64,000 bases of DNA from Clostridia bacterium. GTDB lineage: Bacteria; Bacillota; Clostridia; Oscillospirales; Acutalibacteraceae. The position numbers were made by a program, and so were the translations under genes. Numbering within the stretch: position 1 is the first letter of the stretch; every line of letters starts with the position of its first letter. Below the pieces are notes generated by a model. It had not been told where the DNA came from. It ran no database searches and worked only from the letters and a program-made list of their open reading frames with translations. The DNA is taken from assembly GCA_017621885.1 (NCBI GenBank), contig JAGASD010000035.1, positions 1-64,000 of the forward strand, given 5' to 3'. Shown one piece after another: positions 1 to 64,000 of this stretch.

Positions 1-128
1 AAAATATTTCTATGTGTACTTTTACTTAATGTAAATATGCGTAAAATTCAAAGTTTCAGTATACCTTCAGTCAAATAAATTATATCACTCAGATGCGAAA
101 AAATAAGGATAGCAATAGCAAAATACGC

Positions 129-180
129 AATACCGTCAATGGTCTCTATGAACAGTGCAAGCACTGCCATTGACGGTATT
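129..180. terminator. Nested inverted repeat at the 3' side of tnpV
   Basis: Arms 129-142 and 167-180 are perfect 14-bp complements, and the loop holds a second perfect 6-bp hairpin (153-158 with 161-166). It lies downstream of the minus-strand tnpV gene and is followed on the plus strand by a T-rich run. It could be a terminator or a folded element end; the sequence does not decide. Confidence 0.45.
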
Positions 181-252
181 TCTTTATTTTGCTTATGAGC
201 AGACAAGGGTGGTAAGCCAAGAACTGACTTACCGCCCCAATCACTCATTCTG

Positions 253-630
253 TTATGCGTAGATAATCTCGCTGTAAATGATTTCTCTAACTCTGGACTG
301 AATTTCATTAATTTTCTGCACCCACAGCATAGAATTATCTGCTTTCAGTTGCTCGGTCACATTTTCCTGCTCTGCAATTTGCTTTGTCAGTAGGAGCAAA
401 CGCTCCTGTGCCTGTCTGTCACTATCTGCAAGGTAGGAGTTTAGTGTACCCTCAATCAGCATTGTGGTATAGAGGAACTGCTTATGCTCCTTTAGATACT
501 GCTTGTGGCGCTGTCCCCACAAACTGATAGGCTGTGTTTCTTCTTCGTAAAGTATCAGACAAGGGATATAATAATCTCCCTGCAATTCATACCATAAGCC
601 GATGCTTTCATCAAAAATGTACTTGTCCAT
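253..630 (-). CDS. tnpV: TnpV-family transposon protein
   Basis: A 125-residue protein matching the TnpV family carried by Tn4451-type and other clostridial mobilizable elements. Visible family landmarks are the N-terminal block GLWYELQGDYYIPCL, the central W-G-x-x-H-x-x-Y-L-K-x-H segment, and the C-terminal block NVTEQLKADNSMLWVQKIN ending in EIIYA. The function of TnpV is not established. The start at 630 was chosen over the longer ORF because GGAGG lies 9 bases upstream on the minus strand. Two more tnpV copies lie in this window, a truncated one at 2928-3119 and one with an internal stop at 10505-10891, so this is the only intact copy. Confidence 0.85.
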   Translation of the reverse strand: MDKYIFDESIGLWYELQGDYYIPCLILYEEETQPISLWGQRHKQYLKEHKQFLYTTMLIEGTLNSYLADSDRQAQERLLLLTKQIAEQENVTEQLKADNSMLWVQKINEIQSRVREIIYSEIIYA

Positions 631-970
631 ACAATAAATCCTCCAATATAATATATTCGCACATACGTCACAGTTCTCCGATTGCCACATTCTGTTATAT
701 CTTGTTATCAGATTTTCTTGCCCTTATCAGCTTCCAAGGGAAGAATAAACATAAGTGAAATCGTATAATAAGTTAAGGTGAGCATTTTGCGATAAACCCT
801 TTATTTTCAAGACTTTTGGAGGATTTTATTAAAACCCTGTGAGGGTTAATAACCACTTATAAAATTGTAATTTTCAAATCCATGTTTGTCGGACTATTAA
901 AAACCAAACTGCAAGGCGCTCCTATCGGGAGTATCGGCATCTTCATTTTCCGTCAGCAGGAGAAAACTGT
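631..970. other. Intergenic stretch without a recognisable gene
   Basis: About 340 bases between tnpV and a small ORF. It contains a short perfect hairpin (AACCCT/AGGGTT, 834-848) and AT-rich sequence. No ORF with a credible ribosome site was found; the stretch is probably the edge of a decayed mobile element. Confidence 0.4.
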
Positions 971-1084
971 ATGACCAAGAAAATTTCGTCATTTCGTAAC
1001 CTCAAGGTGGCTGCATTACTTTGCGCCGCTAAAGCGGCTATCCCCTGTGGAATTGCCGCAAGCAAGTTAGAATATGGACTATAA
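971..1084 (+). CDS. Small ORF, 37 residues, unknown
   Basis: ATG at 971 is preceded by AGGAG (958-962) with an 8-base spacer, an optimal ribosome site. The product begins MTKKISSFRNLKVAALL, is basic at the N-terminus and Ala/Leu-rich in the middle, and has two cysteines. I recognise no family. It is followed directly by a hairpin (1087-1120) and then by a second small ORF. It may be a real small gene, a leader peptide or an element relic; support rests only on the ribosome site. Confidence 0.35.
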   Translation: MTKKISSFRNLKVAALLCAAKAAIPCGIAASKLEYGL

Positions 1085-1086
1085 AG

Positions 1087-1120
1087 AATCCTCCGGATGA
1101 TCTCAACCATACGGAGGATT
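1087..1120. terminator. Hairpin between two small ORFs
   Basis: AATCCTCCG (1087-1095) pairs perfectly with CGGAGGATT (1112-1120). There is no clear T-run, so it may be an attenuator or an RNA-stability hairpin. Confidence 0.4.
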
Positions 1121-1227
1121 AACTGTTTTATGGACACATGCCATTCCCTGCGGCTTTTTGTTTTATCACAGCAGATTGTAAGCATTCATACTGCTGGTGT
1201 GAGTTCCTTTTAAGGAGGAAATGAACT

Positions 1228-1344
1228 ATGATGAAGCGAATCCATCAAAACCGGTCTTCACAGGGACTTTTGGGCGGACAAATTGAAACGGAAAAAAGTA
1301 TTTTAACGGAAATCGACGGCGGCTACCGATTGGTAGACAAATAA
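1228..1344 (+). CDS. Small ORF, 38 residues, unknown
   Basis: ATG at 1228 follows AAGGAGG with a 9-base spacer; a second ATG is the next codon. The product is hydrophilic, begins MMKRIHQNRSSQGLLGG and ends GGYRLVDK. No family is recognised. The frame ends 13 bases before a strong GC-rich hairpin (1357-1377), so ribosome site, frame and terminator form a plausible mini-gene. Confidence 0.4.
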   Translation: MMKRIHQNRSSQGLLGGQIETEKSILTEIDGGYRLVDK

Positions 1345-1356
1345 CCCAATACGAAA

Positions 1357-1377
1357 CGCCCCGGAAGTTCCGGGGCG
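1357..1377. terminator. Shared terminator hairpin
   Basis: CGCCCCGG (1357-1364) and CCGGGGCG (1370-1377) form an 8-bp GC stem with a 5-base loop. It sits between the convergent small ORF (+) and corA (-) and could serve both. Confidence 0.65.
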
Positions 1378-1384
1378 CTTCCGT

Positions 1385-2296
1385 TTACAAGTATCGTTTT
1401 TTCTTGAAGTAGTAAATACATCCTCCCACAATTAATGCACTCAGCACAACCACCGCCGGATAACCATAGACCCAATGAAGTTCCGGCATATTGTCAAAAT
1501 TCATTCCATACCATCCTGCAATCAGAGACAACGGCATAAAAATTGTGGTAACAATTGTCAAAAGCTTCATAATCCGGTTCTGCCCAAGATCCATCTGGGC
1601 CTGATACTCGCTGCTGACCTGACTGGCATATTCTCGCAGCATCTGGGTTTCCTCTTGTAAGCGATTCAACCTGCGAAGAATATACTGCAGCCTGCCGGAA
1701 CTGCATTCATCCAATAAATCGGTAGAATTTTCCTGTAAAGTTGCCACCATATCATTCATCTGAGCGTAGTAACGGTTATGTTGATTCAGTTCCTTCCGGA
1801 GCCGGCTCATTTGCCTGATAAACTTGTCTGTCCGGTTATCCAATACCATCTGTTCAAGTCCGGAAATGCGTTCTTCCATGTTCTGAATATGGAAGAGGTC
1901 ATCCATAATCAGAGCCAGAAAAAAATCCATCAGTAAATCATATGCCCCATCCGCATGATGCGGGCGCATATTCCTGACCCGTTCCATACATTTGGCGGCT
2001 TCTCCGTCCGCATCAACAAAAAGAAGGTTGTTGTTCCACCATGTGAAAACGATTCTCTTTTCCTGCTGATGTGGTCTTGCCGGCTCATGAATCTCGCCGA
2101 GGATTCGGTTTTGCTCAACCATCAGCCGACAGCCCTTAATATTTCCTGCGCAGAGCATAGACTCCGGCGGAATCAGCATAGCCGGCAGCTTATGGTCCTT
2201 GATTTCTTCCGGATTTAGAATGACTGCGATTTTCTCCCAAATCTCAACATCTTCTGGCCGGATTGGTTTTAGCGTCTCTGCTATGTGATAGTACAT
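1385..2296 (-). CDS. corA: CorA-family divalent cation transporter
   Basis: A 303-residue CorA-type magnesium/cobalt channel. The signature GMN motif is in YGMNFDN near the C-terminus, between two hydrophobic helices (LLTIVTTIFMPLSLIAGWY and VVVLSALIVGGCIYYF), with a basic KKKRYL tail; the long N-terminal part is the charged, coiled-coil-rich cytoplasmic funnel. The start at 2296 is set by GAGGAGG 8 bases upstream; the longer frame adds ten residues without a better site. CorA proteins normally form pentamers in the inner membrane. Base composition is clearly GC-richer than the DNA from 7 kb on, hinting at transfer together with the 3.3-6.6 kb genes. Confidence 0.9.
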   Translation of the reverse strand: MYYHIAETLKPIRPEDVEIWEKIAVILNPEEIKDHKLPAMLIPPESMLCAGNIKGCRLMVEQNRILGEIHEPARPHQQEKRIVFTWWNNNLLFVDADGEAAKCMERVRNMRPHHADGAYDLLMDFFLALIMDDLFHIQNMEERISGLEQMVLDNRTDKFIRQMSRLRKELNQHNRYYAQMNDMVATLQENSTDLLDECSSGRLQYILRRLNRLQEETQMLREYASQVSSEYQAQMDLGQNRIMKLLTIVTTIFMPLSLIAGWYGMNFDNMPELHWVYGYPAVVVLSALIVGGCIYYFKKKRYL

Positions 2297-2559
2297 GATG
2301 TATTCCTCCTCATATCTCAACCCCACCGTAAAATCGCATGTTCCACCAATAAGTTATATGGTTGGACTGTGCGGTTTCACGGTGTCCTTCTTTTCTGAAC
2401 GAAACTCGTTTTTCGAACATTTTTTTCGAAAAACGTTTTTTTCTTTTCGGAAAGCCTGGCAATGCTTGGGTTTTCCGATTTTGTATTTTGGAGAAGATAT
2501 TCCAAAAGTCCAGAAATGCAAAAGTATTATTTTTACTCCATGTCGCTATTTGGACACAT

Positions 2560-2790
2560 GTTTTCGATAAAATTGAATCGTGCTCGGTCTCAAAGGCCTG
2601 TGGTATCTGGTATTTCAGGGTTTGATGAGGGCGAACCTCATTGTAAAACTGAATATACTGTTTTACGCTTTCGCGGAAACCTTCTTTGCGACTGCGTTGT
2701 CATGAGGCCTGCCGGTAGCTGAAAATGATTGCTTGATACCATTTGATTGGAGCAATTTTCTAAATGCACCCGATGTGTACTGCTTTCATA
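2560..2790 (-). pseudogene. IS3-family transposase (OrfB) relic
   Basis: Read on the minus strand, two blocks of an IS3/IS150-type DDE transposase are visible: YTSGAFRKLLQSNGIKQSFS then ATGRPHDNAVAK, and after a frameshift FRESVKQYIQFYNEVRPHQT then LKYQIPQAF. These are the final catalytic D-N-A-V-A region and the C-terminal R-P-H-Q-T-L block. The section that normally joins them is deleted and the glutamate usually following DNAVA is lysine, so this is a dead fragment. Both boundaries are approximate. Confidence 0.75.
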
Positions 2791-2927
2791 ACATGACAGA
2801 ACTAAAGCCTTCTACAGCTTCGAACGCATCTTGCTCTTGCGTAAAATAAAGTATAGCATACAAGTGTGAAGTTTTCTACCATTCATACAAGAAACGCCCG
2901 AACATTTTCGTCCGGGAGTTCTCGGTA

Positions 2928-3119
2928 TCAATCATAAATCAGTTCAAACTTCACTATTTCTTCTGCCTGTGCCTTGCAAGCGTTCATCTGCTGTACCCAT
3001 TCCATTTGATTTTCTGCTTTTAACTGTTCTGTCACACCCTGCTTTTGAGCCATTTCATCAATCAATCCGTGGAACATTTGCTCCGCCTGTTGGTTAATAT
3101 CTGCAAGATAACGGTTTTG
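2928..3119 (-). pseudogene. tnpV: TnpV C-terminal fragment
   Basis: The minus strand encodes about 63 residues of a TnpV C-terminus: NRYLADINQQAEQMF, then QGVTEQLKAENQMEWVQQMN, ending FELIYD with a stop at 2928-2930. The N-terminal half is missing, and the break near 3119 is followed by a promoter pointing into the fragment. It is a relic of a second element. Confidence 0.8.
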
Positions 3120-3131
3120 TTAAATCCTTAT

Positions 3132-3212
3132 ATTATACTACGACGATTATATTTGTCAAGGGTTCTTTTTTTAATTATATCAAAAACATCTTTTTTTAAT
3201 TATATCAAAAAA
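3132..3212 (-). promoter_or_regulatory. Minus-strand promoter with upstream A-tract repeats
   Basis: On the minus strand, TTGACA (3154-3159) and TATAAT (3132-3137) are separated by 16 bases. Directly upstream lie two near-identical copies of a GATATAATTAAAAAAAGA-type sequence (plus-strand positions 3164-3186 and 3189-3212, period 25). They could be UP-element-like A-tracts or repressor sites. The promoter now fires into a truncated tnpV. Confidence 0.6.
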
Positions 3213-3347
3213 GAATTCCGATCTCAAGGTGAGACAAATTTTGCCCCGCCCCAAACAACGAAAAGGTGCGGGGAGCAACAGCACGTTGCTTGTGATGCAC
3301 ACCGCAATCTGTTATATATAATCACAGTAACAAAGGCGGTAAAACAT

Positions 3348-4112
3348 ATGGAAACGAAAGATATTATACTGGAACTCAGAACAAAACATGGACTCTCCCA
3401 GGAGGTACTTGCCGAAAAGGTATTCGTCACCCGTCAGGCGGTTTCACGTTGGGAGAATGGCGAAACGGTACCCAACACCGAAACGCTGAAACTTCTCTCC
3501 AAGCTCTTCGACGTATCGATCAACACGCTCCTCGGCTCTCCGAGAGAGCTGATTTGTCAATGCTGTGGTATGCCTCTGGAAGATAGCAATGTTAGCCGTG
3601 AGAAAAACGGTATTTTTAACGAAGAATATTGCAAGTGGTGCTATGCCGACGGCGAGTATATGTATTACGATATGGACGATCTGATCGAGGTCTGCGTAGC
3701 GAATATGGCAAGCGAAGCCTTTCCCTCGGAGCAGGCTCGCGCCTATTTGAAAGAAATGCTCCCGAAGCTCGACTATTGGAAGAAATATAAAAACCTTGAC
3801 GATGGCGGAAAGTTTGAAGAATTCAAGCGTAAACTGATCGACGAGATAAACGCCCTTGGAGTAGAAGGAATGCCGAAGGTCGAAAAGCTCACCGCACTTT
3901 TGGGCGGTTACGTCAATTTGGAATACCGCCTGCCAAACGGCAAGACCGTCAAATTCCTCGACGATAACGCCACCTATCCGGGAAATCAGTTAGAATGTGA
4001 ATTTGGCGGCAACCGTTGCTTCGGCGTAGTCGCCAATATGGATTTCATCCTCGTTTGTACCTATGAGGAAAACGGCGAAAATCCCGAGCTTGTGATCTAT
4101 AAAAAAAGATAA
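3348..4112 (+). CDS. XRE-family regulator with zinc-ribbon domain
   Basis: A 254-residue protein starting METKDIILELRTKHGL. Residues 1-65 are a Cro/C1-type helix-turn-helix (LSQEVLAEKVFVTRQAVSRW). They are followed by a putative zinc-ribbon of the CQCCGMPL...YCKWCYADGEY type, a helical middle part, and a beta-rich C-terminal part I cannot assign (GYVNLEYRLPNGKTVKFLDD). Starting at 3348 gives a clean XRE N-terminus; the longer frame adds 101 residues of non-protein-like sequence. The likely role is a DNA-binding regulator sensing an unknown signal. It is convergent with the Mn catalase and lies in a GC-rich block. Confidence 0.8.
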   Translation: METKDIILELRTKHGLSQEVLAEKVFVTRQAVSRWENGETVPNTETLKLLSKLFDVSINTLLGSPRELICQCCGMPLEDSNVSREKNGIFNEEYCKWCYADGEYMYYDMDDLIEVCVANMASEAFPSEQARAYLKEMLPKLDYWKKYKNLDDGGKFEEFKRKLIDEINALGVEGMPKVEKLTALLGGYVNLEYRLPNGKTVKFLDDNATYPGNQLECEFGGNRCFGVVANMDFILVCTYEENGENPELVIYKKR

Positions 4113-4118
4113 AAATTG

Positions 4119-4144
4119 CCGCCGAGGAACAAACTCCTCAGCGG
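4119..4144. terminator. Bidirectional terminator
   Basis: A 10-bp stem with one mismatch (4119-4128 with 4135-4144) and a 6-base loop lies between convergent genes. A-rich sequence on the left and T-rich sequence on the right suit termination in both directions. Confidence 0.7.
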
Positions 4145-4154
4145 TTGTTTGCTA

Positions 4155-4817
4155 TCACTCAAAAGAAACAGGCTTGGTATCACCCGTGGCGAATGCATTG
4201 GGGCCTGGGTCCGACATGGAGAAATACATTTTTGCGGCTTTGGTAGTGCCGAAATCACGGTTAGAGCCGGAATTCTGCACCTTGTTAAAGGCATCGCGGA
4301 ACATCTGATTGTGGGCTTCCTCGCGGTTCAAGAGAAAATCAATGGTCTCGCGCACCTTTTTGTCGTCGATTTGGCGGTAAAGGTATTCGTAAACCACCTT
4401 CGCACGCTGTTCGGATGCGATGTTGCTGAGCAGGTCGGCACACAGATCCCCGGTCACCGTAACGTAATCTGCCGTCCAGGAATAACCCGAAGCGTTAATA
4501 AGTCCCGGATTTAGGCCCAGGATAACGTGGGATTGGATCTCACCGCAGGGCACCTTCTCGGCATCCACATCGTGACCGTTTAAGAGGTTGATGGTCTGTG
4601 CCACCATCTCCATGTGCCCCAGCTCCTCTGCCGCAATGTCAAGGAATAAATCCTTAATTTCAGGGTCTTTGATTCTGAAGTTCTGGGACATATACTGCAT
4701 GGCTGCTTTCAGCTCGCCGTTGCCGCCGCCGAGCTGTTCCTGCAAAAGCGCCGCGTACTGCGGATTGGGTCTCTCCACCGCCACGGGATGAAAAAGTATC
4801 TTTTCGTGTTTGAACAT
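4155..4817 (-). CDS. Manganese catalase family protein (CotJC-like)
   Basis: A 220-residue non-haem, di-manganese catalase-type four-helix bundle. Metal-ligand motifs visible are E35 in GELKAAMQY, E64-E65-x-x-H68 in EELGHMEM, and a later E-E-A-H in NREEAHNQMF. Families of this size include the CotJC spore-coat catalases of endospore formers and enzymes that destroy hydrogen peroxide in anaerobes. It is short relative to classical Mn catalases (~270-300 aa) but typical of CotJC. With the adjacent divergent CoA-disulfide reductase it suggests a small oxidative-stress locus. No cotJA/cotJB neighbours are present, so a spore role cannot be claimed. Confidence 0.85.
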   Translation of the reverse strand: MFKHEKILFHPVAVERPNPQYAALLQEQLGGGNGELKAAMQYMSQNFRIKDPEIKDLFLDIAAEELGHMEMVAQTINLLNGHDVDAEKVPCGEIQSHVILGLNPGLINASGYSWTADYVTVTGDLCADLLSNIASEQRAKVVYEYLYRQIDDKKVRETIDFLLNREEAHNQMFRDAFNKVQNSGSNRDFGTTKAAKMYFSMSDPGPNAFATGDTKPVSFE

Positions 4818-4888
4818 TTCATTACCTCCGTTTGTTTACTATTAGATATTCTTGCCAATTCACCGACGGATATTCATAGAAAAAAGGA

Positions 4889-4917
4889 TTGAGAAAAGCC
4901 GCAAAAAATGGTATAAT
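4889..4917 (+). promoter_or_regulatory. Sigma-A promoter of the CoA-disulfide reductase gene
   Basis: TTGAGA (4889-4894), a 17-base spacer and TATAAT (4912-4917), 35 bases before the start codon. Confidence 0.75.
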
Positions 4918-4951
4918 ATTTATATAAAAGCGTTATAAAGAGGTGAAAAGG

Positions 4952-6622
4952 ATGAAAACCATTATTATAGGCGGTGTTGCAGGCGGCGCCACGGCGGCGG
5001 CGCGGCTTCGCAGACTGGATGAAAAAGCAGAGATCATTATTTTAGAACGCGGCGAATACGTGTCCTTTGCCAACTGCGGTCTGCCGTATTATATCGGCGG
5101 AGTCATCACTGACCGTGAGGATTTGACTTTGCAGACGCCCCAAAGCTTCAAGGCGCGTTTTAATATTGATGTCAGAGTGTTAAACGAGGCGGTTAAAATC
5201 GTCCCTGATACCAAAACCGTCACCGTCAAGAATCTTCGCACAGGCGAAACCTATGATGAAACCTACGATAACCTCATTTTGTCTATGGGCGCCGATCCGA
5301 TACGACCGAACATTGATGGAGCTGACGGCAGCAACGTTTTCACTCTTCGCAATATTCCCGATACCTTAAAAATCAAGACCTATATCGATACGGCAAAACC
5401 GCGCTCGGCTGTGGTGGTCGGCGGCGGATATATCGGTGTGGAGATGGCGGAAAACTTAGTCGAAGCAGGGCTGAAGGTCGCCATCGTCGAGCTTGCCGAC
5501 CATCTGATAGCACCCCTGGACTTTGATATGGCGGCAGACGTTCACCGTTATATCAAATCCAAAGGCGTTGATCTGCACCTGAATAACGGCGTTAAGGCGC
5601 TCAACGGAAACACCGTCATCTTGCAAAACGGTGAGATCGCCGCCGATATGATCATACTGTCGGTGGGCGTCCGTCCCGAAACCGCCATTGTAAAAGACTG
5701 CGGAATAGAACTCAATCCGCGAGGGAGCATTGTTGTAAACAACAAAATGCAGACCAATATTCCGAACATTTATGCCGTGGGCGATGCGGTAGAGGTGGAG
5801 GATTTCATCACAAAGAAGCCTGCCTTTATTCCTCTTGCAGGACCTGCCAACAAGCAGGGCAGAATTGCCGCGGATAATATTGCAGGATACGAGAGCGTTT
5901 ATACCGGCACGCAAGGCTCGGCGGTGCTTAAACTCTTTGATATGACCGTTGCCACTACGGGCCTTAATGAAAAGACGTCCGGGTTGGCAGGGATTGATTA
6001 CGATAAGACCTACACCTATTCGGCATCCCATGCCACCTATTATCCCGGTGCGGCACAGATGTCAATAAAAGCGCTGTGGGATAAGAAAACGCTGAAGCTC
6101 ATCGGCGCGCAGATTGTCGGCTTTGATGGTGTGGACAAGCGTATGGACGTGCTTGCGACCGCCATTCGTTTCGGCGCGAAGATCACCGATCTTACCACCC
6201 TTGAACTCTGTTATGCTCCGCCCTTCGGAAGTGCGAAAGACCCCGTTAATATGCTCGGCTTTGTTGCCGAAAACATCGTCAGCGGAAAACTCAAGCAATT
6301 CTTCTGGCACGACGTGGAAAATCTCCCCCGTGACGGTAGCATCTTCTTGCTCGACACCCGTACACCGTATGAAGTAATGAACGGTAAAATTGACGGCTTT
6401 GTCAATATCCCGCTTGACTCCCTGCGGCAAAGAATAAATGAAATTCCGAAAGACAAACCCGTCTACGTTCATTGCCATTCAGGACTCCGTTCCTACCTTG
6501 CCTGCCGTATTCTCACAGGCAACGGCTACAACTGCTATAACCTTGCAGGCGGATGGCGGCTCTATGAATCGGTCATCAACGAGCGCACCGTCCCCGAATA
6601 CTCCTGCAAAGACTGTAAATAA
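4952..6622 (+). CDS. CoA-disulfide reductase-type flavoprotein with C-terminal rhodanese domain
   Basis: A 556-residue fusion. Residues 1-445 form an FAD/NAD(P)H pyridine nucleotide-disulfide oxidoreductase: the FAD fingerprint GGVAGGATAAARLRR at the N-terminus, the single redox cysteine C42 in SFANCGLPYY typical of CoA-disulfide reductases, a second dinucleotide fold VVVGGGYIGVEMAENL, and the FAD-contact block IYAVGDAV. Residues ~450-550 are a rhodanese domain with active-site cysteine near 507 in VHCHSGLRS. CoADR-RHD proteins reduce CoA disulfides or CoA-persulfides with NAD(P)H. The protein ends CKDCK. The start at 4952 suits the AGAGGTG ribosome site. GC content is higher than in the region from 7 kb on. 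Confidence 0.88.
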   Translation: MKTIIIGGVAGGATAAARLRRLDEKAEIIILERGEYVSFANCGLPYYIGGVITDREDLTLQTPQSFKARFNIDVRVLNEAVKIVPDTKTVTVKNLRTGETYDETYDNLILSMGADPIRPNIDGADGSNVFTLRNIPDTLKIKTYIDTAKPRSAVVVGGGYIGVEMAENLVEAGLKVAIVELADHLIAPLDFDMAADVHRYIKSKGVDLHLNNGVKALNGNTVILQNGEIAADMIILSVGVRPETAIVKDCGIELNPRGSIVVNNKMQTNIPNIYAVGDAVEVEDFITKKPAFIPLAGPANKQGRIAADNIAGYESVYTGTQGSAVLKLFDMTVATTGLNEKTSGLAGIDYDKTYTYSASHATYYPGAAQMSIKALWDKKTLKLIGAQIVGFDGVDKRMDVLATAIRFGAKITDLTTLELCYAPPFGSAKDPVNMLGFVAENIVSGKLKQFFWHDVENLPRDGSIFLLDTRTPYEVMNGKIDGFVNIPLDSLRQRINEIPKDKPVYVHCHSGLRSYLACRILTGNGYNCYNLAGGWRLYESVINERTVPEYSCKDCK

Positions 6623-6636
6623 ATGTGGCTATAAGA

Positions 6637-6674
6637 AAAGCCGATGAGAAATCTTGCGATTTCTCATCGGCTTT
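6637..6674 (+). terminator. Rho-independent terminator
   Basis: A perfect 17-bp stem (6637-6653 with 6658-6674) with a 4-base loop, 15 bases after the flavoprotein stop codon. Confidence 0.85.
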
Positions 6675-6915
6675 GTCATTTCCAAATGTGCAAATATATC
6701 TGCTCACTTGGATGTCAACAATTGCACCGCAGCAGACAAAGAAAAGGGTATAATTAAGACCATATTTGATTATGTAGCCGTCAAAAATACGATTTTTGCA
6801 AAAACAGCAAAAAACACCTGAACGGCAATAAAAAATGACCTTAAAGGGAGAATAAATCTCTGCTTCAGGTCATTTTTACGTCTGACTACTCCACCTATGA
6901 TACAAAATTGGAGTA

Positions 6916-7023
6916 GGTTGCAATTTCAATAGGTAGGTTGCAATTTCAATAGGTAGGTTGCAAATTCAAGAGTCAGGTTGCAAATCATGAGAGCGGGTTG
7001 CAAATGAACAAGTCGGGTTGCAA
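6916..7023. repeat. Six-unit, 20-bp iteron-like array (copy 1)
   Basis: GGTTGCAA occurs at 6916, 6936, 6956, 6976, 6996 and 7016, an exact 20-bp period. The 12 bases between copies are conserved in the first three units and then diverge. Just upstream, CTACTCCA and TGGAGTAG form an inverted repeat around TACAAAAT. A second array with the same preamble is at 8824-8890. The unit length is not a multiple of three and the frames are interrupted, so it is a DNA-level or RNA-level repeat, not a protein repeat. Confidence 0.85.
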
Positions 7024-7040
7024 AAAGATGTTCAAACAAA

Positions 7041-7073
7041 AATGACCCAACAAACACCATATTGGGTCATCAT
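7041..7073 (-). terminator. Terminator of the small XRE gene
   Basis: AATGACCCAA and TTGGGTCATT are complementary around a short loop. Read on the minus strand this is the 3' end of the XRE gene and is followed by a T-rich stretch. Confidence 0.7.
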
Positions 7074-7270
7074 TCTTTTACAAATTTTATTATATCTTCA
7101 ACATTACAATCAAGTGCATAACAGAGCGCATCTAATGTTTTTGTGCTCATTGCTTCACCTTTTTTTATTCTATAAATTGTATTTGCTGAAAAACCTTCTT
7201 TAAAAATCAAGTGATACTCAGTTATATTCTTTTTGTATAGAGTTTTATAGAAGGGTTCATAACTTATCAT
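7070..7270 (-). CDS. Small XRE-family transcriptional regulator
   Basis: A 66-residue single-domain Cro/C1-type repressor starting MISYEPFYKTLYKKN. The helix-turn-helix spans FKEGFSANTIYRIKKGEAMS, followed by TLDALCYALDCNVEDIIKF, the usual final helices of this family. The start at 7270 has GGTG upstream on the minus strand. It is divergent from the zinc-ribbon gene, with a promoter and two palindromic operator-like sites in the 126-base gap, so it probably represses that gene and perhaps itself. Confidence 0.8.
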   Translation of the reverse strand: MISYEPFYKTLYKKNITEYHLIFKEGFSANTIYRIKKGEAMSTKTLDALCYALDCNVEDIIKFVKE

Positions 7271-7306
7271 TGTAATCACCACAACTATATTATCATACTT
7301 AATTTC

Positions 7307-7364
7307 TTGACAATACTCAACAAATTGAGTATAATGAGTATAAACTCAATATATTGAGTTTATA
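7307..7364 (+). promoter_or_regulatory. Perfect consensus promoter with two palindromic operators
   Basis: TTGACA (7307-7312), 17 bases, TATAAT (7330-7335) is a perfect sigma-A promoter. Operator 1 (7313-7332) is ATACTCAA-caaa-TTGAGTAT and fills the spacer. Operator 2 (7339-7364) is a perfect 26-base palindrome centred on ACTCAATATATTGAGT just downstream. Both share the half-site ACTCAA. Occupancy would block RNA polymerase; the adjacent XRE protein is the obvious candidate. Confidence 0.85.
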
Positions 7365-7396
7365 AACACTAAAAATATCAGAAAGGAGATTTTAAT

Positions 7397-7822
7397 ATGA
7401 TATGTCCACATTGTCAAAATGAAATGCCTATCGAAGATGCAAAGTTTTGTGCTTATTGTCAAAAGCCAATAAACTCAAACGAAACATCTTCAACAGAAGT
7501 TTTACCACCTCCGAATATGTCGCAACAAGTTGTATATTGTTCAACATGTGGCAATCCTTGTAATCATAATGCGGCGGTATGCGTTAAATGCGGTTCAACA
7601 CTTAATAAAAGCAAGAATACTGTTATTGAAGATGATGAACCAGTAACAGGACTTAAGGTTCTTTCTTTATTTATTCCTATAATTGGTCTAGTTTTGTACT
7701 GTGTTAACGCTTCCAATAAACCTAAGTGTGCAAAAACATATGGCAAAATGGCGCTTATAGGATTTATAATTGGTATTGTTTCAGTTATATTATATGAAGA
7801 AGTTTTTTATTGGTGGTTTTAA
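7397..7822 (+). CDS. Double zinc-ribbon membrane protein
   Basis: A 141-residue protein. Two zinc-ribbon pairs are present: CPHCQNEMP...CAYCQKP at residues 3-22 and YCSTCGNP...CVKCGS near residues 49-70. A hydrophobic segment follows (VLSLFIPIIGLVLYCV), then a second near the C-terminus (ALIGFIIGIVSVILY), giving two membrane helices with the ribbons in the cytoplasm. The ribosome site is GAAAGGAG. Function is unknown; zinc-ribbon membrane proteins of this kind are common in Clostridia. The gene is driven by the operator-bearing promoter at 7307. Confidence 0.8.
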   Translation: MICPHCQNEMPIEDAKFCAYCQKPINSNETSSTEVLPPPNMSQQVVYCSTCGNPCNHNAAVCVKCGSTLNKSKNTVIEDDEPVTGLKVLSLFIPIIGLVLYCVNASNKPKCAKTYGKMALIGFIIGIVSVILYEEVFYWWF

Positions 7823-7827
7823 AAGAT

Positions 7828-7870
7828 AGTAAAAAACAAGACCCGTCAGTTATGGGTCTTGTTTTTTACT
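7828..7870 (+). terminator. Rho-independent terminator
   Basis: A perfect 17-bp stem (7828-7844 with 7854-7870), GC-rich near the loop and ending in a T6 run, 5 bases after the zinc-ribbon gene. Confidence 0.88.
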
Positions 7871-7935
7871 AAAATTGGACATAAAAAATACCGAAACCCC
7901 TATATTTCAAGGGATTTCGGTTGTATTACCTAAGG

Positions 7936-7949
7936 TGTACTTAGGTGGT
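7936..7949. repeat. 14-bp direct repeat (left copy) at a tRNA-like 3' end
   Basis: TGTACTTAGGTGGT is repeated exactly at 10086-10099. On the minus strand it corresponds to ACCA at a tRNA 3' end followed by a downstream flank. The two copies bracket about 2.1 kb (EamA gene, array 2, zinc-ribbon/CFI-box gene), as attachment-site duplications do. Confidence 0.5.
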
Positions 7950-8070
7950 CATAGTGAAGGGATTCTAACCCCCGACATCCTCGGCTTCGCCGCCTCTTGC
8001 GGTACCCGAAATTGTCTGCTCGTTATTCACATCGCACAATTTCGACCGCTGCGCCAACAAACACTCCCTT
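7946..8070 (-). tRNA. tRNA-like relic related to tRNA-Pro
   Basis: On the minus strand the 3' part reads ATGTCGGGGGTTAGAATCCC then TTCACTATGACCA. It nearly matches the T-arm and CCA end of the intact tRNA-Pro at 24669-24744, with changes in the T-loop and acceptor. No anticodon arm follows; the sequence turns into hairpins (CGGC-ttc-GCCG at 7982-7992; a 9-bp stem built on CGAAATTGT further on). This is a broken or hairpin-invaded tRNA, not a working gene. Confidence 0.4.
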
Positions 8071-8167
8071 TATCGTCCACAGGACGCGGTCGCGTGTGTT
8101 GCCCAAAGCAGGCTGGCACCTGTTTGTGTTCGGAGTATCGGGAATTAATATCTTTCGTTACAAAGAA

Positions 8168-8197
8168 AAAAGCAACAGTTTTCAGGCTGTTGCTTTT
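8168..8197 (-). terminator. Terminator of the EamA gene
   Basis: AAAAGCAACAG (8168-8178) pairs with CTGTTGCTTTT (8187-8197). On the minus strand the stem is followed by T6, about 70 bases after the EamA stop. Confidence 0.8.
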
Positions 8198-8264
8198 GAG
8201 GTTTCAGTTCGATAAATTGGAATTTGTCGCTTCGCCAAACTGAAAGTTTATGTTCTATATGTAA

Positions 8265-8678
8265 TTACATAACCATTATTAATGTTCCTATTCCAATCAA
8301 AACACAGCCTATCAATGACTTTATTGTAAAGTCTTCGTGCAAAAAAACAAATGCCAATACTAAGGTAATTACTACACTTAATTTATCTATCGGTACAACT
8401 TTTGATGCATCACCTATCTGTAATGCTTTGTAGTAACATAGCCAAGAAGCACCTGTTGCTAATCCTGATAAAATCAAGAATATCCAGCTCTTTCTGCTGA
8501 TTTCTGTTATACCGTTTTGTGAATTCGTGAGGAATACCATTCCCCATGACATAGCAACTACAACAACTGTTCTTATTGCTGTTGCAAGATTCGAGTTGAC
8601 TCCTTCTATGCCGACCTTTGCCAGTATAGAGGTAAGTGCTGCAAATATTGCAGACAGTATTGCGAACACAAGCCACAT
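8265..8678 (-). CDS. EamA/DMT-family small transporter
   Basis: A 137-residue, single-EamA-domain membrane protein with about five hydrophobic helices: WLVFAILSAIFAALTSILAK, TAIRTVVVVAMSWGMVFL, WIFLILSGLATGASWLCYY, VVITLVLAFVFLHE and SLIGCVLIGIGTLIMVM. The A-L-Q-I-G-D-A-S-K-V-V-P-I-D-K-L block is characteristic of this short drug/metabolite transporter subfamily. Substrate cannot be predicted. The start at 8678 follows GGAGG on the minus strand. The gene lies between the tRNA-like relic and array 2. Confidence 0.85.
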   Translation of the reverse strand: MWLVFAILSAIFAALTSILAKVGIEGVNSNLATAIRTVVVVAMSWGMVFLTNSQNGITEISRKSWIFLILSGLATGASWLCYYKALQIGDASKVVPIDKLSVVITLVLAFVFLHEDFTIKSLIGCVLIGIGTLIMVM

Positions 8679-8750
8679 ACAATATTACCTCCACAAATTC
8701 AAGTTTGTCGAGTTGATTATACCACAAATTGATAATTAAAACAATAAAAG

Positions 8751-8787
8751 AAAAACGATTGAAAACCAATGGTTTTCAATCGTTTTT
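8751..8787. terminator. Bidirectional terminator
   Basis: A perfect 17-bp stem (8751-8767 with 8771-8787) with A5 and T5 ends. On the minus strand it ends the transcript of the zinc-ribbon/CFI-box gene after the repeat array. Confidence 0.8.
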
Positions 8788-8823
8788 GTCTAACTACTCC
8801 ACCTTTAATACAAAATTGGGGTA

Positions 8824-8890
8824 GGTTGCAAATTCAAGGGGCAGGTTGCAAATCGTGGTAGTGGGTTGCAAACGCATTGGGTAGGTTGCA
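8824..8890. repeat. Four-unit, 20-bp iteron-like array (copy 2)
   Basis: GGTTGCA occurs at 8824, 8844, 8864 and 8884 with an exact 20-bp period. The preamble (CTACTCCACCT, TACAAAATTGG) matches that of the array at 6916. It lies between a minus-strand stop codon and a terminator, so it is probably transcribed as 3'-UTR. Confidence 0.85.
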
Positions 8891-8923
8891 TTTTGTGTTT
8901 TTACAAAAGCGAACTTATTCAAA

Positions 8924-10006
8924 TCACCAATTTCTATCTTCGTATGGAGTAGATTCAACGCCGTTTGCTTGCAGTTTAGCAACCATACGATCGAGTTTAC
9001 TTTGCCACATTTTTTTAAACCATTCGGTATGACCGAACCATTTTACAAGTGTTGGACTTATTGCATAGTATGTTTTAATAAATGCTCTGCCGTACCAAGT
9101 TTCTGCAAGAGTATAGTCACGATAACGACGAAGTGTCCAAACTTCAGGGCAATCATAAGAACCATATACCGCAGTCGCTACATAACATCCTCCGCTTGAA
9201 TTTGTTTTTTCTTCGACTGAAGGAATCAAGAAGCTTGGGTCGAGTTCATTAATTTTTTTTGCGTAATCATGAATTAATTCAGCCTTAATTAAATATTCAT
9301 TAACGCCAGCTGATGGTTGAAATTGCATGTTAGCTATTTGATAACGTGCACGTCGAATATATAATAGACATTCTTTGCAAACGCTTTTGTCTACTTTTTC
9401 ACTGTTAAGTAATTCTTCAAGCTTAGCATCAATTGATGCGTAAGCAAGCACACAACTCGCTATAGTATTAACAACAAGTGGGCGCATTTTTTGATACAAA
9501 TCGCTATGTACTTTTCCAGCAGGAGAAAGAATGTTACCACCCTCATATTGTCTTAGCAAAGAAGCACCTGTTGCAGCAATACCGACAAGTCTATCTGAAG
9601 TTTTTTGAGATATGGTTTTTATTCGACTACTTGCTTCTTCAACACTGCAGTCTTCAATTGCCATTTCAAAAGCTGGAGGAATAGTATTTCCCAATTTTTC
9701 AGCTACCGAACCCGCCTGTGCATTTGTAAATGAAGTAAACTCCCCTAGATAAGAATAAAAATATGCTTCCCAATCGGTAGGAATTATATCTAATATCTGT
9801 TTATAATATTCAGCTGCATGTTCAAGATCGTCGACTTCCAATGATTTTCTTGCACGTTCATATAGAATTTCTGTTTTTTTGTTATTGTCTTCCAATGGTT
9901 TGCTTGATTGAAGAAAATCAAGATTGACAGGACAACCACAATTCGGACAAGTTGGGGCTTTGTCTGAAATTTGTTTTCCGCATTCAGGACAGTTGATAAG
10001 TGCCAT
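8924..10006 (-). CDS. Zinc-ribbon protein with TPR-like middle and CFI-box C-terminal domain
   Basis: A 360-residue protein. The N-terminus is a zinc ribbon (INCPECGKQIS...TCPNCGCPV, residues 3-27). A helical repeat-like segment follows (ARKSLEVDDLEHAAEYYKQI, residues ~48-68), then an alpha-helical middle. Near residue 275 begins a CFI-box-CTERM-type domain: GGCYVATAVYGSYDCPEV, then WTLRRYRDYTLAETWYGRAF and TYYAISPTLVKWFG. CFI-box domains occur at the C-termini of diverse bacterial proteins with unknown, possibly sorting-related roles. The ribosome site is AGGAGG. The gene sits between the two 14-bp direct repeats. Confidence 0.8.
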   Translation of the reverse strand: MALINCPECGKQISDKAPTCPNCGCPVNLDFLQSSKPLEDNNKKTEILYERARKSLEVDDLEHAAEYYKQILDIIPTDWEAYFYSYLGEFTSFTNAQAGSVAEKLGNTIPPAFEMAIEDCSVEEASSRIKTISQKTSDRLVGIAATGASLLRQYEGGNILSPAGKVHSDLYQKMRPLVVNTIASCVLAYASIDAKLEELLNSEKVDKSVCKECLLYIRRARYQIANMQFQPSAGVNEYLIKAELIHDYAKKINELDPSFLIPSVEEKTNSSGGCYVATAVYGSYDCPEVWTLRRYRDYTLAETWYGRAFIKTYYAISPTLVKWFGHTEWFKKMWQSKLDRMVAKLQANGVESTPYEDRNW

Positions 10007-10057
10007 ATAAAAACCTCCTAATTTTTTGGTAAATATATTGTATCACAGAAAACAAAA

Positions 10058-10092
10058 AAGTACAACAGTTTTGTATTAAAACCGTTGTACTT
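10058..10092 (-). terminator. Minus-strand terminator beside the right 14-bp repeat
   Basis: A 15-bp stem with one mismatch (10058-10072 with 10078-10092) has T6 on its minus-strand 3' side. No minus-strand gene lies immediately to its right, so it may be the leftover terminator of a lost tRNA or gene. Confidence 0.7.
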
Positions 10093-10099
10093 AGGTGGT
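10086..10099. repeat. 14-bp direct repeat (right copy)
   Basis: Exact match to 7936-7949. It is followed by sequence resembling the CACT-CCA acceptor end of a tRNA read on the minus strand. Confidence 0.5.
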
Positions 10100-10224
10100 A
10101 CGAGTGTTGATAACGGATTCAATTTTTAATATCAAATAACCGACAGTCAAACACATATTCTTGCTTGTATCAGAGGATTTTGTAGTTTTTTCAACAAATC
10201 AAAAACAGATTGTGAGGAAACGAA

Positions 10225-10503
10225 ATGTCAAATATTATTGAAGATTTATACTACGGCACCCTTGAGCCACAAGAAGTTAATTCAGAATTAACACCTAAAC
10301 TCAAAAAGAAACTGGGCAACCTTGCCGAAAAAGAAGAACAGCTTACTGCAAGATTGAACGGTGAAGATAAGGAACTGTTTCAAAACTACGTAAGTGCTTA
10401 CATTGAATTTTCAACAACGAGTAACGCTGACAGCTTTATATCAGGCTTCAGGCTCGGTGCAAAATTCACATACGACACATTTGTTGAAGGCAAGAAAGGA
10501 TGA
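10225..10503 (+). CDS. DUF6809-like mobile-element protein
   Basis: A 92-residue acidic helical protein: MSNIIEDLYYGTLEPQEV at the start, and SFISGFRLGAKFTYDTF near the end. The I-I-E-D-L-Y-Y-G-x-L-x-P opening and the F-I-x-G-F-R-L-G-A block are typical of the DUF6809 family, which I recall as commonly next to TnpV in clostridial elements. Function is unknown. A GAGGAAAC ribosome site precedes it, and it is nearly contiguous with the broken tnpV that follows, supporting a shared element origin. Confidence 0.7.
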   Translation: MSNIIEDLYYGTLEPQEVNSELTPKLKKKLGNLAEKEEQLTARLNGEDKELFQNYVSAYIEFSTTSNADSFISGFRLGAKFTYDTFVEGKKG

Positions 10504-10504
10504 T

Positions 10505-10891
10505 ATGATTATGGAACTCAAAAAGCATTATACAAACGAACAGACTGGTATCAGTTACACTCTGCACGGCGATTTTTATTTGCCGGACTTAAAGGCGGCC
10601 GAAGAAAATATCACCGTCGGTAAATGGGGAATGTTACATAAAGATTATTTGCTTAAACACAAGAAAGTGTTATTTGCTACACTCCTAACCCAAGGTAAAC
10701 TATATCAGCACTGTGCTCAGGTAAAAAATCAGGCTCAGCAGATGTTTGATAATCTTGTTGAGCAAATGAAAGAAGCTGAAGGTGTTACAGAACACCTGAA
10801 AGAGGAAAATCAGATGGAATGAGTGTGCCGTGTGCAAAATATAGAGGCAAGGGCAAGAGAGATTGTCACAAACAACTTAATATGTAATTAA
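10505..10891 (+). pseudogene. tnpV: TnpV-family protein interrupted by an in-frame TGA
   Basis: The frame opens MIMELKKHYTNEQTG and follows TnpV throughout (YTLHGDFYLPDL, VGKWGMLHKDYLLKHKK, AEGVTEHLKEENQME). At 10820-10822 it meets TGA exactly where other TnpV copies have the tryptophan codon TGG of the MEWV motif. Beyond the stop the same frame continues VCRVQNIEARAREIVTNN and ends at TAA 10889-10891. One G-to-A change therefore removed the last ~22 residues. No other gene here suggests that TGA is read as tryptophan. Confidence 0.85.
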
Positions 10892-10898
10892 TTATAAC

Positions 10899-10929
10899 AA
10901 GACGGCTTGGTGGTTTTCCTTGCCGTCTT
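10899..10929 (+). terminator. Terminator after the tnpV pseudogene
   Basis: AAGACGGC (10899-10906) pairs with GCCGTCTT (10922-10929), followed by a T-rich stretch. Confidence 0.65.
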
Positions 10930-11040
10930 ATTGCTTTTTGTGGCTTTGCAAAAGTTCGTTAAAAAATTATTAAGCTAATATATTGAAAAAACTTGTCAAC
11001 TATGCTACAATATATAAAAATTTAATACTGATATAAGAAG

Positions 11041-11224
11041 ATACGGTTTGAAAAGTTGTAAGCTGAGTAGATGTAAAAGGGAATCAGGTTCGAATCCTGA
11101 ACAACCGCCATTACTGTATTTGACAAGACAGGAGCATATTAGCCATTGGGATATTCTATCCTGAGAAGGAGTGTTCCTGAAGTGGGCATATCCACTGCAT
11201 CATAAGTCAGGATACCTGCCGTGT
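11041..11224 (+). promoter_or_regulatory. Cobalamin riboswitch
   Basis: The closing P1 stem can be drawn between ATACGG (11041-11046) and CCGTGT (11219-11224). The conserved core reads AAAAGGGAATCAGGT, then AATCCTGA and CCGCCATTACTGT (11076-11117), matching the AAGGGAA...CCCGC-ACTG core of cobalamin aptamers. The 3' conserved box AGTCAGGATACCTGCC is at 11205-11220. A side hairpin AGTGG/CCACT lies between. The element is 195 bases before the first gene of a B12-type uptake operon, so corrinoid binding presumably shuts the operon off. Only a weak hairpin (GCCGC-att-GCGGC, about 11275-11287) is seen downstream, so the expression platform is unclear. Confidence 0.9.
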
Positions 11225-11418
11225 CTTTTTAGGTTCAACACAACTTTGGTGAGAAGAGTGCAACCGATTTATCGCCGCATTGCGGCTTTGGGTTTGCATT
11301 CTTTTTTGATTTTGTAGAGCCAAAGCCTTTCTTCGCTATGCCGTGTTTTAAATCTGTTGTACTCTTTTGACCTATTTGGTTGAAAGGGTATTTTTTATTT
11401 GTAAAGGAGGGTTGATAA

Positions 11419-11754
11419 GTGACACAAGATGAGAAAAAGTCCTGGGCGGAAGAACTTTTGAAAAGAAAAGCTACGGAACTCGGAAGACTGCCCAAAAAGG
11501 ATGATTTTGATGAACCGACAAGGTCACGAATCAAAGCCTTCTTAGGTCCTTGGCCAAGAGCATTGGAGGCTGCCGGATTAAAGGAAGCAAAGCCTGTTTC
11601 CGAAAAATCCAAAAAGAGAAAAAAAGCAACTATCAAATCAAAAAATCAAACCATTTCTGCGCGTCAGAAGTTGGAGAGGCACAGAACCAAAGCGAAAGAA
11701 CAGAATACTTTTGATGAAAACAAAATGAAAAATATCAAAAAGGAGATTCAATAA
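11419..11754 (+). CDS. Small HNH-associated-repeat protein
   Basis: A 111-residue, very basic protein. Residues ~15-55 match the homing-endonuclease-associated repeat (HNHR) pattern: KATELGRLPKKDDFDEP, then IKAFLGPWPRALEAAGL. This repeat is a predicted DNA-binding helical module. The rest is a Lys/Arg-rich tail; no HNH nuclease motif is present. The GTG start at 11419 is supported by AAAGGAGG 8 bases upstream, and no ATG in this frame lies near it. The stop codon overlaps the ATG of the next gene by one base, so translation is coupled. As the first gene after the cobalamin riboswitch, its presence is unexpected; a regulatory role is possible but unproven. Confidence 0.7.
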   Translation: MTQDEKKSWAEELLKRKATELGRLPKKDDFDEPTRSRIKAFLGPWPRALEAAGLKEAKPVSEKSKKRKKATIKSKNQTISARQKLERHRTKAKEQNTFDENKMKNIKKEIQ

Positions 11755-14534
11755 TGAAAAAGCGAATTTTAAGCGTTATTCTCGCTATTGCAATGCTGAT
11801 AACAGCAATACCACTTATGTCTGTTGCATCAGAAAGCGAATATGTTTATATCTCTGTAAGCTATGATGACAAATATACCGATGACAAAAACGGCAATCCC
11901 ATAGCTTATATTCCCGTATCCCTCGAAACACTTCAATCTGTTGATTTGAACGAATACAATCTTTCTGAATATCTTTATGACGAAGACGGTGACGGCAATT
12001 ATGACATTACAGCATTACAGCTTATCATCTATGCTCACGAAGAGCTTTATGGCGGTGATTGGAGCGAGGTAACTTTCACAGGTAGTCCCGGAAGTTCATA
12101 TTTCGCAGGAGGTCTTTTCGGCAGAGATGAAAACCTCAACTATTATCTGAACGGTCAGTATCCTCTTGCAAGTGGAGGATGGGGTGCAACCTCTGACCAG
12201 ATTGTTCTTGAAGCAGGCGACTTTATTGACCTTGCAGGCTTCACAAGCTGGGATTTCTATCAGGACTCGGCTTACGGTTTTCATTATTTTGCTGATGCAA
12301 ACGGTGATGTAACACATTCTTACACCACAGAAACAGCCAAAGCTTGCGACATCAAGCTTATTAAAGGCACAAAGGATTATGAATACAATTCCGTTTTCTT
12401 TGAAATACCTGATTATGAAGTACATTACGGTAAAGCACTCTATAATGAAACGGGAAGTGTAACAACAGATGACAGCGGATGTGCATCTATCTCTTTCCCA
12501 TCTGCAGGAAAATGGTATCTTTGGGTTGACGGAGGTTATGGTAACGAATATCCCGATTCTATAGTTTCTGCTCCCGGCTATGCAGAGGTAACAGTTACAT
12601 CGGCGGATGCTCCCCGTGAGCCTCAGGATGTAAGCGCTGTGCTTAATGCTACAATGGCACAGCTTGCTGATACAGTACAAGAACCTGCTTTCGGTACTGA
12701 CGCAGGTGAATGGACAGTGTTGAGTTTGGCACGCGGTGAATATTTTGAAAAGAACAGCACTTATTTTAATGATTACTACAACCGTATTGTTTCAACAGTA
12801 AATGAAACAGCTTCATCGGTTAATATGAACGGTGCACTCCACAAAAACAAATCAACTGAAAATTCCCGTCTGATTGTTGCACTTTCATCTATCGGTAAGG
12901 ATGCAACTGCTGTTGGCGATTGGAATCTTGTTGAAGCATACAGCCTGAACGGTTTTGATTGGGTTAAAAAGCAGGGTCTTAACGGTACGATATGGGCACT
13001 TATCGCGTTGGATTCGGGCAACTATGAAACAAGCGATGAAACCATCCGTCAGCAGTGTATTGATTCCATCCTCTCACTTCAGCATGATGATGGCGGTTGG
13101 GCATTACAGGCAAACAAGACTTACGCATCTGACCCTGATGTTACGGGTATGGCACTTCAGGCTTTGTATCCTTACCGTAATCAGACAGCTGTAGCTGAAG
13201 CATGTGAAAAAGCATTTGATTGCCTTTCTGAAATGCAGCACGAAAACGGTACATTTGCATCGGGCGGAAGCGAATGCTCTGAAAGCTGTGCGTGGGTAAT
13301 TGTTGCCTGCACAACATGGGGCATCAATCCTGATACCGACAGCCGTTTTGTAAAGAACGGAAAATCTGTTGTTGACGGACTCTTAAGTCATTATCTTGAA
13401 GATAAGGCGCAGTTTGAACATATTGCAGACGCAGGTGCAAACGGTATGGCTACTGACCAATCCTGCTACGCTCTTGTTGCCTACAAGCGTTTTATAAATA
13501 ACAAAACAAATCTTTTTGATATGTCTGATGTTGCATTTGATGAAAATGTTGAAATCGTTCCCGGTAAGATGACAGCAACTCTCGGTATTCCTGCTGAAAT
13601 ATCCGATGAGGTCGGCAAAACTTTCAACGCAACAATCAGCATTGACCAGTGGGATAATAACGCAGGCTACAAGCTTATTGATTTTATTATGAATGTTCCC
13701 GAAGGTCTTACAGTTACGGCAGTTACAGCCGAAAGCCGTCTTTCGGGCGGAACGGTAAATTACAACGTTGAAGAAAGCACAGGTAAGCTCCGTGCAGTTT
13801 ACTTTGACGCTAACAACCATAGCGATATCACAGTAAGCGGAACCACCTTCCCGGCACTTCTTTTCACAATTACTTTCCGTGTCGATTCCGTAACTGCAGG
13901 CGACAAGCTTGGCTTTAACATCAGCGGAATGTCCGTTAAACTCAAATCAGATTCTGCGGATGAAAACTCTATGATTATTGTTGACATTACGGATGCAAGC
14001 GGAACGGTAAATGTTGTAACAGGTGTTTCTTATAGTGCAATGTGTCTCTATGTTGGTGATAATGTTGACCTTATCCCCTCGGAGAAAATGGCCGTTGCAG
14101 TAGCAGTTGTCGGTGCAAAGGCAGGAGCAAAGCTCAGCTACAACGACGGCATCAACGGTTATGAATTCAAGTACAGCACAGAAATCTCTGATAAAACAGG
14201 TATTTCAACTTATGTTGCACTTGTTGATTCTTCAATTGATATGGCGAAGTTCGTTGATAAGCAGAATTTTGTTCTCTCTGATGACAATGCTGATGAAATC
14301 ACATTCGGTGATGCAAACGGCGACGGAGTAATCAATGCACAGGATGCTCTCGGTGCAGTTGACTCCTGGCTTCGTAAAACAGATGCACCGTCAGATGACA
14401 AGATTCTCGCCCTCAATGTGAACAGTGACAGCAGAATCAATACATTTGATGCTCTCGGTATCGTTGAAGCGTTTGTAGACGGCAGTGAATACATCGTTGT
14501 TACAAAGGTAGCAACTATTACAGCTAATAACTAA
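11754..14534 (+). CDS. Secreted multidomain protein: DUF4430-like, alpha/alpha barrel, cohesin-like, dockerin
   Basis: A 926-residue exported protein. Residues 1-26 are a signal peptide. Residues ~30-200 are beta-rich and resemble transcobalamin-like DUF4430 domains (YYLNGQYPLASGGWG, LEAGDFIDLAGFTSW), followed by a small Ig-like segment. Residues ~300-590 form a terpene-cyclase-type alpha/alpha barrel with repeats such as LNGTIWALIALDSG, SILSLQHDDGGWALQ and CLSEMQHENGTFASGG. Residues ~605-760 look like a cohesin-type beta-sandwich, and ~850-912 are a dockerin with two calcium-loop repeats (DANGDGVINAQDALGAV; NVNSDSRINTFDALGIV). Mammalian intrinsic factor and transcobalamin also join an alpha/alpha barrel to this beta domain, so corrinoid binding is a reasonable inference. 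The dockerin suggests docking to the cohesin protein encoded next. Confidence 0.82.
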   Translation: MKKRILSVILAIAMLITAIPLMSVASESEYVYISVSYDDKYTDDKNGNPIAYIPVSLETLQSVDLNEYNLSEYLYDEDGDGNYDITALQLIIYAHEELYGGDWSEVTFTGSPGSSYFAGGLFGRDENLNYYLNGQYPLASGGWGATSDQIVLEAGDFIDLAGFTSWDFYQDSAYGFHYFADANGDVTHSYTTETAKACDIKLIKGTKDYEYNSVFFEIPDYEVHYGKALYNETGSVTTDDSGCASISFPSAGKWYLWVDGGYGNEYPDSIVSAPGYAEVTVTSADAPREPQDVSAVLNATMAQLADTVQEPAFGTDAGEWTVLSLARGEYFEKNSTYFNDYYNRIVSTVNETASSVNMNGALHKNKSTENSRLIVALSSIGKDATAVGDWNLVEAYSLNGFDWVKKQGLNGTIWALIALDSGNYETSDETIRQQCIDSILSLQHDDGGWALQANKTYASDPDVTGMALQALYPYRNQTAVAEACEKAFDCLSEMQHENGTFASGGSECSESCAWVIVACTTWGINPDTDSRFVKNGKSVVDGLLSHYLEDKAQFEHIADAGANGMATDQSCYALVAYKRFINNKTNLFDMSDVAFDENVEIVPGKMTATLGIPAEISDEVGKTFNATISIDQWDNNAGYKLIDFIMNVPEGLTVTAVTAESRLSGGTVNYNVEESTGKLRAVYFDANNHSDITVSGTTFPALLFTITFRVDSVTAGDKLGFNISGMSVKLKSDSADENSMIIVDITDASGTVNVVTGVSYSAMCLYVGDNVDLIPSEKMAVAVAVVGAKAGAKLSYNDGINGYEFKYSTEISDKTGISTYVALVDSSIDMAKFVDKQNFVLSDDNADEITFGDANGDGVINAQDALGAVDSWLRKTDAPSDDKILALNVNSDSRINTFDALGIVEAFVDGSEYIVVTKVATITANN

Positions 14535-14544
14535 CTGATTATTA

Positions 14545-14571
14545 AGGGGTGGGACTGACACTCCCACCCCT
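14545..14571 (+). terminator. Strong intercistronic hairpin, no T-run
   Basis: AGGGGTGGGA (14545-14554) and TCCCACCCCT (14562-14571) form a perfect 10-bp GC-rich stem with a 7-base loop. It sits directly before the ribosome site of the cohesin gene. Without a T-run it is more likely an RNA-processing or stability element adjusting the ratio of secreted protein to downstream products. Confidence 0.6.
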
Positions 14572-14586
14572 CTTAGGAGAATGAAT

Positions 14587-15213
14587 ATGAGTAAAAGCAA
14601 ATTGGAACCGAAAACAAAAAAGAGAATAAAAATTGGTATCTCAATCGGCGTTTTACTGCTTTTGTTGATACTGATTCTCCTTTTTTCATTCTGCGGTAAA
14701 AACCCGTTCGGCAAACCTACACTTACAATAGAAACTCCGCAGAAAATCAGCCTTTCCGAAACAGATGAAATCACCCTCGACGTGACAATATCATCATTCG
14801 GTGAAGCTAAATATCCGGCTGCAAGTATGAGCATTGTATTTGACCCGTCAAGGCTTGAGTTTATAGGTATAGAAGAAGGCAATGTTTTTATCCGTAATGA
14901 CGGTGAAGAGATTGAACAAAGACTGCCGGACTGGAGCTGTAACCCGACTCAATGCAACAAAACGGGTAAAATCAACATTATGTACCTTGACACAACAGGC
15001 GGAAAGAATGCGTTTGACAAAGACTTGCTTGCAAAGGACGACAATGTTGTGCTTCGCCTGAAATTCCGTCTCAGAGGAAGTCTTCGCAAAGGCGATGTAT
15101 GTGACCTTGTTTTCGAAGATGCTGTTTTTGCGGCATCAGACGAAACACAAAGTCTGGCAATGACAACCGGTACACTTAATGTCAGAAACGGCAAAATTGT
15201 TATAGGAGATTAA
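14587..15213 (+). CDS. Membrane-anchored cohesin-domain protein
   Basis: A 208-residue protein beginning MSKSKLEPKTKKRIKIG. One N-terminal membrane helix (ISIGVLLLLLILILLFSF) anchors it with the rest outside. Residues ~45-205 are a cohesin-type beta-sandwich: ISLSETDEITLDVTISSFGE, then MSIVFDPSRLEFIGIEEG and NVVLRLKFRLRGSLRKGD are the usual strand motifs. The second ATG (14587) was chosen because AGGAG is 7 bases upstream; the first leaves only a 1-base gap. The neighbouring 926-residue protein ends in a dockerin, so this is the natural membrane receptor. Cohesin identity is by pattern only. Confidence 0.75.
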   Translation: MSKSKLEPKTKKRIKIGISIGVLLLLLILILLFSFCGKNPFGKPTLTIETPQKISLSETDEITLDVTISSFGEAKYPAASMSIVFDPSRLEFIGIEEGNVFIRNDGEEIEQRLPDWSCNPTQCNKTGKINIMYLDTTGGKNAFDKDLLAKDDNVVLRLKFRLRGSLRKGDVCDLVFEDAVFAASDETQSLAMTTGTLNVRNGKIVIGD

Positions 15214-15214
15214 A

Positions 15215-16345
15215 ATGAAAAGAATAATATGTTTAATATTAGCCATAGTGCTTCTTATGACAACTACAGCCTGCAGTGGTAATTTCACAAAGGTTAACCT
15301 TAATGAACCCATAGCTATTCCGGAAAACGGTATTGTTGAGAAAAGTGTTTTTGATAAAATAAAAAACGAGAATGCTATTGCCACTTTCACAGGTGCATCA
15401 AATGACATTAAATACGAATGGACTGTTTTCGGCAGTGACATCAATGAAACAAAGGATGTAAATTTATCCGTTGTCCTGAACAAATCAGATAAGGGCATAA
15501 AGGTTAGTTTTTCCGAAACGAAGGATTTGGGTTTTCCTGCCCTGCTTTCTATTCATATCAACGAAAAATGGTCAGCAGACAGTGCAACCGCTTTTAACGG
15601 TGACAAAGGTGTTTATTCTGTTTCTGTAACAGGAAGTAAAACAAGTATTCTGAATATATCTGTAAACAAGATTATTCCTGAAATTGAAATTTTACCCGAT
15701 GAAATAAATTATACAGAAGACACTACTGCAGAAAATACAAATCCGACAGGAAACGATTCTTCAGATACTACAACCACCAACGGGAAAGACAATTATCTTT
15801 CAGGTGTGCAGAGCTCTGATGACAGAGTTTATTCTGACGGTACGGCAACTCAAAAGGATAAGTATGACACTGACCCCGTACCCGAAGGAAAGCCTATGCC
15901 CGTTGAGCCTGAAAATCAGGAAATCAACAACAAAAAGAAATACACCTGCACCTTTTCCATTGAATGTTCAACAATCCTGAATAACCTTTCTGACCTTGAC
16001 CCTGATAAACGTCATCTGGTACCTTCAGACGGTGTTATTTTACCGCCCACTAAAGTGACTTTCTATGAAGGTGAATCAGTCTATGATGTGCTTCAGCGTG
16101 TTTGTAAGGAAAACAACATACATATGGAATCCTCATGGACTCCTGTCTATAACAGTGCCTATATCGAAGGTATAAACAATCTTTATGAATTTGACTGCGG
16201 TGAACTTTCAGGCTGGATGTACCGTGTTAACGGATGGTATCCAAATTACGGTTGCTCCCGTTATCAGCTTGCAGACGGTGAAAAAGTGGAATGGCGCTAT
16301 ACATGCGACCTCGGTAACGATATCGGTCGTGAAGGAACTTGGTAA
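15215..16345 (+). CDS. DUF4430 (transcobalamin-like) lipoprotein
   Basis: A 376-residue lipoprotein: MKRIICLILAIVLLMTTTAC places the lipobox cysteine at residue 20. Residues ~25-165 are beta-rich and unassigned; ~170-235 form a Thr/Asn/Asp/Pro-rich linker; and ~250-376 are a DUF4430 domain, the fold of the C-terminal domain of transcobalamin and intrinsic factor. Typical landmarks are YEGESVYDVLQRVCKEN, LYEFDCGELSGWMYRVNG and YQLADGEKVEWRYTCD. It is probably the membrane-surface corrinoid binder that hands ligand to the ECF transporter encoded next. One base separates it from the cohesin gene stop, and AGGAG precedes it. Confidence 0.85.
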   Translation: MKRIICLILAIVLLMTTTACSGNFTKVNLNEPIAIPENGIVEKSVFDKIKNENAIATFTGASNDIKYEWTVFGSDINETKDVNLSVVLNKSDKGIKVSFSETKDLGFPALLSIHINEKWSADSATAFNGDKGVYSVSVTGSKTSILNISVNKIIPEIEILPDEINYTEDTTAENTNPTGNDSSDTTTTNGKDNYLSGVQSSDDRVYSDGTATQKDKYDTDPVPEGKPMPVEPENQEINNKKKYTCTFSIECSTILNNLSDLDPDKRHLVPSDGVILPPTKVTFYEGESVYDVLQRVCKENNIHMESSWTPVYNSAYIEGINNLYEFDCGELSGWMYRVNGWYPNYGCSRYQLADGEKVEWRYTCDLGNDIGREGTW

Positions 16346-16350
16346 ATTTT

Positions 16351-17241
16351 ATGAGAGATTCATTTTCAGAATATCATCCTTTTATAAACTTAATATATTT
16401 TGCATTTACGATAAGCTTTTCTCTTGTGCTGACACACCCGTTGGCACAGGGGATTTCTCTCGTGTGTGCTGTTATTTATGCAGTAAGTATAAACGGGAAG
16501 AAAAGTGTGATATTTCTATTGAAATACTGCCTGCCGATGGTGCTTCTGACTGCATTTATCAACCCTGCATTCAATCACGAGGGCGCAACAACTCTGCTGT
16601 ATTTCCCGAATGGCAATCCTCTTACGCTTGAAAGTATTTTATACGGATTTTCTGCAGGTGTGATGATAATTACAACGCTGATGTGGTTTTCGTCGTTCAA
16701 CTCAGTGATGACAACGGACAAGTTTATCTATCTTTTCGGCAAGGTTATTCCTGCTTTGTCACTTGTACTGAGTATGTCTTTAAGATTTGTTCCTAAATTC
16801 AAATCGCAGATGCAGACTGTCACCGAAGCACAAAGAAGCATCGGCAGAGATGTTTCAAACGGAAGTCTGTTACAGAGAACAAAGACGGCAATTCACATAT
16901 TTTCAATTATGATAACATGGTCGCTTGAAAATGCCATCGAAACTGCGGACAGTATGAAAAGTCGAGGATACGGGTTAAAAGGCCGAACTGCTTTTTCGAT
17001 TTACCGATTTGAAGAAAGAGACAAATACACTCTTATATGGCTTTCTTTCTGTGGATTGTTTATCATTGCAGGGACTTTGCTTAACGCTTTCGGCTTCAGA
17101 TATTTCCCGGATATTCGTTATGCTGCATTTGATATGACAACAATACCTTTCTATTGTGTATATTCCGCACTTTGCATTACACCCGTGATATTAAACTTAA
17201 AGGAGGAGAGAAAATGGAAAACTTCAGTTTCAGAAATGTAA
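16351..17241 (+). CDS. ecfT: ECF transporter transmembrane coupling protein EcfT
   Basis: A 296-residue membrane protein with about six helices. The EcfT hallmark coupling helix is visible as ENAIETADSMKSRGYGLKGR (the A-R-G-type motif, here SRG), and a first, degenerate motif lies in TEAQRSIGRD. EcfT links the substrate-binding S component to the ATPases. The ATG at 16351 was preferred over an upstream TTG (16339) because it gives a normal N-terminus (MRDSFSEYHPFINLIYF) just after the previous gene ends. The last 28 bases overlap the start of the ATPase gene. Confidence 0.87.
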   Translation: MRDSFSEYHPFINLIYFAFTISFSLVLTHPLAQGISLVCAVIYAVSINGKKSVIFLLKYCLPMVLLTAFINPAFNHEGATTLLYFPNGNPLTLESILYGFSAGVMIITTLMWFSSFNSVMTTDKFIYLFGKVIPALSLVLSMSLRFVPKFKSQMQTVTEAQRSIGRDVSNGSLLQRTKTAIHIFSIMITWSLENAIETADSMKSRGYGLKGRTAFSIYRFEERDKYTLIWLSFCGLFIIAGTLLNAFGFRYFPDIRYAAFDMTTIPFYCVYSALCITPVILNLKEERKWKTSVSEM

Positions 17242-19856
17242 GCTTCGCATATCCCGAGCAGGAAAACAAAGCTCTCCGTAATATCTCCTTTGAGGTAAAT
17301 CAGGGTGAATTTCTGATTCTCTGCGGTCCGTCAGGATGCGGAAAATCAACACTTCTGCGTCACCTTAAGACCTGCCTTACACCTCACGGTGTAGTTAACG
17401 GTGAAATTCTGTTTAACGGCAAACCGCTTAATGAGGTTGACGAAAGAACACAGGCACAGGAAATCGGCTTTGTGCTTCAGTCGCCCGAAAATCAGGTTGT
17501 GACGGATAAGGTGTGGCACGAGCTTGCTTTCGGACTTGAAAGCCTTGGGCTTGATACGCCGACTATCCGACGCCGTGTGGCAGAGGTTGCAGCATTCTTC
17601 GGTATTGAAAATTGGTTCTATAAGAATGTAACCGAGCTTTCAGGCGGTCAGAAACAGCTTCTCAGCCTTGCTTCGGTTATGTGTATGAATCCGAAGATAC
17701 TTGTACTTGATGAACCGACAGCACAGCTTGACCCTATTGCCGCTTCTGATTTTCTCGCTCTTCTCGGAAAAATCAACCGTGAGCTCGGTATAACTGTTAT
17801 TCTTACCGAGCACAGACTTGAAGAAGCTTTTGCGTATGCAACAAGAGTTGTCGTAATGGAAAAGGGTGAAATCGTCTGTGATGATTCTCCCGAAAAAGTT
17901 GGACTTCATCTTCGTGATAAGGATAACGGCATGTTCCTTGCTATGCCGACAGCAATGAGAGTGTGGGCAGGTGTTGAAACAAAGCTTGACTGTCCGATTA
18001 CTGTACGTGACGGTAGTGAGTTCTTGACTGAAAGAAGCAAAGAAAAAGCACTTCTTCCCCTTGAAAGGGAAAAAGTGCATACATATACTGACGAAATAAC
18101 TCTTGAGTGTGATGAAATATGGTTCAGATACGAAAAAGACCTGCCCGATGTTATAAAAGGTTTTTCTCTCACTCTGCACAAGGGTGAATTTTATGCAATT
18201 CTCGGCGGTAACGGTGCAGGTAAAACAACTACACTCAAAGTAATTTCGGGACTTCGCAAGGCTTACAGAGGAAACGTAAAAGTGAACGGCAAGGTCGGAA
18301 TGCTGCCGCAGAATCCGCAGGCACTTTTTGTAAAAAGAACAGTGCGTGAGGATTTATATGAAGCGCTTAGTAACACAAAAAGCACAAAGAAAGAAAAGGA
18401 TGAGCAGGTTGCCCGTGTGGTTAGTCTTTGCTCGCTAACCGACTTTCTTGACCGACATCCTTATGACATTTCAGGCGGTGAACAGCAGAGAACGGCACTT
18501 GCAAAGGTTCTTCTTACCGCACCCGATATACTTCTTCTCGATGAACCGACAAAAGGCTTTGATGCAGAATTAAAAGTAACATTTGCGGATATTATCGGTA
18601 AGCTGACAAATCAGGGCGTAACCGTGCTTATGGTCAGCCATGATGTGGCCTTTTGTGCAGAATATGCACACAGATGCGGTATGTTCTTTGACGGTAATCT
18701 TGTCGCAGAAGGCACTCCCCGTGAGTTTTTCTCTGGCAACAACTTCTATACAACATCTGCAAACCGTATGGCAAGGCACCTCATTCCCGATGCGGTAACG
18801 GTTGATGAAATCATTGCCTGCTGTGGCGGAGAAATCAAGAAAAAAGAAAGTCCGGATGAAATAACACCTTTGCCTGAGCCTGCCCCGAGAAGTGTAAATT
18901 TCAAGCCTGAACCACTTAAACTATGGCGTAAAATTCTTGCTGCAGCATCAGGGCTTGTTTCATTGGCTGTGTTTTTCTATGCAACGGGAATTACCGATTT
19001 ATCAGCACTTATAAATTCTTCGGGCATAAGTGAAGCGGGTAAAAATCAATTATGGCTTTACGGTATTTTGTTTGTTGCTCTTACCGTGTTTATGATTGCA
19101 ATCGGAAGACGGAGCGAACCGCCGCTTATAGTGCAGACGCCGAAAGAAAAACGGAACTTAAGCAAGCGGACAATTGTGGCATCTGTTGCTATATTGCTCT
19201 TTATTCCTCTGACCATATTTGCAGGAATTTTCTATCTCGACAACCGACAGTATAACATTGTCGCACTGTTTGTGCTTTTAGAGTGTATGTTGCCGTTTAT
19301 TCTCGTGTTTGAGGGCAGAAAGCCTAAGGCAAGAGAGCTTGTGACAATTGCTGTGCTTTGTGCAATAGGAATAGCAGGCAGAAGTCTTTTCTTTATGCTT
19401 CCGCAGTTCAAGCCTGTTCTTGCACTCACAATAATCGCAGGTGTTGCTTTCGGCGGAGAAACGGGATTTTTGGTGGGAGCCGTTACGATGCTTCTTTCAA
19501 ATATGCTGTTCTCTCAGGGACCGTGGACACCTTGGCAGATGTTTGCGATGGGTATTATAGGTTTTCTTGCAGGAATTCTTTTCAAAAAAGGATTGCTTCG
19601 CAGAACACGGGTTTCACTTGCGGTGTTCGGTGCATTTGCCGCTGTTGTAATTTACGGCGGAATAATGAACCCTGCATCAATGCTTATGTATTCGTCACAG
19701 GCAATAACAGTTAAAGCCTTGATGGCATATTATATTTCAGGTCTTCCCATGGACTTGGTACACGGCTTCGGAACAGTTATATTCATTATGCTCGCTGCCG
19801 AACCGATGCTCGAAAAAATGGACCGTATCAAAGTAAAATACGGGTTGGTGGAGTAA
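17214..19856 (+). CDS. Fused ECF transporter EcfA-EcfA-S protein
   Basis: An 880-residue single chain that would normally be three proteins. ABC domain 1 (residues ~1-235): Walker A GPSGCGKST, signature LSGGQKQLL, Walker B ILVLDEPTAQLD. ABC domain 2 (~300-530): GGNGAGKTT, ISGGEQQRTALAK, ILLLDEPTKGFD. Residues ~580-870 form a hydrophobic S-component-like domain with helices such as LVTIAVLCAIGIAGRSLFFM and AGVAFGGETGFLVGAVTML. The start at 17214 follows an AGGAGGAGAG site. With EcfT this gives a complete dedicated (group I type) ECF transporter, with specificity provided by the fused S domain. The cobalamin riboswitch and DUF4430 neighbours argue for corrinoid uptake. Confidence 0.88.
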   Translation: MENFSFRNVSFAYPEQENKALRNISFEVNQGEFLILCGPSGCGKSTLLRHLKTCLTPHGVVNGEILFNGKPLNEVDERTQAQEIGFVLQSPENQVVTDKVWHELAFGLESLGLDTPTIRRRVAEVAAFFGIENWFYKNVTELSGGQKQLLSLASVMCMNPKILVLDEPTAQLDPIAASDFLALLGKINRELGITVILTEHRLEEAFAYATRVVVMEKGEIVCDDSPEKVGLHLRDKDNGMFLAMPTAMRVWAGVETKLDCPITVRDGSEFLTERSKEKALLPLEREKVHTYTDEITLECDEIWFRYEKDLPDVIKGFSLTLHKGEFYAILGGNGAGKTTTLKVISGLRKAYRGNVKVNGKVGMLPQNPQALFVKRTVREDLYEALSNTKSTKKEKDEQVARVVSLCSLTDFLDRHPYDISGGEQQRTALAKVLLTAPDILLLDEPTKGFDAELKVTFADIIGKLTNQGVTVLMVSHDVAFCAEYAHRCGMFFDGNLVAEGTPREFFSGNNFYTTSANRMARHLIPDAVTVDEIIACCGGEIKKKESPDEITPLPEPAPRSVNFKPEPLKLWRKILAAASGLVSLAVFFYATGITDLSALINSSGISEAGKNQLWLYGILFVALTVFMIAIGRRSEPPLIVQTPKEKRNLSKRTIVASVAILLFIPLTIFAGIFYLDNRQYNIVALFVLLECMLPFILVFEGRKPKARELVTIAVLCAIGIAGRSLFFMLPQFKPVLALTIIAGVAFGGETGFLVGAVTMLLSNMLFSQGPWTPWQMFAMGIIGFLAGILFKKGLLRRTRVSLAVFGAFAAVVIYGGIMNPASMLMYSSQAITVKALMAYYISGLPMDLVHGFGTVIFIMLAAEPMLEKMDRIKVKYGLVE

Positions 19857-19880
19857 AAGTTAACAGTACAACTTAACTGT

Positions 19881-19902
19881 GGTGTCGGTGAAAACCGACA
19901 CC
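19881..19902 (+). terminator. Terminator of the B12-type operon
   Basis: A perfect 9-bp stem, GGTGTCGGT/ACCGACACC, closed by a GAAA tetraloop and followed by a T-rich run, 24 bases after the transporter stop. Confidence 0.85.
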
Positions 19903-19926
19903 ATCTTTTCTTTTTCGAAAAAGTTC

Positions 19927-20196
19927 TTGACAAGGAAACAAATGTTCTGTACAATAATAAATTGGTAAATAATGTATTTACCCTACAACTAAATATCAAC
20001 TGAAACACATATTTTTTACTTATTGGTTTTTTACCAACACATATTATCTGACCGAATAAGTATAGTCCGATGCTCGGTCAGCAACATACGGACAATCAGA
20101 GCTTAAACTTTAAGCCGTTACATAGTTTCAGTGCAAACTGTGCGAGAGGATGAAATGTCCTCCCGCTATTTGTGCTGTCTATGTGACGGCTTTTTT
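19927..20196 (+). ncRNA. Candidate structured RNA or leader with its own promoter
   Basis: The promoter is TTGACA (19927-19932), 17 bases, TACAAT (19950-19955). The predicted transcript carries successive hairpins: GGTAAATA/TATTTACC (~19965-19983), TTGGT/ACCAA (~20023-20036) and CTGACCGA/TCGGTCAG (20048-20055 with 20074-20081). It ends in a 14-bp stem (20112-20125 with 20179-20192) followed by T6. A nested hairpin (GAGGA/TCCTC) lies in the last loop. No ORF with a ribosome site is present. It may be a regulatory RNA, an attenuator for the element genes, or part of an attachment region. Confidence 0.45.
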
Positions 20197-20421
20197 GTTT
20201 TCTAAAAAGTATTTCTGAAAATCCGGAACAATTTTATGTGGCTTATTCCCATTACCTGTAGATGCAATTTCTTTATATAATAACTGCCCCCACCAAAGCA
20301 TCTTGGTATAAAAGATACTACAGCCACCCTTACATAGCGAAGCTCGTCTGCGGTATACACCGCAACTAAAGTTTGTCGCTCCCTTGATAAGCGAGAAATT
20401 TTAGTTTATGAGCCTCGCAGA

Positions 20422-20495
20422 GCCCACTGACATCTTTGCAGACCTAATGGGCTGAAAGTGTCATAGTGGGTTACGTACTTTGAGAAAAGTGCGGA
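20422..20495. other. Putative origin of transfer (oriT) upstream of mobV
   Basis: Imperfect inverted repeats CCCACTGACATCTTT (20423-20437) and AAAGTGTCATAGTGGG (20455-20470) are followed by a short ACTTT-gaga-AAAGT hairpin, within 110 bases upstream of the relaxase start. MobV relaxases typically nick such a site close to their own gene. Another long imperfect hairpin (AACTAAA/TTTAGTT) lies just before it. The nick site is not identifiable by eye. Confidence 0.5.
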
Positions 20496-20532
20496 ACAAA
20501 TAAAGCAGTAATGCAGAAAGGAGGTAAAACCT

Positions 20533-21732
20533 ATGTCAAAGAAAAACTACAGTGTAGCAAGAGTTGTCACTCACACACAAAGCTCAATCGGTAAATGTGA
20601 AAGGCACAACGAGAGAAAAAATGAGTCTTACGCAAATATGAATGTTGATATGGCTCGGTGTGATATGAATGTGCATTTCAAAGGTTGCGGTGAACTGACC
20701 TACAACGAACAACTGAATAAGCTCATAGCCGAAAAGAAGGTCTGTATGCGTGGTCTGAAAGCTGATGCAAAGGTCTTTGATGAAATGATATTCGATGTCA
20801 ATACAGACTACTTTGAAACACACGGCGGTTATGAATATGCAAAAGAATTCTACGAAGAAGCCTACAGATTTGCAGTTGCCCTCTACGGTGAACAGAATAT
20901 CATCTCTGCAGTTATGCACGCTGATGAACTGAACGTTGCTCTAACAGAACAATACGGGAAACCTGTGTATCACTATCATATGCACCTTGTTGCTCTGCCC
21001 GTTGTTGAGAAACAGATTCTGTGGACAAAGCGATGCAAGGATAAGTCACTTGTGGGTACTGTTAAAGAAACCGTCAATCAGATAAGCCATTCAAAAAAGT
21101 GGAAGTCACCTCAGGCGGTAGATGAAAACGGTAATCCCATATTCAACGAAAAAGGTAAGCCTGTGCTGATTCCCTCATACAGTATCTTGCAGGATGATTT
21201 CTTCAATCATATGCAAAGAGCCGGTTTCAATGATTTCTTCCGTGGTGAAAAAGGCAGTACGGCTGAGCATCTGTCTTGTTTGCAGTATGAGATTCAGCAA
21301 GATAAGAAACGTCTTGAGGAAATCAAGGGACGATTACAGACGGAAGAAGTCAGATACGATGAACTTCAGACCGTGCATAAAACATTCCTTGAGATTGACA
21401 GTATGGGCAAGAAAACGCTTACGGGCAAGGTCACAATTTCAAGTGAAGATTTCAATGACCTGAGTAATATGGCAAAGCAGTCTGTTGCGGCAAGAAGTAA
21501 GATTTATGACCTTGAGGGAGAAAATGAACGACTCCGAAAAAGGAATTGGGAATTGCAAAGCCATATAAACCGACTGAGCAATAGGCTTTATGAACTTGAA
21601 CAAGTCTGTGCACCGTATCTTGAGGCATTAAGGCTGATGCCTGAAAAAGTAAAAGCATTTATCTCGGATGTGCTTAAAACCGTCCGAAAAGAAAAAACCA
21701 ACAAAAATATAGAAATCAAAAAAGAGAGGTAA
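20533..21732 (+). CDS. mobV: MobV-family relaxase (plasmid recombination/mobilization protein)
   Basis: A 399-residue Pre/Mob-type relaxase. The N-terminus (NYSVARVVTHTQSSIGKCER, followed by HNER) is motif I of the family. The metal-binding motif III is HADELNVAL followed by YHYHMHLVALP, the H-x-D-E...H-x-H arrangement that positions the nicking site. The C-terminal ~170 residues are a charged coiled coil (QYEIQQDKKRLEEIKGRLQT; SHINRLSNRLYELEQ). It nicks oriT and pilots single-stranded DNA to a helper's secretion channel. AAAGGAGG precedes the ATG, and the parB-like gene starts four bases after its stop. Confidence 0.88.
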   Translation: MSKKNYSVARVVTHTQSSIGKCERHNERKNESYANMNVDMARCDMNVHFKGCGELTYNEQLNKLIAEKKVCMRGLKADAKVFDEMIFDVNTDYFETHGGYEYAKEFYEEAYRFAVALYGEQNIISAVMHADELNVALTEQYGKPVYHYHMHLVALPVVEKQILWTKRCKDKSLVGTVKETVNQISHSKKWKSPQAVDENGNPIFNEKGKPVLIPSYSILQDDFFNHMQRAGFNDFFRGEKGSTAEHLSCLQYEIQQDKKRLEEIKGRLQTEEVRYDELQTVHKTFLEIDSMGKKTLTGKVTISSEDFNDLSNMAKQSVAARSKIYDLEGENERLRKRNWELQSHINRLSNRLYELEQVCAPYLEALRLMPEKVKAFISDVLKTVRKEKTNKNIEIKKER

Positions 21733-21736
21733 TTAA

Positions 21737-22654
21737 ATGAATATTGAAGATAATTTTATTAACACCCTGTTTGATAAAACAGAAGAAACAGAGGCGACAA
21801 AGCCTCAAATAACCGAAATCGTAAATATGCCTGTAGGCAAAATTGTTCCGAATTTTAAGAATCCGTACAAGTGCCGTGAGGAAGATATGAAGCCGTTGGA
21901 GGAAAGTATCCGTGAAAATGGTATCATTCAGCCTCTGATGGTGCGAAAGGATGATAAAGCTGATGTGTTTGAAATCGTTTCAGGCCACAGAAGATACCTT
22001 GCAGCGACTAGGCTTGAAATGGCAGAGGTGCCCGTTGTTGTGTTGGACATAAGCAAAGAGGAAGCAGACATTATCCTTGTTGACAGCAATCTGCATCGAG
22101 AGCACATCTTACCAAGTGAAAAAGCCTTTGCTTACAAGATGAAAATGGATGCTCTGAAGAAGCAAGGTAAACGCACGGATTTAACTTCGGACCAAGTCGG
22201 ACCGAAGTTATCGGCAGATGAAATTTCTGACACCGACAGCGCTTCTCAGGTTAAGAGATATATTCGTCTTACCAACCTTATTCCAAGGCTTCTTTCAATG
22301 GTAGATAGCGGTAAAATTGCATTCGGTCCTGCTGTTGAGCTTTCGTATCTCAGCCAAGGTCATCAGAACTTTATTGCCGAGGTTATTGAGAAAGAGATAT
22401 GCACACCGTCACTTGCTCAGGCACAGAAATTGAAAAAGCTGGAACAAGAGGGAACTCTTGATGTGGGTACAATTCTTTGTATGATGAAGCAGCCTAAACC
22501 CAATCAGGTGCAGATGGTAAAAATTCCCGAGGAGAGCATAAACAAATATGTAAAATCCAATGCAACAGTAAAGGAAAAAGAGGATTTTCTTGCAAAGGCT
22601 GTTGAGTATTACGGAAAAGCTCTTATGCGAAAGAAAGACAGAGGTGCGAGATAA
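21737..22654 (+). CDS. ParB/RepB/Spo0J-family partition protein
   Basis: A 305-residue protein. Residues ~30-125 form the ParB N-terminal domain with REEDMKPLEESIRENGIIQP, the CTP/nucleotide-pocket motif SGHRRYLAA, and the NLHREHILPSEKAFAYKM block. A helix-turn-helix region follows (DSASQVKRYIRLTNLIPRLL). No parA is nearby. In mobilizable elements such orphan ParB proteins may aid maintenance or regulate transfer genes. The stop overlaps the start of the next small gene by one base (ATAATGA). Confidence 0.85.
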   Translation: MNIEDNFINTLFDKTEETEATKPQITEIVNMPVGKIVPNFKNPYKCREEDMKPLEESIRENGIIQPLMVRKDDKADVFEIVSGHRRYLAATRLEMAEVPVVVLDISKEEADIILVDSNLHREHILPSEKAFAYKMKMDALKKQGKRTDLTSDQVGPKLSADEISDTDSASQVKRYIRLTNLIPRLLSMVDSGKIAFGPAVELSYLSQGHQNFIAEVIEKEICTPSLAQAQKLKKLEQEGTLDVGTILCMMKQPKPNQVQMVKIPEESINKYVKSNATVKEKEDFLAKAVEYYGKALMRKKDRGAR

Positions 22655-22887
22655 TGAAGAAAATAAATGATTTTTGCGGATTTATCGGTGAGGAAGAATA
22701 TGTAATCGGCGGTGTGCTTTACAAGGTATCTTCCACGTTTGCACCTGCCAATATCTGTAACCTTGAAAACACATTGGAAGAAAAAGTGCAAAAATATGTC
22801 GGCAGTGATTTTGCACATTTGACATTGGTGCCTGATGCAGATAAAATTGAAGCAGAATATGTGACGACTGCCGGAAAGGAGGACTAA
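22654..22887 (+). CDS. Small element-encoded protein, unknown function
   Basis: A 77-residue protein beginning MKKINDFCGFIGEEEYVIGG. No family is recognised. Its start overlaps the parB-like stop and its own stop overlaps the recombinase start (TAATG), so the three are translationally coupled. The position just before a large serine recombinase is where excision factors or small regulators are often encoded, but nothing in the sequence proves this. Confidence 0.75.
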   Translation: MKKINDFCGFIGEEEYVIGGVLYKVSSTFAPANICNLENTLEEKVQKYVGSDFAHLTLVPDADKIEAEYVTTAGKED

Positions 22888-24566
22888 TGCAGTCAAACAA
22901 TTTAGGAATCACAGCTCTTTACTGTCGTCTTTCCCGTGATGACGGAAGCGATAAGGAGAGCAACTCAATCGAAAATCAGAAGCTGATGCTTGCCCGTTAT
23001 GCTAAGGAAAAAGGCTTTGAGAACACAAGGTTTTATGTGGATGACGGTTTTACAGGTACGAATTTCAATCGTCCAGATTTCAAGCGAATGATGGAGGATG
23101 TTGAAGCAGGATATATCTCAACCATTATCGTAAAGGATATGTCACGATTCGGAAGAAATTATGTTGAAGTCGGTCTTTACACCGAATCATACTTTCCCGA
23201 AAACAATATCCGCTTTATTGCCATAACTGACCTTGTTGACAGTGCTGACGGTGAAAATGAAATCATTCCGTTCAAAAATGTTATGAACGAGATGTATGCA
23301 AGAGATATTTCAAAGAAGGTACGCTCTGCCAAACGAATCAGAGGTAATATGGGTGAACCATTATCTCAACCGCCATACGGATATATGAAAGACCCTCAGA
23401 ATCCTAAAAGGTGGATTATTGAACACGAGGCGGCAAGTGTTGTAAGAGAAATATTCAGGCTTTATCTTGAAGGCTACGGTCAGGACAAAATTGCAAGAAC
23501 CCTGCAGGACAGAGGTGTTAAGAATTGCACCTCATATTGGCAGGAGCGAGGCATAGGTAGAGGTGGTAAAAAGATACAGCCTAATCCGTACAAATGGAAA
23601 AGCTCTACCATAGGTCAGATTCTCATCCGTCAGGAATATTGTGGCGATGTAGTAAACTTCAAAACCTACTCCAAGAGCTTCAAGAACAAGAAACGACTTC
23701 AGAATCCCGAGGAAAATTGGAAAATCTTCAAGGATGTACACGAGCCTATTATTGACCGTGAAACCTTTGAAGCTGTACAAGCTCTTATCAAAAAATGCAA
23801 ACGCAGAGACCCCAAGCCTGAAAACGGTGATAAGAATATCTTTTGTGATTTTCTCGTCTGTGCCGAATGTGGGCATAAGCTATGGTATCATGTGAATACA
23901 CGCAACAAGGACATTCACTATTTCAGCTGCAGTAATTATGTAAAGGATTACAGAGGAAGCTGTCAGCACAGACATTATGTGAGAGCAGATGCCATTGAGC
24001 AGATTGTTATGCTTGAGCTTAAAAAGATGTCAGCTTGTATAAGGCATAACGAGGAACGCTTTGCTGAAATTCTCGCACGAAAAACCAACAGCGACAAAAT
24101 CTCCGAGGAGAAATATCTCAAAGCCGAGCTCGAAAGACTTATTAGCAGAAATGCAAAGGTTGAGAGAAATTATGAGAAGCTGTACGAGGATAATATGGAC
24201 GGCAAGGTAACTGACGAGTGGTTTATGCATATGTCAAGAAAGTACGAAGAGGAGAGAATTGAGTTAAGGGCAAGGATTACAAAGCTCAGGGAACAGCAGG
24301 AGCAGCTTAACAACAAAGAAAAGGAAAAAGAGCTTTTCGTTTCTGCGGTTCGCAAGTTTATGGAAATGGAAACCTTAACGGCACCACTACTTCACGAGCT
24401 TATTGACCACATTGACATTTATGAAACCGAAGGTACAGGCAAAAACAGAACACAACGTATTGTAATTCATTACCGCTTTGTGGGATATATTGAAATTCCG
24501 TCAAATGCAGATAATTACAAAGCAGATACCCGTCAGGGCGTAGCAGTGGAATATCTCACTGCATAA
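22887..24566 (+). CDS. Large serine site-specific recombinase
   Basis: A 559-residue TnpX-type recombinase. The catalytic N-terminal domain has the nucleophile serine in YCRLSRDDGSDKESNSIENQ, then FYVDDGFTGTNFNRPDF and VKDMSRFGRNY with the conserved arginines. The recombinase domain follows (PYGYMKDPQNPKRWIIEHEA). Next is a zinc ribbon (CAECGHKLWY with later CSNY and CQH), a coiled-coil region (residues ~390-490) and a DUF4368-like C-terminus. It should integrate and excise the element. AAGGAGG lies upstream, overlapping the end of the previous gene. Confidence 0.9.
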   Translation: MQSNNLGITALYCRLSRDDGSDKESNSIENQKLMLARYAKEKGFENTRFYVDDGFTGTNFNRPDFKRMMEDVEAGYISTIIVKDMSRFGRNYVEVGLYTESYFPENNIRFIAITDLVDSADGENEIIPFKNVMNEMYARDISKKVRSAKRIRGNMGEPLSQPPYGYMKDPQNPKRWIIEHEAASVVREIFRLYLEGYGQDKIARTLQDRGVKNCTSYWQERGIGRGGKKIQPNPYKWKSSTIGQILIRQEYCGDVVNFKTYSKSFKNKKRLQNPEENWKIFKDVHEPIIDRETFEAVQALIKKCKRRDPKPENGDKNIFCDFLVCAECGHKLWYHVNTRNKDIHYFSCSNYVKDYRGSCQHRHYVRADAIEQIVMLELKKMSACIRHNEERFAEILARKTNSDKISEEKYLKAELERLISRNAKVERNYEKLYEDNMDGKVTDEWFMHMSRKYEEERIELRARITKLREQQEQLNNKEKEKELFVSAVRKFMEMETLTAPLLHELIDHIDIYETEGTGKNRTQRIVIHYRFVGYIEIPSNADNYKADTRQGVAVEYLTA

Positions 24567-24572
24567 AAAAAA

Positions 24573-24592
24573 GAGCAGGCTAAAACCTGCTC
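24573..24592. terminator. Hairpin after the recombinase
   Basis: GAGCAGG/CCTGCTC, 7 bp, with A8 on the left. It reads as a good terminator on the minus strand (backing up the tRNA-Pro terminator) and a weaker one on the plus strand. Confidence 0.6.
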
Positions 24593-24630
24593 GATACATA
24601 TTGATGAAGCTATGAAATTAAACAAAAAAA

Positions 24631-24666
24631 TCGAGTGTTCACACGAAATCCGTTATGAACACTCGA
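24631..24666 (-). terminator. Terminator of tRNA-Pro
   Basis: A 10-bp stem (24631-24640 with 24657-24666) is followed on the minus strand by T7, three bases beyond the tRNA CCA end. Confidence 0.8.
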
Positions 24667-24668
24667 AA

Positions 24669-24744
24669 TGGTCGGAGTGAAGGGATTTGAACCCCCGACA
24701 TCCTGCTCCCAAAGCAGGCGCGCTACCAACTGCGCTACACCCCG
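24669..24744 (-). tRNA. tRNA-Pro (TGG)
   Basis: A complete cloverleaf on the minus strand: acceptor CGGGGTG/CACTCCG, D-arm GCGCAGTTGGTAGCGC, anticodon stem CCTGC/GCAGG around TTTGGGA (anticodon TGG), T-arm GGGGG-TTCAAAT-CCC, discriminator A and an encoded CCA end. Confidence 0.95.
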
Positions 24745-25030
24745 ATATAGATAAAATCATTTTTGGTAAAGAAGTAAGGCGCGCTTGGTGTTGCAATATA
24801 TTCGTCTCGCCCGTTATTCTCTCCGCGATACACCTTATTGCGCCATGCCTTATCCTCGCTGCATCCGCCACCGGCAACGCTCCGGAACATCCTCACCCAC
24901 GCTACTCCGCGAAAAACAAATTATATAATCAGCCTAACAATTATATAAAAACAATGTTTGATTGTCAATAGCTGATTAATTTTTCATATGTTTAAAAATG
25001 ATTTATTATTCATATATTTAAAAATTGGTT
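24745..25030. other. Intergenic DNA beside tRNA-Pro
   Basis: About 285 bases with no credible ORF. The first ~170 bases are GC-richer than the rest, which is AT-rich. This fits a junction between the tRNA leader or old element DNA and the chromosome. No repeat or motif is recognised. Confidence 0.4.
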
Positions 25031-26374
25031 TTATTCCACCACGTTTATATGAGTTTTTCCGTAATATCTTAAAAGCTCAATATGTTCATCGGTTATTTCT
25101 TCACCACTTACAACAATCGGTATGGCGGGAGGGCACGAAACCGTGGGTGTTCCGCAAATTTTCCCTTTTGATTTTTCTATGGAAATTTCATTGTTTTTTG
25201 AAAAAACGGCTTTTCTTACGGTTATTTTTTGCTCTCCTTTAATAAAATTAAAGCTTGGTTTTTCACAAGCTTTACTCATATCAGGTAAAGTTTTTATTGC
25301 CTCTTTTAATCTAAAAAAATCATTATCTGTATTCTGAGCGGTTGCCATAAAAACCAAAAAATCATTATCGGCATATTCAAATTCAATTTTATGTTTTCTG
25401 AAATGCTCCGGAATGTCAAAGCCGTTTTTATCAAATCTTGAAAAATCGGCGGTTATTTTTATAGGCTCTTCTGAAATGTTTTTTATTCCCTTAGAATTTA
25501 AAGTATCGGTTATTTCCGAAACCTTTTTTGAACAGATTTCCAAATCATTTTTTATGCTCTGCTCTATATATGCATTACACAGATCAAGAGATTGAAGCAA
25601 CAAATACGATGGACTGCTCGTTCCGTAAACAGTCATAGCCTCCTTCGCATTCTTACTGAAGCCGAAGCTGTCACTTTTCGCAATATGCAGATATCCGCAG
25701 CCTGTCAATGCCGGAAGTGTCTTATGTGCAGAGTCGCAGCACATATCTGCACCCTGCATTATGGGATGAAAAGGCTCTTTTACAAATGCAGAATATGCAC
25801 CGTGGGCATTATCCACAAGCAGAGGAATATTATATTCCTTACAAACCCTCGAAAGCCCGTAAATGTCGGTGAGCTTTCCTAAATAGTCAGGTGTGGTTAT
25901 ATAAACCGCAAAAGGCAAACACTCTGTTTTCTTAATTTCTTTTTCTAAAACATCTGCAGTGATTACGCAACTGCAAAGACTGTCACAGCTTTCAGGGTAT
26001 AACCATCGGATATCAAAGCCTATTTTTGCGGCAGCAAAAATAAATGCTTTATGAGCATTTCTGCCTGCTAAAACATAAGATTTATTTTCCGAAACATTCC
26101 TGTTAATGAACGCCATGTGGAGCATAGCATTTATTGACCGGCTCGACCCACCTGTTGAAAAAAGAGTTGCCTTTGTACCAAAAAGAAGCGATGCGTTTTC
26201 CTCACTTTGCCTGATTATTCCGTCAGGACAGGAAAGGTCATCTGCACCTTTAATTTCTGTTATATCATACTTTTCCAAGCCAAAAAAAGACACACCCTTA
26301 TGACCCGGCATATGAAAGCGGGTCACATCTGATTTTATATAATCGTTTACAAAATCTATAATGGGTGTGTTCAT
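25031..26374 (-). CDS. Orn/Lys/Arg decarboxylase-family PLP enzyme
   Basis: A 447-residue fold-type I PLP enzyme of the SpeA/LdcC-like short decarboxylase class. Motifs: N-terminal RFHMPGHKGVSFFG, the substrate region GADDLSCPDGIIRQSE, the PLP-contact DNAHGAYSAF, and the Schiff-base lysine in DSAHKTLPALTG. These enzymes decarboxylate arginine, lysine or ornithine, linking to polyamine synthesis or acid resistance. The length suits the short Firmicute type without the extra N-terminal wing domain. It begins 9 bases after scfB ends, so it is co-transcribed with the SCIFF system; whether that is functional or incidental is unclear. Confidence 0.85.
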   Translation of the reverse strand: MNTPIIDFVNDYIKSDVTRFHMPGHKGVSFFGLEKYDITEIKGADDLSCPDGIIRQSEENASLLFGTKATLFSTGGSSRSINAMLHMAFINRNVSENKSYVLAGRNAHKAFIFAAAKIGFDIRWLYPESCDSLCSCVITADVLEKEIKKTECLPFAVYITTPDYLGKLTDIYGLSRVCKEYNIPLLVDNAHGAYSAFVKEPFHPIMQGADMCCDSAHKTLPALTGCGYLHIAKSDSFGFSKNAKEAMTVYGTSSPSYLLLQSLDLCNAYIEQSIKNDLEICSKKVSEITDTLNSKGIKNISEEPIKITADFSRFDKNGFDIPEHFRKHKIEFEYADNDFLVFMATAQNTDNDFFRLKEAIKTLPDMSKACEKPSFNFIKGEQKITVRKAVFSKNNEISIEKSKGKICGTPTVSCPPAIPIVVSGEEITDEHIELLRYYGKTHINVVE

Positions 26375-26383
26375 AAATATTCC

Positions 26384-27751
26384 TTATTCTGCTTCGGCTA
26401 CCTTCATCATAACAGCGCACTCAATACGCTTTTTGAAAAGCTCGCAGCCGTATTCATATATACCTGTGATTTTGCCTGTGGCGTGGTATGAGTTTGCGGC
26501 GCAACCGCCTGAACAGTAGAGCTTTGCCCAACAATCTTTACAATCGGGACGGGCATAAGCGTTGCAAAGCTTAAATTCGTTTTGCACTTCAGTATTGGTA
26601 ATACCGTCGTAAATATTACCCAAAAGGTATTTTTTGTCACCTACAAACTGATGGCAGGGATAAATTTCACCGCTCGGCGTAACTGCAACATACTCTGTAC
26701 CGGAACCGCAGCCTGATATGCGTTTATATATACACGGGCCGTGTTTTAAATCGAGCATATAGTGATAGAATGTAAAGGGCTTACCTTCCTTTTGGCGCTT
26801 AATCATCTCTTTAGCAAGAATCTCATACTGTTCAAAAAGAACGGGTAAATCGTTTTCGGTAAGTGCAGAAGGGTCTGTAGGCGCACAAACCACGGGCTCC
26901 ATACTAAGCTCCGTAAAGCCCATATCAGCCATATGGAAAATATCATTAGTAAAATCTGTGTTTGCGTGGGTAAAAGTACCGCGCATATAGTAACTCTTAT
27001 TACCGCGACGTTTTACAAACTCTTTAAACTTGGGGACAATTACGTCGTAACTGCCCTTGCCGGAGTAATCTTTTCTGAGTCTGTCATGGATTTCCTTTCT
27101 GCCGTCAAGGCTAAGAACAACGTTGCTCATTTCCTTGTTAGAAAAATCGATAACATCATCATCTATAAGCATACCATTGGTTGTAAGCGTAAAGCGGAAA
27201 TTTTTATTGTGTATTTTTTCTTGCTCGCGGGCGTACTCAACTAATTTTTTTACAACATCCCAATTCATAAGCGGTTCCCCGCCGAAAAAGTCAACCTCAA
27301 GATTGTGGCGGGTACCTGAATTGGCAATAAGAAAATCCAAAGCCTTTTTACCCGTTTCAAAATCCATAAGAGCACGTTCCCCGTGATATTTCCCCTGGCT
27401 TGCAAAGCAGTATTCACAATTAAGGTTGCAGGTGTGTGCAACGTGCAAACACATAGCCTTCAGAACAGTGTTTCTGTTTTTGAAATCGAATGCCATATTC
27501 TCATATGTGTCAGGGGTAAACAATTTTTTATTATCCTCAAGATATTTCACATCATCCAGACAATCTTTAATATCCTGTTGTGAAAGATTTTCTTCAGGGT
27601 ATTTTTTAATTATGATATCGCAGATTTCATCAGCGCTCTTTTCTTTATATAAAGAAATTATATCATAGGCTACATCGTCCACAGTATGAACAGAACCACT
27701 GCAGGTGTCAAGAACTATGTTGTAGCCGTTAAGTTTATATTGATGTACCAT
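26384..27751 (-). CDS. scfB: SCIFF thioether-peptide radical SAM maturase
   Basis: A 455-residue radical SAM/SPASM enzyme. An N-terminal peptide-recognition domain comes first (residues 1-95). The S-adenosylmethionine iron-sulfur motif C108-x3-C112-x2-C115 is in CNLNCEYCFAS. Further landmarks are DFFGGEPLMNW and TTNGMLIDDD. The C-terminal SPASM region holds many cysteines (GCGSGTEY, YPCHQF, CKDCWAKLYCSGGC, YGCELF) for auxiliary clusters. This family forms Cys-to-alpha-carbon thioether links in the SCIFF peptide, whose gene lies directly upstream on the same strand. Confidence 0.92.
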   Translation of the reverse strand: MVHQYKLNGYNIVLDTCSGSVHTVDDVAYDIISLYKEKSADEICDIIIKKYPEENLSQQDIKDCLDDVKYLEDNKKLFTPDTYENMAFDFKNRNTVLKAMCLHVAHTCNLNCEYCFASQGKYHGERALMDFETGKKALDFLIANSGTRHNLEVDFFGGEPLMNWDVVKKLVEYAREQEKIHNKNFRFTLTTNGMLIDDDVIDFSNKEMSNVVLSLDGRKEIHDRLRKDYSGKGSYDVIVPKFKEFVKRRGNKSYYMRGTFTHANTDFTNDIFHMADMGFTELSMEPVVCAPTDPSALTENDLPVLFEQYEILAKEMIKRQKEGKPFTFYHYMLDLKHGPCIYKRISGCGSGTEYVAVTPSGEIYPCHQFVGDKKYLLGNIYDGITNTEVQNEFKLCNAYARPDCKDCWAKLYCSGGCAANSYHATGKITGIYEYGCELFKKRIECAVMMKVAEAE

Positions 27752-27777
27752 CAGACCGAAGCTCCTCTAAAAACAAA

Positions 27778-27805
27778 GGGCTACTGCATCAATATGCAGC
27801 AGCCC
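27778..27805 (-). terminator. Leaky terminator between scfA and scfB
   Basis: A 12-bp stem with one mismatch, GGGCTaCTGCAT/ATGCAGcAGCCC, has TTTGTTTTT on its minus-strand 3' side. It would let the peptide gene be expressed far above the maturase gene. Confidence 0.75.
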
Positions 27806-27826
27806 CGAATGATTATAAAACTGCAA

Positions 27827-27976
27827 TTATTTCTCGCTGTTGTTTTCGCACTGCTGGTTAGCAACGCCGCAAGAAGTTTTGCAAGCAGACTGGCAAGATG
27901 TCTGACATTCGCCGCAGCCGCCGTTTTCTGTGCTCTTAACAAGATCTCTTGTTTCGATTGTTTTGATTCTTTCCAT
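27827..27976 (-). CDS. scfA: SCIFF six-cysteine precursor peptide
   Basis: A 49-residue peptide: MERIKTIETRDLVKSTENGG at the start, then six cysteines at positions 21, 24, 28, 32, 36 and 43 (CGECQTSCQSACKTSCG plus a final QQCENNSEK). This is the six-cysteines-in-forty-five precursor, nearly universal in Clostridia and modified by ScfB. A GGAG site lies 8 bases before the ATG on the minus strand. The biological role of mature SCIFF remains unknown. Confidence 0.95.
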   Translation of the reverse strand: MERIKTIETRDLVKSTENGGCGECQTSCQSACKTSCGVANQQCENNSEK

Positions 27977-28092
27977 GTTCAAAACTCCAATCTTAAAATA
28001 ATATTCTCGGTAATTCTACCGTTTTTTTACCACATGATTATAACACACGCCCAAAACACTGTCAAGATGTGTTTAGTTAAATACAATAATAG

Positions 28093-28121
28093 TTGACAAA
28101 ATTTATCATATATGTTAATTT
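28093..28121 (+). promoter_or_regulatory. Promoter of the short ORF upstream of the ABC exporter
   Basis: TTGACA (28093-28098), 17 bases, TAATTT (28116-28121). The -35 is perfect and the -10 weak. Confidence 0.55.
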
Positions 28122-28181
28122 ATAGTAGCATTCCGTGTTAATGCAATTAACCCAAATATATTATGAAAGGAGTTGGACATA

Positions 28182-28241
28182 ATGATGAAATATCTTGTAA
28201 GAAAAATGAACTATCCGGTAATTATGTCCGCTTCCTGCTGA
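28182..28241 (+). CDS. 19-codon leader or precursor peptide
   Basis: AAAGGAG lies 9 bases before the ATG at 28182. The peptide is MMKYLVRKMNYPVIMSASC, ending in cysteine. Twenty-five bases after its stop is a strong terminator (28267-28304), and beyond that the two ABC exporter genes. The layout copies ribosome-mediated attenuation leaders of inducible heterodimeric exporters (the BmrB-BmrCD arrangement of Bacillus is the known example). An alternative is a tiny exported or signalling peptide whose C-terminal cysteine is modified. The sequence alone does not separate the two. Confidence 0.6.
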   Translation: MMKYLVRKMNYPVIMSASC

Positions 28242-28266
28242 CGAATAGTATTTTGTACACACTGTT

Positions 28267-28304
28267 TCCCCGGAAAGTTTTTGGCTTCCCGGGGATTTTG
28301 TTTT
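28267..28304 (+). terminator. Terminator/attenuator before the ABC exporter operon
   Basis: An 11-bp stem with one mismatch (28267-28277 with 28285-28295), a 7-base loop, then TTTTGTTTT. It separates the 19-codon ORF from the ABC genes, about 170 bases before the first ABC start. No second strong promoter was seen in between, which favours attenuation. Confidence 0.8.
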
Positions 28305-28471
28305 ACAAAACTACTTGTGCAGGAAACGAAAACGGGTTCTGTCCCAATTGTTTACGAGTTCCTCTCACTCTTAAAACACGACATACACTCCGGAAGCAGA
28401 GCGGTTTTTACGCTCCCTTAAACGGTGAAAAAAGTCGTTAATTTTTCACTAACTGAAATACGGAGGAAGAA

Positions 28472-30289
28472 ATGAAAAAAACCAAAAACAAAAATCAATT
28501 TATCGGACTTAAAAGTGTTATTTACGCTCTAAAAACAGTCCACAACTGCGCTCCGGGAATGATGCTTGCTCAAGTATCAATGCAAACATCATTCTGGTTT
28601 TTTACGGGATTTGTAAAGGACGTATTATTTTTAAAGCTTTTGCTGGATTTGATAACAAACGGCGGAACGTTTAAGGAATACGTTTTACTTATTTTGTTGC
28701 TCGTTGCTGCAGAAATTATTGCAACGGGAATAAACTGTTTTTCAGATTACTACGGTTCCGTACAATGGAAAAAGTTTTATAAAAATCTGAATGATAAAAT
28801 CTTTCAAAAAGCCGTATCGGTAGATATGGAGTGCTATGAAAACCCTGCTTTTTACGACAAATATAAACGCGCTACCGAAATTATATCCGAAGACCATATT
28901 GCAATGTTTGCATGGCAGTTTTCAAACATTATTGCAGGCAGCCTTACAGGGATATTCCTTATAATTTACGTTATAAGCATTGACCCGAAAATATTGCTCA
29001 TTCTTCTGGTAAGCGTTTTTGTTCTTGCTTTTGAAACAATAAAAGGTAAGCTTGATGTAAAAAAAGACAAAGAAATGACACCTCACAAGCGTTCAAAAGC
29101 CTATGTAAAAAGAACTCTTTACCTGCGTGATTACGCCAAAGATATGCGCACGTCAGATATTTTTGACGTTATGCACGAGAGGTACAAGACTGCAATTACC
29201 AAAAACAGAGAAATAATTAAAAAATACGGTTGGAAAATTGCTTTTCTCGAAACAATGTCCGGCTTCTTCGGCAAGGCACTACCCGTTGCCGTTACATACG
29301 TCTACGCTGTTTTCCGCTACGCGGTAAAAAAAGACCTCAAGGTTTCTGATTTTTCCGTAATTATGACCGCTATGAGCAACCTGAAGGATGTATTCAACGA
29401 TGTGGGCGAAGCAGTTTCCGATGTGCGTCGCGAAGCGGAATATTTTAATAATCTCAGAGCCTTTATGGAATACGAATCAAAGGTCATTGGCGGAACAAAA
29501 ATTGCCGAAGAGCTTGAATGCATTGAATTCAGGAATGTTTCTTTTACATATCCCGATACAGATGAAGCCACTCTCAACAACCTTAATCTGAAAATAAACA
29601 AGGGTGAAACCATTGCAATTGTAGGTAAAAACGGTGCAGGTAAATCCACTTTTGTTAAATTGCTTTTAAGATTTTATGACGTTGATACGGGTGAAATTTT
29701 ATACAACGGAGTCAATATTAAGGAATACGATATTGCTTCACTCCGTTCAAAGCTTGCTACGGTTTTTCAGGATTACAAGGTGTTTGCCCTTTCCATTGGT
29801 GAAAATATTCTGTGCAAAGAAATTGAAACCGAAAAAGACAAAGAAAATGTGGCTACTGCAATAATCAACAGCGGCGCAAGCACCTGTGTTGACAAACTGC
29901 CGCAGAAAGCCGAAACTGTTTTAACCCGTGAATTTGATGAAAAAGGCACAGGTATATCCGGTGGTGAACAACAAAAAATTGCAACAGCGAGAATGTTTGC
30001 AAAGGATTTTGAGCTTGCTATTCTTGATGAGCCGTCCTCTGCCCTTGACCCTGTTGCAGAATACAAAATGTATGAAAGCCTTATTGAGGCAACGGTAAAC
30101 AAAACCGTTATTTATATATCCCACAGATTATCAAGTGCGGTTTTATCGGATAATATTTATGTTTTTGATAACGGCTCTGTTTCAGAACACGGAACACACG
30201 AGCAATTAATGGCAAACAAACAGGGCTATTATGAAATGTTTACGCTTCAGGCCTCCAGCTACAAATCACAAGAGGAGGTTGAAATGTAA
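28472..30289 (+). CDS. ABC exporter half-transporter, subunit 1
   Basis: A 605-residue type IV (B-family) half-transporter: six-helix membrane domain (residues ~1-340) then a nucleotide-binding domain. Motifs: Walker A VGKNGAGKST, Q-loop VFQDYKVF, signature SGGEQQKIATARMF, Walker B AILDEPSSALD, H-loop YISHRLSS. All catalytic residues are intact. It pairs with the next gene, whose ATG overlaps this stop by one base, so a heterodimer is expected. Substrate may be a peptide or drug; the leader ORF and attenuator suggest inducible expression. The ribosome site is CGGAGGAAG. Confidence 0.88.
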   Translation: MKKTKNKNQFIGLKSVIYALKTVHNCAPGMMLAQVSMQTSFWFFTGFVKDVLFLKLLLDLITNGGTFKEYVLLILLLVAAEIIATGINCFSDYYGSVQWKKFYKNLNDKIFQKAVSVDMECYENPAFYDKYKRATEIISEDHIAMFAWQFSNIIAGSLTGIFLIIYVISIDPKILLILLVSVFVLAFETIKGKLDVKKDKEMTPHKRSKAYVKRTLYLRDYAKDMRTSDIFDVMHERYKTAITKNREIIKKYGWKIAFLETMSGFFGKALPVAVTYVYAVFRYAVKKDLKVSDFSVIMTAMSNLKDVFNDVGEAVSDVRREAEYFNNLRAFMEYESKVIGGTKIAEELECIEFRNVSFTYPDTDEATLNNLNLKINKGETIAIVGKNGAGKSTFVKLLLRFYDVDTGEILYNGVNIKEYDIASLRSKLATVFQDYKVFALSIGENILCKEIETEKDKENVATAIINSGASTCVDKLPQKAETVLTREFDEKGTGISGGEQQKIATARMFAKDFELAILDEPSSALDPVAEYKMYESLIEATVNKTVIYISHRLSSAVLSDNIYVFDNGSVSEHGTHEQLMANKQGYYEMFTLQASSYKSQEEVEM

Positions 30290-32100
30290 TGAAAAACACA
30301 AAAAACAAAATAAAAAACGCTCATTCAATTATATCTAACACACTGTATATGCTGAAAATAATGTTCAAAATCTCCCCTTCCCTTGTTATCGGTGAAATTT
30401 TACAACACATTTTCAGCACCTTACCCGGCAGATTGGTTTCTGTTATCGGCCTTAAATTCGTTATTGATGAGGTTCAAAACGGCGGTGACAGCACAAAAAT
30501 AGTTCTCGGCATTGCCTTAATGGTCGGCGTACTTGTTTTGGGTGAGGTTTCAACGTCTGTTTTCTTTGAGCTTTTTGTTCATCGGGAAAGAGAGAAGCTC
30601 GATTACGGTATACAATCAATGTTTTATAAAAAAGCAGCTTCATTGGATTTGCAAAAATATGATGACCCTGCTTATTACAGCGACTTTATTCTCGCTATTG
30701 AACACTCCTCAGACAGCATCCGCTATCTTTTGGGGCTTGTTAAGGGATACATTGGTGAAATTATTTCATTCATAACAATAGCAGGTGTTATTCTGACTAT
30801 CGACCCGGTTGCATTGGTTGTGGTTCTTATATTCATTTTCGCTTTTGTTCCCTTAGGGAAATACACAGGCACTCTGCAAATAAAACGTCGCGAGGAAGTT
30901 ACCGAAAAGCACCGTAAGGGTGATTATTTTGCAAGGGTATTTTACCTGCCCGATTATGCAGGAGAAATACGCACAAGCGGTATTTTCGGCTTGCTCCGCA
31001 AACGCTTTAACGAAAGCGCAGATGAAGTTGTAAGCACACAAAAAAAATACGTTAAAAAGTTAGATATCCTATTCTTTTTACAGGATATGGGTATTCGTTC
31101 AATCGGCCTTTTACTTGTTCTGGGGTTATACATAGGTTATAAGACCATTGTTGACGGCACTATGACCGCAGGTGACTATGTTGCCACCTTCAATGGCTCG
31201 CTTTTAATCAGCGGCAGCATATTATCCCTCACAATTTACAGCATCCGCAGTTTTACGGAACGCTCAAAAATGATTGAAAAATGCAGAAGCTTTTTAAATG
31301 AAAAGGAGCTTATTGCCGACGGCAAGCATATTGCAGAATGTGCAGAGCCTGAAAAAATCAGAATCAAAAATATCACCTTTGCTTATGAGGGCAACGACAA
31401 AAACACCCTTGACGGAATATCCCTTGAAATAAATCCCTATGAAAAGGTTGCTCTTGTGGGCTACAACGGTGCAGGAAAAACTACCTTAACCAATTTACTT
31501 TTGCGTCTTTATGATGTAAAATCAGGTGTAATAGAAATCGGCGGCAGGGATATTCGTGAAGAAACCGTGCTTTCTCACAGGAACCGCTTTGCGGCAGTTT
31601 TTCAGGATTTTCAGATTTTTTCCGCAACAGTCGGCGAAAATGTTGCCCTGAGCAACGATTACGATGAAGAGCGCGTATGGAAAGCTCTGGAGTCAGCAGG
31701 CTTTGACAAAGAGCTCCCCGAGGGTTTACAAACAGTTCTTTTAAGAGAATTTGATGAAGACGGCTTAATGCTTTCGGGCGGTGAACAACAAAAAATCGCT
31801 ATTGCCCGCGCATTTTATAAAGACTGCCCCTATGTTATTCTTGATGAGCCTTCTGCAAACCTTGACCCCATATCGGAATATGAGCTCAATCACGCTATGA
31901 TGACGGGAGCGGATAATAAAACCGTTATCTTTATTTCTCACAGACTTTCAACAACAAAACATGCCGACAGAATTTTTATGATGGAAAACGGCAAAATCAT
32001 TGAAAGCGGAAGCCACGATGAATTAATGAATATGGGCGGAAAATACGCTCAGATGTTCAACCTACAGGCAGAAAAATATGTGAACGGTGCTCAGAATTAA
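30289..32100 (+). CDS. ABC exporter half-transporter, subunit 2
   Basis: A 603-residue partner with the same architecture: membrane domain to about residue 345, then Walker A VGYNGAGKTT, Q-loop VFQDFQIF, signature LSGGEQQKIAIARAF, Walker B VILDEPSANLD and H-loop FISHRLST. Unlike many heterodimeric exporters, neither subunit shows an obviously degenerate ATP site at the glutamate after Walker B. Translation is coupled to subunit 1 (GTAATGA overlap) with AGAGGAGG upstream. Confidence 0.88.
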   Translation: MKNTKNKIKNAHSIISNTLYMLKIMFKISPSLVIGEILQHIFSTLPGRLVSVIGLKFVIDEVQNGGDSTKIVLGIALMVGVLVLGEVSTSVFFELFVHREREKLDYGIQSMFYKKAASLDLQKYDDPAYYSDFILAIEHSSDSIRYLLGLVKGYIGEIISFITIAGVILTIDPVALVVVLIFIFAFVPLGKYTGTLQIKRREEVTEKHRKGDYFARVFYLPDYAGEIRTSGIFGLLRKRFNESADEVVSTQKKYVKKLDILFFLQDMGIRSIGLLLVLGLYIGYKTIVDGTMTAGDYVATFNGSLLISGSILSLTIYSIRSFTERSKMIEKCRSFLNEKELIADGKHIAECAEPEKIRIKNITFAYEGNDKNTLDGISLEINPYEKVALVGYNGAGKTTLTNLLLRLYDVKSGVIEIGGRDIREETVLSHRNRFAAVFQDFQIFSATVGENVALSNDYDEERVWKALESAGFDKELPEGLQTVLLREFDEDGLMLSGGEQQKIAIARAFYKDCPYVILDEPSANLDPISEYELNHAMMTGADNKTVIFISHRLSTTKHADRIFMMENGKIIESGSHDELMNMGGKYAQMFNLQAEKYVNGAQN

Positions 32101-32127
32101 AAAACAAATCACAAAGGATGTTACACT

Positions 32128-32613
32128 ATGGCAGAAATTATCGAGCAAATCAGCAAAACAATTACGAAGCCTTTAAGAAAAAGCCGCGAGGCTTGCAGAG
32201 GGCTTGTTACAAAAAACGGACAAATCCTTCTGATACACGAGCTTAATAAGGATGTTTATATGTCCCCAGGCGGCGGAGTAGAAGAAGGCGAAACGCTCAC
32301 TCAATGCTGTGAGCGTGAGCTTATGGAAGAAGCAGGATTAAAAGTAAAGGTTTGCGAACACCTTTTTACAATAAACGAATATGTTTTTGACGAGTTGTTC
32401 ATTGCCAATTATTTTCTTTGTGAAATTATCGGTGAGGGCAAACAAGCCCTCACCCCCACCGAAATTGACCACGGTGTAACACCTGAGTGGGTTGACATTG
32501 AAAAAGCCATTGAAATTTTCTCACATTATAATGAAAAGACCCCCGACCACGAGAGTCTTTATTTAAGAGAATATACGATTCTGAACAAGACTTTAGAAAA
32601 AGGAGTATTTTAA
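32128..32613 (+). CDS. Nudix hydrolase
   Basis: A 161-residue Nudix-fold pyrophosphohydrolase. The Nudix box G-x5-E-x7-R-E-x2-E-E-x-G is complete: GGVEEGETLTQCCERELMEE then AGL, around residues 50-70. Substrate is not predictable. It begins 27 bases after the ABC operon with an AAAGGATG ribosome site, so it may belong to the same transcript. Confidence 0.85.
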   Translation: MAEIIEQISKTITKPLRKSREACRGLVTKNGQILLIHELNKDVYMSPGGGVEEGETLTQCCERELMEEAGLKVKVCEHLFTINEYVFDELFIANYFLCEIIGEGKQALTPTEIDHGVTPEWVDIEKAIEIFSHYNEKTPDHESLYLREYTILNKTLEKGVF

Positions 32614-32713
32614 TTTTCAATCCGTTTTTAATGAATATTGAATAATTGATAATTAAAATTGCATAATACAAAACGAAAATCCGCATCTTTCGATACGGAT
32701 TTTCGTTTTGGTG
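32614..32713. repeat. ~100-bp inverted repeat, left arm
   Basis: This segment is repeated in reverse orientation at 33823-33921 with a few differences. Each arm contains a strong hairpin built on AAAACGAAAATCCG and its complement, plus a TAATGAATATTGAATAATT-type run. The arms enclose the tRNA cluster. On the minus strand this arm also supplies the terminator of tRNA-Leu. Confidence 0.85.
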
Positions 32714-32795
32714 CCGGTGACCGGGGTCGAACCGGTACGGTATCGCTACCACTGGATTTTGAGTCCAGCACGTCTGCCAATTCCATCACACCGGC
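32709..32795 (-). tRNA. tRNA-Leu (CAA)
   Basis: An 87-base class II tRNA on the minus strand: acceptor GCCGGTG/CACCGGC, anticodon stem CTGGA/TCCAG around CTCAAAA (anticodon CAA), a long variable arm, T-arm CCGG-TTCGACC-CCGG, encoded CCA. Confidence 0.93.
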
Positions 32796-32922
32796 AAATA
32801 TTACTGACTTATTATATTATATACTTTTAAAAAAATCAATATTATTTTTTTATTTATTAAAATATTTTAATACTACAAAGAAACAAAAGAAAAAACAGCA
32901 CTCCTATCGGAACGCTGCTTTG

Positions 32923-32943
32923 TGGTGACCCGGACGAGAATCG
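32923..32943 (-). tRNA. tRNA-Glu 3' end fragment
   Basis: It is identical to the 3' end of the intact tRNA-Glu at 33106-33180, including CCA, but breaks off in the T-loop where a hairpin-rich cassette begins. The 63 bases 32880-32942 are almost exactly repeated at 33064-33126 (terminator plus tRNA end). Confidence 0.75.
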
Positions 32944-33048
32944 TCAAGGCTCGCCTTGACGATTTGCTTCGCAAATATCCTATTTTATATCCCTTTCGGC
33001 TCCACCTATGGCGAACCGCCGAAAGATGGATGATTGAGTTCGATTCTC
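32936..33048. repeat. Palindromic hairpin cassette carrying a tRNA-Glu T-arm
   Basis: It is bounded by GAGAATCG (32936-32943) and CGATTCTC (33041-33048), the T-arm of tRNA-Glu in opposite orientations. Inside are three hairpins: an 11-bp stem ATCGTCAAGGC/GCCTTGACGAT (32940-32963), ATTTGC-ttc-GCAAAT (32962-32976), and CTTTCGG/CCGAAAG (32993-33025). Similar cassettes are at 33734-33814 and possibly near 7980. Confidence 0.65.
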
Positions 33049-33105
33049 TTCTTTATCCTATCAGAAACAAAAGAAAAACAGCACTCCTATCGGAACGCTG
33101 CTTTG

Positions 33106-33180
33106 TGGTGACCCGGACGAGAATCGAACTCGTGTTACCGCCGTGAAAGGGCGGTGTCTTAACCGCTTGACCACCGGGCC
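33106..33180 (-). tRNA. tRNA-Glu (TTC)
   Basis: A 75-base tRNA on the minus strand: acceptor GGCCCGG/CCGGGTC, anticodon stem CCGCC/GGCGG around CTTTCAC (anticodon TTC), T-arm ACGAG-TTCGATT-CTCGT, encoded CCA. The following hairpin on the minus strand, CAGCGTTCC/GGAGTGCTG plus T5, is its terminator (about 33069-33101). Confidence 0.94.
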
Positions 33181-33241
33181 GTATATGAGGGGCATAAAGC
33201 CCTTTTATTTAACACCTTTCGTAGGTAAGTGTGTTGGAAAC

Positions 33242-33318
33242 TGGTAGCGGCAGTGGGATTCGAACCTACGACCAATCGGGTATGAACCGAGTACTCTAGC
33301 CAGCTGAGCTATACCGCC
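33242..33318 (-). tRNA. tRNA-Met (CAT)
   Basis: A 77-base tRNA on the minus strand with D-arm AGCTCAGCTGGCTAGAG, anticodon loop TTCATAC (CAT), T-arm GTAGG-TTCGAAT-CCCAC (with a mismatch), and encoded CCA. The GGCGGTATAGCTCAG opening is of the elongator type rather than the initiator type. Confidence 0.92.
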
Positions 33319-33481
33319 ATATATATGAACAACATACATACCTACGCAGGCGATTTGCTCTCTTTAAGAAAGCCTGTTAATTATAATATGCAACACTTAA
33401 TTTGTCAATACTTTTTTTATAAAAATTTCAATTATTTTTTTAAAGCACGAAAAAATTTTATTTATTACTTTAAAATAATAC

Positions 33482-33510
33482 TTGACAACGCCCGCTTTTG
33501 TATGTATAAT
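33482..33510 (+). promoter_or_regulatory. Perfect consensus promoter of the tRNA-Gly/tRNA-Arg unit
   Basis: TTGACA (33482-33487), 17 bases, TATAAT (33505-33510), ending 13 bases before tRNA-Gly. Confidence 0.9.
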
Positions 33511-33523
33511 ATCTCTTGCATTT

Positions 33524-33599
33524 GCGGATGTAGCTCATCTGGTAGAGCGCCACCTTGCCAAGGTGGAGGTAGCGAGTTCGAGCCTCGTCATCCGCTCCA
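33524..33599 (+). tRNA. tRNA-Gly (GCC)
   Basis: A 76-base tRNA with acceptor GCGGATG/CATCCGC, anticodon stem CACCT/AGGTG around TGCCA (GCC), T-arm GCGAG-TTCGAGC-CTCGT, and encoded CCA. Confidence 0.95.
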
Positions 33600-33604
33600 T
33601 ATAC

Positions 33605-33681
33605 GCGCCGGTAGCTCAGTTGGATAGAGTGTCTGGCTACGAACCAGAAGGTCAGGGGTTCGAGTCCCTTCCGGCGCGCCA
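33605..33681 (+). tRNA. tRNA-Arg (ACG)
   Basis: A 77-base tRNA with acceptor GCGCCGG/CCGGCGC, anticodon stem TCTGG/CCAGA around CTACGAA (ACG, read as ICG after deamination), T-arm AGGGG-TTCGAGT-CCCTT, discriminator G, and encoded CCA. It lies five bases after tRNA-Gly on the same transcript. Confidence 0.95.
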
Positions 33682-33733
33682 TAAGAAACAGTGCAACTGC
33701 TGTTGTGCTGTTTTTTTTCTTTAAAAAGTATAT

Positions 33734-33814
33734 GGGACTCGAACCCCCTCTCGGCGAAGCCGAACATAATCGGGTGTTTGCATGGCAAACGATGGGCAGA
33801 GCCCATCGAGTCCC
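33734..33814. repeat. Palindromic hairpin cassette carrying a tRNA-Arg T-arm
   Basis: GGGACTCGA (33734-33742) and TCGAGTCCC (33806-33814) are inverted T-arm sequences of the neighbouring tRNA-Arg. Between them are TCGGC-gaa-GCCGA (33751-33763), GTTTGC-atg-GCAAAC (33776-33790) and GATGGGC-aga-GCCCATC (33791-33807). The right end continues CCTTCCGATGCACCA, a diverged acceptor and CCA end of the same tRNA. Confidence 0.65.
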
Positions 33815-33822
33815 TTCCGATG

Positions 33823-33921
33823 CACCAAAACGAAAATCCGTATCGAAAGATGCGGATTTTCGTTTTGTATTATGCAATTTTCATTATTAATTATTCAATA
33901 TTCATTAAAACGGATTTTCAA
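33823..33921. repeat. ~100-bp inverted repeat, right arm
   Basis: Reverse complement of 32614-32713 with few differences; it contains the same AAAACGAAAATCCG hairpin. Together the arms flank about 1.1 kb of tRNA genes and cassettes. Confidence 0.85.
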
Positions 33922-33961
33922 ATGAATAATGAACAATGAAACCGCTTTGCTGATGAATAAT
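33901..33961. repeat. 61-bp direct repeat, left copy
   Basis: Matches 34542-34602 with three differences. It starts TTCATTAAAACGGATTTTC and ends GCTGATGAATAAT. The two copies flank the MITE-like element at 34070-34490; this copy overlaps the right arm of the larger inverted repeat. Confidence 0.85.
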
Positions 33962-34069
33962 GAATAATTTCGGAACTGCGTTGCAATTATAAATAGCGTT
34001 GATGAAAACGATAGCACAGTAGGGTACGCATCCATGCGTACCGCACAATTAAGTTACGGTTACGCGAAG

Positions 34070-34490
34070 CCTATCCTCCCTACAAGTAGGGAGGGGGACC
34101 ATTCTTTAATGAATTAGTTGTTACAATATATTCATCACGGGCAATAAGCTAATCTTTATAGTAATGTTCAGGCGGAATGGTGGAAGGTACCCGACACGAC
34201 CATAGGCGTGTCGTTGAATCGTAAGATTCAATTGTAGTAAACTCACCTTATTAATAAAACAATATGAGCAATAAATTTTCACTCACAAATAAAATAGCAA
34301 TAACATACAATTTATGTCAATGAAAACTGCGTTTCCACGATGCGCTTTTATGCGCATCGGGAACTCTCCACCATTCGCCCTAACTTTATTTGAGCATCAA
34401 ATATTCGCCCGGAATTCAATTTATCCAAATAACAGTTGATTGCGCAATGGTCCCCCTCTCTTAGGCCAGAGAGGTATAATAACAACCACC
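34070..34490. mobile_element. MITE-like non-coding repeat (copy 1)
   Basis: A non-coding block with GAGGGGGACCATT near its left end and AATGGTCCCCCTCTC near its right end as inverted terminal sequences. Internally, GGCGGAATGGTGGAAGG and CTCCACCATTCGCC are a second inverted pair. A related element is at 46466-46765. No transposase frame is present, so movement would depend on an enzyme encoded elsewhere. Ends are approximate. Confidence 0.65.
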
Positions 34491-34541
34491 TTTTTATTCT
34501 AATCAATGCATTTCGACTTTCAAACTTCAATTATTTCATCA

Positions 34542-34602
34542 TTCATTAAAACAGATTTTCAAATGGATAATGAACAATGAAACCGCTTCGCTGATGAATA
34601 AT
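34542..34602. repeat. 61-bp direct repeat, right copy
   Basis: Right copy of the repeat at 33901-33961, ending 49 bases before the sialidase-like gene. Confidence 0.85.
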
Positions 34603-34651
34603 TGATTTTGTAATTGTGTTGTGGTATATTTTCCTTAGAGGTGTTTTGGTA

Positions 34652-35725
34652 ATGAAAAAAGTCGGAACTCAAGTACATATTTTAAAAACCTCTCCTCTTA
34701 ACCAAAGAAACGGCGAGGGCTCTTTTATCAGATTAAATAACGGTCACATTATGTTCGGTTACACCGAATTTTACGGTAACACCCGCGAGGATGAAGAAAG
34801 TGCGCGAATCTGTGCAATATTTTCAATTGACGATGGTGAAACCTGGTCGGAGAAAAAACTCCTTTTTGAAAAGCCCGAAAACGCTGTTAACATAATGAGT
34901 GTTTCATTTTTAAGAATGAATAACGGTGATATAGGTGCTTTTTATATCCAAAAGAACCCTGACGGCACCGATAAAATAATGTTTACCCGTTCCGCTGACG
35001 AAGCCGAGAGCTGGAGTGCACCCGTAAACTGTCTTGCGGGAAATTTTAATGATGATTATTACATTCTCAATAATGACAGAGTTATTAAGCTTAAAAACGG
35101 CAGAATACTTCTGGCTCTTGCAAGGCACAATTATCTTTCTCCCGAGGAGTTAGCCCCCGGTAAAATCTGCTTTATGTACTCTGACGATGATGGTAATAGC
35201 TGGAGCAGAATGTGTGCGGAGCTTGTTTGTCCCTTTAAAAATAACCCTTTAGGCTTTCAGGAGCCGGGGCTTTATGAATTCGACAATGGAAAAATATGGT
35301 GTTATATAAGAACAGGTTTAGGATTTCAGTTCCAAGCATTTTCTGATGATATGGGTCAAAGCTGGACAGAGCCCGAGCCCAACACATTTTTCTCTTCCCC
35401 CTCTTCCCCTATGCTTGTGAAAAAATGCGGTGGTCTTACCCTTGCCATATTCAACCCCGTGCCCGAGCATATTCTTCGTGAGGATGATGAAGAATTCTGG
35501 GGTCGCACCCCTTACACCCTTGCGGTGAGCCGTGACAACGGAAAGACATTCACTCGTGAGCAGTTATATTTTATTGAAGACGATTTAAGCAACGGCTACT
35601 GCTACCCTGCTATTATTGAATGCGAAAATCATTTTCTTGCGGCATATTACCACAGCGATAATTCCGATATATGCCTTAACGCAACAAAAATTATAAAGGT
35701 TGAATACAGCGAGTTAACAAATTAA
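34652..35725 (+). CDS. Sialidase-like (BNR/Asp-box) six-bladed propeller protein
   Basis: A 357-residue protein with four Asp-box repeats (S-x-D-x-G-x-x-W/F): SIDDGETW near residue 59, SDDDGNSW ~177, SDDMGQSW ~231 and SRDNGKTF ~293. These mark the beta-propeller of the exo-alpha-sialidase superfamily. No signal peptide is visible, so it is likely cytoplasmic and would act on imported oligosaccharides. The N-terminal region GEGSFIRLNNGHIMFGYTEF fits the superfamily's first blade. The start at 34652 follows AGAGGTG; a longer frame adds 12 unsupported residues. The exact glycosidic specificity is unknown. Confidence 0.8.
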   Translation: MKKVGTQVHILKTSPLNQRNGEGSFIRLNNGHIMFGYTEFYGNTREDEESARICAIFSIDDGETWSEKKLLFEKPENAVNIMSVSFLRMNNGDIGAFYIQKNPDGTDKIMFTRSADEAESWSAPVNCLAGNFNDDYYILNNDRVIKLKNGRILLALARHNYLSPEELAPGKICFMYSDDDGNSWSRMCAELVCPFKNNPLGFQEPGLYEFDNGKIWCYIRTGLGFQFQAFSDDMGQSWTEPEPNTFFSSPSSPMLVKKCGGLTLAIFNPVPEHILREDDEEFWGRTPYTLAVSRDNGKTFTREQLYFIEDDLSNGYCYPAIIECENHFLAAYYHSDNSDICLNATKIIKVEYSELTN

Positions 35726-35748
35726 ATTGAATTATTATATCTCGCTTG

Positions 35749-35777
35749 AGCCCATAAGATATAATGTCTTACGGGCT
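35749..35777 (+). terminator. Rho-independent terminator
   Basis: An 11-bp stem with one mismatch (35749-35759 with 35767-35777) followed by a T6 run. Confidence 0.85.
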
Positions 35778-35821
35778 TTTTTCTCAATTGTAAAATATAT
35801 GTAACGCTTACGTCCCCTTTG

Positions 35822-35850
35822 TTGACACCTTTTCTGAAAAATAGTATAAT
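35822..35850 (+). promoter_or_regulatory. Perfect consensus promoter of the citrate synthase gene
   Basis: TTGACA (35822-35827), 17 bases, TATAAT (35845-35850), about 80 bases before the ATG. Confidence 0.9.
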
Positions 35851-35928
35851 TATCATTGATATAATTATAATGTGCGGATTTTATATTCAGGAAAGAGAAC
35901 GAATTTTAAGTAAAGGAGCGAAAGTATA

Positions 35929-37257
35929 ATGATTATGACACAGTTAAACGACTACATTGAACAGAAAGAAGCTCTGTGCCGAAAAAATGACGGCATCCCC
36001 CTTGAACTTTACGGACAGTACGGAGTAAAAAGAGGTCTGCGCGACCAGAACGGTAACGGTGTGCTTGCAGGTCTTACAAACATTTCCAAAATCACCTCTT
36101 TTGAAAATATAAACGGTGAAAAAACACCTTGCGAAGGTAAATTATGGTATCGCGGTTACCGTGTAGAAGACCTTCTCAACAATTTAGGCCCTAACGAATT
36201 AGGTTATGAAAAAATTGCATACCTTCTTCTTATGGGTGAAATGCCCGATGAATCAGAGCTTAAAGCCTTTAAAGAGCTTATTGGCGGAAGCAGAAGCCTT
36301 CCTACAAACTTCACCCGTGACGTTATTATGAAAGCGCCAAGCTACGATATTATGAACACAATGACACGCAGTATATTAACCCTTGCTTCTTATGATGACG
36401 GGCCCACAGAAACAAGTGTAAGCAACTCTTTAAGACAATGCATCAAGCTTATCAGCATTTTCCCCCTTCTTGCGGTGTACGGCTACCACGCATATAACTA
36501 CTACGATAATCTTGAAAGTATGTTTATTCACCGTCCCGACCCCGAGCTTTCAACTGCAGAAAATCTTCTTATGATGCTCCGTCCCGATAAGAAATACACT
36601 CAGACCGAAGCAAAGGTTCTTGACACAGCTCTCATTCTTCACATGGAGCACGGCGGCGGTAACAACTCGACCTTTACAACAAGAGTTATTACTTCTGCAG
36701 GCTCTGATACATATTCAACTGTTGGTGCGGCTATGTCCTCACTCAAAGGACCCAAGCACGGCGGTGCAAACATAAAGGTTATTGAAATGATGGATGATAT
36801 CCGCGCCCACGTGCCCGATATCTCCGACAAGGAAGCACTCAGCGATTATCTTGCAAAAATCATCAACAAAGAAACCTTTGATAAAAAAGGTCTTGTTTAC
36901 GGTATGGGTCACGCGGTATATTCTCTCTCCGACCCCCGAGAAAAGGTCTTCAGAGATTACGTTGAAAAGCTCGCTGTTGAAAAGGGCAGAGAAAAAGACC
37001 TTGAGCTTTATAAAAACGTTAAAGATCTCGCTCCCGAGCTCATTGCAAAATACAGACGCATTTACAAGGGTGTAAGCCCCAACGTGGACTTTTACAGCGG
37101 TTTTGTTTACGATATGCTGGGTATTCCCCGAGAGCTTTACACACCTATGTTTGCAGTTGCGCGTATTGTTGGCTGGAGCGCTCACCGTATTGAAGAGCTT
37201 GTTTGCACAGATAAAATCATCCGTCCCGCTTATATGAGCGTTATGGAAGAAATATAA
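35929..37257 (+). CDS. gltA: Citrate/2-methylcitrate synthase
   Basis: A 442-residue enzyme condensing acetyl-CoA with oxaloacetate. Active-site blocks: HMEHGGGNNSTFTTRVITSA near residue 238, KGPKHGGANIKV near 277, GMGHAVYSLSDPRE near 326, and the catalytic aspartate in SPNVDFYSGFVYDMLG near 385. The N-terminal GVLAGLTNISKITSF followed by KLWYRGYRVEDLL is typical of the Clostridia-type enzymes. AGGAG precedes the ATG. It is a monocistronic gene, likely supplying 2-oxoglutarate for glutamate synthesis in an incomplete TCA cycle. Confidence 0.93.
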   Translation: MIMTQLNDYIEQKEALCRKNDGIPLELYGQYGVKRGLRDQNGNGVLAGLTNISKITSFENINGEKTPCEGKLWYRGYRVEDLLNNLGPNELGYEKIAYLLLMGEMPDESELKAFKELIGGSRSLPTNFTRDVIMKAPSYDIMNTMTRSILTLASYDDGPTETSVSNSLRQCIKLISIFPLLAVYGYHAYNYYDNLESMFIHRPDPELSTAENLLMMLRPDKKYTQTEAKVLDTALILHMEHGGGNNSTFTTRVITSAGSDTYSTVGAAMSSLKGPKHGGANIKVIEMMDDIRAHVPDISDKEALSDYLAKIINKETFDKKGLVYGMGHAVYSLSDPREKVFRDYVEKLAVEKGREKDLELYKNVKDLAPELIAKYRRIYKGVSPNVDFYSGFVYDMLGIPRELYTPMFAVARIVGWSAHRIEELVCTDKIIRPAYMSVMEEI

Positions 37258-37333
37258 TTATTCTTAAATTAAAGTAATATTAAAATCTCCTTTTAAGTAA
37301 ACTGTTAGTGAGAAACTTAAAAGGAGAATTTTT

Positions 37334-37843
37334 TTGAGAAACAGATGGTATTTTTCGGATATCGGTTCCGTTTTATGCAAGCGACCGAATGCAGTTGCAA
37401 TTATAAAAGGCAGTAATATTTATCCCGAAATTAAAGGCAGGGTTTTTTTTCACCAGATGAACAACGAGGTGCTTGTGCGGGCAGAAATTGTTTGTTTACC
37501 CACAAACAAAGATTTGTGTGAAAGCCCGGTGTTTGCATTCCACATTCACGAGGGAAAAGCTTGTGGTTCTCTCTGCGGTGACGAGCCCTTTAAAGATGCA
37601 GGAGCTCACTTTAACCCTTGTGACTGCCCTCACCCTTATCATAAAGGTGATTTACCGCCCCTTTTCGGTGCGAACGGCAAGGCTTTTTCTATGTTTCTGA
37701 CCGACAGATTCAAGGTAGCTGACACCATAGGCAAAACTGTTGTTATTCACAAAAACTCCGATGATTTTACAACACAGCCCTCGGGCAATTCCGGCGAAAG
37801 AATTGCCTGCGGAGTGATAATGCCCTTAATGCGAGCAAATTAA
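37334..37843 (+). CDS. sodC: Cu/Zn superoxide dismutase-family protein
   Basis: A 169-residue SodC-type protein. Metal-ligand motifs: FHIHEGKACGS (two copper/zinc histidines), AHFNPCDCPHPYHKGDLPPL (zinc histidines and the GDLP loop), and VVIHKNSDDF near the end. The usual final block is GNSGERIACGVI. The start must be TTG at 37334, with AAGGAG 8 bases upstream; the next in-frame ATG would cut into the fold. There is no signal peptide, whereas most bacterial SodC proteins are exported. It may be a cytoplasmic dismutase or a metal-chaperone-like derivative. Confidence 0.85.
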   Translation: MRNRWYFSDIGSVLCKRPNAVAIIKGSNIYPEIKGRVFFHQMNNEVLVRAEIVCLPTNKDLCESPVFAFHIHEGKACGSLCGDEPFKDAGAHFNPCDCPHPYHKGDLPPLFGANGKAFSMFLTDRFKVADTIGKTVVIHKNSDDFTTQPSGNSGERIACGVIMPLMRAN

Positions 37844-37844
37844 T

Positions 37845-37888
37845 AACAAACGGCTGATTGTTTTTTGACGAACAATCAGCCGTTTGTT
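37845..37888 (+). terminator. Rho-independent terminator
   Basis: A perfect 18-bp stem (37845-37862 with 37871-37888) and T-run after sodC. Confidence 0.9.
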
Positions 37889-37950
37889 TTGTATTGATTA
37901 AAATCCGATAATGTGTTATTATGTTTTTATTAACATTATAGGAGTATTGC

Positions 37951-39297
37951 ATGAATATTTTAGTTCTTAACGGCAGTCCTAAGGGTGAATACAGCGTTAC
38001 ACTCCAGACTGTTAATTTTCTGATGAAGATTTATCCCGAGCACAATTTTGAGGTGCTTCACGTGGGTCATCGCATAAAGGCTCTTGAAAAAGATTTTTCC
38101 GGGGCAGAAAAAGTATTAAAGAATGCGGACCTTTTACTTTTTTCTTACCCTGTTTATACATTCATTGCGCCTTATCAGCTTCATAGGTTCATTGAAATTA
38201 TAAAAGAAAAAAATATTGACATTAAAGGTAAATTTGCAACACAGCTTTCAACCTCAAAGCATTTTTATGACGTGACCGCTCACAGATATATTCAGGATAA
38301 CTGTGCCGATATGGGTCTTAAATACATACGCGGTTTATCTGCCGATATGGACGATATTCTTACTGAAAAAGGTCAGAAAGAAGCGAAGGACTTTTTCAAC
38401 TACGTTTTATTCAGCATTGAAAACAATCTTTTTGAAAAAGAAAGCGTTATCAATACCCCTGCAAAAAAGGTTGCGGTTACAGTACCCGAAGAAAAGACTG
38501 CCAAAAAAAAGGGCGACGTTGTTATTCTTACAAACTGCAAGGAGGATGACGTACAATTAAAAAATATGATTGCCAGATTCAGAGCGGTTACCCCACGTAA
38601 AACAAGGGTTATAAACATCGGCGAATACGAGTTCAAAGGCGGTTGCCTTGGTTGCCTTTCATGTGCCACAACAGGAAAATGTGTTTACAAGGACGGCTTT
38701 GACGATTTCCTTCGCGGAAGCATACAGACCGCAGAATCTATTATCATTGCTTTTTCAATCAAAGACCACTCAATGGGCGCAAGCTTCAAGCTTTATGACG
38801 ACCGCCAATTCTGTAACGGTCACCGTACAGTCACAATGGGTATGCCCATGGGTTACCTTATAAGCGGTAATTACAGCGAAGAATATAATCTTCAGATGAT
38901 CGTTGAAGGGCGTGCCCAGGTCGGAAGCAACTTTCTTGCAGGTGTGGCTACTGATGAAACCTCACCGGACAGTGAAATCGACAACCTTGCCGTTACGCTT
39001 GAATACGCTCTCGAAAATTCTTACGTACCCCCGCAGAATTTCTACGGTATTGGCGGTGCTAAGATTTTCCGTGACCTTATCTGGCTTATGCAGGGTATGA
39101 TGAAGGCTGACCACAAATTCTACAAAGCACACGGTCAGTATGATTTTCCACAGAAAAAACGCGGCACAATGATAGCAATGTACCTTGTGGGCGCTTTGGC
39201 TTCATCACCGAAAATCAAAGCAAAAATGGGTAATATGATGAACGAAGGTATGCTTATGCCCTATAAAAAGATGCTCGATAAAATAAATAAAGAATAA
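37951..39297 (+). CDS. Tandem flavodoxin-fold NAD(P)H oxidoreductase
   Basis: A 448-residue protein of two flavodoxin-like halves. Half 1 (residues ~1-170) has the FMN-phosphate loop VLNGSPKGEYS and DLLLFSYPVYTFIAP. Half 2 (~190-400) has VVILTNCKEDD, a CLGCLSCATTGKCVYKDGF segment like the NADPH-dependent FMN reductases with conserved cysteines, and ESIIIAFSIKDHSMGASFK. Cys-rich members in anaerobes may pass electrons from flavin to small acceptors. Substrate is unknown. The ATG at 37951 follows TATAGGAG. Confidence 0.8.
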   Translation: MNILVLNGSPKGEYSVTLQTVNFLMKIYPEHNFEVLHVGHRIKALEKDFSGAEKVLKNADLLLFSYPVYTFIAPYQLHRFIEIIKEKNIDIKGKFATQLSTSKHFYDVTAHRYIQDNCADMGLKYIRGLSADMDDILTEKGQKEAKDFFNYVLFSIENNLFEKESVINTPAKKVAVTVPEEKTAKKKGDVVILTNCKEDDVQLKNMIARFRAVTPRKTRVINIGEYEFKGGCLGCLSCATTGKCVYKDGFDDFLRGSIQTAESIIIAFSIKDHSMGASFKLYDDRQFCNGHRTVTMGMPMGYLISGNYSEEYNLQMIVEGRAQVGSNFLAGVATDETSPDSEIDNLAVTLEYALENSYVPPQNFYGIGGAKIFRDLIWLMQGMMKADHKFYKAHGQYDFPQKKRGTMIAMYLVGALASSPKIKAKMGNMMNEGMLMPYKKMLDKINKE

Positions 39298-39300
39298 AAG

Positions 39301-39347
39301 AAATGACCCTCGATTGATGTTTCTTCACACAACAATCAAGGGTCATT
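39301..39347. terminator. Bidirectional terminator (copy 1 of a duplicated module)
   Basis: A long stem built on AAATGACCCT/AGGGTCATTT plus GATTG/CAATC. It ends the flavodoxin gene (+) and the small minus-strand unit starting near 39588. Confidence 0.8.
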
Positions 39348-39617
39348 TCTGTTCTATTTTAGTATCTAACATCTTTTGGTTACCTCTCTTTCTGTTGATT
39401 TTTGTACCTTTGGATTATTGAAACCGTTCCGCAATCTGATTTTTAAATTTAATCTATATAAACTCCCGTAAGTGAGAAGCACTTTCGATTCGGAATATTT
39501 TCAATTTTCTGAAGATACCGCCTTAGCTCTTTTCATTTATTTGAGCTCATCTTTATTTGTACATCGGTCTCACCCTTTCTTTGACTATAGAATACCATTT
39601 TAAAAGCGTTTTTTCAA
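39301..39617 (-). ncRNA. Minus-strand small transcription unit, copy 1
   Basis: A promoter reads leftward: TTGAAA (39612-39617), 17 bases, TATTCT (39589-39594). The transcript would start with CAAAGAAAGGGTGAGACCG then ATG-TAC-AAA-TAA, a start-stop mini-ORF with a good ribosome site. Near the end is AGAGAGGTAACCAAAAG followed by ATG and the nine-codon frame MLDTKIEQK. It stops at the terminator 39301-39347, whose minus-strand side is T-rich. A second unit with the same promoter, mini-ORF pattern and ending is at 40569-41007. Function unknown. Confidence 0.5.
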
Positions 39618-39702
39618 TTCGCAGAATAAATAAAGATAAAAGGCCGTATTTATTCAAAACACAGAAATTGTGTCGCAGTCGCGTTGACTTTATTCATAAT
39701 CA

Positions 39703-39732
39703 TTGACAAATATATATTTTATTTGTTATACT
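39703..39732 (+). promoter_or_regulatory. Promoter of the decayed hydrolase gene
   Basis: TTGACA (39703-39708), 18 bases, TATACT (39727-39732). Confidence 0.7.
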
Positions 39733-39786
39733 GAATATGTTGGGTCGTTTAAAGCCCGACATTTTTATTTTATTAAGGAAGATTAT

Positions 39787-40531
39787 ATGACTATAAAAAA
39801 AGGAAAAACAAAAAAGATACTGAAAGTGCTTGTTTCAATTATTTTTGTAACAGCATTACTTTTTTCTGCATTTTTTATTTATACCGCAGATTATTATCAC
39901 GCCGAATATGAGAGCGTTGAGGTATTTGCAACGGCTTCACCTGTTACAATTGAAACCGTTGATGATAATACTATGATATTTTCTGCACCGGGCGCAAAAA
40001 CAGGTTTAATTTTTTATCCCGGGTGGTAAGGTTGAATACACCGCTTACATCCCATTGATGAAGGCTTGCGCTTCAAAAGGAATTACCTGCCTACTTGTTA
40101 AAATGCCTTTTAATCTGGCGGTTTTCGATGTGAATGCCGCAGACGGTCTTAAAGAGCATTGCCCCGATGTTCAGAACTGGTATATCGGCGGTCATTCTCT
40201 TGGCGGCTCAATGGCAGCAACACATCTTTCCGAAAACCCTCAAAATTACGAAGGTCTTGTTTTATTAGCTTCTTATTCTACATCTGATATTTCTGGTTGC
40301 GGTATTGATGTTTTGTCGGTTTACGGTAGCTAAGACAAGGTTCTTAACAAAGAAAAATATAATGAGTATTTATCTTGTTTACCAAAGAACTTTACAGAGA
40401 TTATTATAGAAGGCGGTTGCCACGCATATTTCGGAATGTACGGCGAACAAGAAGGAGACGGTACCGCTTCCGTATCTAACCGGGAGCAGATTGAAAAAAC
40501 AGCTGACGCCATATTTGAATTTACAAAATAA
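39787..40531 (+). pseudogene. Alpha/beta hydrolase, broken by frameshift and nonsense mutation
   Basis: The first part (from 39787) encodes a membrane or signal segment (ILKVLVSIIFVTALLFSAFF) and a beta region ending FYPGW-stop. Removing one G from the GGG run at about 40020-40023 restores FYPGGKVEYTAYIPLMKACA and the nucleophile elbow IGGHSLGGSMAA. A second lesion is TAA at 40331-40333 where the frame ...VYGS-stop-DKVLNKEKY continues; GAA is the likely ancestral codon. The restored frame holds the catalytic histidine region IEGGCHAYFGMYGEQ and ends at 40531. Two independent lesions point to true decay rather than a single read error. Confidence 0.85.
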
Positions 40532-40568
40532 AAAAACACCCCTTAGGGTGAAATCAGAATAAAAAAAT

Positions 40569-41007
40569 GAAATGACCCTTGACCGAATGTTTCTTTACAC
40601 ATTTTCCCCGGTCAAGGGTCATTTCTGTTCACTCTTGATATCTAACATCTTTTTGTTTACCTCTCTTTCTCAGATTGGATATTACCCTCTTTTTTCTTAC
40701 ATTCCACCGAACACTTTTTTGTTTTATCCCATACTGTGGGTCGCATTTTTGTTTCGGAACATTTTCTTTTTAAGAAGGCTTTATCCTTTGGTTTTTTAAG
40801 ATTTTCTTACAATCCCCTTCATTGTTTTTTCTTTATTTAAAGGTTTTTAAAAGTTAACACTTCATTGTAAGTTTATCTTATTAAACCTGAAAGCGTTTAC
40901 CGGTACATTGGTCTCACCTTTCCTTTTATTTAGTTTAGGTTTTTACCTGTTCATCGGTACCACCCTTTCTTTGACTATAGAATAACACATAAATCGCGCA
41001 TTTTCAA
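40569..41007 (-). ncRNA. Minus-strand small transcription unit, copy 2
   Basis: Promoter TTGAAA (41002-41007), 17 bases, TATTCT (40979-40984) on the minus strand. The predicted RNA begins CAAAGAAAGGGTGGTACCG then ATG-AAC-AGG-TAA. It later repeats GGAAAGGTGAGACCA then ATG-TAC-CGG-TAA. Near its end it has AGAGAGGTAAACAAAAAG followed by ATG and the frame MLDIKSEQK. It ends at a 17-bp stem (40569-40625) followed by T7 on the minus strand. The shared architecture with copy 1, despite a diverged body, suggests the unit is functional. Confidence 0.5.
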
Positions 41008-41093
41008 TACGCAATATTGTACAAAGTTACACAAAACCATTTGTTTATATCGCAGATTTTGGCTATTTTGCCCAATTTTTTTCTACAAAACTA

Positions 41094-41122
41094 TTGACTT
41101 TTATGTATTTTTTTGATATACT
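41094..41122 (+). promoter_or_regulatory. Promoter and 5'-UTR hairpin of the phosphoesterase gene
   Basis: TTGACT (41094-41099), 17 bases, TATACT (41117-41122). The leader then carries AGCGGTT-aa-AACCGCT followed by TTTTTTATTT before the AGGAGG site, which could act as an attenuator. Confidence 0.7.
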
Positions 41123-41175
41123 TATTTTTGTTGAGCGGTTAAAACCGCTATTTTTTATTTCAGGAGGGTAATATT

Positions 41176-42279
41176 ATGGCAATTATCAAACTTATTATTT
41201 CATTCTTATTGTCATTCACTCAGATTTTAGTTCCTATTGATGCGTGGCTTCAGTCCGGTGGTGAAGAATCATATTTCACAGAATGGTCAATCACCGACAC
41301 ATTTGACGAAGATGACTACATTGAGATTGAAAAGGTTCCCGGTGAAGACTTTGTTGTTCTTAACCTTGCAGACGTTCAGCTTGATGAAGAAGAGCTTTAT
41401 GGCGATGCGGGTATTTACACAGAAGACCTTATCAGAAAGCTTGTTGCAGAAAAAGATCCCGACCTTATCACTTTAAGCGGTGATAATGCATGGTGCTCAA
41501 TGGCCTACCTTGAACTTATTGAATTAATGGATTCATTCGGTATTCCGTGGGCTCCCGTTATGGGTAACCACGACGGTCAGGGTTGTCCCAGCGAATTCTG
41601 GGCAGCATATAACCTTGCATCTGCTGAAAACTGTCTTTTCCAGTTCGGTCCCAAGGATATGGGCTACGGCAACTACATCATCAACATCACAGAAAATGAT
41701 AAAATTATTCACACCTTCTTTATGATGGATACTCACAACAGCAACGAATTCACCCAGGAAGATGGTACTGTTGTTGAGGGCTACGACCATCTCTGGCCCA
41801 ACCAGTTAGCCTGGTATGAATGGGCAGTTGAGGGCATTGCAGACCTTGCAGGTGAAACTGTTGAAAGCACAGTGATTATGCACATCCCCGTTTTTGAAAT
41901 TCACGAAGCATGGGATTCAGTTAACATTGAAAAAGACGGCTATGAATTTGGCATAGTTGATCCCGACAACACAATCGGCGCAACAGGTAACGTATACGAA
42001 AACCCCTGCCCCGCACCCGTTAACAACGGCTTCTTTGACCTTTGCAAGGAATTAGGCAGCACAAAGAACATAATTTTCGGTCACGACCACGTTAACGATT
42101 GCAGCGTTCCTTACGAAGGCATCCGTCTTACCTACGCTGTTAAATCAGGCTTCGGCTGCTATTGGGAAAAGGATATGATCGGCGGCACAACCATCAACAT
42201 CAATTCGCTCGGTAATGCATCCGTTCATCAGCATTATTACAGCCTTATTGAAAACGGCTGGCTTATTTCGGACAATTAA
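41176..42279 (+). CDS. Secreted metallophosphoesterase
   Basis: A 367-residue calcineurin-like phosphoesterase with an N-terminal signal or anchor (IIKLIISFLLSFTQILVPI). Metal-binding motifs in order: LADVQLDEE (D-x-Q in place of D-x-H), TLSGDNAW (G-D-N), MGNHDGQG (G-N-H-D), a histidine in VIMHIPVFEIHEAW, and FGHDHVNDC (G-H-x-H). The substitution of Q for H in motif I is seen in some nucleotidase-like branches. Substrate could be a phosphodiester or nucleotide outside the cell. AGGAGG precedes the start. Confidence 0.85.
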   Translation: MAIIKLIISFLLSFTQILVPIDAWLQSGGEESYFTEWSITDTFDEDDYIEIEKVPGEDFVVLNLADVQLDEEELYGDAGIYTEDLIRKLVAEKDPDLITLSGDNAWCSMAYLELIELMDSFGIPWAPVMGNHDGQGCPSEFWAAYNLASAENCLFQFGPKDMGYGNYIINITENDKIIHTFFMMDTHNSNEFTQEDGTVVEGYDHLWPNQLAWYEWAVEGIADLAGETVESTVIMHIPVFEIHEAWDSVNIEKDGYEFGIVDPDNTIGATGNVYENPCPAPVNNGFFDLCKELGSTKNIIFGHDHVNDCSVPYEGIRLTYAVKSGFGCYWEKDMIGGTTININSLGNASVHQHYYSLIENGWLISDN

Positions 42280-42326
42280 ATAAAAATTTTTCGCAAAACT
42301 AATACAGGGCTGCAAATAACAGTAAA

Positions 42327-42366
42327 AGAGGTAATACGGATAATTTCCGTGTTACCTCTCTTTTTT
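42327..42366. terminator. Rho-independent terminator
   Basis: A 14-bp stem (42327-42340 with 42346-42359) with one G-T pair, then T6, between the phosphoesterase (+) and MFS (-) genes. Confidence 0.85.
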
Positions 42367-42401
42367 CGTGCTTTCACCCTTGGTGGTGAGTAAGTGCATC
42401 T

Positions 42402-43643
42402 TTATTTACACAACTTTTCATTGCGAGATTTTTTTATTGCCCAAAATACAGGTATAGCCATAATCGGGAAAAGGGCACCTACAAGCATACCGAGCTTCAT
42501 TCCCATTTGCTCAGGTGCAAGGTTAAGGCTTTGAGCCAAATCAACAAGCTGCGGACTCGCTATGGCAAAATCTGTAATGATACCAATAAGCTGGGGACCA
42601 ACGGAAGCACCCAAATCACCGCCTGCCGCCATCATAGCAAAAATAAACACACCGCCTTGAGGGAATCTGTCAGATGCAACAATGAGAGAACCGGGCCAGA
42701 GCATCGAAACGCACAAACCCGTAAAGGCACAAGCAACAAGACCTATCAACGGCTGATTACATATTGCAGCAACTAAATAACAGGCGGCTGCTCCTAAAAC
42801 ACCGAGAAAAAGAACGTTGCCGATTTTCTTACCCTTTTTAGCATAAAGCGTTCTCCCCAGGCCAAGCATCACAGAGAACACGGCAACACCAAAAATATCT
42901 CCCCAAACTTTTGGTATTCCTAAAGCTTCTTCAAGATAGCCGGAGCTCCATTGAGCCATTGTGCATTCGCTTGCTCCCCCAAGAAAAATTGCGCCTACGC
43001 AAAGCCACAAGCCTTTGTTTTTTAAAAAGCTCAAAGCACCCGAAACCTTTTCGGGAGTTTCCATCTGAGGTATTTTGGCTTTTGCGAACAACAAAAAAGA
43101 GGTTAACGGAACAACCATAAATAAAAATGCAAGCCAATGCCAGTTTTGAGAACCGAAAAGAGAAAGGAACAATGTGCTGAGCAGAATTACGGGAACAACA
43201 CCCCATGCATACACTGAGTGAAGCTTACTCATTTCCCTGTCGGGATCATCTGACGGAATAGCCGCAATAACGGGACTTATAAGCACCTCTGCAAGTCCGC
43301 CCGAAGCAGAAAACACAAGCGTACCTGCCACAAGACCCACATAGGCATTCTCAGGGAAAATAAGAGGGAAAGCAGAGTAAAGGAATAACCCCGTAAAAGT
43401 CAACAACGGTGTTATTTTTACTGCCAACGGAATATTGAATTTATGTGAAAAGAAAGAAAAAATGAGGTCGATTGAAAGCTGCGTAATAAAGTTGATCAGC
43501 ACCAGTAAACCTAAAAGTGAGTATGATATCCCATAAAAGTTATGGAAGGTCAAAAATAAAATCGGCGATATATTTCCGACAACCGACATTGATAAGTTGG
43601 TTGTGTAGCAAGCATATTTTAATCTTTTGTAATCACTTTTCAT
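42402..43643 (-). CDS. MFS transporter, sugar-type
   Basis: A 413-residue major facilitator with about twelve hydrophobic helices, including ISPILFLTFHNFYGISYSLL, LLVLINFITQLSIDLIFSFF and LVAGTLVFSASGGLAEVLIS, and a central charged loop. The fold resembles FucP-like or oligosaccharide MFS carriers of gut Clostridia. GGGAG lies before the ATG, overlapping the stop of the GH43-like gene just upstream on the minus strand (3-base gap). The pair probably imports and processes a common glycan. Substrate is inferred only from context. Confidence 0.82.
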   Translation of the reverse strand: MKSDYKRLKYACYTTNLSMSVVGNISPILFLTFHNFYGISYSLLGLLVLINFITQLSIDLIFSFFSHKFNIPLAVKITPLLTFTGLFLYSAFPLIFPENAYVGLVAGTLVFSASGGLAEVLISPVIAAIPSDDPDREMSKLHSVYAWGVVPVILLSTLFLSLFGSQNWHWLAFLFMVVPLTSFLLFAKAKIPQMETPEKVSGALSFLKNKGLWLCVGAIFLGGASECTMAQWSSGYLEEALGIPKVWGDIFGVAVFSVMLGLGRTLYAKKGKKIGNVLFLGVLGAAACYLVAAICNQPLIGLVACAFTGLCVSMLWPGSLIVASDRFPQGGVFIFAMMAAGGDLGASVGPQLIGIITDFAIASPQLVDLAQSLNLAPEQMGMKLGMLVGALFPIMAIPVFWAIKKSRNEKLCK

Positions 43644-43646
43644 TTT

Positions 43647-44540
43647 TTACTCCCGGAATACACTTATTAATTTTTCATACTCTTCATTTGTTACGTGCAT
43701 AACTGAGCCGTGACGGGGTCTTAAAAGGTTAAGAGAAAACCTTTCGGGCTCAACCCTTCGGAAATGTATCAGATCGGTGCTTTCCTGCATAAAATAACCG
43801 CCGGACCTGAATTGGTCTGCAATTAAAACATATTTATTGGTACCGAGGATTTTATATGTACAATGTCCCTCCAAGGCAACGTCTGCAACAGAAATCTTGT
43901 TATCATCAGGCTCCGTATACGGTCCTGAGAGATGCTCCGAAACAACGTAACATATTGCATTTTTCTTTTCATCTGCCACAAAGAGATAATATTTGCCGTC
44001 TTTTTCAATAATATCTCCGTCAATGCCTGCCATATTGCTTTTGGGTCTGAATAAAACCTCGGGACTTGTTGTAAGGCTTTTGAAATCCTTTGTATACGCA
44101 TACCACATAACCGTGTCAAGGTCATCATCAGCGTTATTGTGGCTCCAATAAATCATATACTCCCCTTTTTCACTGTCATACATAACCTGGGGAGCCCACA
44201 CTCTGTTGGCAGACTTTGTTTCGGGAAAATGTGAAAAATCAATTATGCGCTCATTTTCCCAGTTAATTAAATCCTTACTGTCCCACAGAACCATTGAATT
44301 ATTATTTGCCCAGCCGTCCGAACTGCGCATATCAGTGGCTATAATATGAAAAGCACCCTCATTATCGCGGAAAATGTAAGGGTCACGGCAGCATTTTTTG
44401 CCGAGAGTCTGTGTTATAACAGGCTCGTTATTATTTAATGCGGTAAAATTATATCCGTCCTCCGAAAGAGCAAAATGTACCCTTTCCTCTTCGGGAGCGT
44501 TACCCGTAAAATAACAAAAAAGATATTTGCTGAGCTTCAT
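43647..44540 (-). CDS. Glycoside hydrolase, GH43-like five-bladed propeller
   Basis: A 297-residue protein starting MKLSKYLFCYFTGN. GH43-type blade motifs: CCRDPYIFRDNEGAFHIIAT, then NRVWAPQVMYDSEKGEYMIY, GIDGDIIEKDGKYYLFVAD and ALEGHCTYKI, carrying the usual D/D/E catalytic framework (RDP, IDGD, EGH). No signal peptide is seen, so it is a cytoplasmic arabinosidase or xylosidase candidate. The start at 44540 follows GGGAGGTGG. It is divergent from the GH36 gene and upstream of the MFS gene in one operon. Confidence 0.78.
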   Translation of the reverse strand: MKLSKYLFCYFTGNAPEEERVHFALSEDGYNFTALNNNEPVITQTLGKKCCRDPYIFRDNEGAFHIIATDMRSSDGWANNNSMVLWDSKDLINWENERIIDFSHFPETKSANRVWAPQVMYDSEKGEYMIYWSHNNADDDLDTVMWYAYTKDFKSLTTSPEVLFRPKSNMAGIDGDIIEKDGKYYLFVADEKKNAICYVVSEHLSGPYTEPDDNKISVADVALEGHCTYKILGTNKYVLIADQFRSGGYFMQESTDLIHFRRVEPERFSLNLLRPRHGSVMHVTNEEYEKLISVFRE

Positions 44541-44655
44541 AAAATCCACCTCCCGATGATTTTAACAACTTTTATAGCTTTTAGCAACAAAAATTTTCGT
44601 GACTTTATTTTTATATAATGATATAATATAAAAAAATACCCTTAGGGTGATTAAA

Positions 44656-46374
44656 ATGGATTTCAAAATAACCGGAGGCAACAAAAACGCTTCAATAAAA
44701 ATAACTGAAAAAACAGAAGGCACGTTACACTTCCTTTTCGTTAATATGACTTTACCACAAGCCGAAATCCCCGAAAAGTTTTCAATCCGTTGGAAGCACA
44801 GCGTAAAAGATTGCGCTTTTACATGGAATCCCGGTATGATGGATATTCACGGCCTTTATTTTGAATGGGGTAAAAAAACAATCAATTCACGGCTTGCTTC
44901 GTGGATGCCTTTACAGCAGTTGATTTCAAGAAACGGCAAAAACAAGCTGACCATCGCTGTTTCGGATGTAGATAATCCAATTGAACTCGGCACGGGTGTT
45001 TGCGAAGAGGATGCAACAATTGAATGCGAAATAACTTTTTTCACAGTGCCCACCGCACCACGCACAGAGTATTCTGCAGTAATACGTCTTGATACAGAAA
45101 GCGTTGAATATTACGACAGTATTTACAACGTTTTAAATTGGTGGGAAAACGAATGCGGTTATGAGCCCGCCTTTGTACCCGAAAGCGCAAAAGACCCCGT
45201 GGACTCATTGTGGTACAGCTTCCACCAGGAGCTTGACAAAGAGAAAATAATTAAAGAGTGCGAGCTTTCGTCACAGCTTGGTATGAAAACCGTTATCATA
45301 GACGATGGCTGGCAGACAGACGACAACAACCGCGGTTATGCCTTTTGCGGTGATTGGGCTGTTTCACCAAAGAAAATGGGCGATATGAAAACCCTTATTG
45401 AAAATATCCATAAAACCGGTATGAAGGTTATGCTGTGGTATTCAGTCCCCTTTGTGGGTATTCATAGTAAAAAATATGAAGAGTTTAAAAATATGTTTTT
45501 AGATAAGTCAGGGGATGAAAAAACATTTTTTGCCCTTGACCCCCGCTACAAAAAGGTGCGCGACTACCTTGTGAGCATATATGAAAAGGCTGTAAAAGAA
45601 TGGAGTCTTGACGGCTTAAAGCTTGATTTTATCGACTCTTTTTATCTTAAAGGCAAATCGCTCGAACACGATACCGCAAGAGATTATCAGAGCCTTGAAG
45701 ATGCAATACACGCACTTATGAGTGAAGTGAAAAAGCGTCTTACAGAAATCAACCCCGAAATCCTTATTGAATTCCGTCAATCCTACGTGGGACCCTCTAT
45801 CAGAAAATACGGCAATATGCTCCGCGTAGGTGATTGTCCCTGCGATATACTGAAAAACAGATTCAATATCGTTAATCTTCGCTACACCTCGGGCAAAACC
45901 GCTGTACATTCAGATATGATTATGTGGAATACCGAAGACACGGTAGAAAATGCCGCCTTGCAATTTACAAGCATTCTTTACGGTGTACCGCAGATTTCAA
46001 TGCTTATTGAAAAGCTCCCTCCTGGCCATTATGAAATGCTTAAATTCTACATTTCATTCTGGAAAGAGTGGAAAACTGTTCTTCTTGACGGTAAGCTCAC
46101 CGCAACAAACCCCGAATGTGAATACAGCCTTGTTTGCTCCCGTCTTGATGATACGGAAATTTACACCGCTTATTCCGATACCGTAATCCCCGTAACAACA
46201 GAAAAAACAATTGCAGTAAACGCATCCGCATATAATTCACTAATAATTAAAAATGCTCTTAACAAAAATTACAGGGTGTTGAATTGTATGGGTAAAGAGA
46301 TTGCAAATGGTATGTTATCAGCCGATTTGCAAGAGATAGATGTACCCACAGCGGGTATTATATTTATTGATTAA
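44656..46374 (+). CDS. GH36-type alpha-galactosidase
   Basis: A 572-residue clan GH-D enzyme starting MDFKITGGNKNASIKI. A beta-sandwich N-terminus (~1-170) leads into the barrel. VIIDDGWQTDDNNRGYAFCG then GDWAVSPKKMGDMKTLIENI is the hallmark GH36 block. The nucleophile aspartate is in DGLKLDFIDSF, and the acid/base region is in MLRVGDCPCD. It hydrolyses alpha-galactosides (raffinose-type, galactomannan) or alpha-GalNAc. No signal peptide is present. AGGGTG precedes the ATG. Confidence 0.85.
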   Translation: MDFKITGGNKNASIKITEKTEGTLHFLFVNMTLPQAEIPEKFSIRWKHSVKDCAFTWNPGMMDIHGLYFEWGKKTINSRLASWMPLQQLISRNGKNKLTIAVSDVDNPIELGTGVCEEDATIECEITFFTVPTAPRTEYSAVIRLDTESVEYYDSIYNVLNWWENECGYEPAFVPESAKDPVDSLWYSFHQELDKEKIIKECELSSQLGMKTVIIDDGWQTDDNNRGYAFCGDWAVSPKKMGDMKTLIENIHKTGMKVMLWYSVPFVGIHSKKYEEFKNMFLDKSGDEKTFFALDPRYKKVRDYLVSIYEKAVKEWSLDGLKLDFIDSFYLKGKSLEHDTARDYQSLEDAIHALMSEVKKRLTEINPEILIEFRQSYVGPSIRKYGNMLRVGDCPCDILKNRFNIVNLRYTSGKTAVHSDMIMWNTEDTVENAALQFTSILYGVPQISMLIEKLPPGHYEMLKFYISFWKEWKTVLLDGKLTATNPECEYSLVCSRLDDTEIYTAYSDTVIPVTTEKTIAVNASAYNSLIIKNALNKNYRVLNCMGKEIANGMLSADLQEIDVPTAGIIFID

Positions 46375-46378
46375 AATT

Positions 46379-46409
46379 ATCACCTGATGCAGTTTTTGCA
46401 TCAGGTGAT
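46379..46409 (+). terminator. Rho-independent terminator
   Basis: A 13-bp perfect stem (46379-46391 with 46397-46409) directly after the GH36 stop. Confidence 0.85.
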
Positions 46410-46465
46410 GTTTACTTATGTATAACAATAAATTAAAATATTTATCAGATTAGAGCAAAAAAAAT

Positions 46466-46765
46466 TGTAGCGAAGCCTATCCTCCTTGCGAGCTTCAGCT
46501 CGGAGGGAGGGGGACCATTCTACGATAAAACTGTTGCCAATAATATGTTTACCACGGATAAAGTATGCTTTTGTTTAATTAAAGTTCGGGCGGAATGGTG
46601 GAAGGTCCTTACGAAGCTGTTTTTTCAATAAATTGCGGGGACTCTCCACCGTCCGATAAAATTTACTATAAAAACAACCTTCAATCACGCCTTTAACTAT
46701 GTTGTTATACTTAACTTGCGATAAGACGGTCCCCCTCTCTCCTTACGCAGAGAGGTAAAACATAA
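46466..46765. mobile_element. MITE-like non-coding repeat (copy 2)
   Basis: It shares with the element at 34070-34490 the left end GCGAAGCCTATCCTCC, GGGAGGGGGACCATTCT, the internal GGCGGAATGGTGGAAGG, the opposing ACTCTCCACC, and the right end GGTCCCCCTCTC plus AGAGAGGTA. The middle segments differ. It is non-coding and about 300 bases long. Ends are approximate. Confidence 0.65.
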
Positions 46766-46858
46766 CCGTAGCTTTATTAAATAAACGACATAAAGAAAAC
46801 AAGGACATTACTGCAAGAAATAAAGATAATCCGATAAACAGTTCAATATTTCTCTCAA

Positions 46859-47176
46859 TTATTTCTCCAATATCGGATTAAATATTTTTAATACTGTTGC
46901 ATAGCCAACTATACGTGCGCCCTCTTGAATATTAATTCGTTTACCCACCCACAAACAATTTGGATATGCTTCCGGTGTTAAAAAAGTAATTGTTCCTTTA
47001 GCTGTTCCGTCAGGTTGCACCCACTCTGTATCATAATAATGATGCACTCCGGTGGTCAAATAATTATCAGTAACAAGGTGATGCGGTCTGTATCCGTCGG
47101 CAGCCGGATTTTTCCTTGTACCATTAAACTCAAAAATCACTTCAACATCGGGTTGTTCTTCAAATATAGTTTTCAC
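46859..47176 (-). CDS. Small EF-Tu domain-3-like protein
   Basis: A 105-residue stand-alone protein whose body resembles the third (beta-barrel) domain of EF-Tu: GYRPHHLVTDNYLTTGVHHY at the front and GKRINIQEGARIVGYATVLK at the end, the latter like the R-E-G-G-R-T-V-G-A-G-x-V segment of EF-Tu. No GTPase domain is present. The GTG start at 47176 follows GGTGA. Its role is unknown, and its stand-alone status is notable. It lies right after the HD gene on the minus strand (4-base gap). Confidence 0.65.
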   Translation of the reverse strand: MKTIFEEQPDVEVIFEFNGTRKNPAADGYRPHHLVTDNYLTTGVHHYYDTEWVQPDGTAKGTITFLTPEAYPNCLWVGKRINIQEGARIVGYATVLKIFNPILEK

Positions 47177-47180
47177 AATC

Positions 47181-47807
47181 TCACCTTATTCCGTTTATTC
47201 CTTTATATGTTTTCTCAAATAACGCTCTGTCATTAATAATCTCGTTTATCTTATTCCTGAAAGCATTATACTCTTCATCCTCCACGTAATGCTTTGCGTA
47301 GCCTTTTGCACCGTATTTTTCTTTTGTATGGGTGTAGCCTCTTTCTATAATTTCCGATTCACTTATCCCCTTAAAATGCTTTAAGGTGTATGCGTGGGTA
47401 CGCCTTAAAAAATCCTCAACGTCTGTTGAGCGGTCTGCACTTGAAATGATTTTTCCGTAAATGCTTCTCGGCTCGCTTTCCGCAGATGCTCTGTGGTCTT
47501 CAATTGCTTGTTTTATTATAAGTCTTTCTTCTTCGGTGAAAAAACGTTTCATTTCTTCATCCTTGTAAAAAATTTCTGCCGAAAGAATTTCGTGACGTGA
47601 TTTATCAATATGGTGAGCAATATCGTGAAAAGAAGCAATTGCATAAAGCAAATCAATATTTATATCAGAAAACTGCTTTGCAAATTTAAAGCATCTTTCT
47701 GTCACATATTCAATATGGGAAAGCCCGTGACCTTTATCGTTTTTTTCATAATGAGGTAAAATATTGTCTTCAATATACTTCACCATTTCTTTATTAAGAC
47801 AAGGCAT
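47181..47807 (-). CDS. HD-domain phosphohydrolase
   Basis: A 208-residue HD-superfamily protein starting MPCLNKEMVKYIEDNI. Metal-binding residues: H in GHGLSHIEYV, the H-D pair in IASFHDIAHH, a third histidine in IEDHRAS, and a late aspartate in SSADRSTDV. Such proteins hydrolyse nucleotides or phosphomonoesters. The start at 47807 follows GGAGGGAG; the longer frame lacks a better site. Confidence 0.85.
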   Translation of the reverse strand: MPCLNKEMVKYIEDNILPHYEKNDKGHGLSHIEYVTERCFKFAKQFSDINIDLLYAIASFHDIAHHIDKSRHEILSAEIFYKDEEMKRFFTEEERLIIKQAIEDHRASAESEPRSIYGKIISSADRSTDVEDFLRRTHAYTLKHFKGISESEIIERGYTHTKEKYGAKGYAKHYVEDEEYNAFRNKINEIINDRALFEKTYKGINGIR

Positions 47808-47954
47808 ACTGCTCCCTCCGTTTTTGCGTTTATTTCTATGATATAATAGCACACAAAAAATATTTTTTCAACGCAACTCATAAAGCTCTTTTTATCAGTG
47901 GAAAAACACGAATTTATATGGTATAATTATAAAAAACTAAAGGAGGCAATGTAG

Positions 47955-48425
47955 ATGAAGTTATTATTCAAGCAAAAAGCTTTTTCCTGGTTTGACAGTT
48001 ATGATGTTTTTAACGAACATGATGAAGCCGTTTACAAGGTCAAAGGTCAGCTTTCCTGGGGGCATTGTTTAAAAATTTTTGATGCTCAAGGTAATGAAAT
48101 CGGTACTGTTAAAGAACGAATAATTTCATTTTTGCCTAAATTTGAAATGTATCTCGGTGAAAATTATCTGGGATGCATTAAAAAAGAATTTTCGTTTTTC
48201 ACACCCAAATTCACAATAGAATGCAACAACTGGCAGGTTGAGGGCGATTTTTTTGAATGGGATTACAGCATTACCGATACGAACGGTAATACTGTTGCAA
48301 CAGTATCAAAAGATGTTTTCCGCTGGACAGATACTTATGTTATTGACGTTGAAAATCCGCAAAACGTACTTGAAGTTTTAATGCTTGTAATAGCAATTGA
48401 TGCTGAAAAATGCTCAAGAAAATAA
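47955..48425 (+). CDS. LURP-one-related (YxjI-type) protein
   Basis: A 156-residue Tubby-like beta-barrel protein of the LURP-one/YxjI family. Strands alternate as MKLLFKQKAFSWFDSYDVFN, EAVYKVKGQLSWGHCLKIFD, GNEIGTVKERIISFLPKFEM, and a final hydrophobic helix PQNVLEVLMLVIAIDA running through the barrel. Function in bacteria is unknown; phospholipid scramblase-like or stress roles have been proposed for relatives. AAAGGAGG precedes the gene. Exonuclease III follows 16 bases after the stop. Confidence 0.82.
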   Translation: MKLLFKQKAFSWFDSYDVFNEHDEAVYKVKGQLSWGHCLKIFDAQGNEIGTVKERIISFLPKFEMYLGENYLGCIKKEFSFFTPKFTIECNNWQVEGDFFEWDYSITDTNGNTVATVSKDVFRWTDTYVIDVENPQNVLEVLMLVIAIDAEKCSRK

Positions 48426-48441
48426 AAAAGGAATTTTTAAT

Positions 48442-49194
48442 ATGAAATTTATATCCTGGAACGTTAACGGCTTCAGAGCTTGTCTTAACAAAGGCTTTGA
48501 AGAATTCTTTAAAAATACAGATGCAGATTTTTTCTGCATTCAAGAAACAAAAATGCAACCCGGTCAGGCTGACTTTAAGGCTGACGGATATTACCAATAC
48601 TGGTACAGCGCAGAAAAGAAGGGATATTCGGGAACTGCTGTTATCACAAAGCACGAGCCCTTGAACGTTACTTACGGACTCGGTATTGAAGAGCACGACC
48701 ACGAGGGCAGAATAATCACCCTTGAATACGAAAATTTTTATCTTCTTTGCGTTTACACTCCAAATGCACAAAGGGAACTTGCAAGACTCGACTACCGCAT
48801 GAAATGGGAAGACGCTTTAAGAGAATATATGAAAAAGCTTGACAGCAAAAAGCCTGTGATTTACTGCGGCGACCTTAATGTGGCACACGAAGAAATTGAC
48901 CTTAAAAACCCAAAAACAAACCATTTCAGCGCAGGCTTTTCCGACGAAGAGCGCGGTAAATTTACAGAGTTGCTTTCTGCAGGATTTACCGACACCTTCA
49001 GGGAATTATATCCCGAAAAGGTTCAGTATTCCTGGTGGAGCTATATGTACCACGCAAGAGAAAAAAACGTCGGCTGGCGTATAGATTATTTTGTTGTGTC
49101 CCAAAGGCTTTTTAAAAATGTGAAGGATAGCTTTATTCTTACAGACGTTATGGGCAGCGACCATTGCCCTGTGGGTCTTGAAATTGAGTTATAA
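48442..49194 (+). CDS. xth: Exodeoxyribonuclease III
   Basis: A 250-residue AP endonuclease/exonuclease of the ExoA/Xth family. Catalytic motifs: KFISWNVNGFRA, FCIQETKMQ (metal glutamate), VYTPNAQRELARLDYRMKW, YCGDLNVAHEEIDL (D-x-N) and GSDHCPVGLEIEL (S-D-H). It cleaves at abasic sites in base-excision repair. The start at 48442 gives the standard MKFISWN opening; the longer frame overlaps the previous gene without support. Confidence 0.93.
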   Translation: MKFISWNVNGFRACLNKGFEEFFKNTDADFFCIQETKMQPGQADFKADGYYQYWYSAEKKGYSGTAVITKHEPLNVTYGLGIEEHDHEGRIITLEYENFYLLCVYTPNAQRELARLDYRMKWEDALREYMKKLDSKKPVIYCGDLNVAHEEIDLKNPKTNHFSAGFSDEERGKFTELLSAGFTDTFRELYPEKVQYSWWSYMYHAREKNVGWRIDYFVVSQRLFKNVKDSFILTDVMGSDHCPVGLEIEL

Positions 49195-49206
49195 GTTGGT
49201 GTAAAA

Positions 49207-50727
49207 ATGGGAAACAAACTTTCATCTGAATGGATTTATAAATATTATAAAGGGCTCGAAGAATATAATATTGAAAACCACGGACTCATTATAATGCAGA
49301 ATGGTGAAACTGTTTTTGAAGAGTATGCAGAGCCTTATTCACAGGATATACCACACACATTGTTCTCCGTTACCAAAAGCATTGTTTCAACTGCCGCAGG
49401 CTTTGCCATTGATGAAGGACTTTTTACACTTGACTCAAAAATAATTGACTTTTTCCCCGAATACACCCCTTGCAAAAGCGACCAATGGGATAGCCTTACC
49501 GTAAGAAGCGTTCTTACAATGCAAAGCAATAAAGAATTTACCTTCTTACAGGATATGCGCGGTAATTATACCGAGATGTTTATGAAAGCTCCTTTCAGAA
49601 AAAAAGGCGGTTTTCTTTACAGCAACAATGATGCGCACGTTGTGGCGGCACTTGTGCAGAAAACATCGGGTATGAACCTTGTAGATTACCTTACACCCCG
49701 CCTTTTCAAGCCATTGGGAATTGACACACCTTTCTGGGAAACGAACTCAATCGGTGAATGCATAGGCGGCACGGGCGGTCACTTTAAGCTGCGCGACCTT
49801 GCAAAAATCTGCCAATGCTACGCTGATGGCGGTAAATACAACGGAAAGCAGGTTATCCCCGAATTCTGGACAAGGGAAGCCACAAAAATTCAGGTGCTTT
49901 TTAAGGATGACGGCAAAATCAAAGAGGGCTACGGCTACCTTTTCTGGATAAAGAACGATATTTTCAGTATGACGGGAATGTTCGGTCAGTTAATCTCTTA
50001 CATTCCTGAACACAATGCCGTTATTGTTACAATGAACTGTTGCATTGATGAGGGTAACAATTCCCGTCTTGCAGAAGAGGTGCTTATTAAGGCATTTTCG
50101 GAAGAAAGTGACCCACAATGGGACAAAAAGCTCCGTGAATATCTTGAAAGCAGGAAATTAAAGCTTGAAAGCTGCAATAATATTCCGAAAATACCCACAA
50201 ATAAAACATTTTACATAACACGCTTTTCAGATTTACGGGCAAAAATTATGTTTCCCCAGGGTCTTATTAACCGCTCCTTAACCTGTAGCTTTGCAAAAAG
50301 ACCCAAAGAGAATATGAACGAGCTTTCTTTTGAATTGAATGAAAGCACGCTTGTTATGAAATGGAAAGAGGATGAGGACACAATTGTTGTAAACTGTGCC
50401 CTTGACGGAAAGCCTCAGCTTTCAGAATGTAAAATCAAGGGTTATCAATATAAAATATGGTCTTACGGCTTTATGAAGGACGGGAAATTCACCGCAGTTA
50501 TAAAGCCCCTGAACACCCTTTCAACCCAATATTTCACTTTTGATTTTAAAGAAAATCAGGTTAAAATAAGTTGTACGGGCACACCCTCTTTTATTGAATT
50601 TATAAAGAAGAATGCAGGCGGTGCAGATTTCTTTAACACACATCCGAAAATCCAATCCTTTTCTATGGGCTTTTTAGAAAAATTCTTAAAGTCTACCGAA
50701 AAGCCAATTAAATTTATTGCAAGGTGA
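49207..50727 (+). CDS. Serine hydrolase of the beta-lactamase/CubicO family
   Basis: A 506-residue protein. The class C beta-lactamase-like fold has the S-x-x-K pair in FSVTKSIVSTAAGFA (near residue 61), a Y-S-N motif in GFLYSNNDAHVV, and a following GGTGGHFKLRDLAK. Residues ~330-505 are a beta-rich C-terminal region of unknown role. There is no signal peptide, so an intracellular esterase or peptidase is more likely than a true beta-lactamase. Thirteen bases separate it from exonuclease III, and the next lipoprotein gene starts five bases after its stop. Confidence 0.82.
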   Translation: MGNKLSSEWIYKYYKGLEEYNIENHGLIIMQNGETVFEEYAEPYSQDIPHTLFSVTKSIVSTAAGFAIDEGLFTLDSKIIDFFPEYTPCKSDQWDSLTVRSVLTMQSNKEFTFLQDMRGNYTEMFMKAPFRKKGGFLYSNNDAHVVAALVQKTSGMNLVDYLTPRLFKPLGIDTPFWETNSIGECIGGTGGHFKLRDLAKICQCYADGGKYNGKQVIPEFWTREATKIQVLFKDDGKIKEGYGYLFWIKNDIFSMTGMFGQLISYIPEHNAVIVTMNCCIDEGNNSRLAEEVLIKAFSEESDPQWDKKLREYLESRKLKLESCNNIPKIPTNKTFYITRFSDLRAKIMFPQGLINRSLTCSFAKRPKENMNELSFELNESTLVMKWKEDEDTIVVNCALDGKPQLSECKIKGYQYKIWSYGFMKDGKFTAVIKPLNTLSTQYFTFDFKENQVKISCTGTPSFIEFIKKNAGGADFFNTHPKIQSFSMGFLEKFLKSTEKPIKFIAR

Positions 50728-50732
50728 TAAAA

Positions 50733-51179
50733 ATGAAAAGCTTTCGTTTGCTTTCACTGTTTTTGGTTATTGTTACTGTTGTGTCTTTTGGGGGATGTGC
50801 AAGTAAAGAAAAAGAATCGCATTTACCCAAAGAAACCGAAACCACAAAAACAACAGAGATGATAAATATGACTTACGAACAAATTTCCCAAAAAGAAGCA
50901 AAAAGAATTATGGATACCGAATCCGATTACATTATTATTGACGCAAGAACGCAAGAGGAGTTTGATGAGGGGCATATCGAGGGTGCAATTCTTATTCCCG
51001 AATACGAAATTGCAGAAAAAGCTCCTGACTTAATCCCCGATAAAAACCAACTTATTCTTGTTTATTGCCGTAGCGGAAGACGCAGTAAAATTGCATCAGA
51101 AGCACTTGTGCAGCTTGGCTATACCAATGTTAAAGAATTTGGCGGTATTATTGATTGGGAATATGAAATTGTAAAGTAA
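50733..51179 (+). CDS. Rhodanese-domain lipoprotein
   Basis: A 148-residue lipoprotein starting MKSFRLLSLFLVIVTVVSF, with lipobox GGC at about residues 20-22. A Lys/Thr/Glu linker is followed by a rhodanese domain: ESDYIIIDARTQEEFDEGHI, then the active-site cysteine in LVYCRSGRRSKIA. It is placed on the outer face of the membrane and could handle sulfane sulfur or act in redox relay. AAGGTG precedes the ATG at 50733. Confidence 0.85.
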   Translation: MKSFRLLSLFLVIVTVVSFGGCASKEKESHLPKETETTKTTEMINMTYEQISQKEAKRIMDTESDYIIIDARTQEEFDEGHIEGAILIPEYEIAEKAPDLIPDKNQLILVYCRSGRRSKIASEALVQLGYTNVKEFGGIIDWEYEIVK

Positions 51180-51246
51180 ACACTTGCACAAAGCTATTTA
51201 CAAATGATATAATCTATTGGACTATTTACAAGAAAAAGGTGATGAG

Positions 51247-52689
51247 ATGTCAACAGCAGCCTTTAAAGAAAAATTAAAAGTTCATCAGGAGAAAAGCGAA
51301 ATCAAAGAGCTTGCCAAATGGGAAAAATCTTTGGCAAAGCCCAAAAGGAATACATACTTCGCTTACCTTGTTTTTATAATAACGCTCATTTACGCAACGG
51401 ATGAAATTGCTTCGCAAATCGGCACGCTTATGAAAACGGAAATTGCCAACGACCTTTTTGCAAAATTCGGTCAGAGCTCCGTGGGTATGCTCGAAATTCT
51501 TTCAATTCTCGTTGTACCTTTTCAGGCAATCGGGCTTTTGTACCGTCCCCTTGCAGACCGTTTCGGCAGGAAAACCTTTCTTGTTATAAATACATTCGGT
51601 ATGAGCTTTGCTCTGCTTGTAATTTTCCTTTCAAACAACGTTTTCCTTTATTTTTTAGGCGCGTGTATGGTGCAGTTTTTTATTCCTCACGATATGCACG
51701 TTGTTTATATTATGGAATCCTCCCCCTCAAAGCACAGAGCAAAAATCTATTCGGTTATTAAATTCTTCGCAAATATTTCCGTTATGCTTGTGCCCTTATT
51801 AAGGCGCATTCTTATGGAAGAAGCAGGTCAATGGAGAAGAATTTACTTCATCCCCGCAATCATCGGCCTTGTTACAAGCTTTATTGCCATTTTTACAGCA
51901 AAAGAAACAGATTCGTTTATGGAATCACGTGTTGAATACCTGAAAATGAGCAAGGAAGAACGGGCTCTCAGAAAAAAACAAAAGGATGCTGCTTCCGCAC
52001 AGGGCGGTCTTATCCCTGCATTGAAATTTGCAATGAAGCACAAGCAGTTACGGTGGCTTTATATAACGGCAACCTTTCTCAACTTAGGCTTTGTGGCTTC
52101 GGTTAATTATCAGGTTATTCTGTCTTATGGCTATGCCGAAAGCATTTACGGAACATTCACAACGGAAATTATGGATAAAATAAGCATTGGCCCCGTTACA
52201 ACTGCTTTGTTTATGTTTCCTGTCGGTTGTGCCGTTTCGCAGGTTATTATGGGCTTTATTTCTGACGGTAAGGGCAGAAAAGCCGCCGCAATCACCACGG
52301 CTGCAAACTGTCTGTTGACCTTTATCGGCTTCTGGTTAGGCTCAAAGCTCAACTGGAATCCGCTTATTGTAGGCTTCCTTTGCGGTGCATGTGTAGGTAG
52401 CTTCTATTCCGTTAACGATGTTATTATTATGATGGTTGGTGAATCTTCACCCACAAACTTACGCTCATCAACAATGTCAGCAGAATTTATTGTTGTTGCA
52501 ATAGGTGTTGCTGTTTCATACATTGTAAGCATTCCCACAGTTTCTGTATTAGGTAACCAAGTAATGGGTACTGTTGCAGTTGCACTTCTTGTACCGGGCT
52601 TTATCGCAGGTCTTTACTTGCTTGTTAAGAAAACCCATGATACGAAAGGTATTGATATGGATACGGTAACGGGAACAGAATGGGATTAA
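51247..52689 (+). CDS. MFS transporter
   Basis: A 480-residue major facilitator starting MSTAAFKEKLKVHQEKSEIK, with a long charged N-terminus. About twelve helices follow; the family-A motif between helices 2 and 3 is LYRPLADRFGRKTFLVI, and a second copy in the C-half is MGFISDGKGRKAAAITT, both typical of sugar-porter-like MFS. The central loop is highly charged (EYLKMSKEERALRKKQKDAA). Substrate is unknown. AAGGTGATGAG precedes the ATG at 51247. Confidence 0.83.
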   Translation: MSTAAFKEKLKVHQEKSEIKELAKWEKSLAKPKRNTYFAYLVFIITLIYATDEIASQIGTLMKTEIANDLFAKFGQSSVGMLEILSILVVPFQAIGLLYRPLADRFGRKTFLVINTFGMSFALLVIFLSNNVFLYFLGACMVQFFIPHDMHVVYIMESSPSKHRAKIYSVIKFFANISVMLVPLLRRILMEEAGQWRRIYFIPAIIGLVTSFIAIFTAKETDSFMESRVEYLKMSKEERALRKKQKDAASAQGGLIPALKFAMKHKQLRWLYITATFLNLGFVASVNYQVILSYGYAESIYGTFTTEIMDKISIGPVTTALFMFPVGCAVSQVIMGFISDGKGRKAAAITTAANCLLTFIGFWLGSKLNWNPLIVGFLCGACVGSFYSVNDVIIMMVGESSPTNLRSSTMSAEFIVVAIGVAVSYIVSIPTVSVLGNQVMGTVAVALLVPGFIAGLYLLVKKTHDTKGIDMDTVTGTEWD

Positions 52690-52707
52690 ATATAAGAGGT
52701 GTTAATT

Positions 52708-53382
52708 ATGGACAATTTTTTTACAAATGCATTTAACAATATGGACGACGAAAGCAGAGAAAGCTTTTATAAAACTGTTTTTATGAATGACGACTCAGAA
52801 TATGCCGCAAAGCTTCGTCTTGAATATTACAGAACAAAATTTAAATCCATGGGGGAAAACGTAACTATTGGCAAAGGTGTTACAATTATTAATCCCGAAT
52901 TTATAACAGTAGGCAATAATGTCAGCATAGGCGACGACACCACCCTTATTGCAAGAGGTGAAGGCGGTATTACGCTTTCCGACGGTGTAAGACTTCAGCA
53001 AAGAGTTTACCTTGACACAGAAAGAGTAAACGACGGCTACATAACCATCGGAAAAGGCGTTTATATCGGCACAGGTACAACGCTCTTTGGTCACAAGGGT
53101 CTTGAAATCGGTGATGATTGCCTTCTCGCACAAAACATCACACTCACCCCCTATTCGCACATTTTTGACGATCCCAACTCAATTATTTACAGTCAGGGCG
53201 GTCACTGTGAAAAGGTTACAATCGGTAAGGATGTTTACATCGGTATGCGTGCCGCTGTTATGTATTCAGGCAATATCGGTGACGGCTCCGTAATCGGTGC
53301 AGGCTCGGTTGTTGTTAAACCCATTCCTCCCTATTCAGTTGCTGTTGGTTGCCCCGCAAAAGTAATTAAAGAAAGAAAATAA
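52708..53382 (+). CDS. Left-handed beta-helix (hexapeptide) acyltransferase
   Basis: A 224-residue acetyltransferase of the maltose/galactoside O-acetyltransferase type, starting MDNFFTNAFNNMDDES. Hexapeptide repeats [LIV]-G-x4 run through GENVTIGKGVTIINPEFITV, VGNNVSIGDDTTLI and later IGKDVYIGMRAAVMYSGNIG then DGSVIGAGSVVVKPIPPYSV. The likely catalytic histidine lies in NITLTPYSHIFDD. It is a trimeric CoA-dependent enzyme; the acceptor is unknown. AGAGGTG precedes the ATG. Confidence 0.85.
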   Translation: MDNFFTNAFNNMDDESRESFYKTVFMNDDSEYAAKLRLEYYRTKFKSMGENVTIGKGVTIINPEFITVGNNVSIGDDTTLIARGEGGITLSDGVRLQQRVYLDTERVNDGYITIGKGVYIGTGTTLFGHKGLEIGDDCLLAQNITLTPYSHIFDDPNSIIYSQGGHCEKVTIGKDVYIGMRAAVMYSGNIGDGSVIGAGSVVVKPIPPYSVAVGCPAKVIKERK

Positions 53383-53390
53383 AAATTCAC

Positions 53391-53422
53391 GATACCCTTG
53401 AACCGTTCGGCTCAAGGGCATC
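53391..53422. terminator. Bidirectional terminator
   Basis: A 14-bp stem with two mismatches (53391-53404 with 53409-53422) between convergent genes. Confidence 0.8.
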
Positions 53423-53428
53423 GTTTTG

Positions 53429-54850
53429 TTATGAATTTGCAATTTTTTTAAAGGTTTCTCTTATTTCATTCGCATTACCCGTTGCAAGGTAATATTCGTA
53501 TCGGAAAGGTTCAAAGCTTGTGAATATTCTTGTTTTTGTAATGGCTATATACGATGTGGGGCCTGCCTTTGAAGGGTCTTCTTCGGTGGTTTTTTCTCTC
53601 TCAAAAACACCTGAAAGGAATTCTTCTTCACCCTCAACATATATACCTATTCCGAAGCTGTCTTCAAACTCACCCGTAAAAGCCGCCCAGTTTTCTTTGT
53701 TATAAAACTTGGGATAACCTGCATCCGGCCAGAAAATAAGTTCGGGTTCATTTGTAAGGGGTCCGTTTGTCCACGGCTTATCTCCCTTGTAATAAACAAA
53801 ATTGTTAAATGGCTCTATACAATAGAACGCGGGGATTTCCTGAGTGCTTTCCGCCTCGGGATAGCCTGAAAAATCAACGAAACGGCATTTGCCGTGAACT
53901 GCTCCATTCTCTATTGAGTAGGTTGCTTCCATATATGACGGAGTTATAAATTCCTTTTCTTTTGCCCAGTCAAGCGGTCTGCACTTTATGTAAATACTGT
54001 TACCGGTAATTTTTAAATCAACAATTTTACTTGCATCATTAAATTGGTTACCACCCTGAACGGGATTGTATTTCCAATCATTCTCCATATACACGCCGTG
54101 GTCGTAATCAAGCGTGCCGTAATATGACTGCTGAACGAGTCTGCCCGTATCATTGCGGTTAATAAGGTTTACATTATCATTTACAGATTTTGCATTATAT
54201 CGCTCCTCTGCATTTGAGTCAACCTTTATCTGCCCGTCAACAGAAACCGCCTGAACATTGGAATTTAAATCCTCAACATAACTCAATGCACCGCCCCAGA
54301 GCAAATCAACGCCGATTTTAAGGTTATCGGATTCTACAAAAACTTCTCGGTCGGGGATTTCACGATTGAACACCGAGAATCCGAGAATATCCATTTTTGC
54401 ATCTTCTTTATTCAGTGCCTCAAAACTCAATGAAATTAACTTGTATGCTTTTTTACCATCAAGGAAATCATCAATAAAAGAATTAAACTCTTTTTCCGTA
54501 TTAGTGGGTTCAAGGAAAAAATCCTCCGAAACCTCTTTGGTGCCTGCTTTATAGGTTAATGTACCTTTAACGTATGCATCGGTAGTATATTTTAAACCGT
54601 AATAGTTGAACATTTTGAATTTACTGTCATCGAACGTGCAATTTACGGCTTTTTCAAGATTTATGCTACCGTCATCATTGAAAGTTTTATACGATGACGT
54701 GATCGCTATTGCAGTATCTTCATTATCCTTACCTATTACAAATTCGCTATCAGTAACAACAAAACTTAAAATATACGGCGAAAACACACCTAACCCCCCT
54801 ATAATAACAGCAAGAATTACACCAAGAATTACTATAATTCCTTTTTTCAT
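53429..54850 (-). CDS. Exported/membrane-anchored protein, unknown beta-sandwich
   Basis: A 473-residue protein with one N-terminal helix (IIVILGVILAVIIGGLGVF) and an otherwise extracellular beta-rich body. Residues ~175-300 contain LKIGVDLLWGGALSYVEDLN and LINRNDTGRLVQQSYYG, a pattern I associate with carbohydrate-related exported proteins but cannot assign to a named family. The C-terminal half keeps many aromatic residues (FYCIEPFNNFVYYKGDKPW). Function is not called. AAGAGGTGG precedes the start. Between it and the sigma gene a minus-strand GGTTCGAATCC lies near 54880-54895, a possible tRNA T-arm relic. Confidence 0.75.
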   Translation of the reverse strand: MKKGIIVILGVILAVIIGGLGVFSPYILSFVVTDSEFVIGKDNEDTAIAITSSYKTFNDDGSINLEKAVNCTFDDSKFKMFNYYGLKYTTDAYVKGTLTYKAGTKEVSEDFFLEPTNTEKEFNSFIDDFLDGKKAYKLISLSFEALNKEDAKMDILGFSVFNREIPDREVFVESDNLKIGVDLLWGGALSYVEDLNSNVQAVSVDGQIKVDSNAEERYNAKSVNDNVNLINRNDTGRLVQQSYYGTLDYDHGVYMENDWKYNPVQGGNQFNDASKIVDLKITGNSIYIKCRPLDWAKEKEFITPSYMEATYSIENGAVHGKCRFVDFSGYPEAESTQEIPAFYCIEPFNNFVYYKGDKPWTNGPLTNEPELIFWPDAGYPKFYNKENWAAFTGEFEDSFGIGIYVEGEEEFLSGVFEREKTTEEDPSKAGPTSYIAITKTRIFTSFEPFRYEYYLATGNANEIRETFKKIANS

Positions 54851-55055
54851 ATAACCACCTCTTGTATAGAGTGAATGGATTCGAACCGGATATGCCTTAA
54901 ATGGCCGAATTCACGCACCTTTGTAATTTTTTTGTCTCGTAATATAATGTTAAGATAACAAAAAAACATATTTAAGTCAACAATAATAAATATGCAAGTA
55001 AAAATTTGTGACCGCACGCCGCCTACGATTGTTTTATAAGTGAAAGGAGCTCATT

Positions 55056-55538
55056 ATGGATAAAAACAATGAATTTAAAACTGCATACAACAATTACGGC
55101 GAAATGCTTTACAGAATAGCTTTTGTTTATCTTGCAAATCAAGACGATGTTGAAGATGTGCTTCAGGATGTATTTATATCTTTTTTACAAAACCCCTCAA
55201 AATTTAAAAACGAGGAGCATAAAAAGGCGTGGCTTATAAGAACCACGCAAAACAAATCCATAAACCTTTTAAAATCCTCTTCACGAAAAAATGTAAGCAT
55301 TGAAGATATACAAATACAATCCGATGACACTGATAATGATTTACATATAGATATTCTTAAACAAATTATTTCTCTTGATGAAAAATATAAAACCGTCGTA
55401 ATTCTTTATTATTACAATGATTACTCTGTAGGTGAAATTGCGCAAATACTGAAAATCAGTAAATCAGCAGTTAAAATGCGCCTGAAGCGTAGCAGAGAAT
55501 TATTAAAAATACAACTGGAGGATTATGAAAATGAATAA
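55056..55538 (+). CDS. ECF-type RNA polymerase sigma factor
   Basis: A 160-residue two-domain sigma factor. Region 2 (residues ~10-70) includes NQDDVEDVLQDVFISFLQNP and HKKAWLIRTTQNKSINLLKS; region 4 (~105-155) has the helix-turn-helix YSVGEIAQILKISKSAVKMR then LKRSRELL. GAAAGGAG precedes the ATG. The next gene overlaps its end by 8 bases and encodes a one-pass membrane protein, the standard sigma/anti-sigma layout. Confidence 0.9.
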   Translation: MDKNNEFKTAYNNYGEMLYRIAFVYLANQDDVEDVLQDVFISFLQNPSKFKNEEHKKAWLIRTTQNKSINLLKSSSRKNVSIEDIQIQSDDTDNDLHIDILKQIISLDEKYKTVVILYYYNDYSVGEIAQILKISKSAVKMRLKRSRELLKIQLEDYENE

Positions 55539-56301
55539 AAAACAAATCAAAAACAGCCTAAAAGAAATTAAACCGGATGCACATTTTGAAACAAGACTTT
55601 CGGCAAAGGTTAAAGCTTCCGAAGCATTTAAACCCAAGCGCGCAAACAGATTTAAATATGCAACCGGAATAGCCTGCAGTTTAGTTCTCGTGTTGAGTCT
55701 CAGCATCGGTATGGGCTTGAACAGCTTATCGACCAAATCCCCCGAAGCCTCTTTAACCGTTAACTATGCAAACGAAACGGCTTCCGTTGACTCTTCAAAA
55801 ATCCCGTCCGAGGTTGCACAAGAGTTAAACACACGTACAGAAACAAAGGGTAACGATGTTATGGTATCCGTACCCGCACCCGAAACAAACGTCCACTATC
55901 ATCAGAGGCTTTTCGTAAACGGCAAGGATATTGCCCCCGACAACTATGTTAAGTTTTATGAAATAAAAAATTATGCTTTTGCACCTCTTACGGCAATTCT
56001 TAAAGAATACGGTGCAACAGTTAAATGGACGTCCGAATTAGACGCAATAATCACCTTAAACGGCAAAAATTATATCCTTGATGCAGGAAAATGCACGCTC
56101 AGGGAAGAAAACGGCTCTGAAAATCTGCTTGTTCCTTACTTTGCTCCGGGTACAGAGAGTGAAAAAGATGCACCGTTATATACAAGATACAAGGATGATT
56201 TTATCGTAGATAACTACACATTACAGGGAGCTTTAAATGAACTCGGCTTCAACTACACCGTTGATGTAAACTACAGTACAGAAACAATTACAATCAGATA
56301 A
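55531..56301 (+). CDS. Putative anti-sigma factor with extracellular copper-amine-oxidase-N-like domain
   Basis: A 256-residue protein starting MNKKQIKNSLKEIKPDAHFE. Residues 1-45 are cytoplasmic and basic, one membrane helix follows (YATGIACSLVLVLSLSIGMG), and the rest is outside. Residues ~125-256 resemble the stalk domain found at the N-terminus of copper amine oxidases: LFVNGKDIAPDNYVKFYEIK, FAPLTAILKEYGATVKWTSE, then a final strand pair ending TETITIR. The start at 55531 has GGAGG 9 bases upstream; the earlier ATG leaves only 3. The arrangement suggests envelope sensing that releases the sigma factor. Confidence 0.75.
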   Translation: MNKKQIKNSLKEIKPDAHFETRLSAKVKASEAFKPKRANRFKYATGIACSLVLVLSLSIGMGLNSLSTKSPEASLTVNYANETASVDSSKIPSEVAQELNTRTETKGNDVMVSVPAPETNVHYHQRLFVNGKDIAPDNYVKFYEIKNYAFAPLTAILKEYGATVKWTSELDAIITLNGKNYILDAGKCTLREENGSENLLVPYFAPGTESEKDAPLYTRYKDDFIVDNYTLQGALNELGFNYTVDVNYSTETITIR

Positions 56302-56307
56302 ACAATA

Positions 56308-56346
56308 AACTCTCAAAGAATTGGTTAACGCAATTCTTTGAGAGTT
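56308..56346. terminator. Bidirectional terminator
   Basis: A perfect 16-bp stem (56308-56323 with 56331-56346), with a T-rich tail, between convergent genes. Confidence 0.87.
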
Positions 56347-56350
56347 GTTT

Positions 56351-57331
56351 TTATTGCTCTTTTTTAGTTTCAACAAGGTTTAATACTGCCGTAAGGGCGG
56401 CGTAAAGAATTGCGCCCACGGGCCACACTATCCAATTGGTATACCAATTCATTTCAATAAAGCCCCAGGCAATATATACCGCTGCTATAACGAGCCAGTA
56501 AACCTTGCTTATAGTACTTTTAAGAGTAGGCTTTTTCTTTTGCTTTACGGAGTCTTCACTTTCCTGAAGAAGCTTTTTAAAGCTTTCCCACCTTACCCCT
56601 GCAATAATAAAGCAGGCAACACCGCAGCTGACAATAAAATTTGTAGCACAAAGGGCAAGAAGAGTTATTAACGCATTTTCTGAAAATCCGCTGATTATTA
56701 AAACCGCAGGGGCAATAACGCACATACACGCACCGACTACATTAAGCTTAATATAATTATCGCGATAGCTTTTCATTTTTTCTTTTACAAGACCCGTAAC
56801 ACCGTACTCGGTTTCAAAAAGCTCTTTTTGAAGAAACTCGAATGGTGAATTTTTCATTCCCGTAAAAATGAATATTGCTACGGCTATAGCGACCATAAGA
56901 AGTAACGCACCAAAGCCTATTGCGCCGGATATATTTTCTGAAAGAGGGATAATCTTATCTTCACTCAAGCCTGTAAGTGCTATAAGAATCAGCGGTGAAT
57001 TTATGCAAAGGAAAACAGCTGCTGCCAGACTTTTTGAAGCCTTCAATCGAAGGTCCAGATAATTATTTGCCTGAGCAAGGGTTACCTTTCTTAAAACTGT
57101 TTCATCTGAGCCTTCACAAAACTGCTCGTCTTCAATTTCATCCTTTAATAAATAATCGGTAGTTACACCGAAAAGCTCGCTCATCTGCAAAATTTTATCA
57201 ACGTCGGGAACTGTCTGTGAGCCCTCCCATTTTGAAACCGCCTGACGGGAAACGTTCATTTTGTTTGCAAACTCTTCCTGCGACCAACCGTTCTTTTTCC
57301 TTAAATTTATAATTTTATCTGCTAAAATCAT
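56351..57331 (-). CDS. XRE-family regulator with membrane domain
   Basis: A 326-residue protein. Residues 1-65 are a classic Cro/C1 helix-turn-helix (MILADKIINLRKKNGWSQEE, KMNVSRQAVSKWEGSQTVP). The remainder has six or so hydrophobic helices (SLAAAVFLCINSPLILIALT; IGFGALLLMVAIAVAIFIF; YWLVIAAVYIAWGFIEM). DNA-binding domains fused to membrane domains are common in Clostridia and may sense envelope or drug stress. No ligand domain is recognisable. GAAAGG-type sites are weak here; AAGGTGA precedes the ATG. Confidence 0.85.
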   Translation of the reverse strand: MILADKIINLRKKNGWSQEEFANKMNVSRQAVSKWEGSQTVPDVDKILQMSELFGVTTDYLLKDEIEDEQFCEGSDETVLRKVTLAQANNYLDLRLKASKSLAAAVFLCINSPLILIALTGLSEDKIIPLSENISGAIGFGALLLMVAIAVAIFIFTGMKNSPFEFLQKELFETEYGVTGLVKEKMKSYRDNYIKLNVVGACMCVIAPAVLIISGFSENALITLLALCATNFIVSCGVACFIIAGVRWESFKKLLQESEDSVKQKKKPTLKSTISKVYWLVIAAVYIAWGFIEMNWYTNWIVWPVGAILYAALTAVLNLVETKKEQ

Positions 57332-57474
57332 TTAATCACCTTACCTTTGTTGAGTTCGTTTTTCTTTTTGCAATTAAATTATATTGTTTTTTTGCATATT
57401 TTTCTACCAACCGAACCCACACAATGTGTCAACTGACGGTTACATTTAAGAAAATTTCAGTTTACATAAGAAAA

Positions 57475-59283
57475 TTATGCTCTGCGCACCCACACAAGCA
57501 TATCACTTTCACCGCGATTTGCATAAGCGTAATAGGGTATAAATTTAAGCTCACATTCACTTAAAGCATCTGTTGCTTCAAAATACAAATCATCATTTTC
57601 AGGCTCTTTATAGCCCTTTGCAATAATATCGGGCACTAAAAATGCACCTTCAACAATTTCTGTTTCCGCTTTTGTATCTACTGTAAAGGCACTTAAATCC
57701 TTGCCGTTGTCAACACCCTCAAGGCAATAAACAACGGGACCGCGCATAACTGCAACCTTACCCGCGGCAGTATGCACCCTTTTGTTTGCGGAAATAAACT
57801 TAACGGGCATATCCAATGAAAGTGAAATTTCATCATCAGCCGAAATATCAATATATGCATATCCGTTTTTAAGCGCATAGGGCTTGCTTATTTCAAAGCT
57901 CTTGCACCAGCCGGGTATTCTTAAAGCAATCTGCTTTTTATCACTCTTTATTTTTATGGTGGTGTTACCGTCAGAGGGATAGTTTGTTGACTGTGCAACA
58001 CTTGTGCCCTCAACGTCACATTTAGAATCAATATACTGATGCACAAATAATGTATCATCATTATATGTATACATATATTCACCGATACCGCCGATAAAAC
58101 GGGTAACGTTGGGAGGACAGCAGGAGCAATCAAAAACCTCCTTACGCTGTGTTATGGGGTAGCGTCTGCCACCATCTGTGCAAGGGTGTACTTCATTAAA
58201 ATCAACATCAATTTCTAACGGATTTTCGTAAAAAAAGCTTTTTCCGTCCATTGAAATACCTGCTAATACACCGTTATACATAACTCTTTCAACTGCATCT
58301 GAATATTTAGAATCAACATTTAATTTAAGCATACGGTTTGCGAAAAACGCAAGAGAAATCGATGCACAGGTTTCTGCATAGGCATCTCTGTCGGGTAAAT
58401 CGTAGTCTATTGTAAATGATTCTCCGTGACAGGTACTGCCCGTTGCACCCGTAATATACATTCTTTTATTTACAACGTTGTTAAAGCAACGCTCCGCAGT
58501 TTCAAAAAGCTCTTTATCATTATAATAACGTGCAATATCTGCCGCACCGCTTAAAAGGTAAAGGGCTCTTACGCAATGTCCGTCAACAGTATCGCGCTCT
58601 CTTAAGGGCTTTTCATCCTGATTATAAAGAAGACGGCAGCCGGGGTATAACTCTTTATCCTTTTCATTTGCACCGTGATTATCAATAAAGAATTTTGAAA
58701 GCTCAAGATAGCGTTTTTCACCCGTTACCTCGTAAAGCTTTACAAGAGCAAGCTCAATTTCAGGGTGACCGGGTGTAACAAAAGCCGCTGATTGCTCTTT
58801 TACAAAAACAGTTTCAATATAATCTGCATATCTGCACATTGCATCAAGAAGATTTCTTTTACCCGTTGATTTATAATAAGCCACAGCCGCTTCCATAAGG
58901 TGCCCTGCACAGTAAAGCTCGTGCTCATTTCTTACCGTAAAACGCTCACCCGTTACAAGAAAATGGCTGTTGAAATAACCCTTTTCATCCATATTTTTGC
59001 AAATATCGGCTATGGCTCTGTCGGCAACCTCTTCCATTTCGTCATTTTTATAAAAATTAAGAATATATCCAACACTTTCAATCCATTTTGCAATATCGGA
59101 GTCCCAGAAAACGTGTGGTAAATTCGGGTCACCCTCCTTCCACTCACACTTAAGGGCAGAAAAACGGTGTGTTTCCGAAAAACGTTCATAAACAGATTTA
59201 AGGGTAACGTTATTTACCATATCCTGTTTGATTTTCCAGAAGCCTTTATTTATTTTTATATTTTCAAGACCTATTGTTTTCAT
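57475..59283 (-). CDS. GH127 beta-L-arabinofuranosidase-family protein
   Basis: A 602-residue (alpha/alpha)6-barrel enzyme. Diagnostic blocks: LPHVFWDSDIAKWIESVGYI near residue 55, VRNEHELYCAGHLMEAAVAY near 117, and DCSCCPPNVTRFIGGIGEYM near 385, holding the zinc-bound cysteines including the nucleophilic one. The C-terminal half is beta-sandwich (LRIPGWCKSFEIS; AVMRGPVVYCLEG). It removes beta-L-arabinofuranose from plant glycoproteins or arabinans. No signal peptide is present. An SGNH esterase gene lies 12 bases upstream on the same strand. Confidence 0.88.
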   Translation of the reverse strand: MKTIGLENIKINKGFWKIKQDMVNNVTLKSVYERFSETHRFSALKCEWKEGDPNLPHVFWDSDIAKWIESVGYILNFYKNDEMEEVADRAIADICKNMDEKGYFNSHFLVTGERFTVRNEHELYCAGHLMEAAVAYYKSTGKRNLLDAMCRYADYIETVFVKEQSAAFVTPGHPEIELALVKLYEVTGEKRYLELSKFFIDNHGANEKDKELYPGCRLLYNQDEKPLRERDTVDGHCVRALYLLSGAADIARYYNDKELFETAERCFNNVVNKRMYITGATGSTCHGESFTIDYDLPDRDAYAETCASISLAFFANRMLKLNVDSKYSDAVERVMYNGVLAGISMDGKSFFYENPLEIDVDFNEVHPCTDGGRRYPITQRKEVFDCSCCPPNVTRFIGGIGEYMYTYNDDTLFVHQYIDSKCDVEGTSVAQSTNYPSDGNTTIKIKSDKKQIALRIPGWCKSFEISKPYALKNGYAYIDISADDEISLSLDMPVKFISANKRVHTAAGKVAVMRGPVVYCLEGVDNGKDLSAFTVDTKAETEIVEGAFLVPDIIAKGYKEPENDDLYFEATDALSECELKFIPYYAYANRGESDMLVWVRRA

Positions 59284-59295
59284 AATAATCTCCTT

Positions 59296-59952
59296 TTATC
59301 TTTTTTCAAGTGCAGGTTTAACACACTCTTTCCAACGCCTTGCAATAAGCTGATGACCGCAGGTTGTGGGATGTACACCGTCCCAGAGCAAATTGAAAAC
59401 ATCGGTTTTTTGTGCATATTCATCAAACAAATCCTGCAACGGAACAAAAACTGCACCGTATTCTTCGGCAATCTTTTTAGCCGCTTTTTGATAACCGCCT
59501 ATGTGCTCTTTGAAGAAAGCGTCAAGCTCAGGCTCTTCTTTATCACCGAAAAAAGGCTCCATAATTACAATAAGCGTTTCGGGATTTTTTTCTTTAACCT
59601 CGTCGAGCAGATATCTGTATATTTTTTCATACCTTTCGGGGTCTGAACCGCTGTTGTTATTCCAATTAAAAACTATATCGTTAACACCGATAAGAACACT
59701 GAGTATTGTGGGTTTAAGATTAAGGCACTCTTCAATCCATCTGCCGTAAAGGTCGCAGATTCTGTCACCTGAATTACCTCGGTTATAAACCTCAATATTT
59801 TTATTAAGGTTGTCTGCATACATTTCAGATGCGATTATGTACTGATAACCGTGGCCGTGCACGTGGTTAAGGTCTGAGCTTCTTCCTCTGTTGCCGTCGG
59901 TAATCGAGTCACCCTGGAAAAGAATAACGTCATTCTCTTTAAGTTCAAGCAT
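59296..59952 (-). CDS. SGNH/GDSL hydrolase
   Basis: A 218-residue esterase starting MLELKENDVILFQGDSITDG. The four SGNH blocks are visible: G-D-S in FQGDSITDGN, G in NRGNSGDRICDL, N in IGVNDIVFNW and the D-x-x-H pair in WDGVHPTTCGHQLIA. It probably removes acyl decorations from a carbohydrate, acting with the GH127 enzyme whose gene follows. The start at 59952 follows AAGGTG. Confidence 0.88.
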   Translation of the reverse strand: MLELKENDVILFQGDSITDGNRGRSSDLNHVHGHGYQYIIASEMYADNLNKNIEVYNRGNSGDRICDLYGRWIEECLNLKPTILSVLIGVNDIVFNWNNNSGSDPERYEKIYRYLLDEVKEKNPETLIVIMEPFFGDKEEPELDAFFKEHIGGYQKAAKKIAEEYGAVFVPLQDLFDEYAQKTDVFNLLWDGVHPTTCGHQLIARRWKECVKPALEKR

Positions 59953-60018
59953 AGATATCACCTTTTTTGTTTGATACTAAAAGCATAACATTTACAGAAA
60001 TATGTGTCAATTAAAAAA

Positions 60019-60050
60019 ACGGTATGTTCAAATTACTTTGAACATACCGT
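60019..60050 (-). terminator. Terminator of the symporter gene
   Basis: A 14-bp stem (60019-60032 with 60037-60050) with T7 on the minus-strand side. Confidence 0.85.
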
Positions 60051-60064
60051 AGATTTCAATAAAA

Positions 60065-61621
60065 TTAGTCCTCAAGCTTTGCTGCTTTAACTTCTTCAAA
60101 AACATCTGTAATCTCTTTTGAAGGAGCTGCAGTAATGTGTGATACTACAAGGATGAAAATTGAAGAAACGATAAATGCGGGAAGAAGCTCATAGATTGCA
60201 AATGCGCCACCGAAACCGCTGATTACGAATTTCCAGAGGAATACCATTACGGCACCGCTTACCATACCTGCAAGAGCACCCCACTTATTTGTTCTCTTAT
60301 AGAATAATGCGAAAAGAACAACGGGACCGAATGTAGCACCAAAGCCTGCCCAAGCGAACGAAACAATTCTGAAAACGTTGCTGTCGGGATTTTTTGCAAT
60401 AAACATTGCAATAATTGCAATAACTACAACAGAGCATCTTGCAACAATCATTTTCTTTTTATCGCTCATTTTAACCCTGAAGGCTGTCATAACGTCTTCA
60501 GATATACTTGAAGAAGCTGCAAGAAGCTGTGAGTCCGCAGTTGACATTGTTGCGGCAAGGATACCTGCAAGAATAAGACCTGCAATAATTGCTAAAATCG
60601 AACCTTCACCGCTGATAACCTTTGCAAGTTCAATAATAATTCTTTCGCTATCCTCAATACCGCTTACAGCACCGCTCTTAACAGCACCGTAACCAACAAT
60701 ACCGATAACAATTGCAACAGCCATTGAAATTACAACCCAGACAGAAGCAACTCTTCTTGCAAGCTTGATTTTGCTTACCTTTTCAATAGCCATAAATCTG
60801 AGGAGAATGTGGGGCATACCGAAGTAACCAAGACCCCATGCAAGAAGTGAAGCAATAGTAAGTGCGCTGTACGGCTTGCTGCCTGCAGTACCGGCAATAG
60901 CTTCGCTTATGCTACCTGCAGCGTGGGTGCTTGTTAAGTTAAGGTAACCCGCAAGGCTTTCTGCATTCTGGCAAACCTGCTCCCAACCGCCTGCATAGTT
61001 AATACCAAAGCCAAGAACAACAATAAGTGCAATTGTCATAACAATTGACTGAATAAAGTCCGTTGTGGATGCTGCAAGGAAACCGCCGAGAGCGGTATAA
61101 ATAACAATAACAATACCGCTTACTATCATTGCTGTAAGGTAAGGAATACCGAAAATTGATTCAAAAAGCTTACCGCAAGCGGAAAAACCTGATGCTGTAT
61201 AGGGAATAAAGAAAATTATAATAACGATGGCGGCAATGGTTTTGAGAAGGCCTTTATCATCACCGAAACGCTTTGAGAAGAATTCGGGAACCGTAACTGC
61301 ATCAATTCTGCTTGAATAAACACGGATTCTTTTTGCTACAATAAGCCAGTTGATGTATGTACCAACAGCAAGACCGATTGCTGTCCAGGATGCTTCTGCA
61401 AGACCTGCAATAAGAGCAACACCGGGAAGACCCATAAGAAGCCAGCTGCTCATATCTGATGCTTCAGCGCTCATAGCTGTAACGAAGGGACCTAACTTTC
61501 TGCCTCCGAGATAAAAATCTTCTGTGTTTTTATTCTTTTTAGAGAATATGGCGCCAATTGCAACCATACCCACAAGATACACGAAGATTGTAACTAAAAT
61601 TAATATTGTACTGGAAGTCAT
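60065..61621 (-). CDS. putP: Sodium:solute symporter, PutP-type
   Basis: A 518-residue sodium/proline-type symporter with about 13 helices, starting MTSSTILILVTIFVYLVGMV. Family landmarks: NTEDFYLGGRKLGPFVTAMS then SAEASDMSSWLLMGLPGVAL, TVPEFFSKRFGD, the sodium-site region ILAGILAATMSTADSQLLAA and AWAGFGATFGPVVLFALF. It co-transports proline or a related compound with Na+. AAGGAGAAAG precedes the ATG at 61621; the longer frame lacks a site. Confidence 0.88.
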   Translation of the reverse strand: MTSSTILILVTIFVYLVGMVAIGAIFSKKNKNTEDFYLGGRKLGPFVTAMSAEASDMSSWLLMGLPGVALIAGLAEASWTAIGLAVGTYINWLIVAKRIRVYSSRIDAVTVPEFFSKRFGDDKGLLKTIAAIVIIIFFIPYTASGFSACGKLFESIFGIPYLTAMIVSGIVIVIYTALGGFLAASTTDFIQSIVMTIALIVVLGFGINYAGGWEQVCQNAESLAGYLNLTSTHAAGSISEAIAGTAGSKPYSALTIASLLAWGLGYFGMPHILLRFMAIEKVSKIKLARRVASVWVVISMAVAIVIGIVGYGAVKSGAVSGIEDSERIIIELAKVISGEGSILAIIAGLILAGILAATMSTADSQLLAASSSISEDVMTAFRVKMSDKKKMIVARCSVVVIAIIAMFIAKNPDSNVFRIVSFAWAGFGATFGPVVLFALFYKRTNKWGALAGMVSGAVMVFLWKFVISGFGGAFAIYELLPAFIVSSIFILVVSHITAAPSKEITDVFEEVKAAKLED

Positions 61622-61705
61622 ATCTTTCTCCTTTTCCAAAAAATATATCTTGTATAATACCACAATATGTATAAATATGCAATAAATTTTAAAATTTATT
61701 TTAAC

Positions 61706-62965
61706 TTAATCCAGCTTAATATAACACATATTATTTATCTCGCCTTCATGTGTAACGTAATATATATCTGAATACATCCAATATACTACATCCCACATCA
61801 AATCGCTTATCTCATCTTTATCGTACTCTTTAAAGCTTACAATTATATAACCGTCTTCTGACTCTTTAAGAGCTTTTGCAATTTTTTCTGTTGCTCCCTC
61901 ATCATCACAGGTCTTAAAGCTATATGCAACCGGGATTATATCCTTTTCACATTCAGGATACATTCCCTTATAATCGGCTGTCTGCAATTGCATATCATCC
62001 GAAAACCCGAAACGCATAAGCTTTGAGCCGGTATCGCTCTTTTCATCTCTGTCTTTTTCTAATGCCGGTGTACAGTCCACGTTATACCATTCACCATCAA
62101 TAAGAACGGTATTCCATGTGTGACCTGACTCTTTCAAATTGCGGTTTTCAAGACTGTTCTTTTCAAAGCAACGCAAACCATTTATGTTACATAAAAAAGA
62201 AAACATATTCGCAAAGCCGTCGCAATTAGTTTTTTTATCCACAACAGCCTCATATAGATAATTGGTTGTTTTTTCTTTCCTTTCTACCGTTGGAGTTCCG
62301 ATTACATCACCCGTATCATTAAAATACTCTAGTTCTCCGTCAATGTATTCAAATATTGCCCAGGCTTTATCCTTCTCTGTAGCGTTCTCCGGAAAATCTA
62401 TTTTTATTTGCTTTAGTTTTTCAACAGCATTATAAACCTGCGCCGTGTATGTTTCTGAAAAATTATCTACGTTTATAAGAGTTCCGAAAATCTTTTTGCT
62501 CACAAATTTATGCATAATTCTGGCATCAAGACTAAAATTGGTTTTACCCGATAAAACATTAAGATTCTGTTGAACAATCGGAGAATCAAGGGATAAAAAT
62601 TCCAATATATTTATAACATTCCGTTCTTCTTCAATAACCATTCTGTCATCAACATAAATATATGTATAATTGTTATCCAAGGCATATTCAAAAGCGTTAT
62701 AAATCAATTTCTCATCTTTATTCAGTTTTTCGTAATAAATACCGCTGTTGTACACATCGTTGACAGGCTTATAATTTTCAAGTTCTTCTTTTAAGAGCCA
62801 GCCATCTTCTTTAAATTCATCTGCATTGTTTGAAAAAGCAAACGAGACTTCTTCCCGCCATGCGGCAATTTGTTTTTCCTGTTCTTTACGATAAAAATAT
62901 CCGCCCGTCATAAGCACAGCAACAATAACTACAATTGAAACCAGCTGTAAAACACTTTTTTTCAT
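61706..62965 (-). CDS. Exported transglutaminase-like protein
   Basis: A 419-residue protein with an N-terminal anchor (VLQLVSIVVIVAVLMTGGYF). The transglutaminase-like catalytic triad is visible: cysteine in KKTNCDGFANMFSFLC (around residue 245), histidine in ESGHTWNTVLIDGEWYNVDC and the following aspartate. In bacteria these domains act as peptidases or cross-linking enzymes at the cell surface. The N-terminal ~220 and C-terminal ~100 residues are unassigned. The substrate is unknown. Confidence 0.82.
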   Translation of the reverse strand: MKKSVLQLVSIVVIVAVLMTGGYFYRKEQEKQIAAWREEVSFAFSNNADEFKEDGWLLKEELENYKPVNDVYNSGIYYEKLNKDEKLIYNAFEYALDNNYTYIYVDDRMVIEEERNVINILEFLSLDSPIVQQNLNVLSGKTNFSLDARIMHKFVSKKIFGTLINVDNFSETYTAQVYNAVEKLKQIKIDFPENATEKDKAWAIFEYIDGELEYFNDTGDVIGTPTVERKEKTTNYLYEAVVDKKTNCDGFANMFSFLCNINGLRCFEKNSLENRNLKESGHTWNTVLIDGEWYNVDCTPALEKDRDEKSDTGSKLMRFGFSDDMQLQTADYKGMYPECEKDIIPVAYSFKTCDDEGATEKIAKALKESEDGYIIVSFKEYDKDEISDLMWDVVYWMYSDIYYVTHEGEINNMCYIKLD

Positions 62966-63175
62966 CCCCGTAACTCCTCTTTGTAATACTGATTCTCTTT
63001 CTTATAATTCTAACACATTTTAAAAATGAATTTAACCGCCAAAACCAACAAAAAGAGCCTCGTTTTTTTGTGATTTGTTTTTTTGCAACAATCTTGAATT
63101 CCCGTTTAAAATACTTTATCATTAAAGTAACAGAAACATACTGTAAATTTCTCTCCGAAAGGATGAATATGTTTT

Positions 63176-64000
63176 ATGAAAATTACATTTATGGGTGCAG
63201 GAAGCACCGTTTTTGCCCGCAATGTTATTGGTGACTGTATGTGCACGGAAGCCCTTCGCGACAGCGTTTTTGCTCTTTACGACATAGACGGTCAGCGTCT
63301 TGAAGAAAGCCGCACAATTATTGAGGCTATCCGTCAGTCAAAGGGCGGCTACGGTAAAATTGAATGCTACCTTGGTGTTGAAAACCGTAAAGAGGCTCTT
63401 CGCGGTGCAACCTTTGTTGTTGATGCCATTCAGGTCGGTCTTTATGACCCCTGCACAATAATAGACTTTGAAGTTCCGAAAAAATACGGTCTTCGTCAGA
63501 CAATCGGTGATACTCTCGGCATTGGCGGTATTATGCGTGCTTTGCGTACAATCCCCGTTCTTGAAGACTTCGCCCGTGATATGGAAGAGGTATGCCCCGA
63601 TGCGCTTTTCCTTAACTACACAAACCCCATGGCTATGCTTTCGGGTTATATGCAGAGATATACAGGTGTTAATACCCTCGGTCTTTGCCACAGCGTTCAG
63701 ACCTGCTCATCCGACCTTTTCCATCAGCTTGGTATGGAAGACAAGCTGGAAGGCAGAAAAGAGCTTATTGCAGGTATCAACCATATGGCGTGGCTTCTTG
63801 AAATCAAGGATAAAAACGGAAACGACCTTTATCCCGAAATCAAATCTAAAATTGATGAAAAGCTTGCTGACCCCGATTTCAGCAACAAGGTTCGTCTTGA
63901 ATACATCAAAAACTTTGGCTACTACTGCACAGAATCAAGCGAGCATAATGCTGAATACAATATGTTCTACATCAAGAGCAAATATCCCGAGCTTATTGAA
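63176..64000 (+). CDS. GH4 alpha-glycosidase (partial, runs off window)
   Basis: The first 275 residues of an NAD+- and metal-dependent GH4 enzyme. The NAD fold is at the N-terminus (MKITFMGAGSTVFARNVIGD); then IGDTLGIGGIMRALRTIPVL, LNYTNPMAMLSG, the metal-ligand cysteine in LGLCHSVQTCSS, and histidine in IAGINHMAWLLEI. These features match alpha-galactosidase/alpha-glucosidase members (MelA/AglA type). The chosen ATG has AAAGGA 12 bases upstream; a nearer ATG (63163) is out of frame. The gene continues past 64000. Confidence 0.88.
   Translation, partial: MKITFMGAGSTVFARNVIGDCMCTEALRDSVFALYDIDGQRLEESRTIIEAIRQSKGGYGKIECYLGVENRKEALRGATFVVDAIQVGLYDPCTIIDFEVPKKYGLRQTIGDTLGIGGIMRALRTIPVLEDFARDMEEVCPDALFLNYTNPMAMLSGYMQRYTGVNTLGLCHSVQTCSSDLFHQLGMEDKLEGRKELIAGINHMAWLLEIKDKNGNDLYPEIKSKIDEKLADPDFSNKVRLEYIKNFGYYCTESSEHNAEYNMFYIKSKYPELIE

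Follow-up and report, generated by a model that had tools for sequence, protein, structure and literature searches.

Intrinsic factor, transcobalamin and haptocorrin are eukaryotic cobalamin binders with an alpha/alpha barrel, CbrT-like proteins are ECF-type B12 transporters, and B12 transport in Bacteroides is a Gram-negative outer-membrane system. Many gut Firmicutes require B12 that they do not synthesise and, to our knowledge, capture of the vitamin at the Gram-positive surface is poorly described. According to the available text of PMC4350170, TCN proteins carry DUF4430 as their C-terminal domain. Non-cellulosomal cohesins and dockerins occur in putative adhesins of syntrophic sulfate reducers (accessible part of PMC10553843), and conjugative transposons of Bacteroides carry B12 transport loci (Frye et al. 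2021, as cited in the accessible part of PMC11005914).

Here we describe an operon, predicted to respond to B12, from a gut Clostridia bacterium of the Acutalibacteraceae (assembly GCA_017621885.1, contig JAGASD010000035.1, positions 1–64,000 of the forward strand; this 64-kb stretch is called the window). Literature searches found no published account of such an operon. It resembles ECF-type B12 transporters in having an S component, EcfT, two EcfA ATPases and a cobalamin riboswitch, and differs from them in its added putative surface capture proteins, in the fusion of EcfA, EcfA and S and in an energising module of its own within the operon. With intrinsic factor, transcobalamin and haptocorrin the family shares a single chain of toroid then DUF4430 in ten loci, whereas in the window the two domains lie on two proteins and PF01122, the intrinsic factor family, is only weakly matched. 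A dockerin with two F-hand repeats and a Pfam Cohesin domain on a membrane-anchored protein recall cellulosomal assemblies. However, cellulosomes are catalytic or carbohydrate-binding modules joined by cohesin and dockerin, and no domain match to a glycoside hydrolase or carbohydrate-binding module was found among the operon proteins, which places the operon outside that class; its presumed ligand is a vitamin and the pair appears to be an anchor. The sulfate-reducer adhesins likewise use cohesin and dockerin outside cellulose breakdown, but adhesion is proposed there and nutrient capture here. The Bacteroides loci, as far as that source describes them, also bring together B12 uptake genes, a mobile element and gut bacteria; the vehicle there is a conjugative transposon, whereas the genes next to the Clostridia ECF system of this operon encode a relaxase and a serine recombinase.

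Operon layout, riboswitch and family

Six closely packed genes, all on the plus strand, stand behind the cobalamin riboswitch (Table 1), in the order HNH-repeat small protein, toroid/cohesin-like/dockerin protein, cohesin, DUF4430 lipoprotein, EcfT and EcfA-EcfA-S. The original prediction of six tight genes running to a terminator is confirmed, and so are several of its components: the cobalamin aptamer, which exceeds the RF00174 gathering score of 31.5 bits and begins at 11027, slightly before the 11041 first proposed; the C-terminal dockerin; the membrane-anchored cohesin; the DUF4430 lipoprotein (66.7 bits; cut-off 23.8); EcfT; and a single chain that joins two ABC ATPases to an ECF S domain.

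Table 1. Features of the operon and its surroundings (window coordinates)
Feature	Position	Strand	Remarks
Promoter-like site	10983..11011	+	TTGAAA-17-TACAAT just 5' of the aptamer; 10/12 consensus matches, pattern match only
Cobalamin riboswitch aptamer (RF00174)	11027..11237	+	78.4 bits, E 1.3e-17, full-length model
Expression platform	11254..11391	+	Possible antiterminator arms, terminator hairpin and T run, then RBS
HNH_repeat small protein, first gene	11419..11754	+	111 aa, GTG start; PF18780, 5.9e-12
Toroid/cohesin-like/dockerin protein	11754..14534	+	926 aa; domain map; signal peptide read from sequence
N-terminal region, no Pfam family matched	11829..12611	+	DUF4430-type domain at that place in L021, L022 and L066
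Alpha/alpha toroid domain	12612..13541	+	Prenyltrans/SQHop_cyclase relatives
Divergent cohesin-like domain	13563..14024	+	HMM seeded with window copy; weak
Linker/X module 5' of dockerin	14025..14297	+	Conserved among orthologues
Type I dockerin (PF00404)	14298..14492	+	Two F-hand repeats; 29.5 bits (genome scan)
Membrane-anchored cohesin	14581..15213	+	210 aa; PF00963, 1e-8; N-terminal TM, cohesin outward
DUF4430 lipoprotein	15215..16345	+	376 aa; PF14478, 2.5e-18
EcfT transmembrane energy-coupling protein	16351..17241	+	PF02361, 1.4e-7; likely ATG start 16351
EcfA-EcfA-S fusion	17214..19856	+	880 aa; PF00005, 4.4e-60; PF07155, 3e-10; TIGR04520
Operon intrinsic terminator	19879..19904	+	11-pair stem and T-rich tail
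Mob_Pre relaxase	20533..21732	+	PF01076, 2.5e-38
ParB-like protein	21737..22654	+	PF02195, 2.2e-17
Large serine recombinase	22887..24566	+	PF07508, PF00239, PF14287, PF13408
tRNA-Pro (TGG), right edge of island	24669..24744	-	ARAGORN

Of eight relatives found via the cohesin, seven retain both riboswitch and gene order and the eighth lies on a cut-off contig. The HNH_repeat protein is present in 8/8 aligned operons (window counted) and has same-strand counterparts in 14 of 60 mapped family loci, one of which is the duplicate L062. An RF00174 aptamer was also detected in the seven relatives whose contig covers the leader. The expression platform, with possible antiterminator arms at 11254–11264 and 11356–11366 (complementarity and folding) and a terminator hairpin with T run at about 11359–11391 (terminator scan and folding), is kept in all eight leaders, window counted, apart from one changed base in the first arm of L022 and one in the 3' arm of the L021 terminator. 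Such a leader would put the operon under cobalamin control: at low cobalamin the antiterminator would form and the operon be transcribed, and with cobalamin bound the terminator ahead of the first gene would form.

Of 391 genomes of the class, 126 have a match to the toroid profile, and the toroid family is matched in 89 of its 223 sampled genera, where only part of the loci were examined. A same-strand cobalamin riboswitch lies at most 10 kb upstream of 50 of the 93 toroid places, three of the 50 resting on matches under the gathering score, where about 0.2 would be expected; the opposite strand gave no such riboswitch, and a single one lay downstream. The other 43 places, some of them at contig ends, had no upstream riboswitch detected under strict filters. 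Among 59 mapped family loci (L062 left out), DUF4430 is present in 55, EcfT in 39 and an S domain in 33, with no EcfT seen in 20 and no DUF4430 in 4. Toroid and DUF4430 share one chain in 28 of the 59, the toroid coming first in 10. Seven loci (L099, L101, L103, L104, L106, L107 and L114) combine EcfT with such a fused chain and show no separate DUF4430 gene on the same strand, and because of this we infer, by the fusion argument, that toroid and DUF4430 act together. Riboswitch, DUF4430, toroid and ECF transporter are repeatedly linked across the family, and toroid and DUF4430 across the class; the operon core is widespread without a cohesin, which the original prediction had not noted. This linkage points to a testable B12 capture machine in many genera, in which DUF4430, a family of unknown function, gains a likely role.

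Proposed capture scheme and its anchor

The scheme that we favour, and consider reasonably probable on the sequence evidence, is a B12-controlled corrinoid trap at the cell surface, anchored by cohesin and dockerin, feeding a dedicated ECF importer and mobile. B12-regulated capture and import had been predicted originally; the recurrent riboswitch linkage (50 of 93 toroid places) speaks for it, and the absence of a PF01122 match above cut-off, the loci in which riboswitch, EcfT or DUF4430 was not detected and the broad named matches of the S domain speak against it. The toroid protein and the lipoprotein would form a two-part corrinoid clamp, as the alpha domain and the beta domain do in intrinsic factor. 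The former would be held at the surface by plugging its C-terminal dockerin into the operon's membrane-anchored cohesin, an arrangement whose anatomy suggests that it replaces the anchor, membrane or sortase-type, that many relatives have. The lipoprotein would deliver the corrinoid to the EcfT/EcfA-EcfA-S importer through its S component. More tentatively, the Clostridia may possess a widespread kind of surface B12 trap on the intrinsic-factor principle (a clamp of toroid and DUF4430 feeding a dedicated ECF importer), one branch having exchanged its membrane or covalent anchor for a private cohesin-dockerin one, releasable or exchangeable, and spreading between genera as mobile cargo. Should the toroid-then-DUF4430 chains prove to be true homologues, bacteria too would have the intrinsic-factor architecture.

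The 210-aa protein matches PF00963 with 35.9 bits (cut-off 24.1), and 7/7 aligned copies, window counted, match the family; its orientation, with an N-terminal TM and the domain outside, was read from sequence. The dockerin, when scored in the whole protein, falls just under the cut-off (22.4 against 22.9 bits), and it matches the PDB dockerin 4dh2_B (E 0.0079). Of 66 toroid frames, 41 have a hydrophobic, membrane-type C-terminal segment (LPXTG-like in 5), 6 have a C-terminal dockerin by our own HMM, and 19 have neither anchor nor dockerin by these crude tests; three further dockerins were found by Pfam among the remaining frames (L069, L082 and L084). The window dockerin occupies the place of the membrane segment of the 41, its socket coming from the neighbouring gene, and cohesin and dockerin probably hold the trap on the cell in place of the more usual anchor.

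Alternatively, the dockerin could be a ticket to a cellulosome-like scaffold elsewhere, the operon cohesin serving other dockerins and the two genes being neighbours by shared regulation only. Elsewhere in the genome there are 30 dockerin and two cohesin matches, and cross-docking with these is therefore possible. Moreover, dockerin-bearing toroids of other lineages, in L069, L082, L083 and L084, had no cohesin by HMM in the fetched stretch, L109 carries a DUF4430-dockerin protein, and the cohesin is less conserved than the dockerin (identity to the distant orthologue L066: DUF4430 61%, dockerin 58%, toroid 51%, cohesin 40%, internal cohesin-like domain 31%). However, a dockerin-bearing toroid accompanies a cohesin in seven of the eight loci (the eighth cut off) and in L066. 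In addition, the recognition segments of the dockerin are invariant as far as L066, and the dockerin is unlike the others compared in the genome (median identity 28%, best full-length 38%; a 16-residue fragment reaches 56%); because of these two properties a dedicated pair within the operon is suggested, and we consider recruitment to a scaffold elsewhere rather unlikely. Dockerin and cohesin are under purifying selection between genera (dN/dS 0.09 and 0.14; 0.35 for the internal cohesin-like domain). The linkage described here suggests cohesin-dockerin as a plain surface anchor beyond cellulose breakdown.

Importer, cargo and the toroid protein

EcfT, two fused ATPases that both carry Walker A, signature and Walker B motifs, and an S component make up an ECF transporter with its own energising module, which we take to be group I of the usual scheme. 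The likely start of the fusion is ATG 17214, behind AAAGGAGG, giving 880 rather than 900 aa. Cys20 of the lipoprotein is invariant (9/9 aligned), and all 48 aligned DUF4430 domains, window included, match PF14478 at E 0.001. The best named matches of the S domain are broad riboflavin-/folate-type ECF families, the NCBIfam ones under cut-off, and none of the family models matched names it a cobalamin S component; riboswitch and partner genes point to a corrinoid as the substrate.

The cargo might instead be a precursor or analogue (cobinamide, a lower-ligand base, cobalt) or another vitamin, the riboswitch only reporting cobalamin sufficiency. The broad S-domain resemblance would fit this, and cobalamin riboswitches also govern cobalt importers, among them cbiMNQO of Clostridioides difficile (available text of PMC11477304). 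However, two large surface proteins would hardly be needed for a small solute, a MetH-type frame is present in the genome, and CbiC was not found there, so that the cell is unlikely to require cobalt for making the vitamin de novo; the host probably cannot make B12 itself. We regard such a cargo as unlikely and retain the corrinoid.

For the 926-aa protein the original prediction needs revision. The DUF4430-like beta region assigned to it was not recovered in the window copy: the N-terminal region has no DUF4430 match in Pfam and, compared by profile with the N-terminal DUF4430 set, reached a probability of 1.8% (the N-terminal DUF4430 of L066 is matched by Pfam at 2.6e-5). The alpha/alpha barrel holds for the family, since 45 of 57 aligned toroid domains (window included) match PF00432 and 46 match PF13243 at E 0.01, but the window copy is itself below the Pfam cut-off (Prenyltrans, 23.0 against 26.5 bits). 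Membership of the intrinsic factor family was not borne out in sequence, PF01122 being over cut-off in 0/80 genomes and weakly matched by 2/57 and 4/34 toroid domains, and no intrinsic-factor chain was among the PDB matches of the toroid; the kinship is retained in part, through DUF4430 and the toroid fold class.

The internal cohesin-like domain also survives in part: Pfam recognises no cohesin in the window copy and one among six aligned copies (5e-5). Compared by profile with the separate cohesin, the domain gave a weak match (probability 3.4%, E 0.013). It could bind the dockerin on another molecule of the 926-aa protein, so that polymers build up at the surface, or that of a different protein, which would make the 926-aa protein an adaptor scaffoldin. 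Its occurrence in 7 orthologues and L066 (HMM seeded with the window copy) and the Pfam Cohesin matches, which include the whole L066 protein (0.0012), favour such a role; its fast evolution and the unmatched window copy argue against it, and we think it quite improbable. It is very doubtful that the toroid protein acts as an enzyme, or traps proteases, instead of being a binder. Among proteins of known structure its best sequence relatives are squalene-hopene cyclases and TED proteins, nearer than intrinsic factor, but many loci link it with DUF4430, ECF and cobalamin riboswitches, and in 28 of 59 it shares a chain with DUF4430.

Probable mobile element and second locus

The operon sits inside a 16.5-kb tRNA-Pro island carrying relaxase and serine-recombinase genes beside the cargo, the composition of an integrative mobilizable element. 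Operon DNA has a 94.5% match in another genus that breaks off sharply at its ends, and the near-identical copies there have unrelated flanks, which argues for movement between genera; the operon is a probable cargo of a mobile element, a setting that the original prediction had likewise not noted. This suggests that mobile DNA carries B12 capture among Gram-positive gut bacteria, as in Bacteroides. The empty site was seen in two of five relatives fetched, the distance between left flank and tRNA-Pro being 24 bp in L151 and 30 bp in L152; L150 is partial and rearranged, L149 stops at a contig edge and L153 has no left-flank match. A repeat search for the attachment core of the island did not resolve it.

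Two cobalamin riboswitches and two DUF4430 matches were detected genome-wide. Each riboswitch precedes a DUF4430 gene and, with it, a gene for an ECF S domain or for an S-like protein, in favour of the proposed scheme. The S-like protein of the second locus is related to the S domain of the window (BLAST E 3e-7, 21% identity).

The operon and its riboswitch leader

The operon encodes an ECF-type vitamin importer alongside presumed capture proteins (toroid and DUF4430), and a cohesin-dockerin pair appears to have taken over as their surface anchor. The ECF vitamin importer is of a known kind; the new part is a cohesin-dockerin pair apparently serving as the anchor of a capture protein. Among the listed titles and abstract openings of open-licence papers on DUF4430, cobalamin, dockerin/cohesin, ECF and transcobalamin, none describes such a system. 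The features of the locus are listed in the table below.

Features of the B12 operon, its leader and the surrounding island (window coordinates)
Feature	Position	Remarks
Cobalamin riboswitch aptamer	11027-11237	Full-length; 78.4 bits
Leader segment 1, AAGAGTGCAAC	11254-11264	Possible antiterminator arm; can pair with GTTGTACTCTT
Leader segment 2, GTTGTACTCTT	11356-11366	Can pair with AAGAGTGCAAC; overlaps 5' arm of terminator hairpin
Gene 1, HNH_repeat protein	11419-11754	111 aa; in all 8 aligned operons
Gene 2, toroid/dockerin protein	11754-14534	926 aa; signal peptide, N-terminal region, toroid, divergent cohesin-like domain, linker module, dockerin
Gene 3, cohesin	14581-15213	210 aa; basic N-terminus, one membrane segment, then Pfam Cohesin
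Gene 4, DUF4430 lipoprotein	15215-16345	Cys20 invariant in 9/9 sequences
Gene 5, EcfT	16351-17241	
Gene 6, EcfA-EcfA-S	17214-19856	Complete motifs in both ATPases
Terminator	19879-19904	After the operon
Island at tRNA-Pro	8176-24668	16.5 kb; EamA, TnpV, DUF6809, Mob_Pre relaxase, ParB, large serine recombinase and the B12 operon

The cobalamin aptamer and the six-gene operon ending at a terminator, both proposed in the original prediction, were recovered. The leader's pairing segments and terminator hairpin are kept in all eight aligned leaders (window included), apart from one substituted base each in L022 (first segment) and L021 (terminator), and the hairpin is directly followed by a ribosome-binding site and the GTG start of the first gene. 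Together these elements have the anatomy of a putative transcription-terminating OFF switch.

The original prediction also proposed a search for this gene order downstream of cobalamin riboswitches in other Oscillospiraceae. A protein search of genome contigs with the cohesin gave eight loci, in assemblies whose titles point to the guts of deer, cattle, sheep and goats, and the order HNH - toroid/dockerin - cohesin - DUF4430 - EcfT was found in seven of them (L021 stops at a contig edge just after EcfT); in the remaining one, L023, the contig spans 4.6 kb and starts near the cohesin. The riboswitch is present in all seven relatives that have a leader. The operon is real and conserved under a cobalamin riboswitch. 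Values of dN/dS between the window and its relative L018 were 0.09 for the dockerin, 0.14 for the cohesin, 0.11 for the toroid, 0.07 for the DUF4430 domain and 0.35 for the cohesin-like domain.

The signal peptide of gene 2 was read from the sequence. Its N-terminal region, originally thought to be DUF4430-like, was assigned to no family, and the DUF4430 reading was abandoned after comparison with the DUF4430 set. The gene 3 cohesin would face outward, judging by the sequence. For gene 4, the lipoprotein call rests on the invariant cysteine, since a crude lipobox pattern, which matched just 9 of 39 C-terminal-DUF4430 proteins, is unreliable (starts are untrimmed, and the window protein, with T-T-A-C, itself misfits). 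The small HNH_repeat protein is without a nuclease domain and comes first after the riboswitch in 8/8 aligned operons. An inverted repeat, GGGGTGGGA...TCCCACCCC (14545-14573), lies between the toroid/dockerin and cohesin genes and is perhaps an RNA-processing or ratio-setting hairpin.

The putative capture proteins, cobalamin and intrinsic factor

The wider system mostly lacks the cohesin. Within the family, 80 of 300 genomes gave a match to a toroid profile. At class level a broader profile (E 1e-10) hit 126 of 391 genomes, which represent 89 of 223 genera; some of the class matches beyond the stretches described below could be other toroid proteins. Sixty stretches around the family matches were fetched and their domains mapped with HMMs built for this analysis; the HNH_repeat gene is on the same strand in 14 of the 60. 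With L062 excluded because it duplicates L018, 59 loci were left, many on cut contigs, in which same-strand DUF4430 was found in 55, EcfT in 39, the S domain in 33 and the cohesin in only one (L066). The DUF4430 assignments were checked with Pfam, which matched 48/48 C-terminal-type domains at E 0.001 and 33/36 N-terminal-type domains at E 0.01. In class-level stretches (~1.5 kb on each side) DUF4430 was present in 23 of 30, the window being one of the seven without.

Are these loci associated with cobalamin? Among the 79 other toroid-matching genomes, 58 have a cobalamin riboswitch at E 0.001 (54 exceed the gathering score). A riboswitch lies on the same strand within 10 kb upstream of 50 of 93 toroid places (48 of 80 genomes), at a median of 1.4 kb; in three of the 50 the riboswitch match is below the gathering score. 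Random placement predicts ~0.2, which rules out proximity by chance; within 10 kb, none of the 93 places has an opposite-strand riboswitch, and a downstream one occurs once. The 43 places without an upstream riboswitch include contig ends, and the riboswitch search filters are strict.

The window's genome (2.63 Mb in 64 contigs, the window being positions 1-64000 of contig C23) has two cobalamin riboswitches. The second (G000:C23:149650; L026:4651-5875) precedes a 154-aa DUF4430 lipoprotein, which aligns weakly with that of the operon, and a 177-aa membrane protein for which Pfam and NCBIfam gave no name. BLAST relates the latter to the S domain of the window (E 3e-7, 21% over 155 residues); this is the independent test, as the S-component HMM was seeded with both S proteins of the genome. 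This genome (94% completeness) has a frame with MetH domains, truncated at a contig end, and a search for CbiC was negative, which is consistent with a need for B12 import. Counting against a B12-specific reading, the named matches of the S domain are riboflavin- and folate-type ECF families (PF07155 above cut-off, NCBIfam below). We infer that the capture proteins bind corrinoid and hand it over to the S component.

Toroid and DUF4430 are joined in a single chain in 28 of the 59 loci, with the toroid first in 10 and DUF4430 first in 18. In seven loci (L099, L101, L103, L104, L106, L107 and L114) a toroid-then-DUF4430 chain occurs together with EcfT, without any further DUF4430 gene detected on that strand; such a fusion suggests that in the window, too, the toroid protein and the DUF4430 lipoprotein work jointly, although encoded separately. 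Toroid then DUF4430 is the domain order of intrinsic factor and transcobalamin, the eukaryotic cobalamin binders, and these toroid-first chains share it. In TCN proteins, according to PMC4350170, a DUF4430 domain stands C-terminally. The bacterial toroid differs in sequence: PDB searches with two toroid profiles gave squalene-hopene cyclases and TED domains as nearest, and the intrinsic-factor family PF01122 was not reached. On aligned toroid domains Pfam gave only weak PF01122 matches (2/57 and 4/34), and across 80 genomes PF01122 matched seven, all below cut-off; one of these hits falls within a toroid match. The system may thus work like intrinsic factor, but by sequence it does not qualify for that family, and we claim no membership. 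No useful PDB match came from the lipoprotein set, the DUF4430 set, the cohesin or the cohesin-like domain.

The dockerin in place of an anchor

C-terminal ends were compared in 66 toroid frames, near-duplicates (L018, L019, L020, L025, L062) being excluded. A hydropathy test found a hydrophobic C-terminal segment in 41; an LPXTG-like match accompanies it in five, and inspection by eye showed PKTGE-like strings in several others. A dockerin ends six frames (own HMM), and 19 have neither, ten of these being chains that end in DUF4430. Since relatives carry anchor-type ends where the window has its dockerin, the dockerin occupies the anchor's place; its socket in the window's branch is likely the membrane cohesin encoded next door. 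Four relatives of the toroid protein (L065, L068, L072, L081) are very large (~1600-2600 aa), with a hydrophobic or sortase-type segment at the end.

L066, the distant orthologous locus, retains INAQDAL, WLRKT and RINTFDAL in its dockerin as well as two segments of the cohesin. Identities to L066 (DUF4430 61%, dockerin 58%, toroid 51%, cohesin 40%, linker 36%, cohesin-like domain 31%, N-terminus 25%) place the dockerin among the conserved parts, yet not as the most conserved. Compared with 23 dockerin pieces from the same genome, the operon dockerin reaches a best full-length identity of 38% (median 28%; one 16-residue fragment gives 56%). The operon's dockerin and cohesin are presumably a private pair.

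The genome has two other cohesin matches. On its contig C64 (L027:5795-15452) three consecutive genes encode secreted repeat proteins, two with a Pfam cohesin near the N-terminus, and these are a possible scaffold for some dockerins of the genome; nothing was found connecting the two cohesin proteins to the B12 operon.

Dockerins also occur on toroid or DUF4430 proteins in other genera (L069, L082, L083, L084, L109), pointing to repeated recruitment: Pfam adds terminal dockerins in L069, L082 and a short L084 frame, and also recovers the dockerins of L083 and of the L109 DUF4430 protein. No cohesin was found near any of these five with our own HMM.

Probable mobile-element setting

Near-identical copies of the operon lie in different genomic settings. 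L018, which corresponds to genome G177 of another genus, matches the window DNA at 94.5% identity from 11003 to 19862, the match ending at both sides, and its operon is immediately followed by a fragment of a serine recombinase (Zn_ribbon_recom 7.6e-11). Matches begin at 11001 in L021, L024 and L025, at 11017 in L022, at 10932 in L019 and at 10601, inside the TnpV gene, in L020, where the match runs to the contig end. No toroid match was found in three sampled genomes of the window's own genus (G057, G175, G251).

In the window, the operon is preceded by DUF6809 and TnpV genes and followed, up to tRNA-Pro, by the relaxase, ParB and recombinase genes. Five same-genus relatives were fetched: the site is nearly empty in two, where 24 and 30 bp separate the left flank (window ~7875-8175) from tRNA-Pro, vs ~16.5 kb in the window; the other three comprise a rearranged site, a sequence that stops at this point and a relative lacking any match to the left flank. 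A search for repeats resolved no attachment core. A second TnpV gene (253-690), near the left contig end, is a sign of further mobile DNA.
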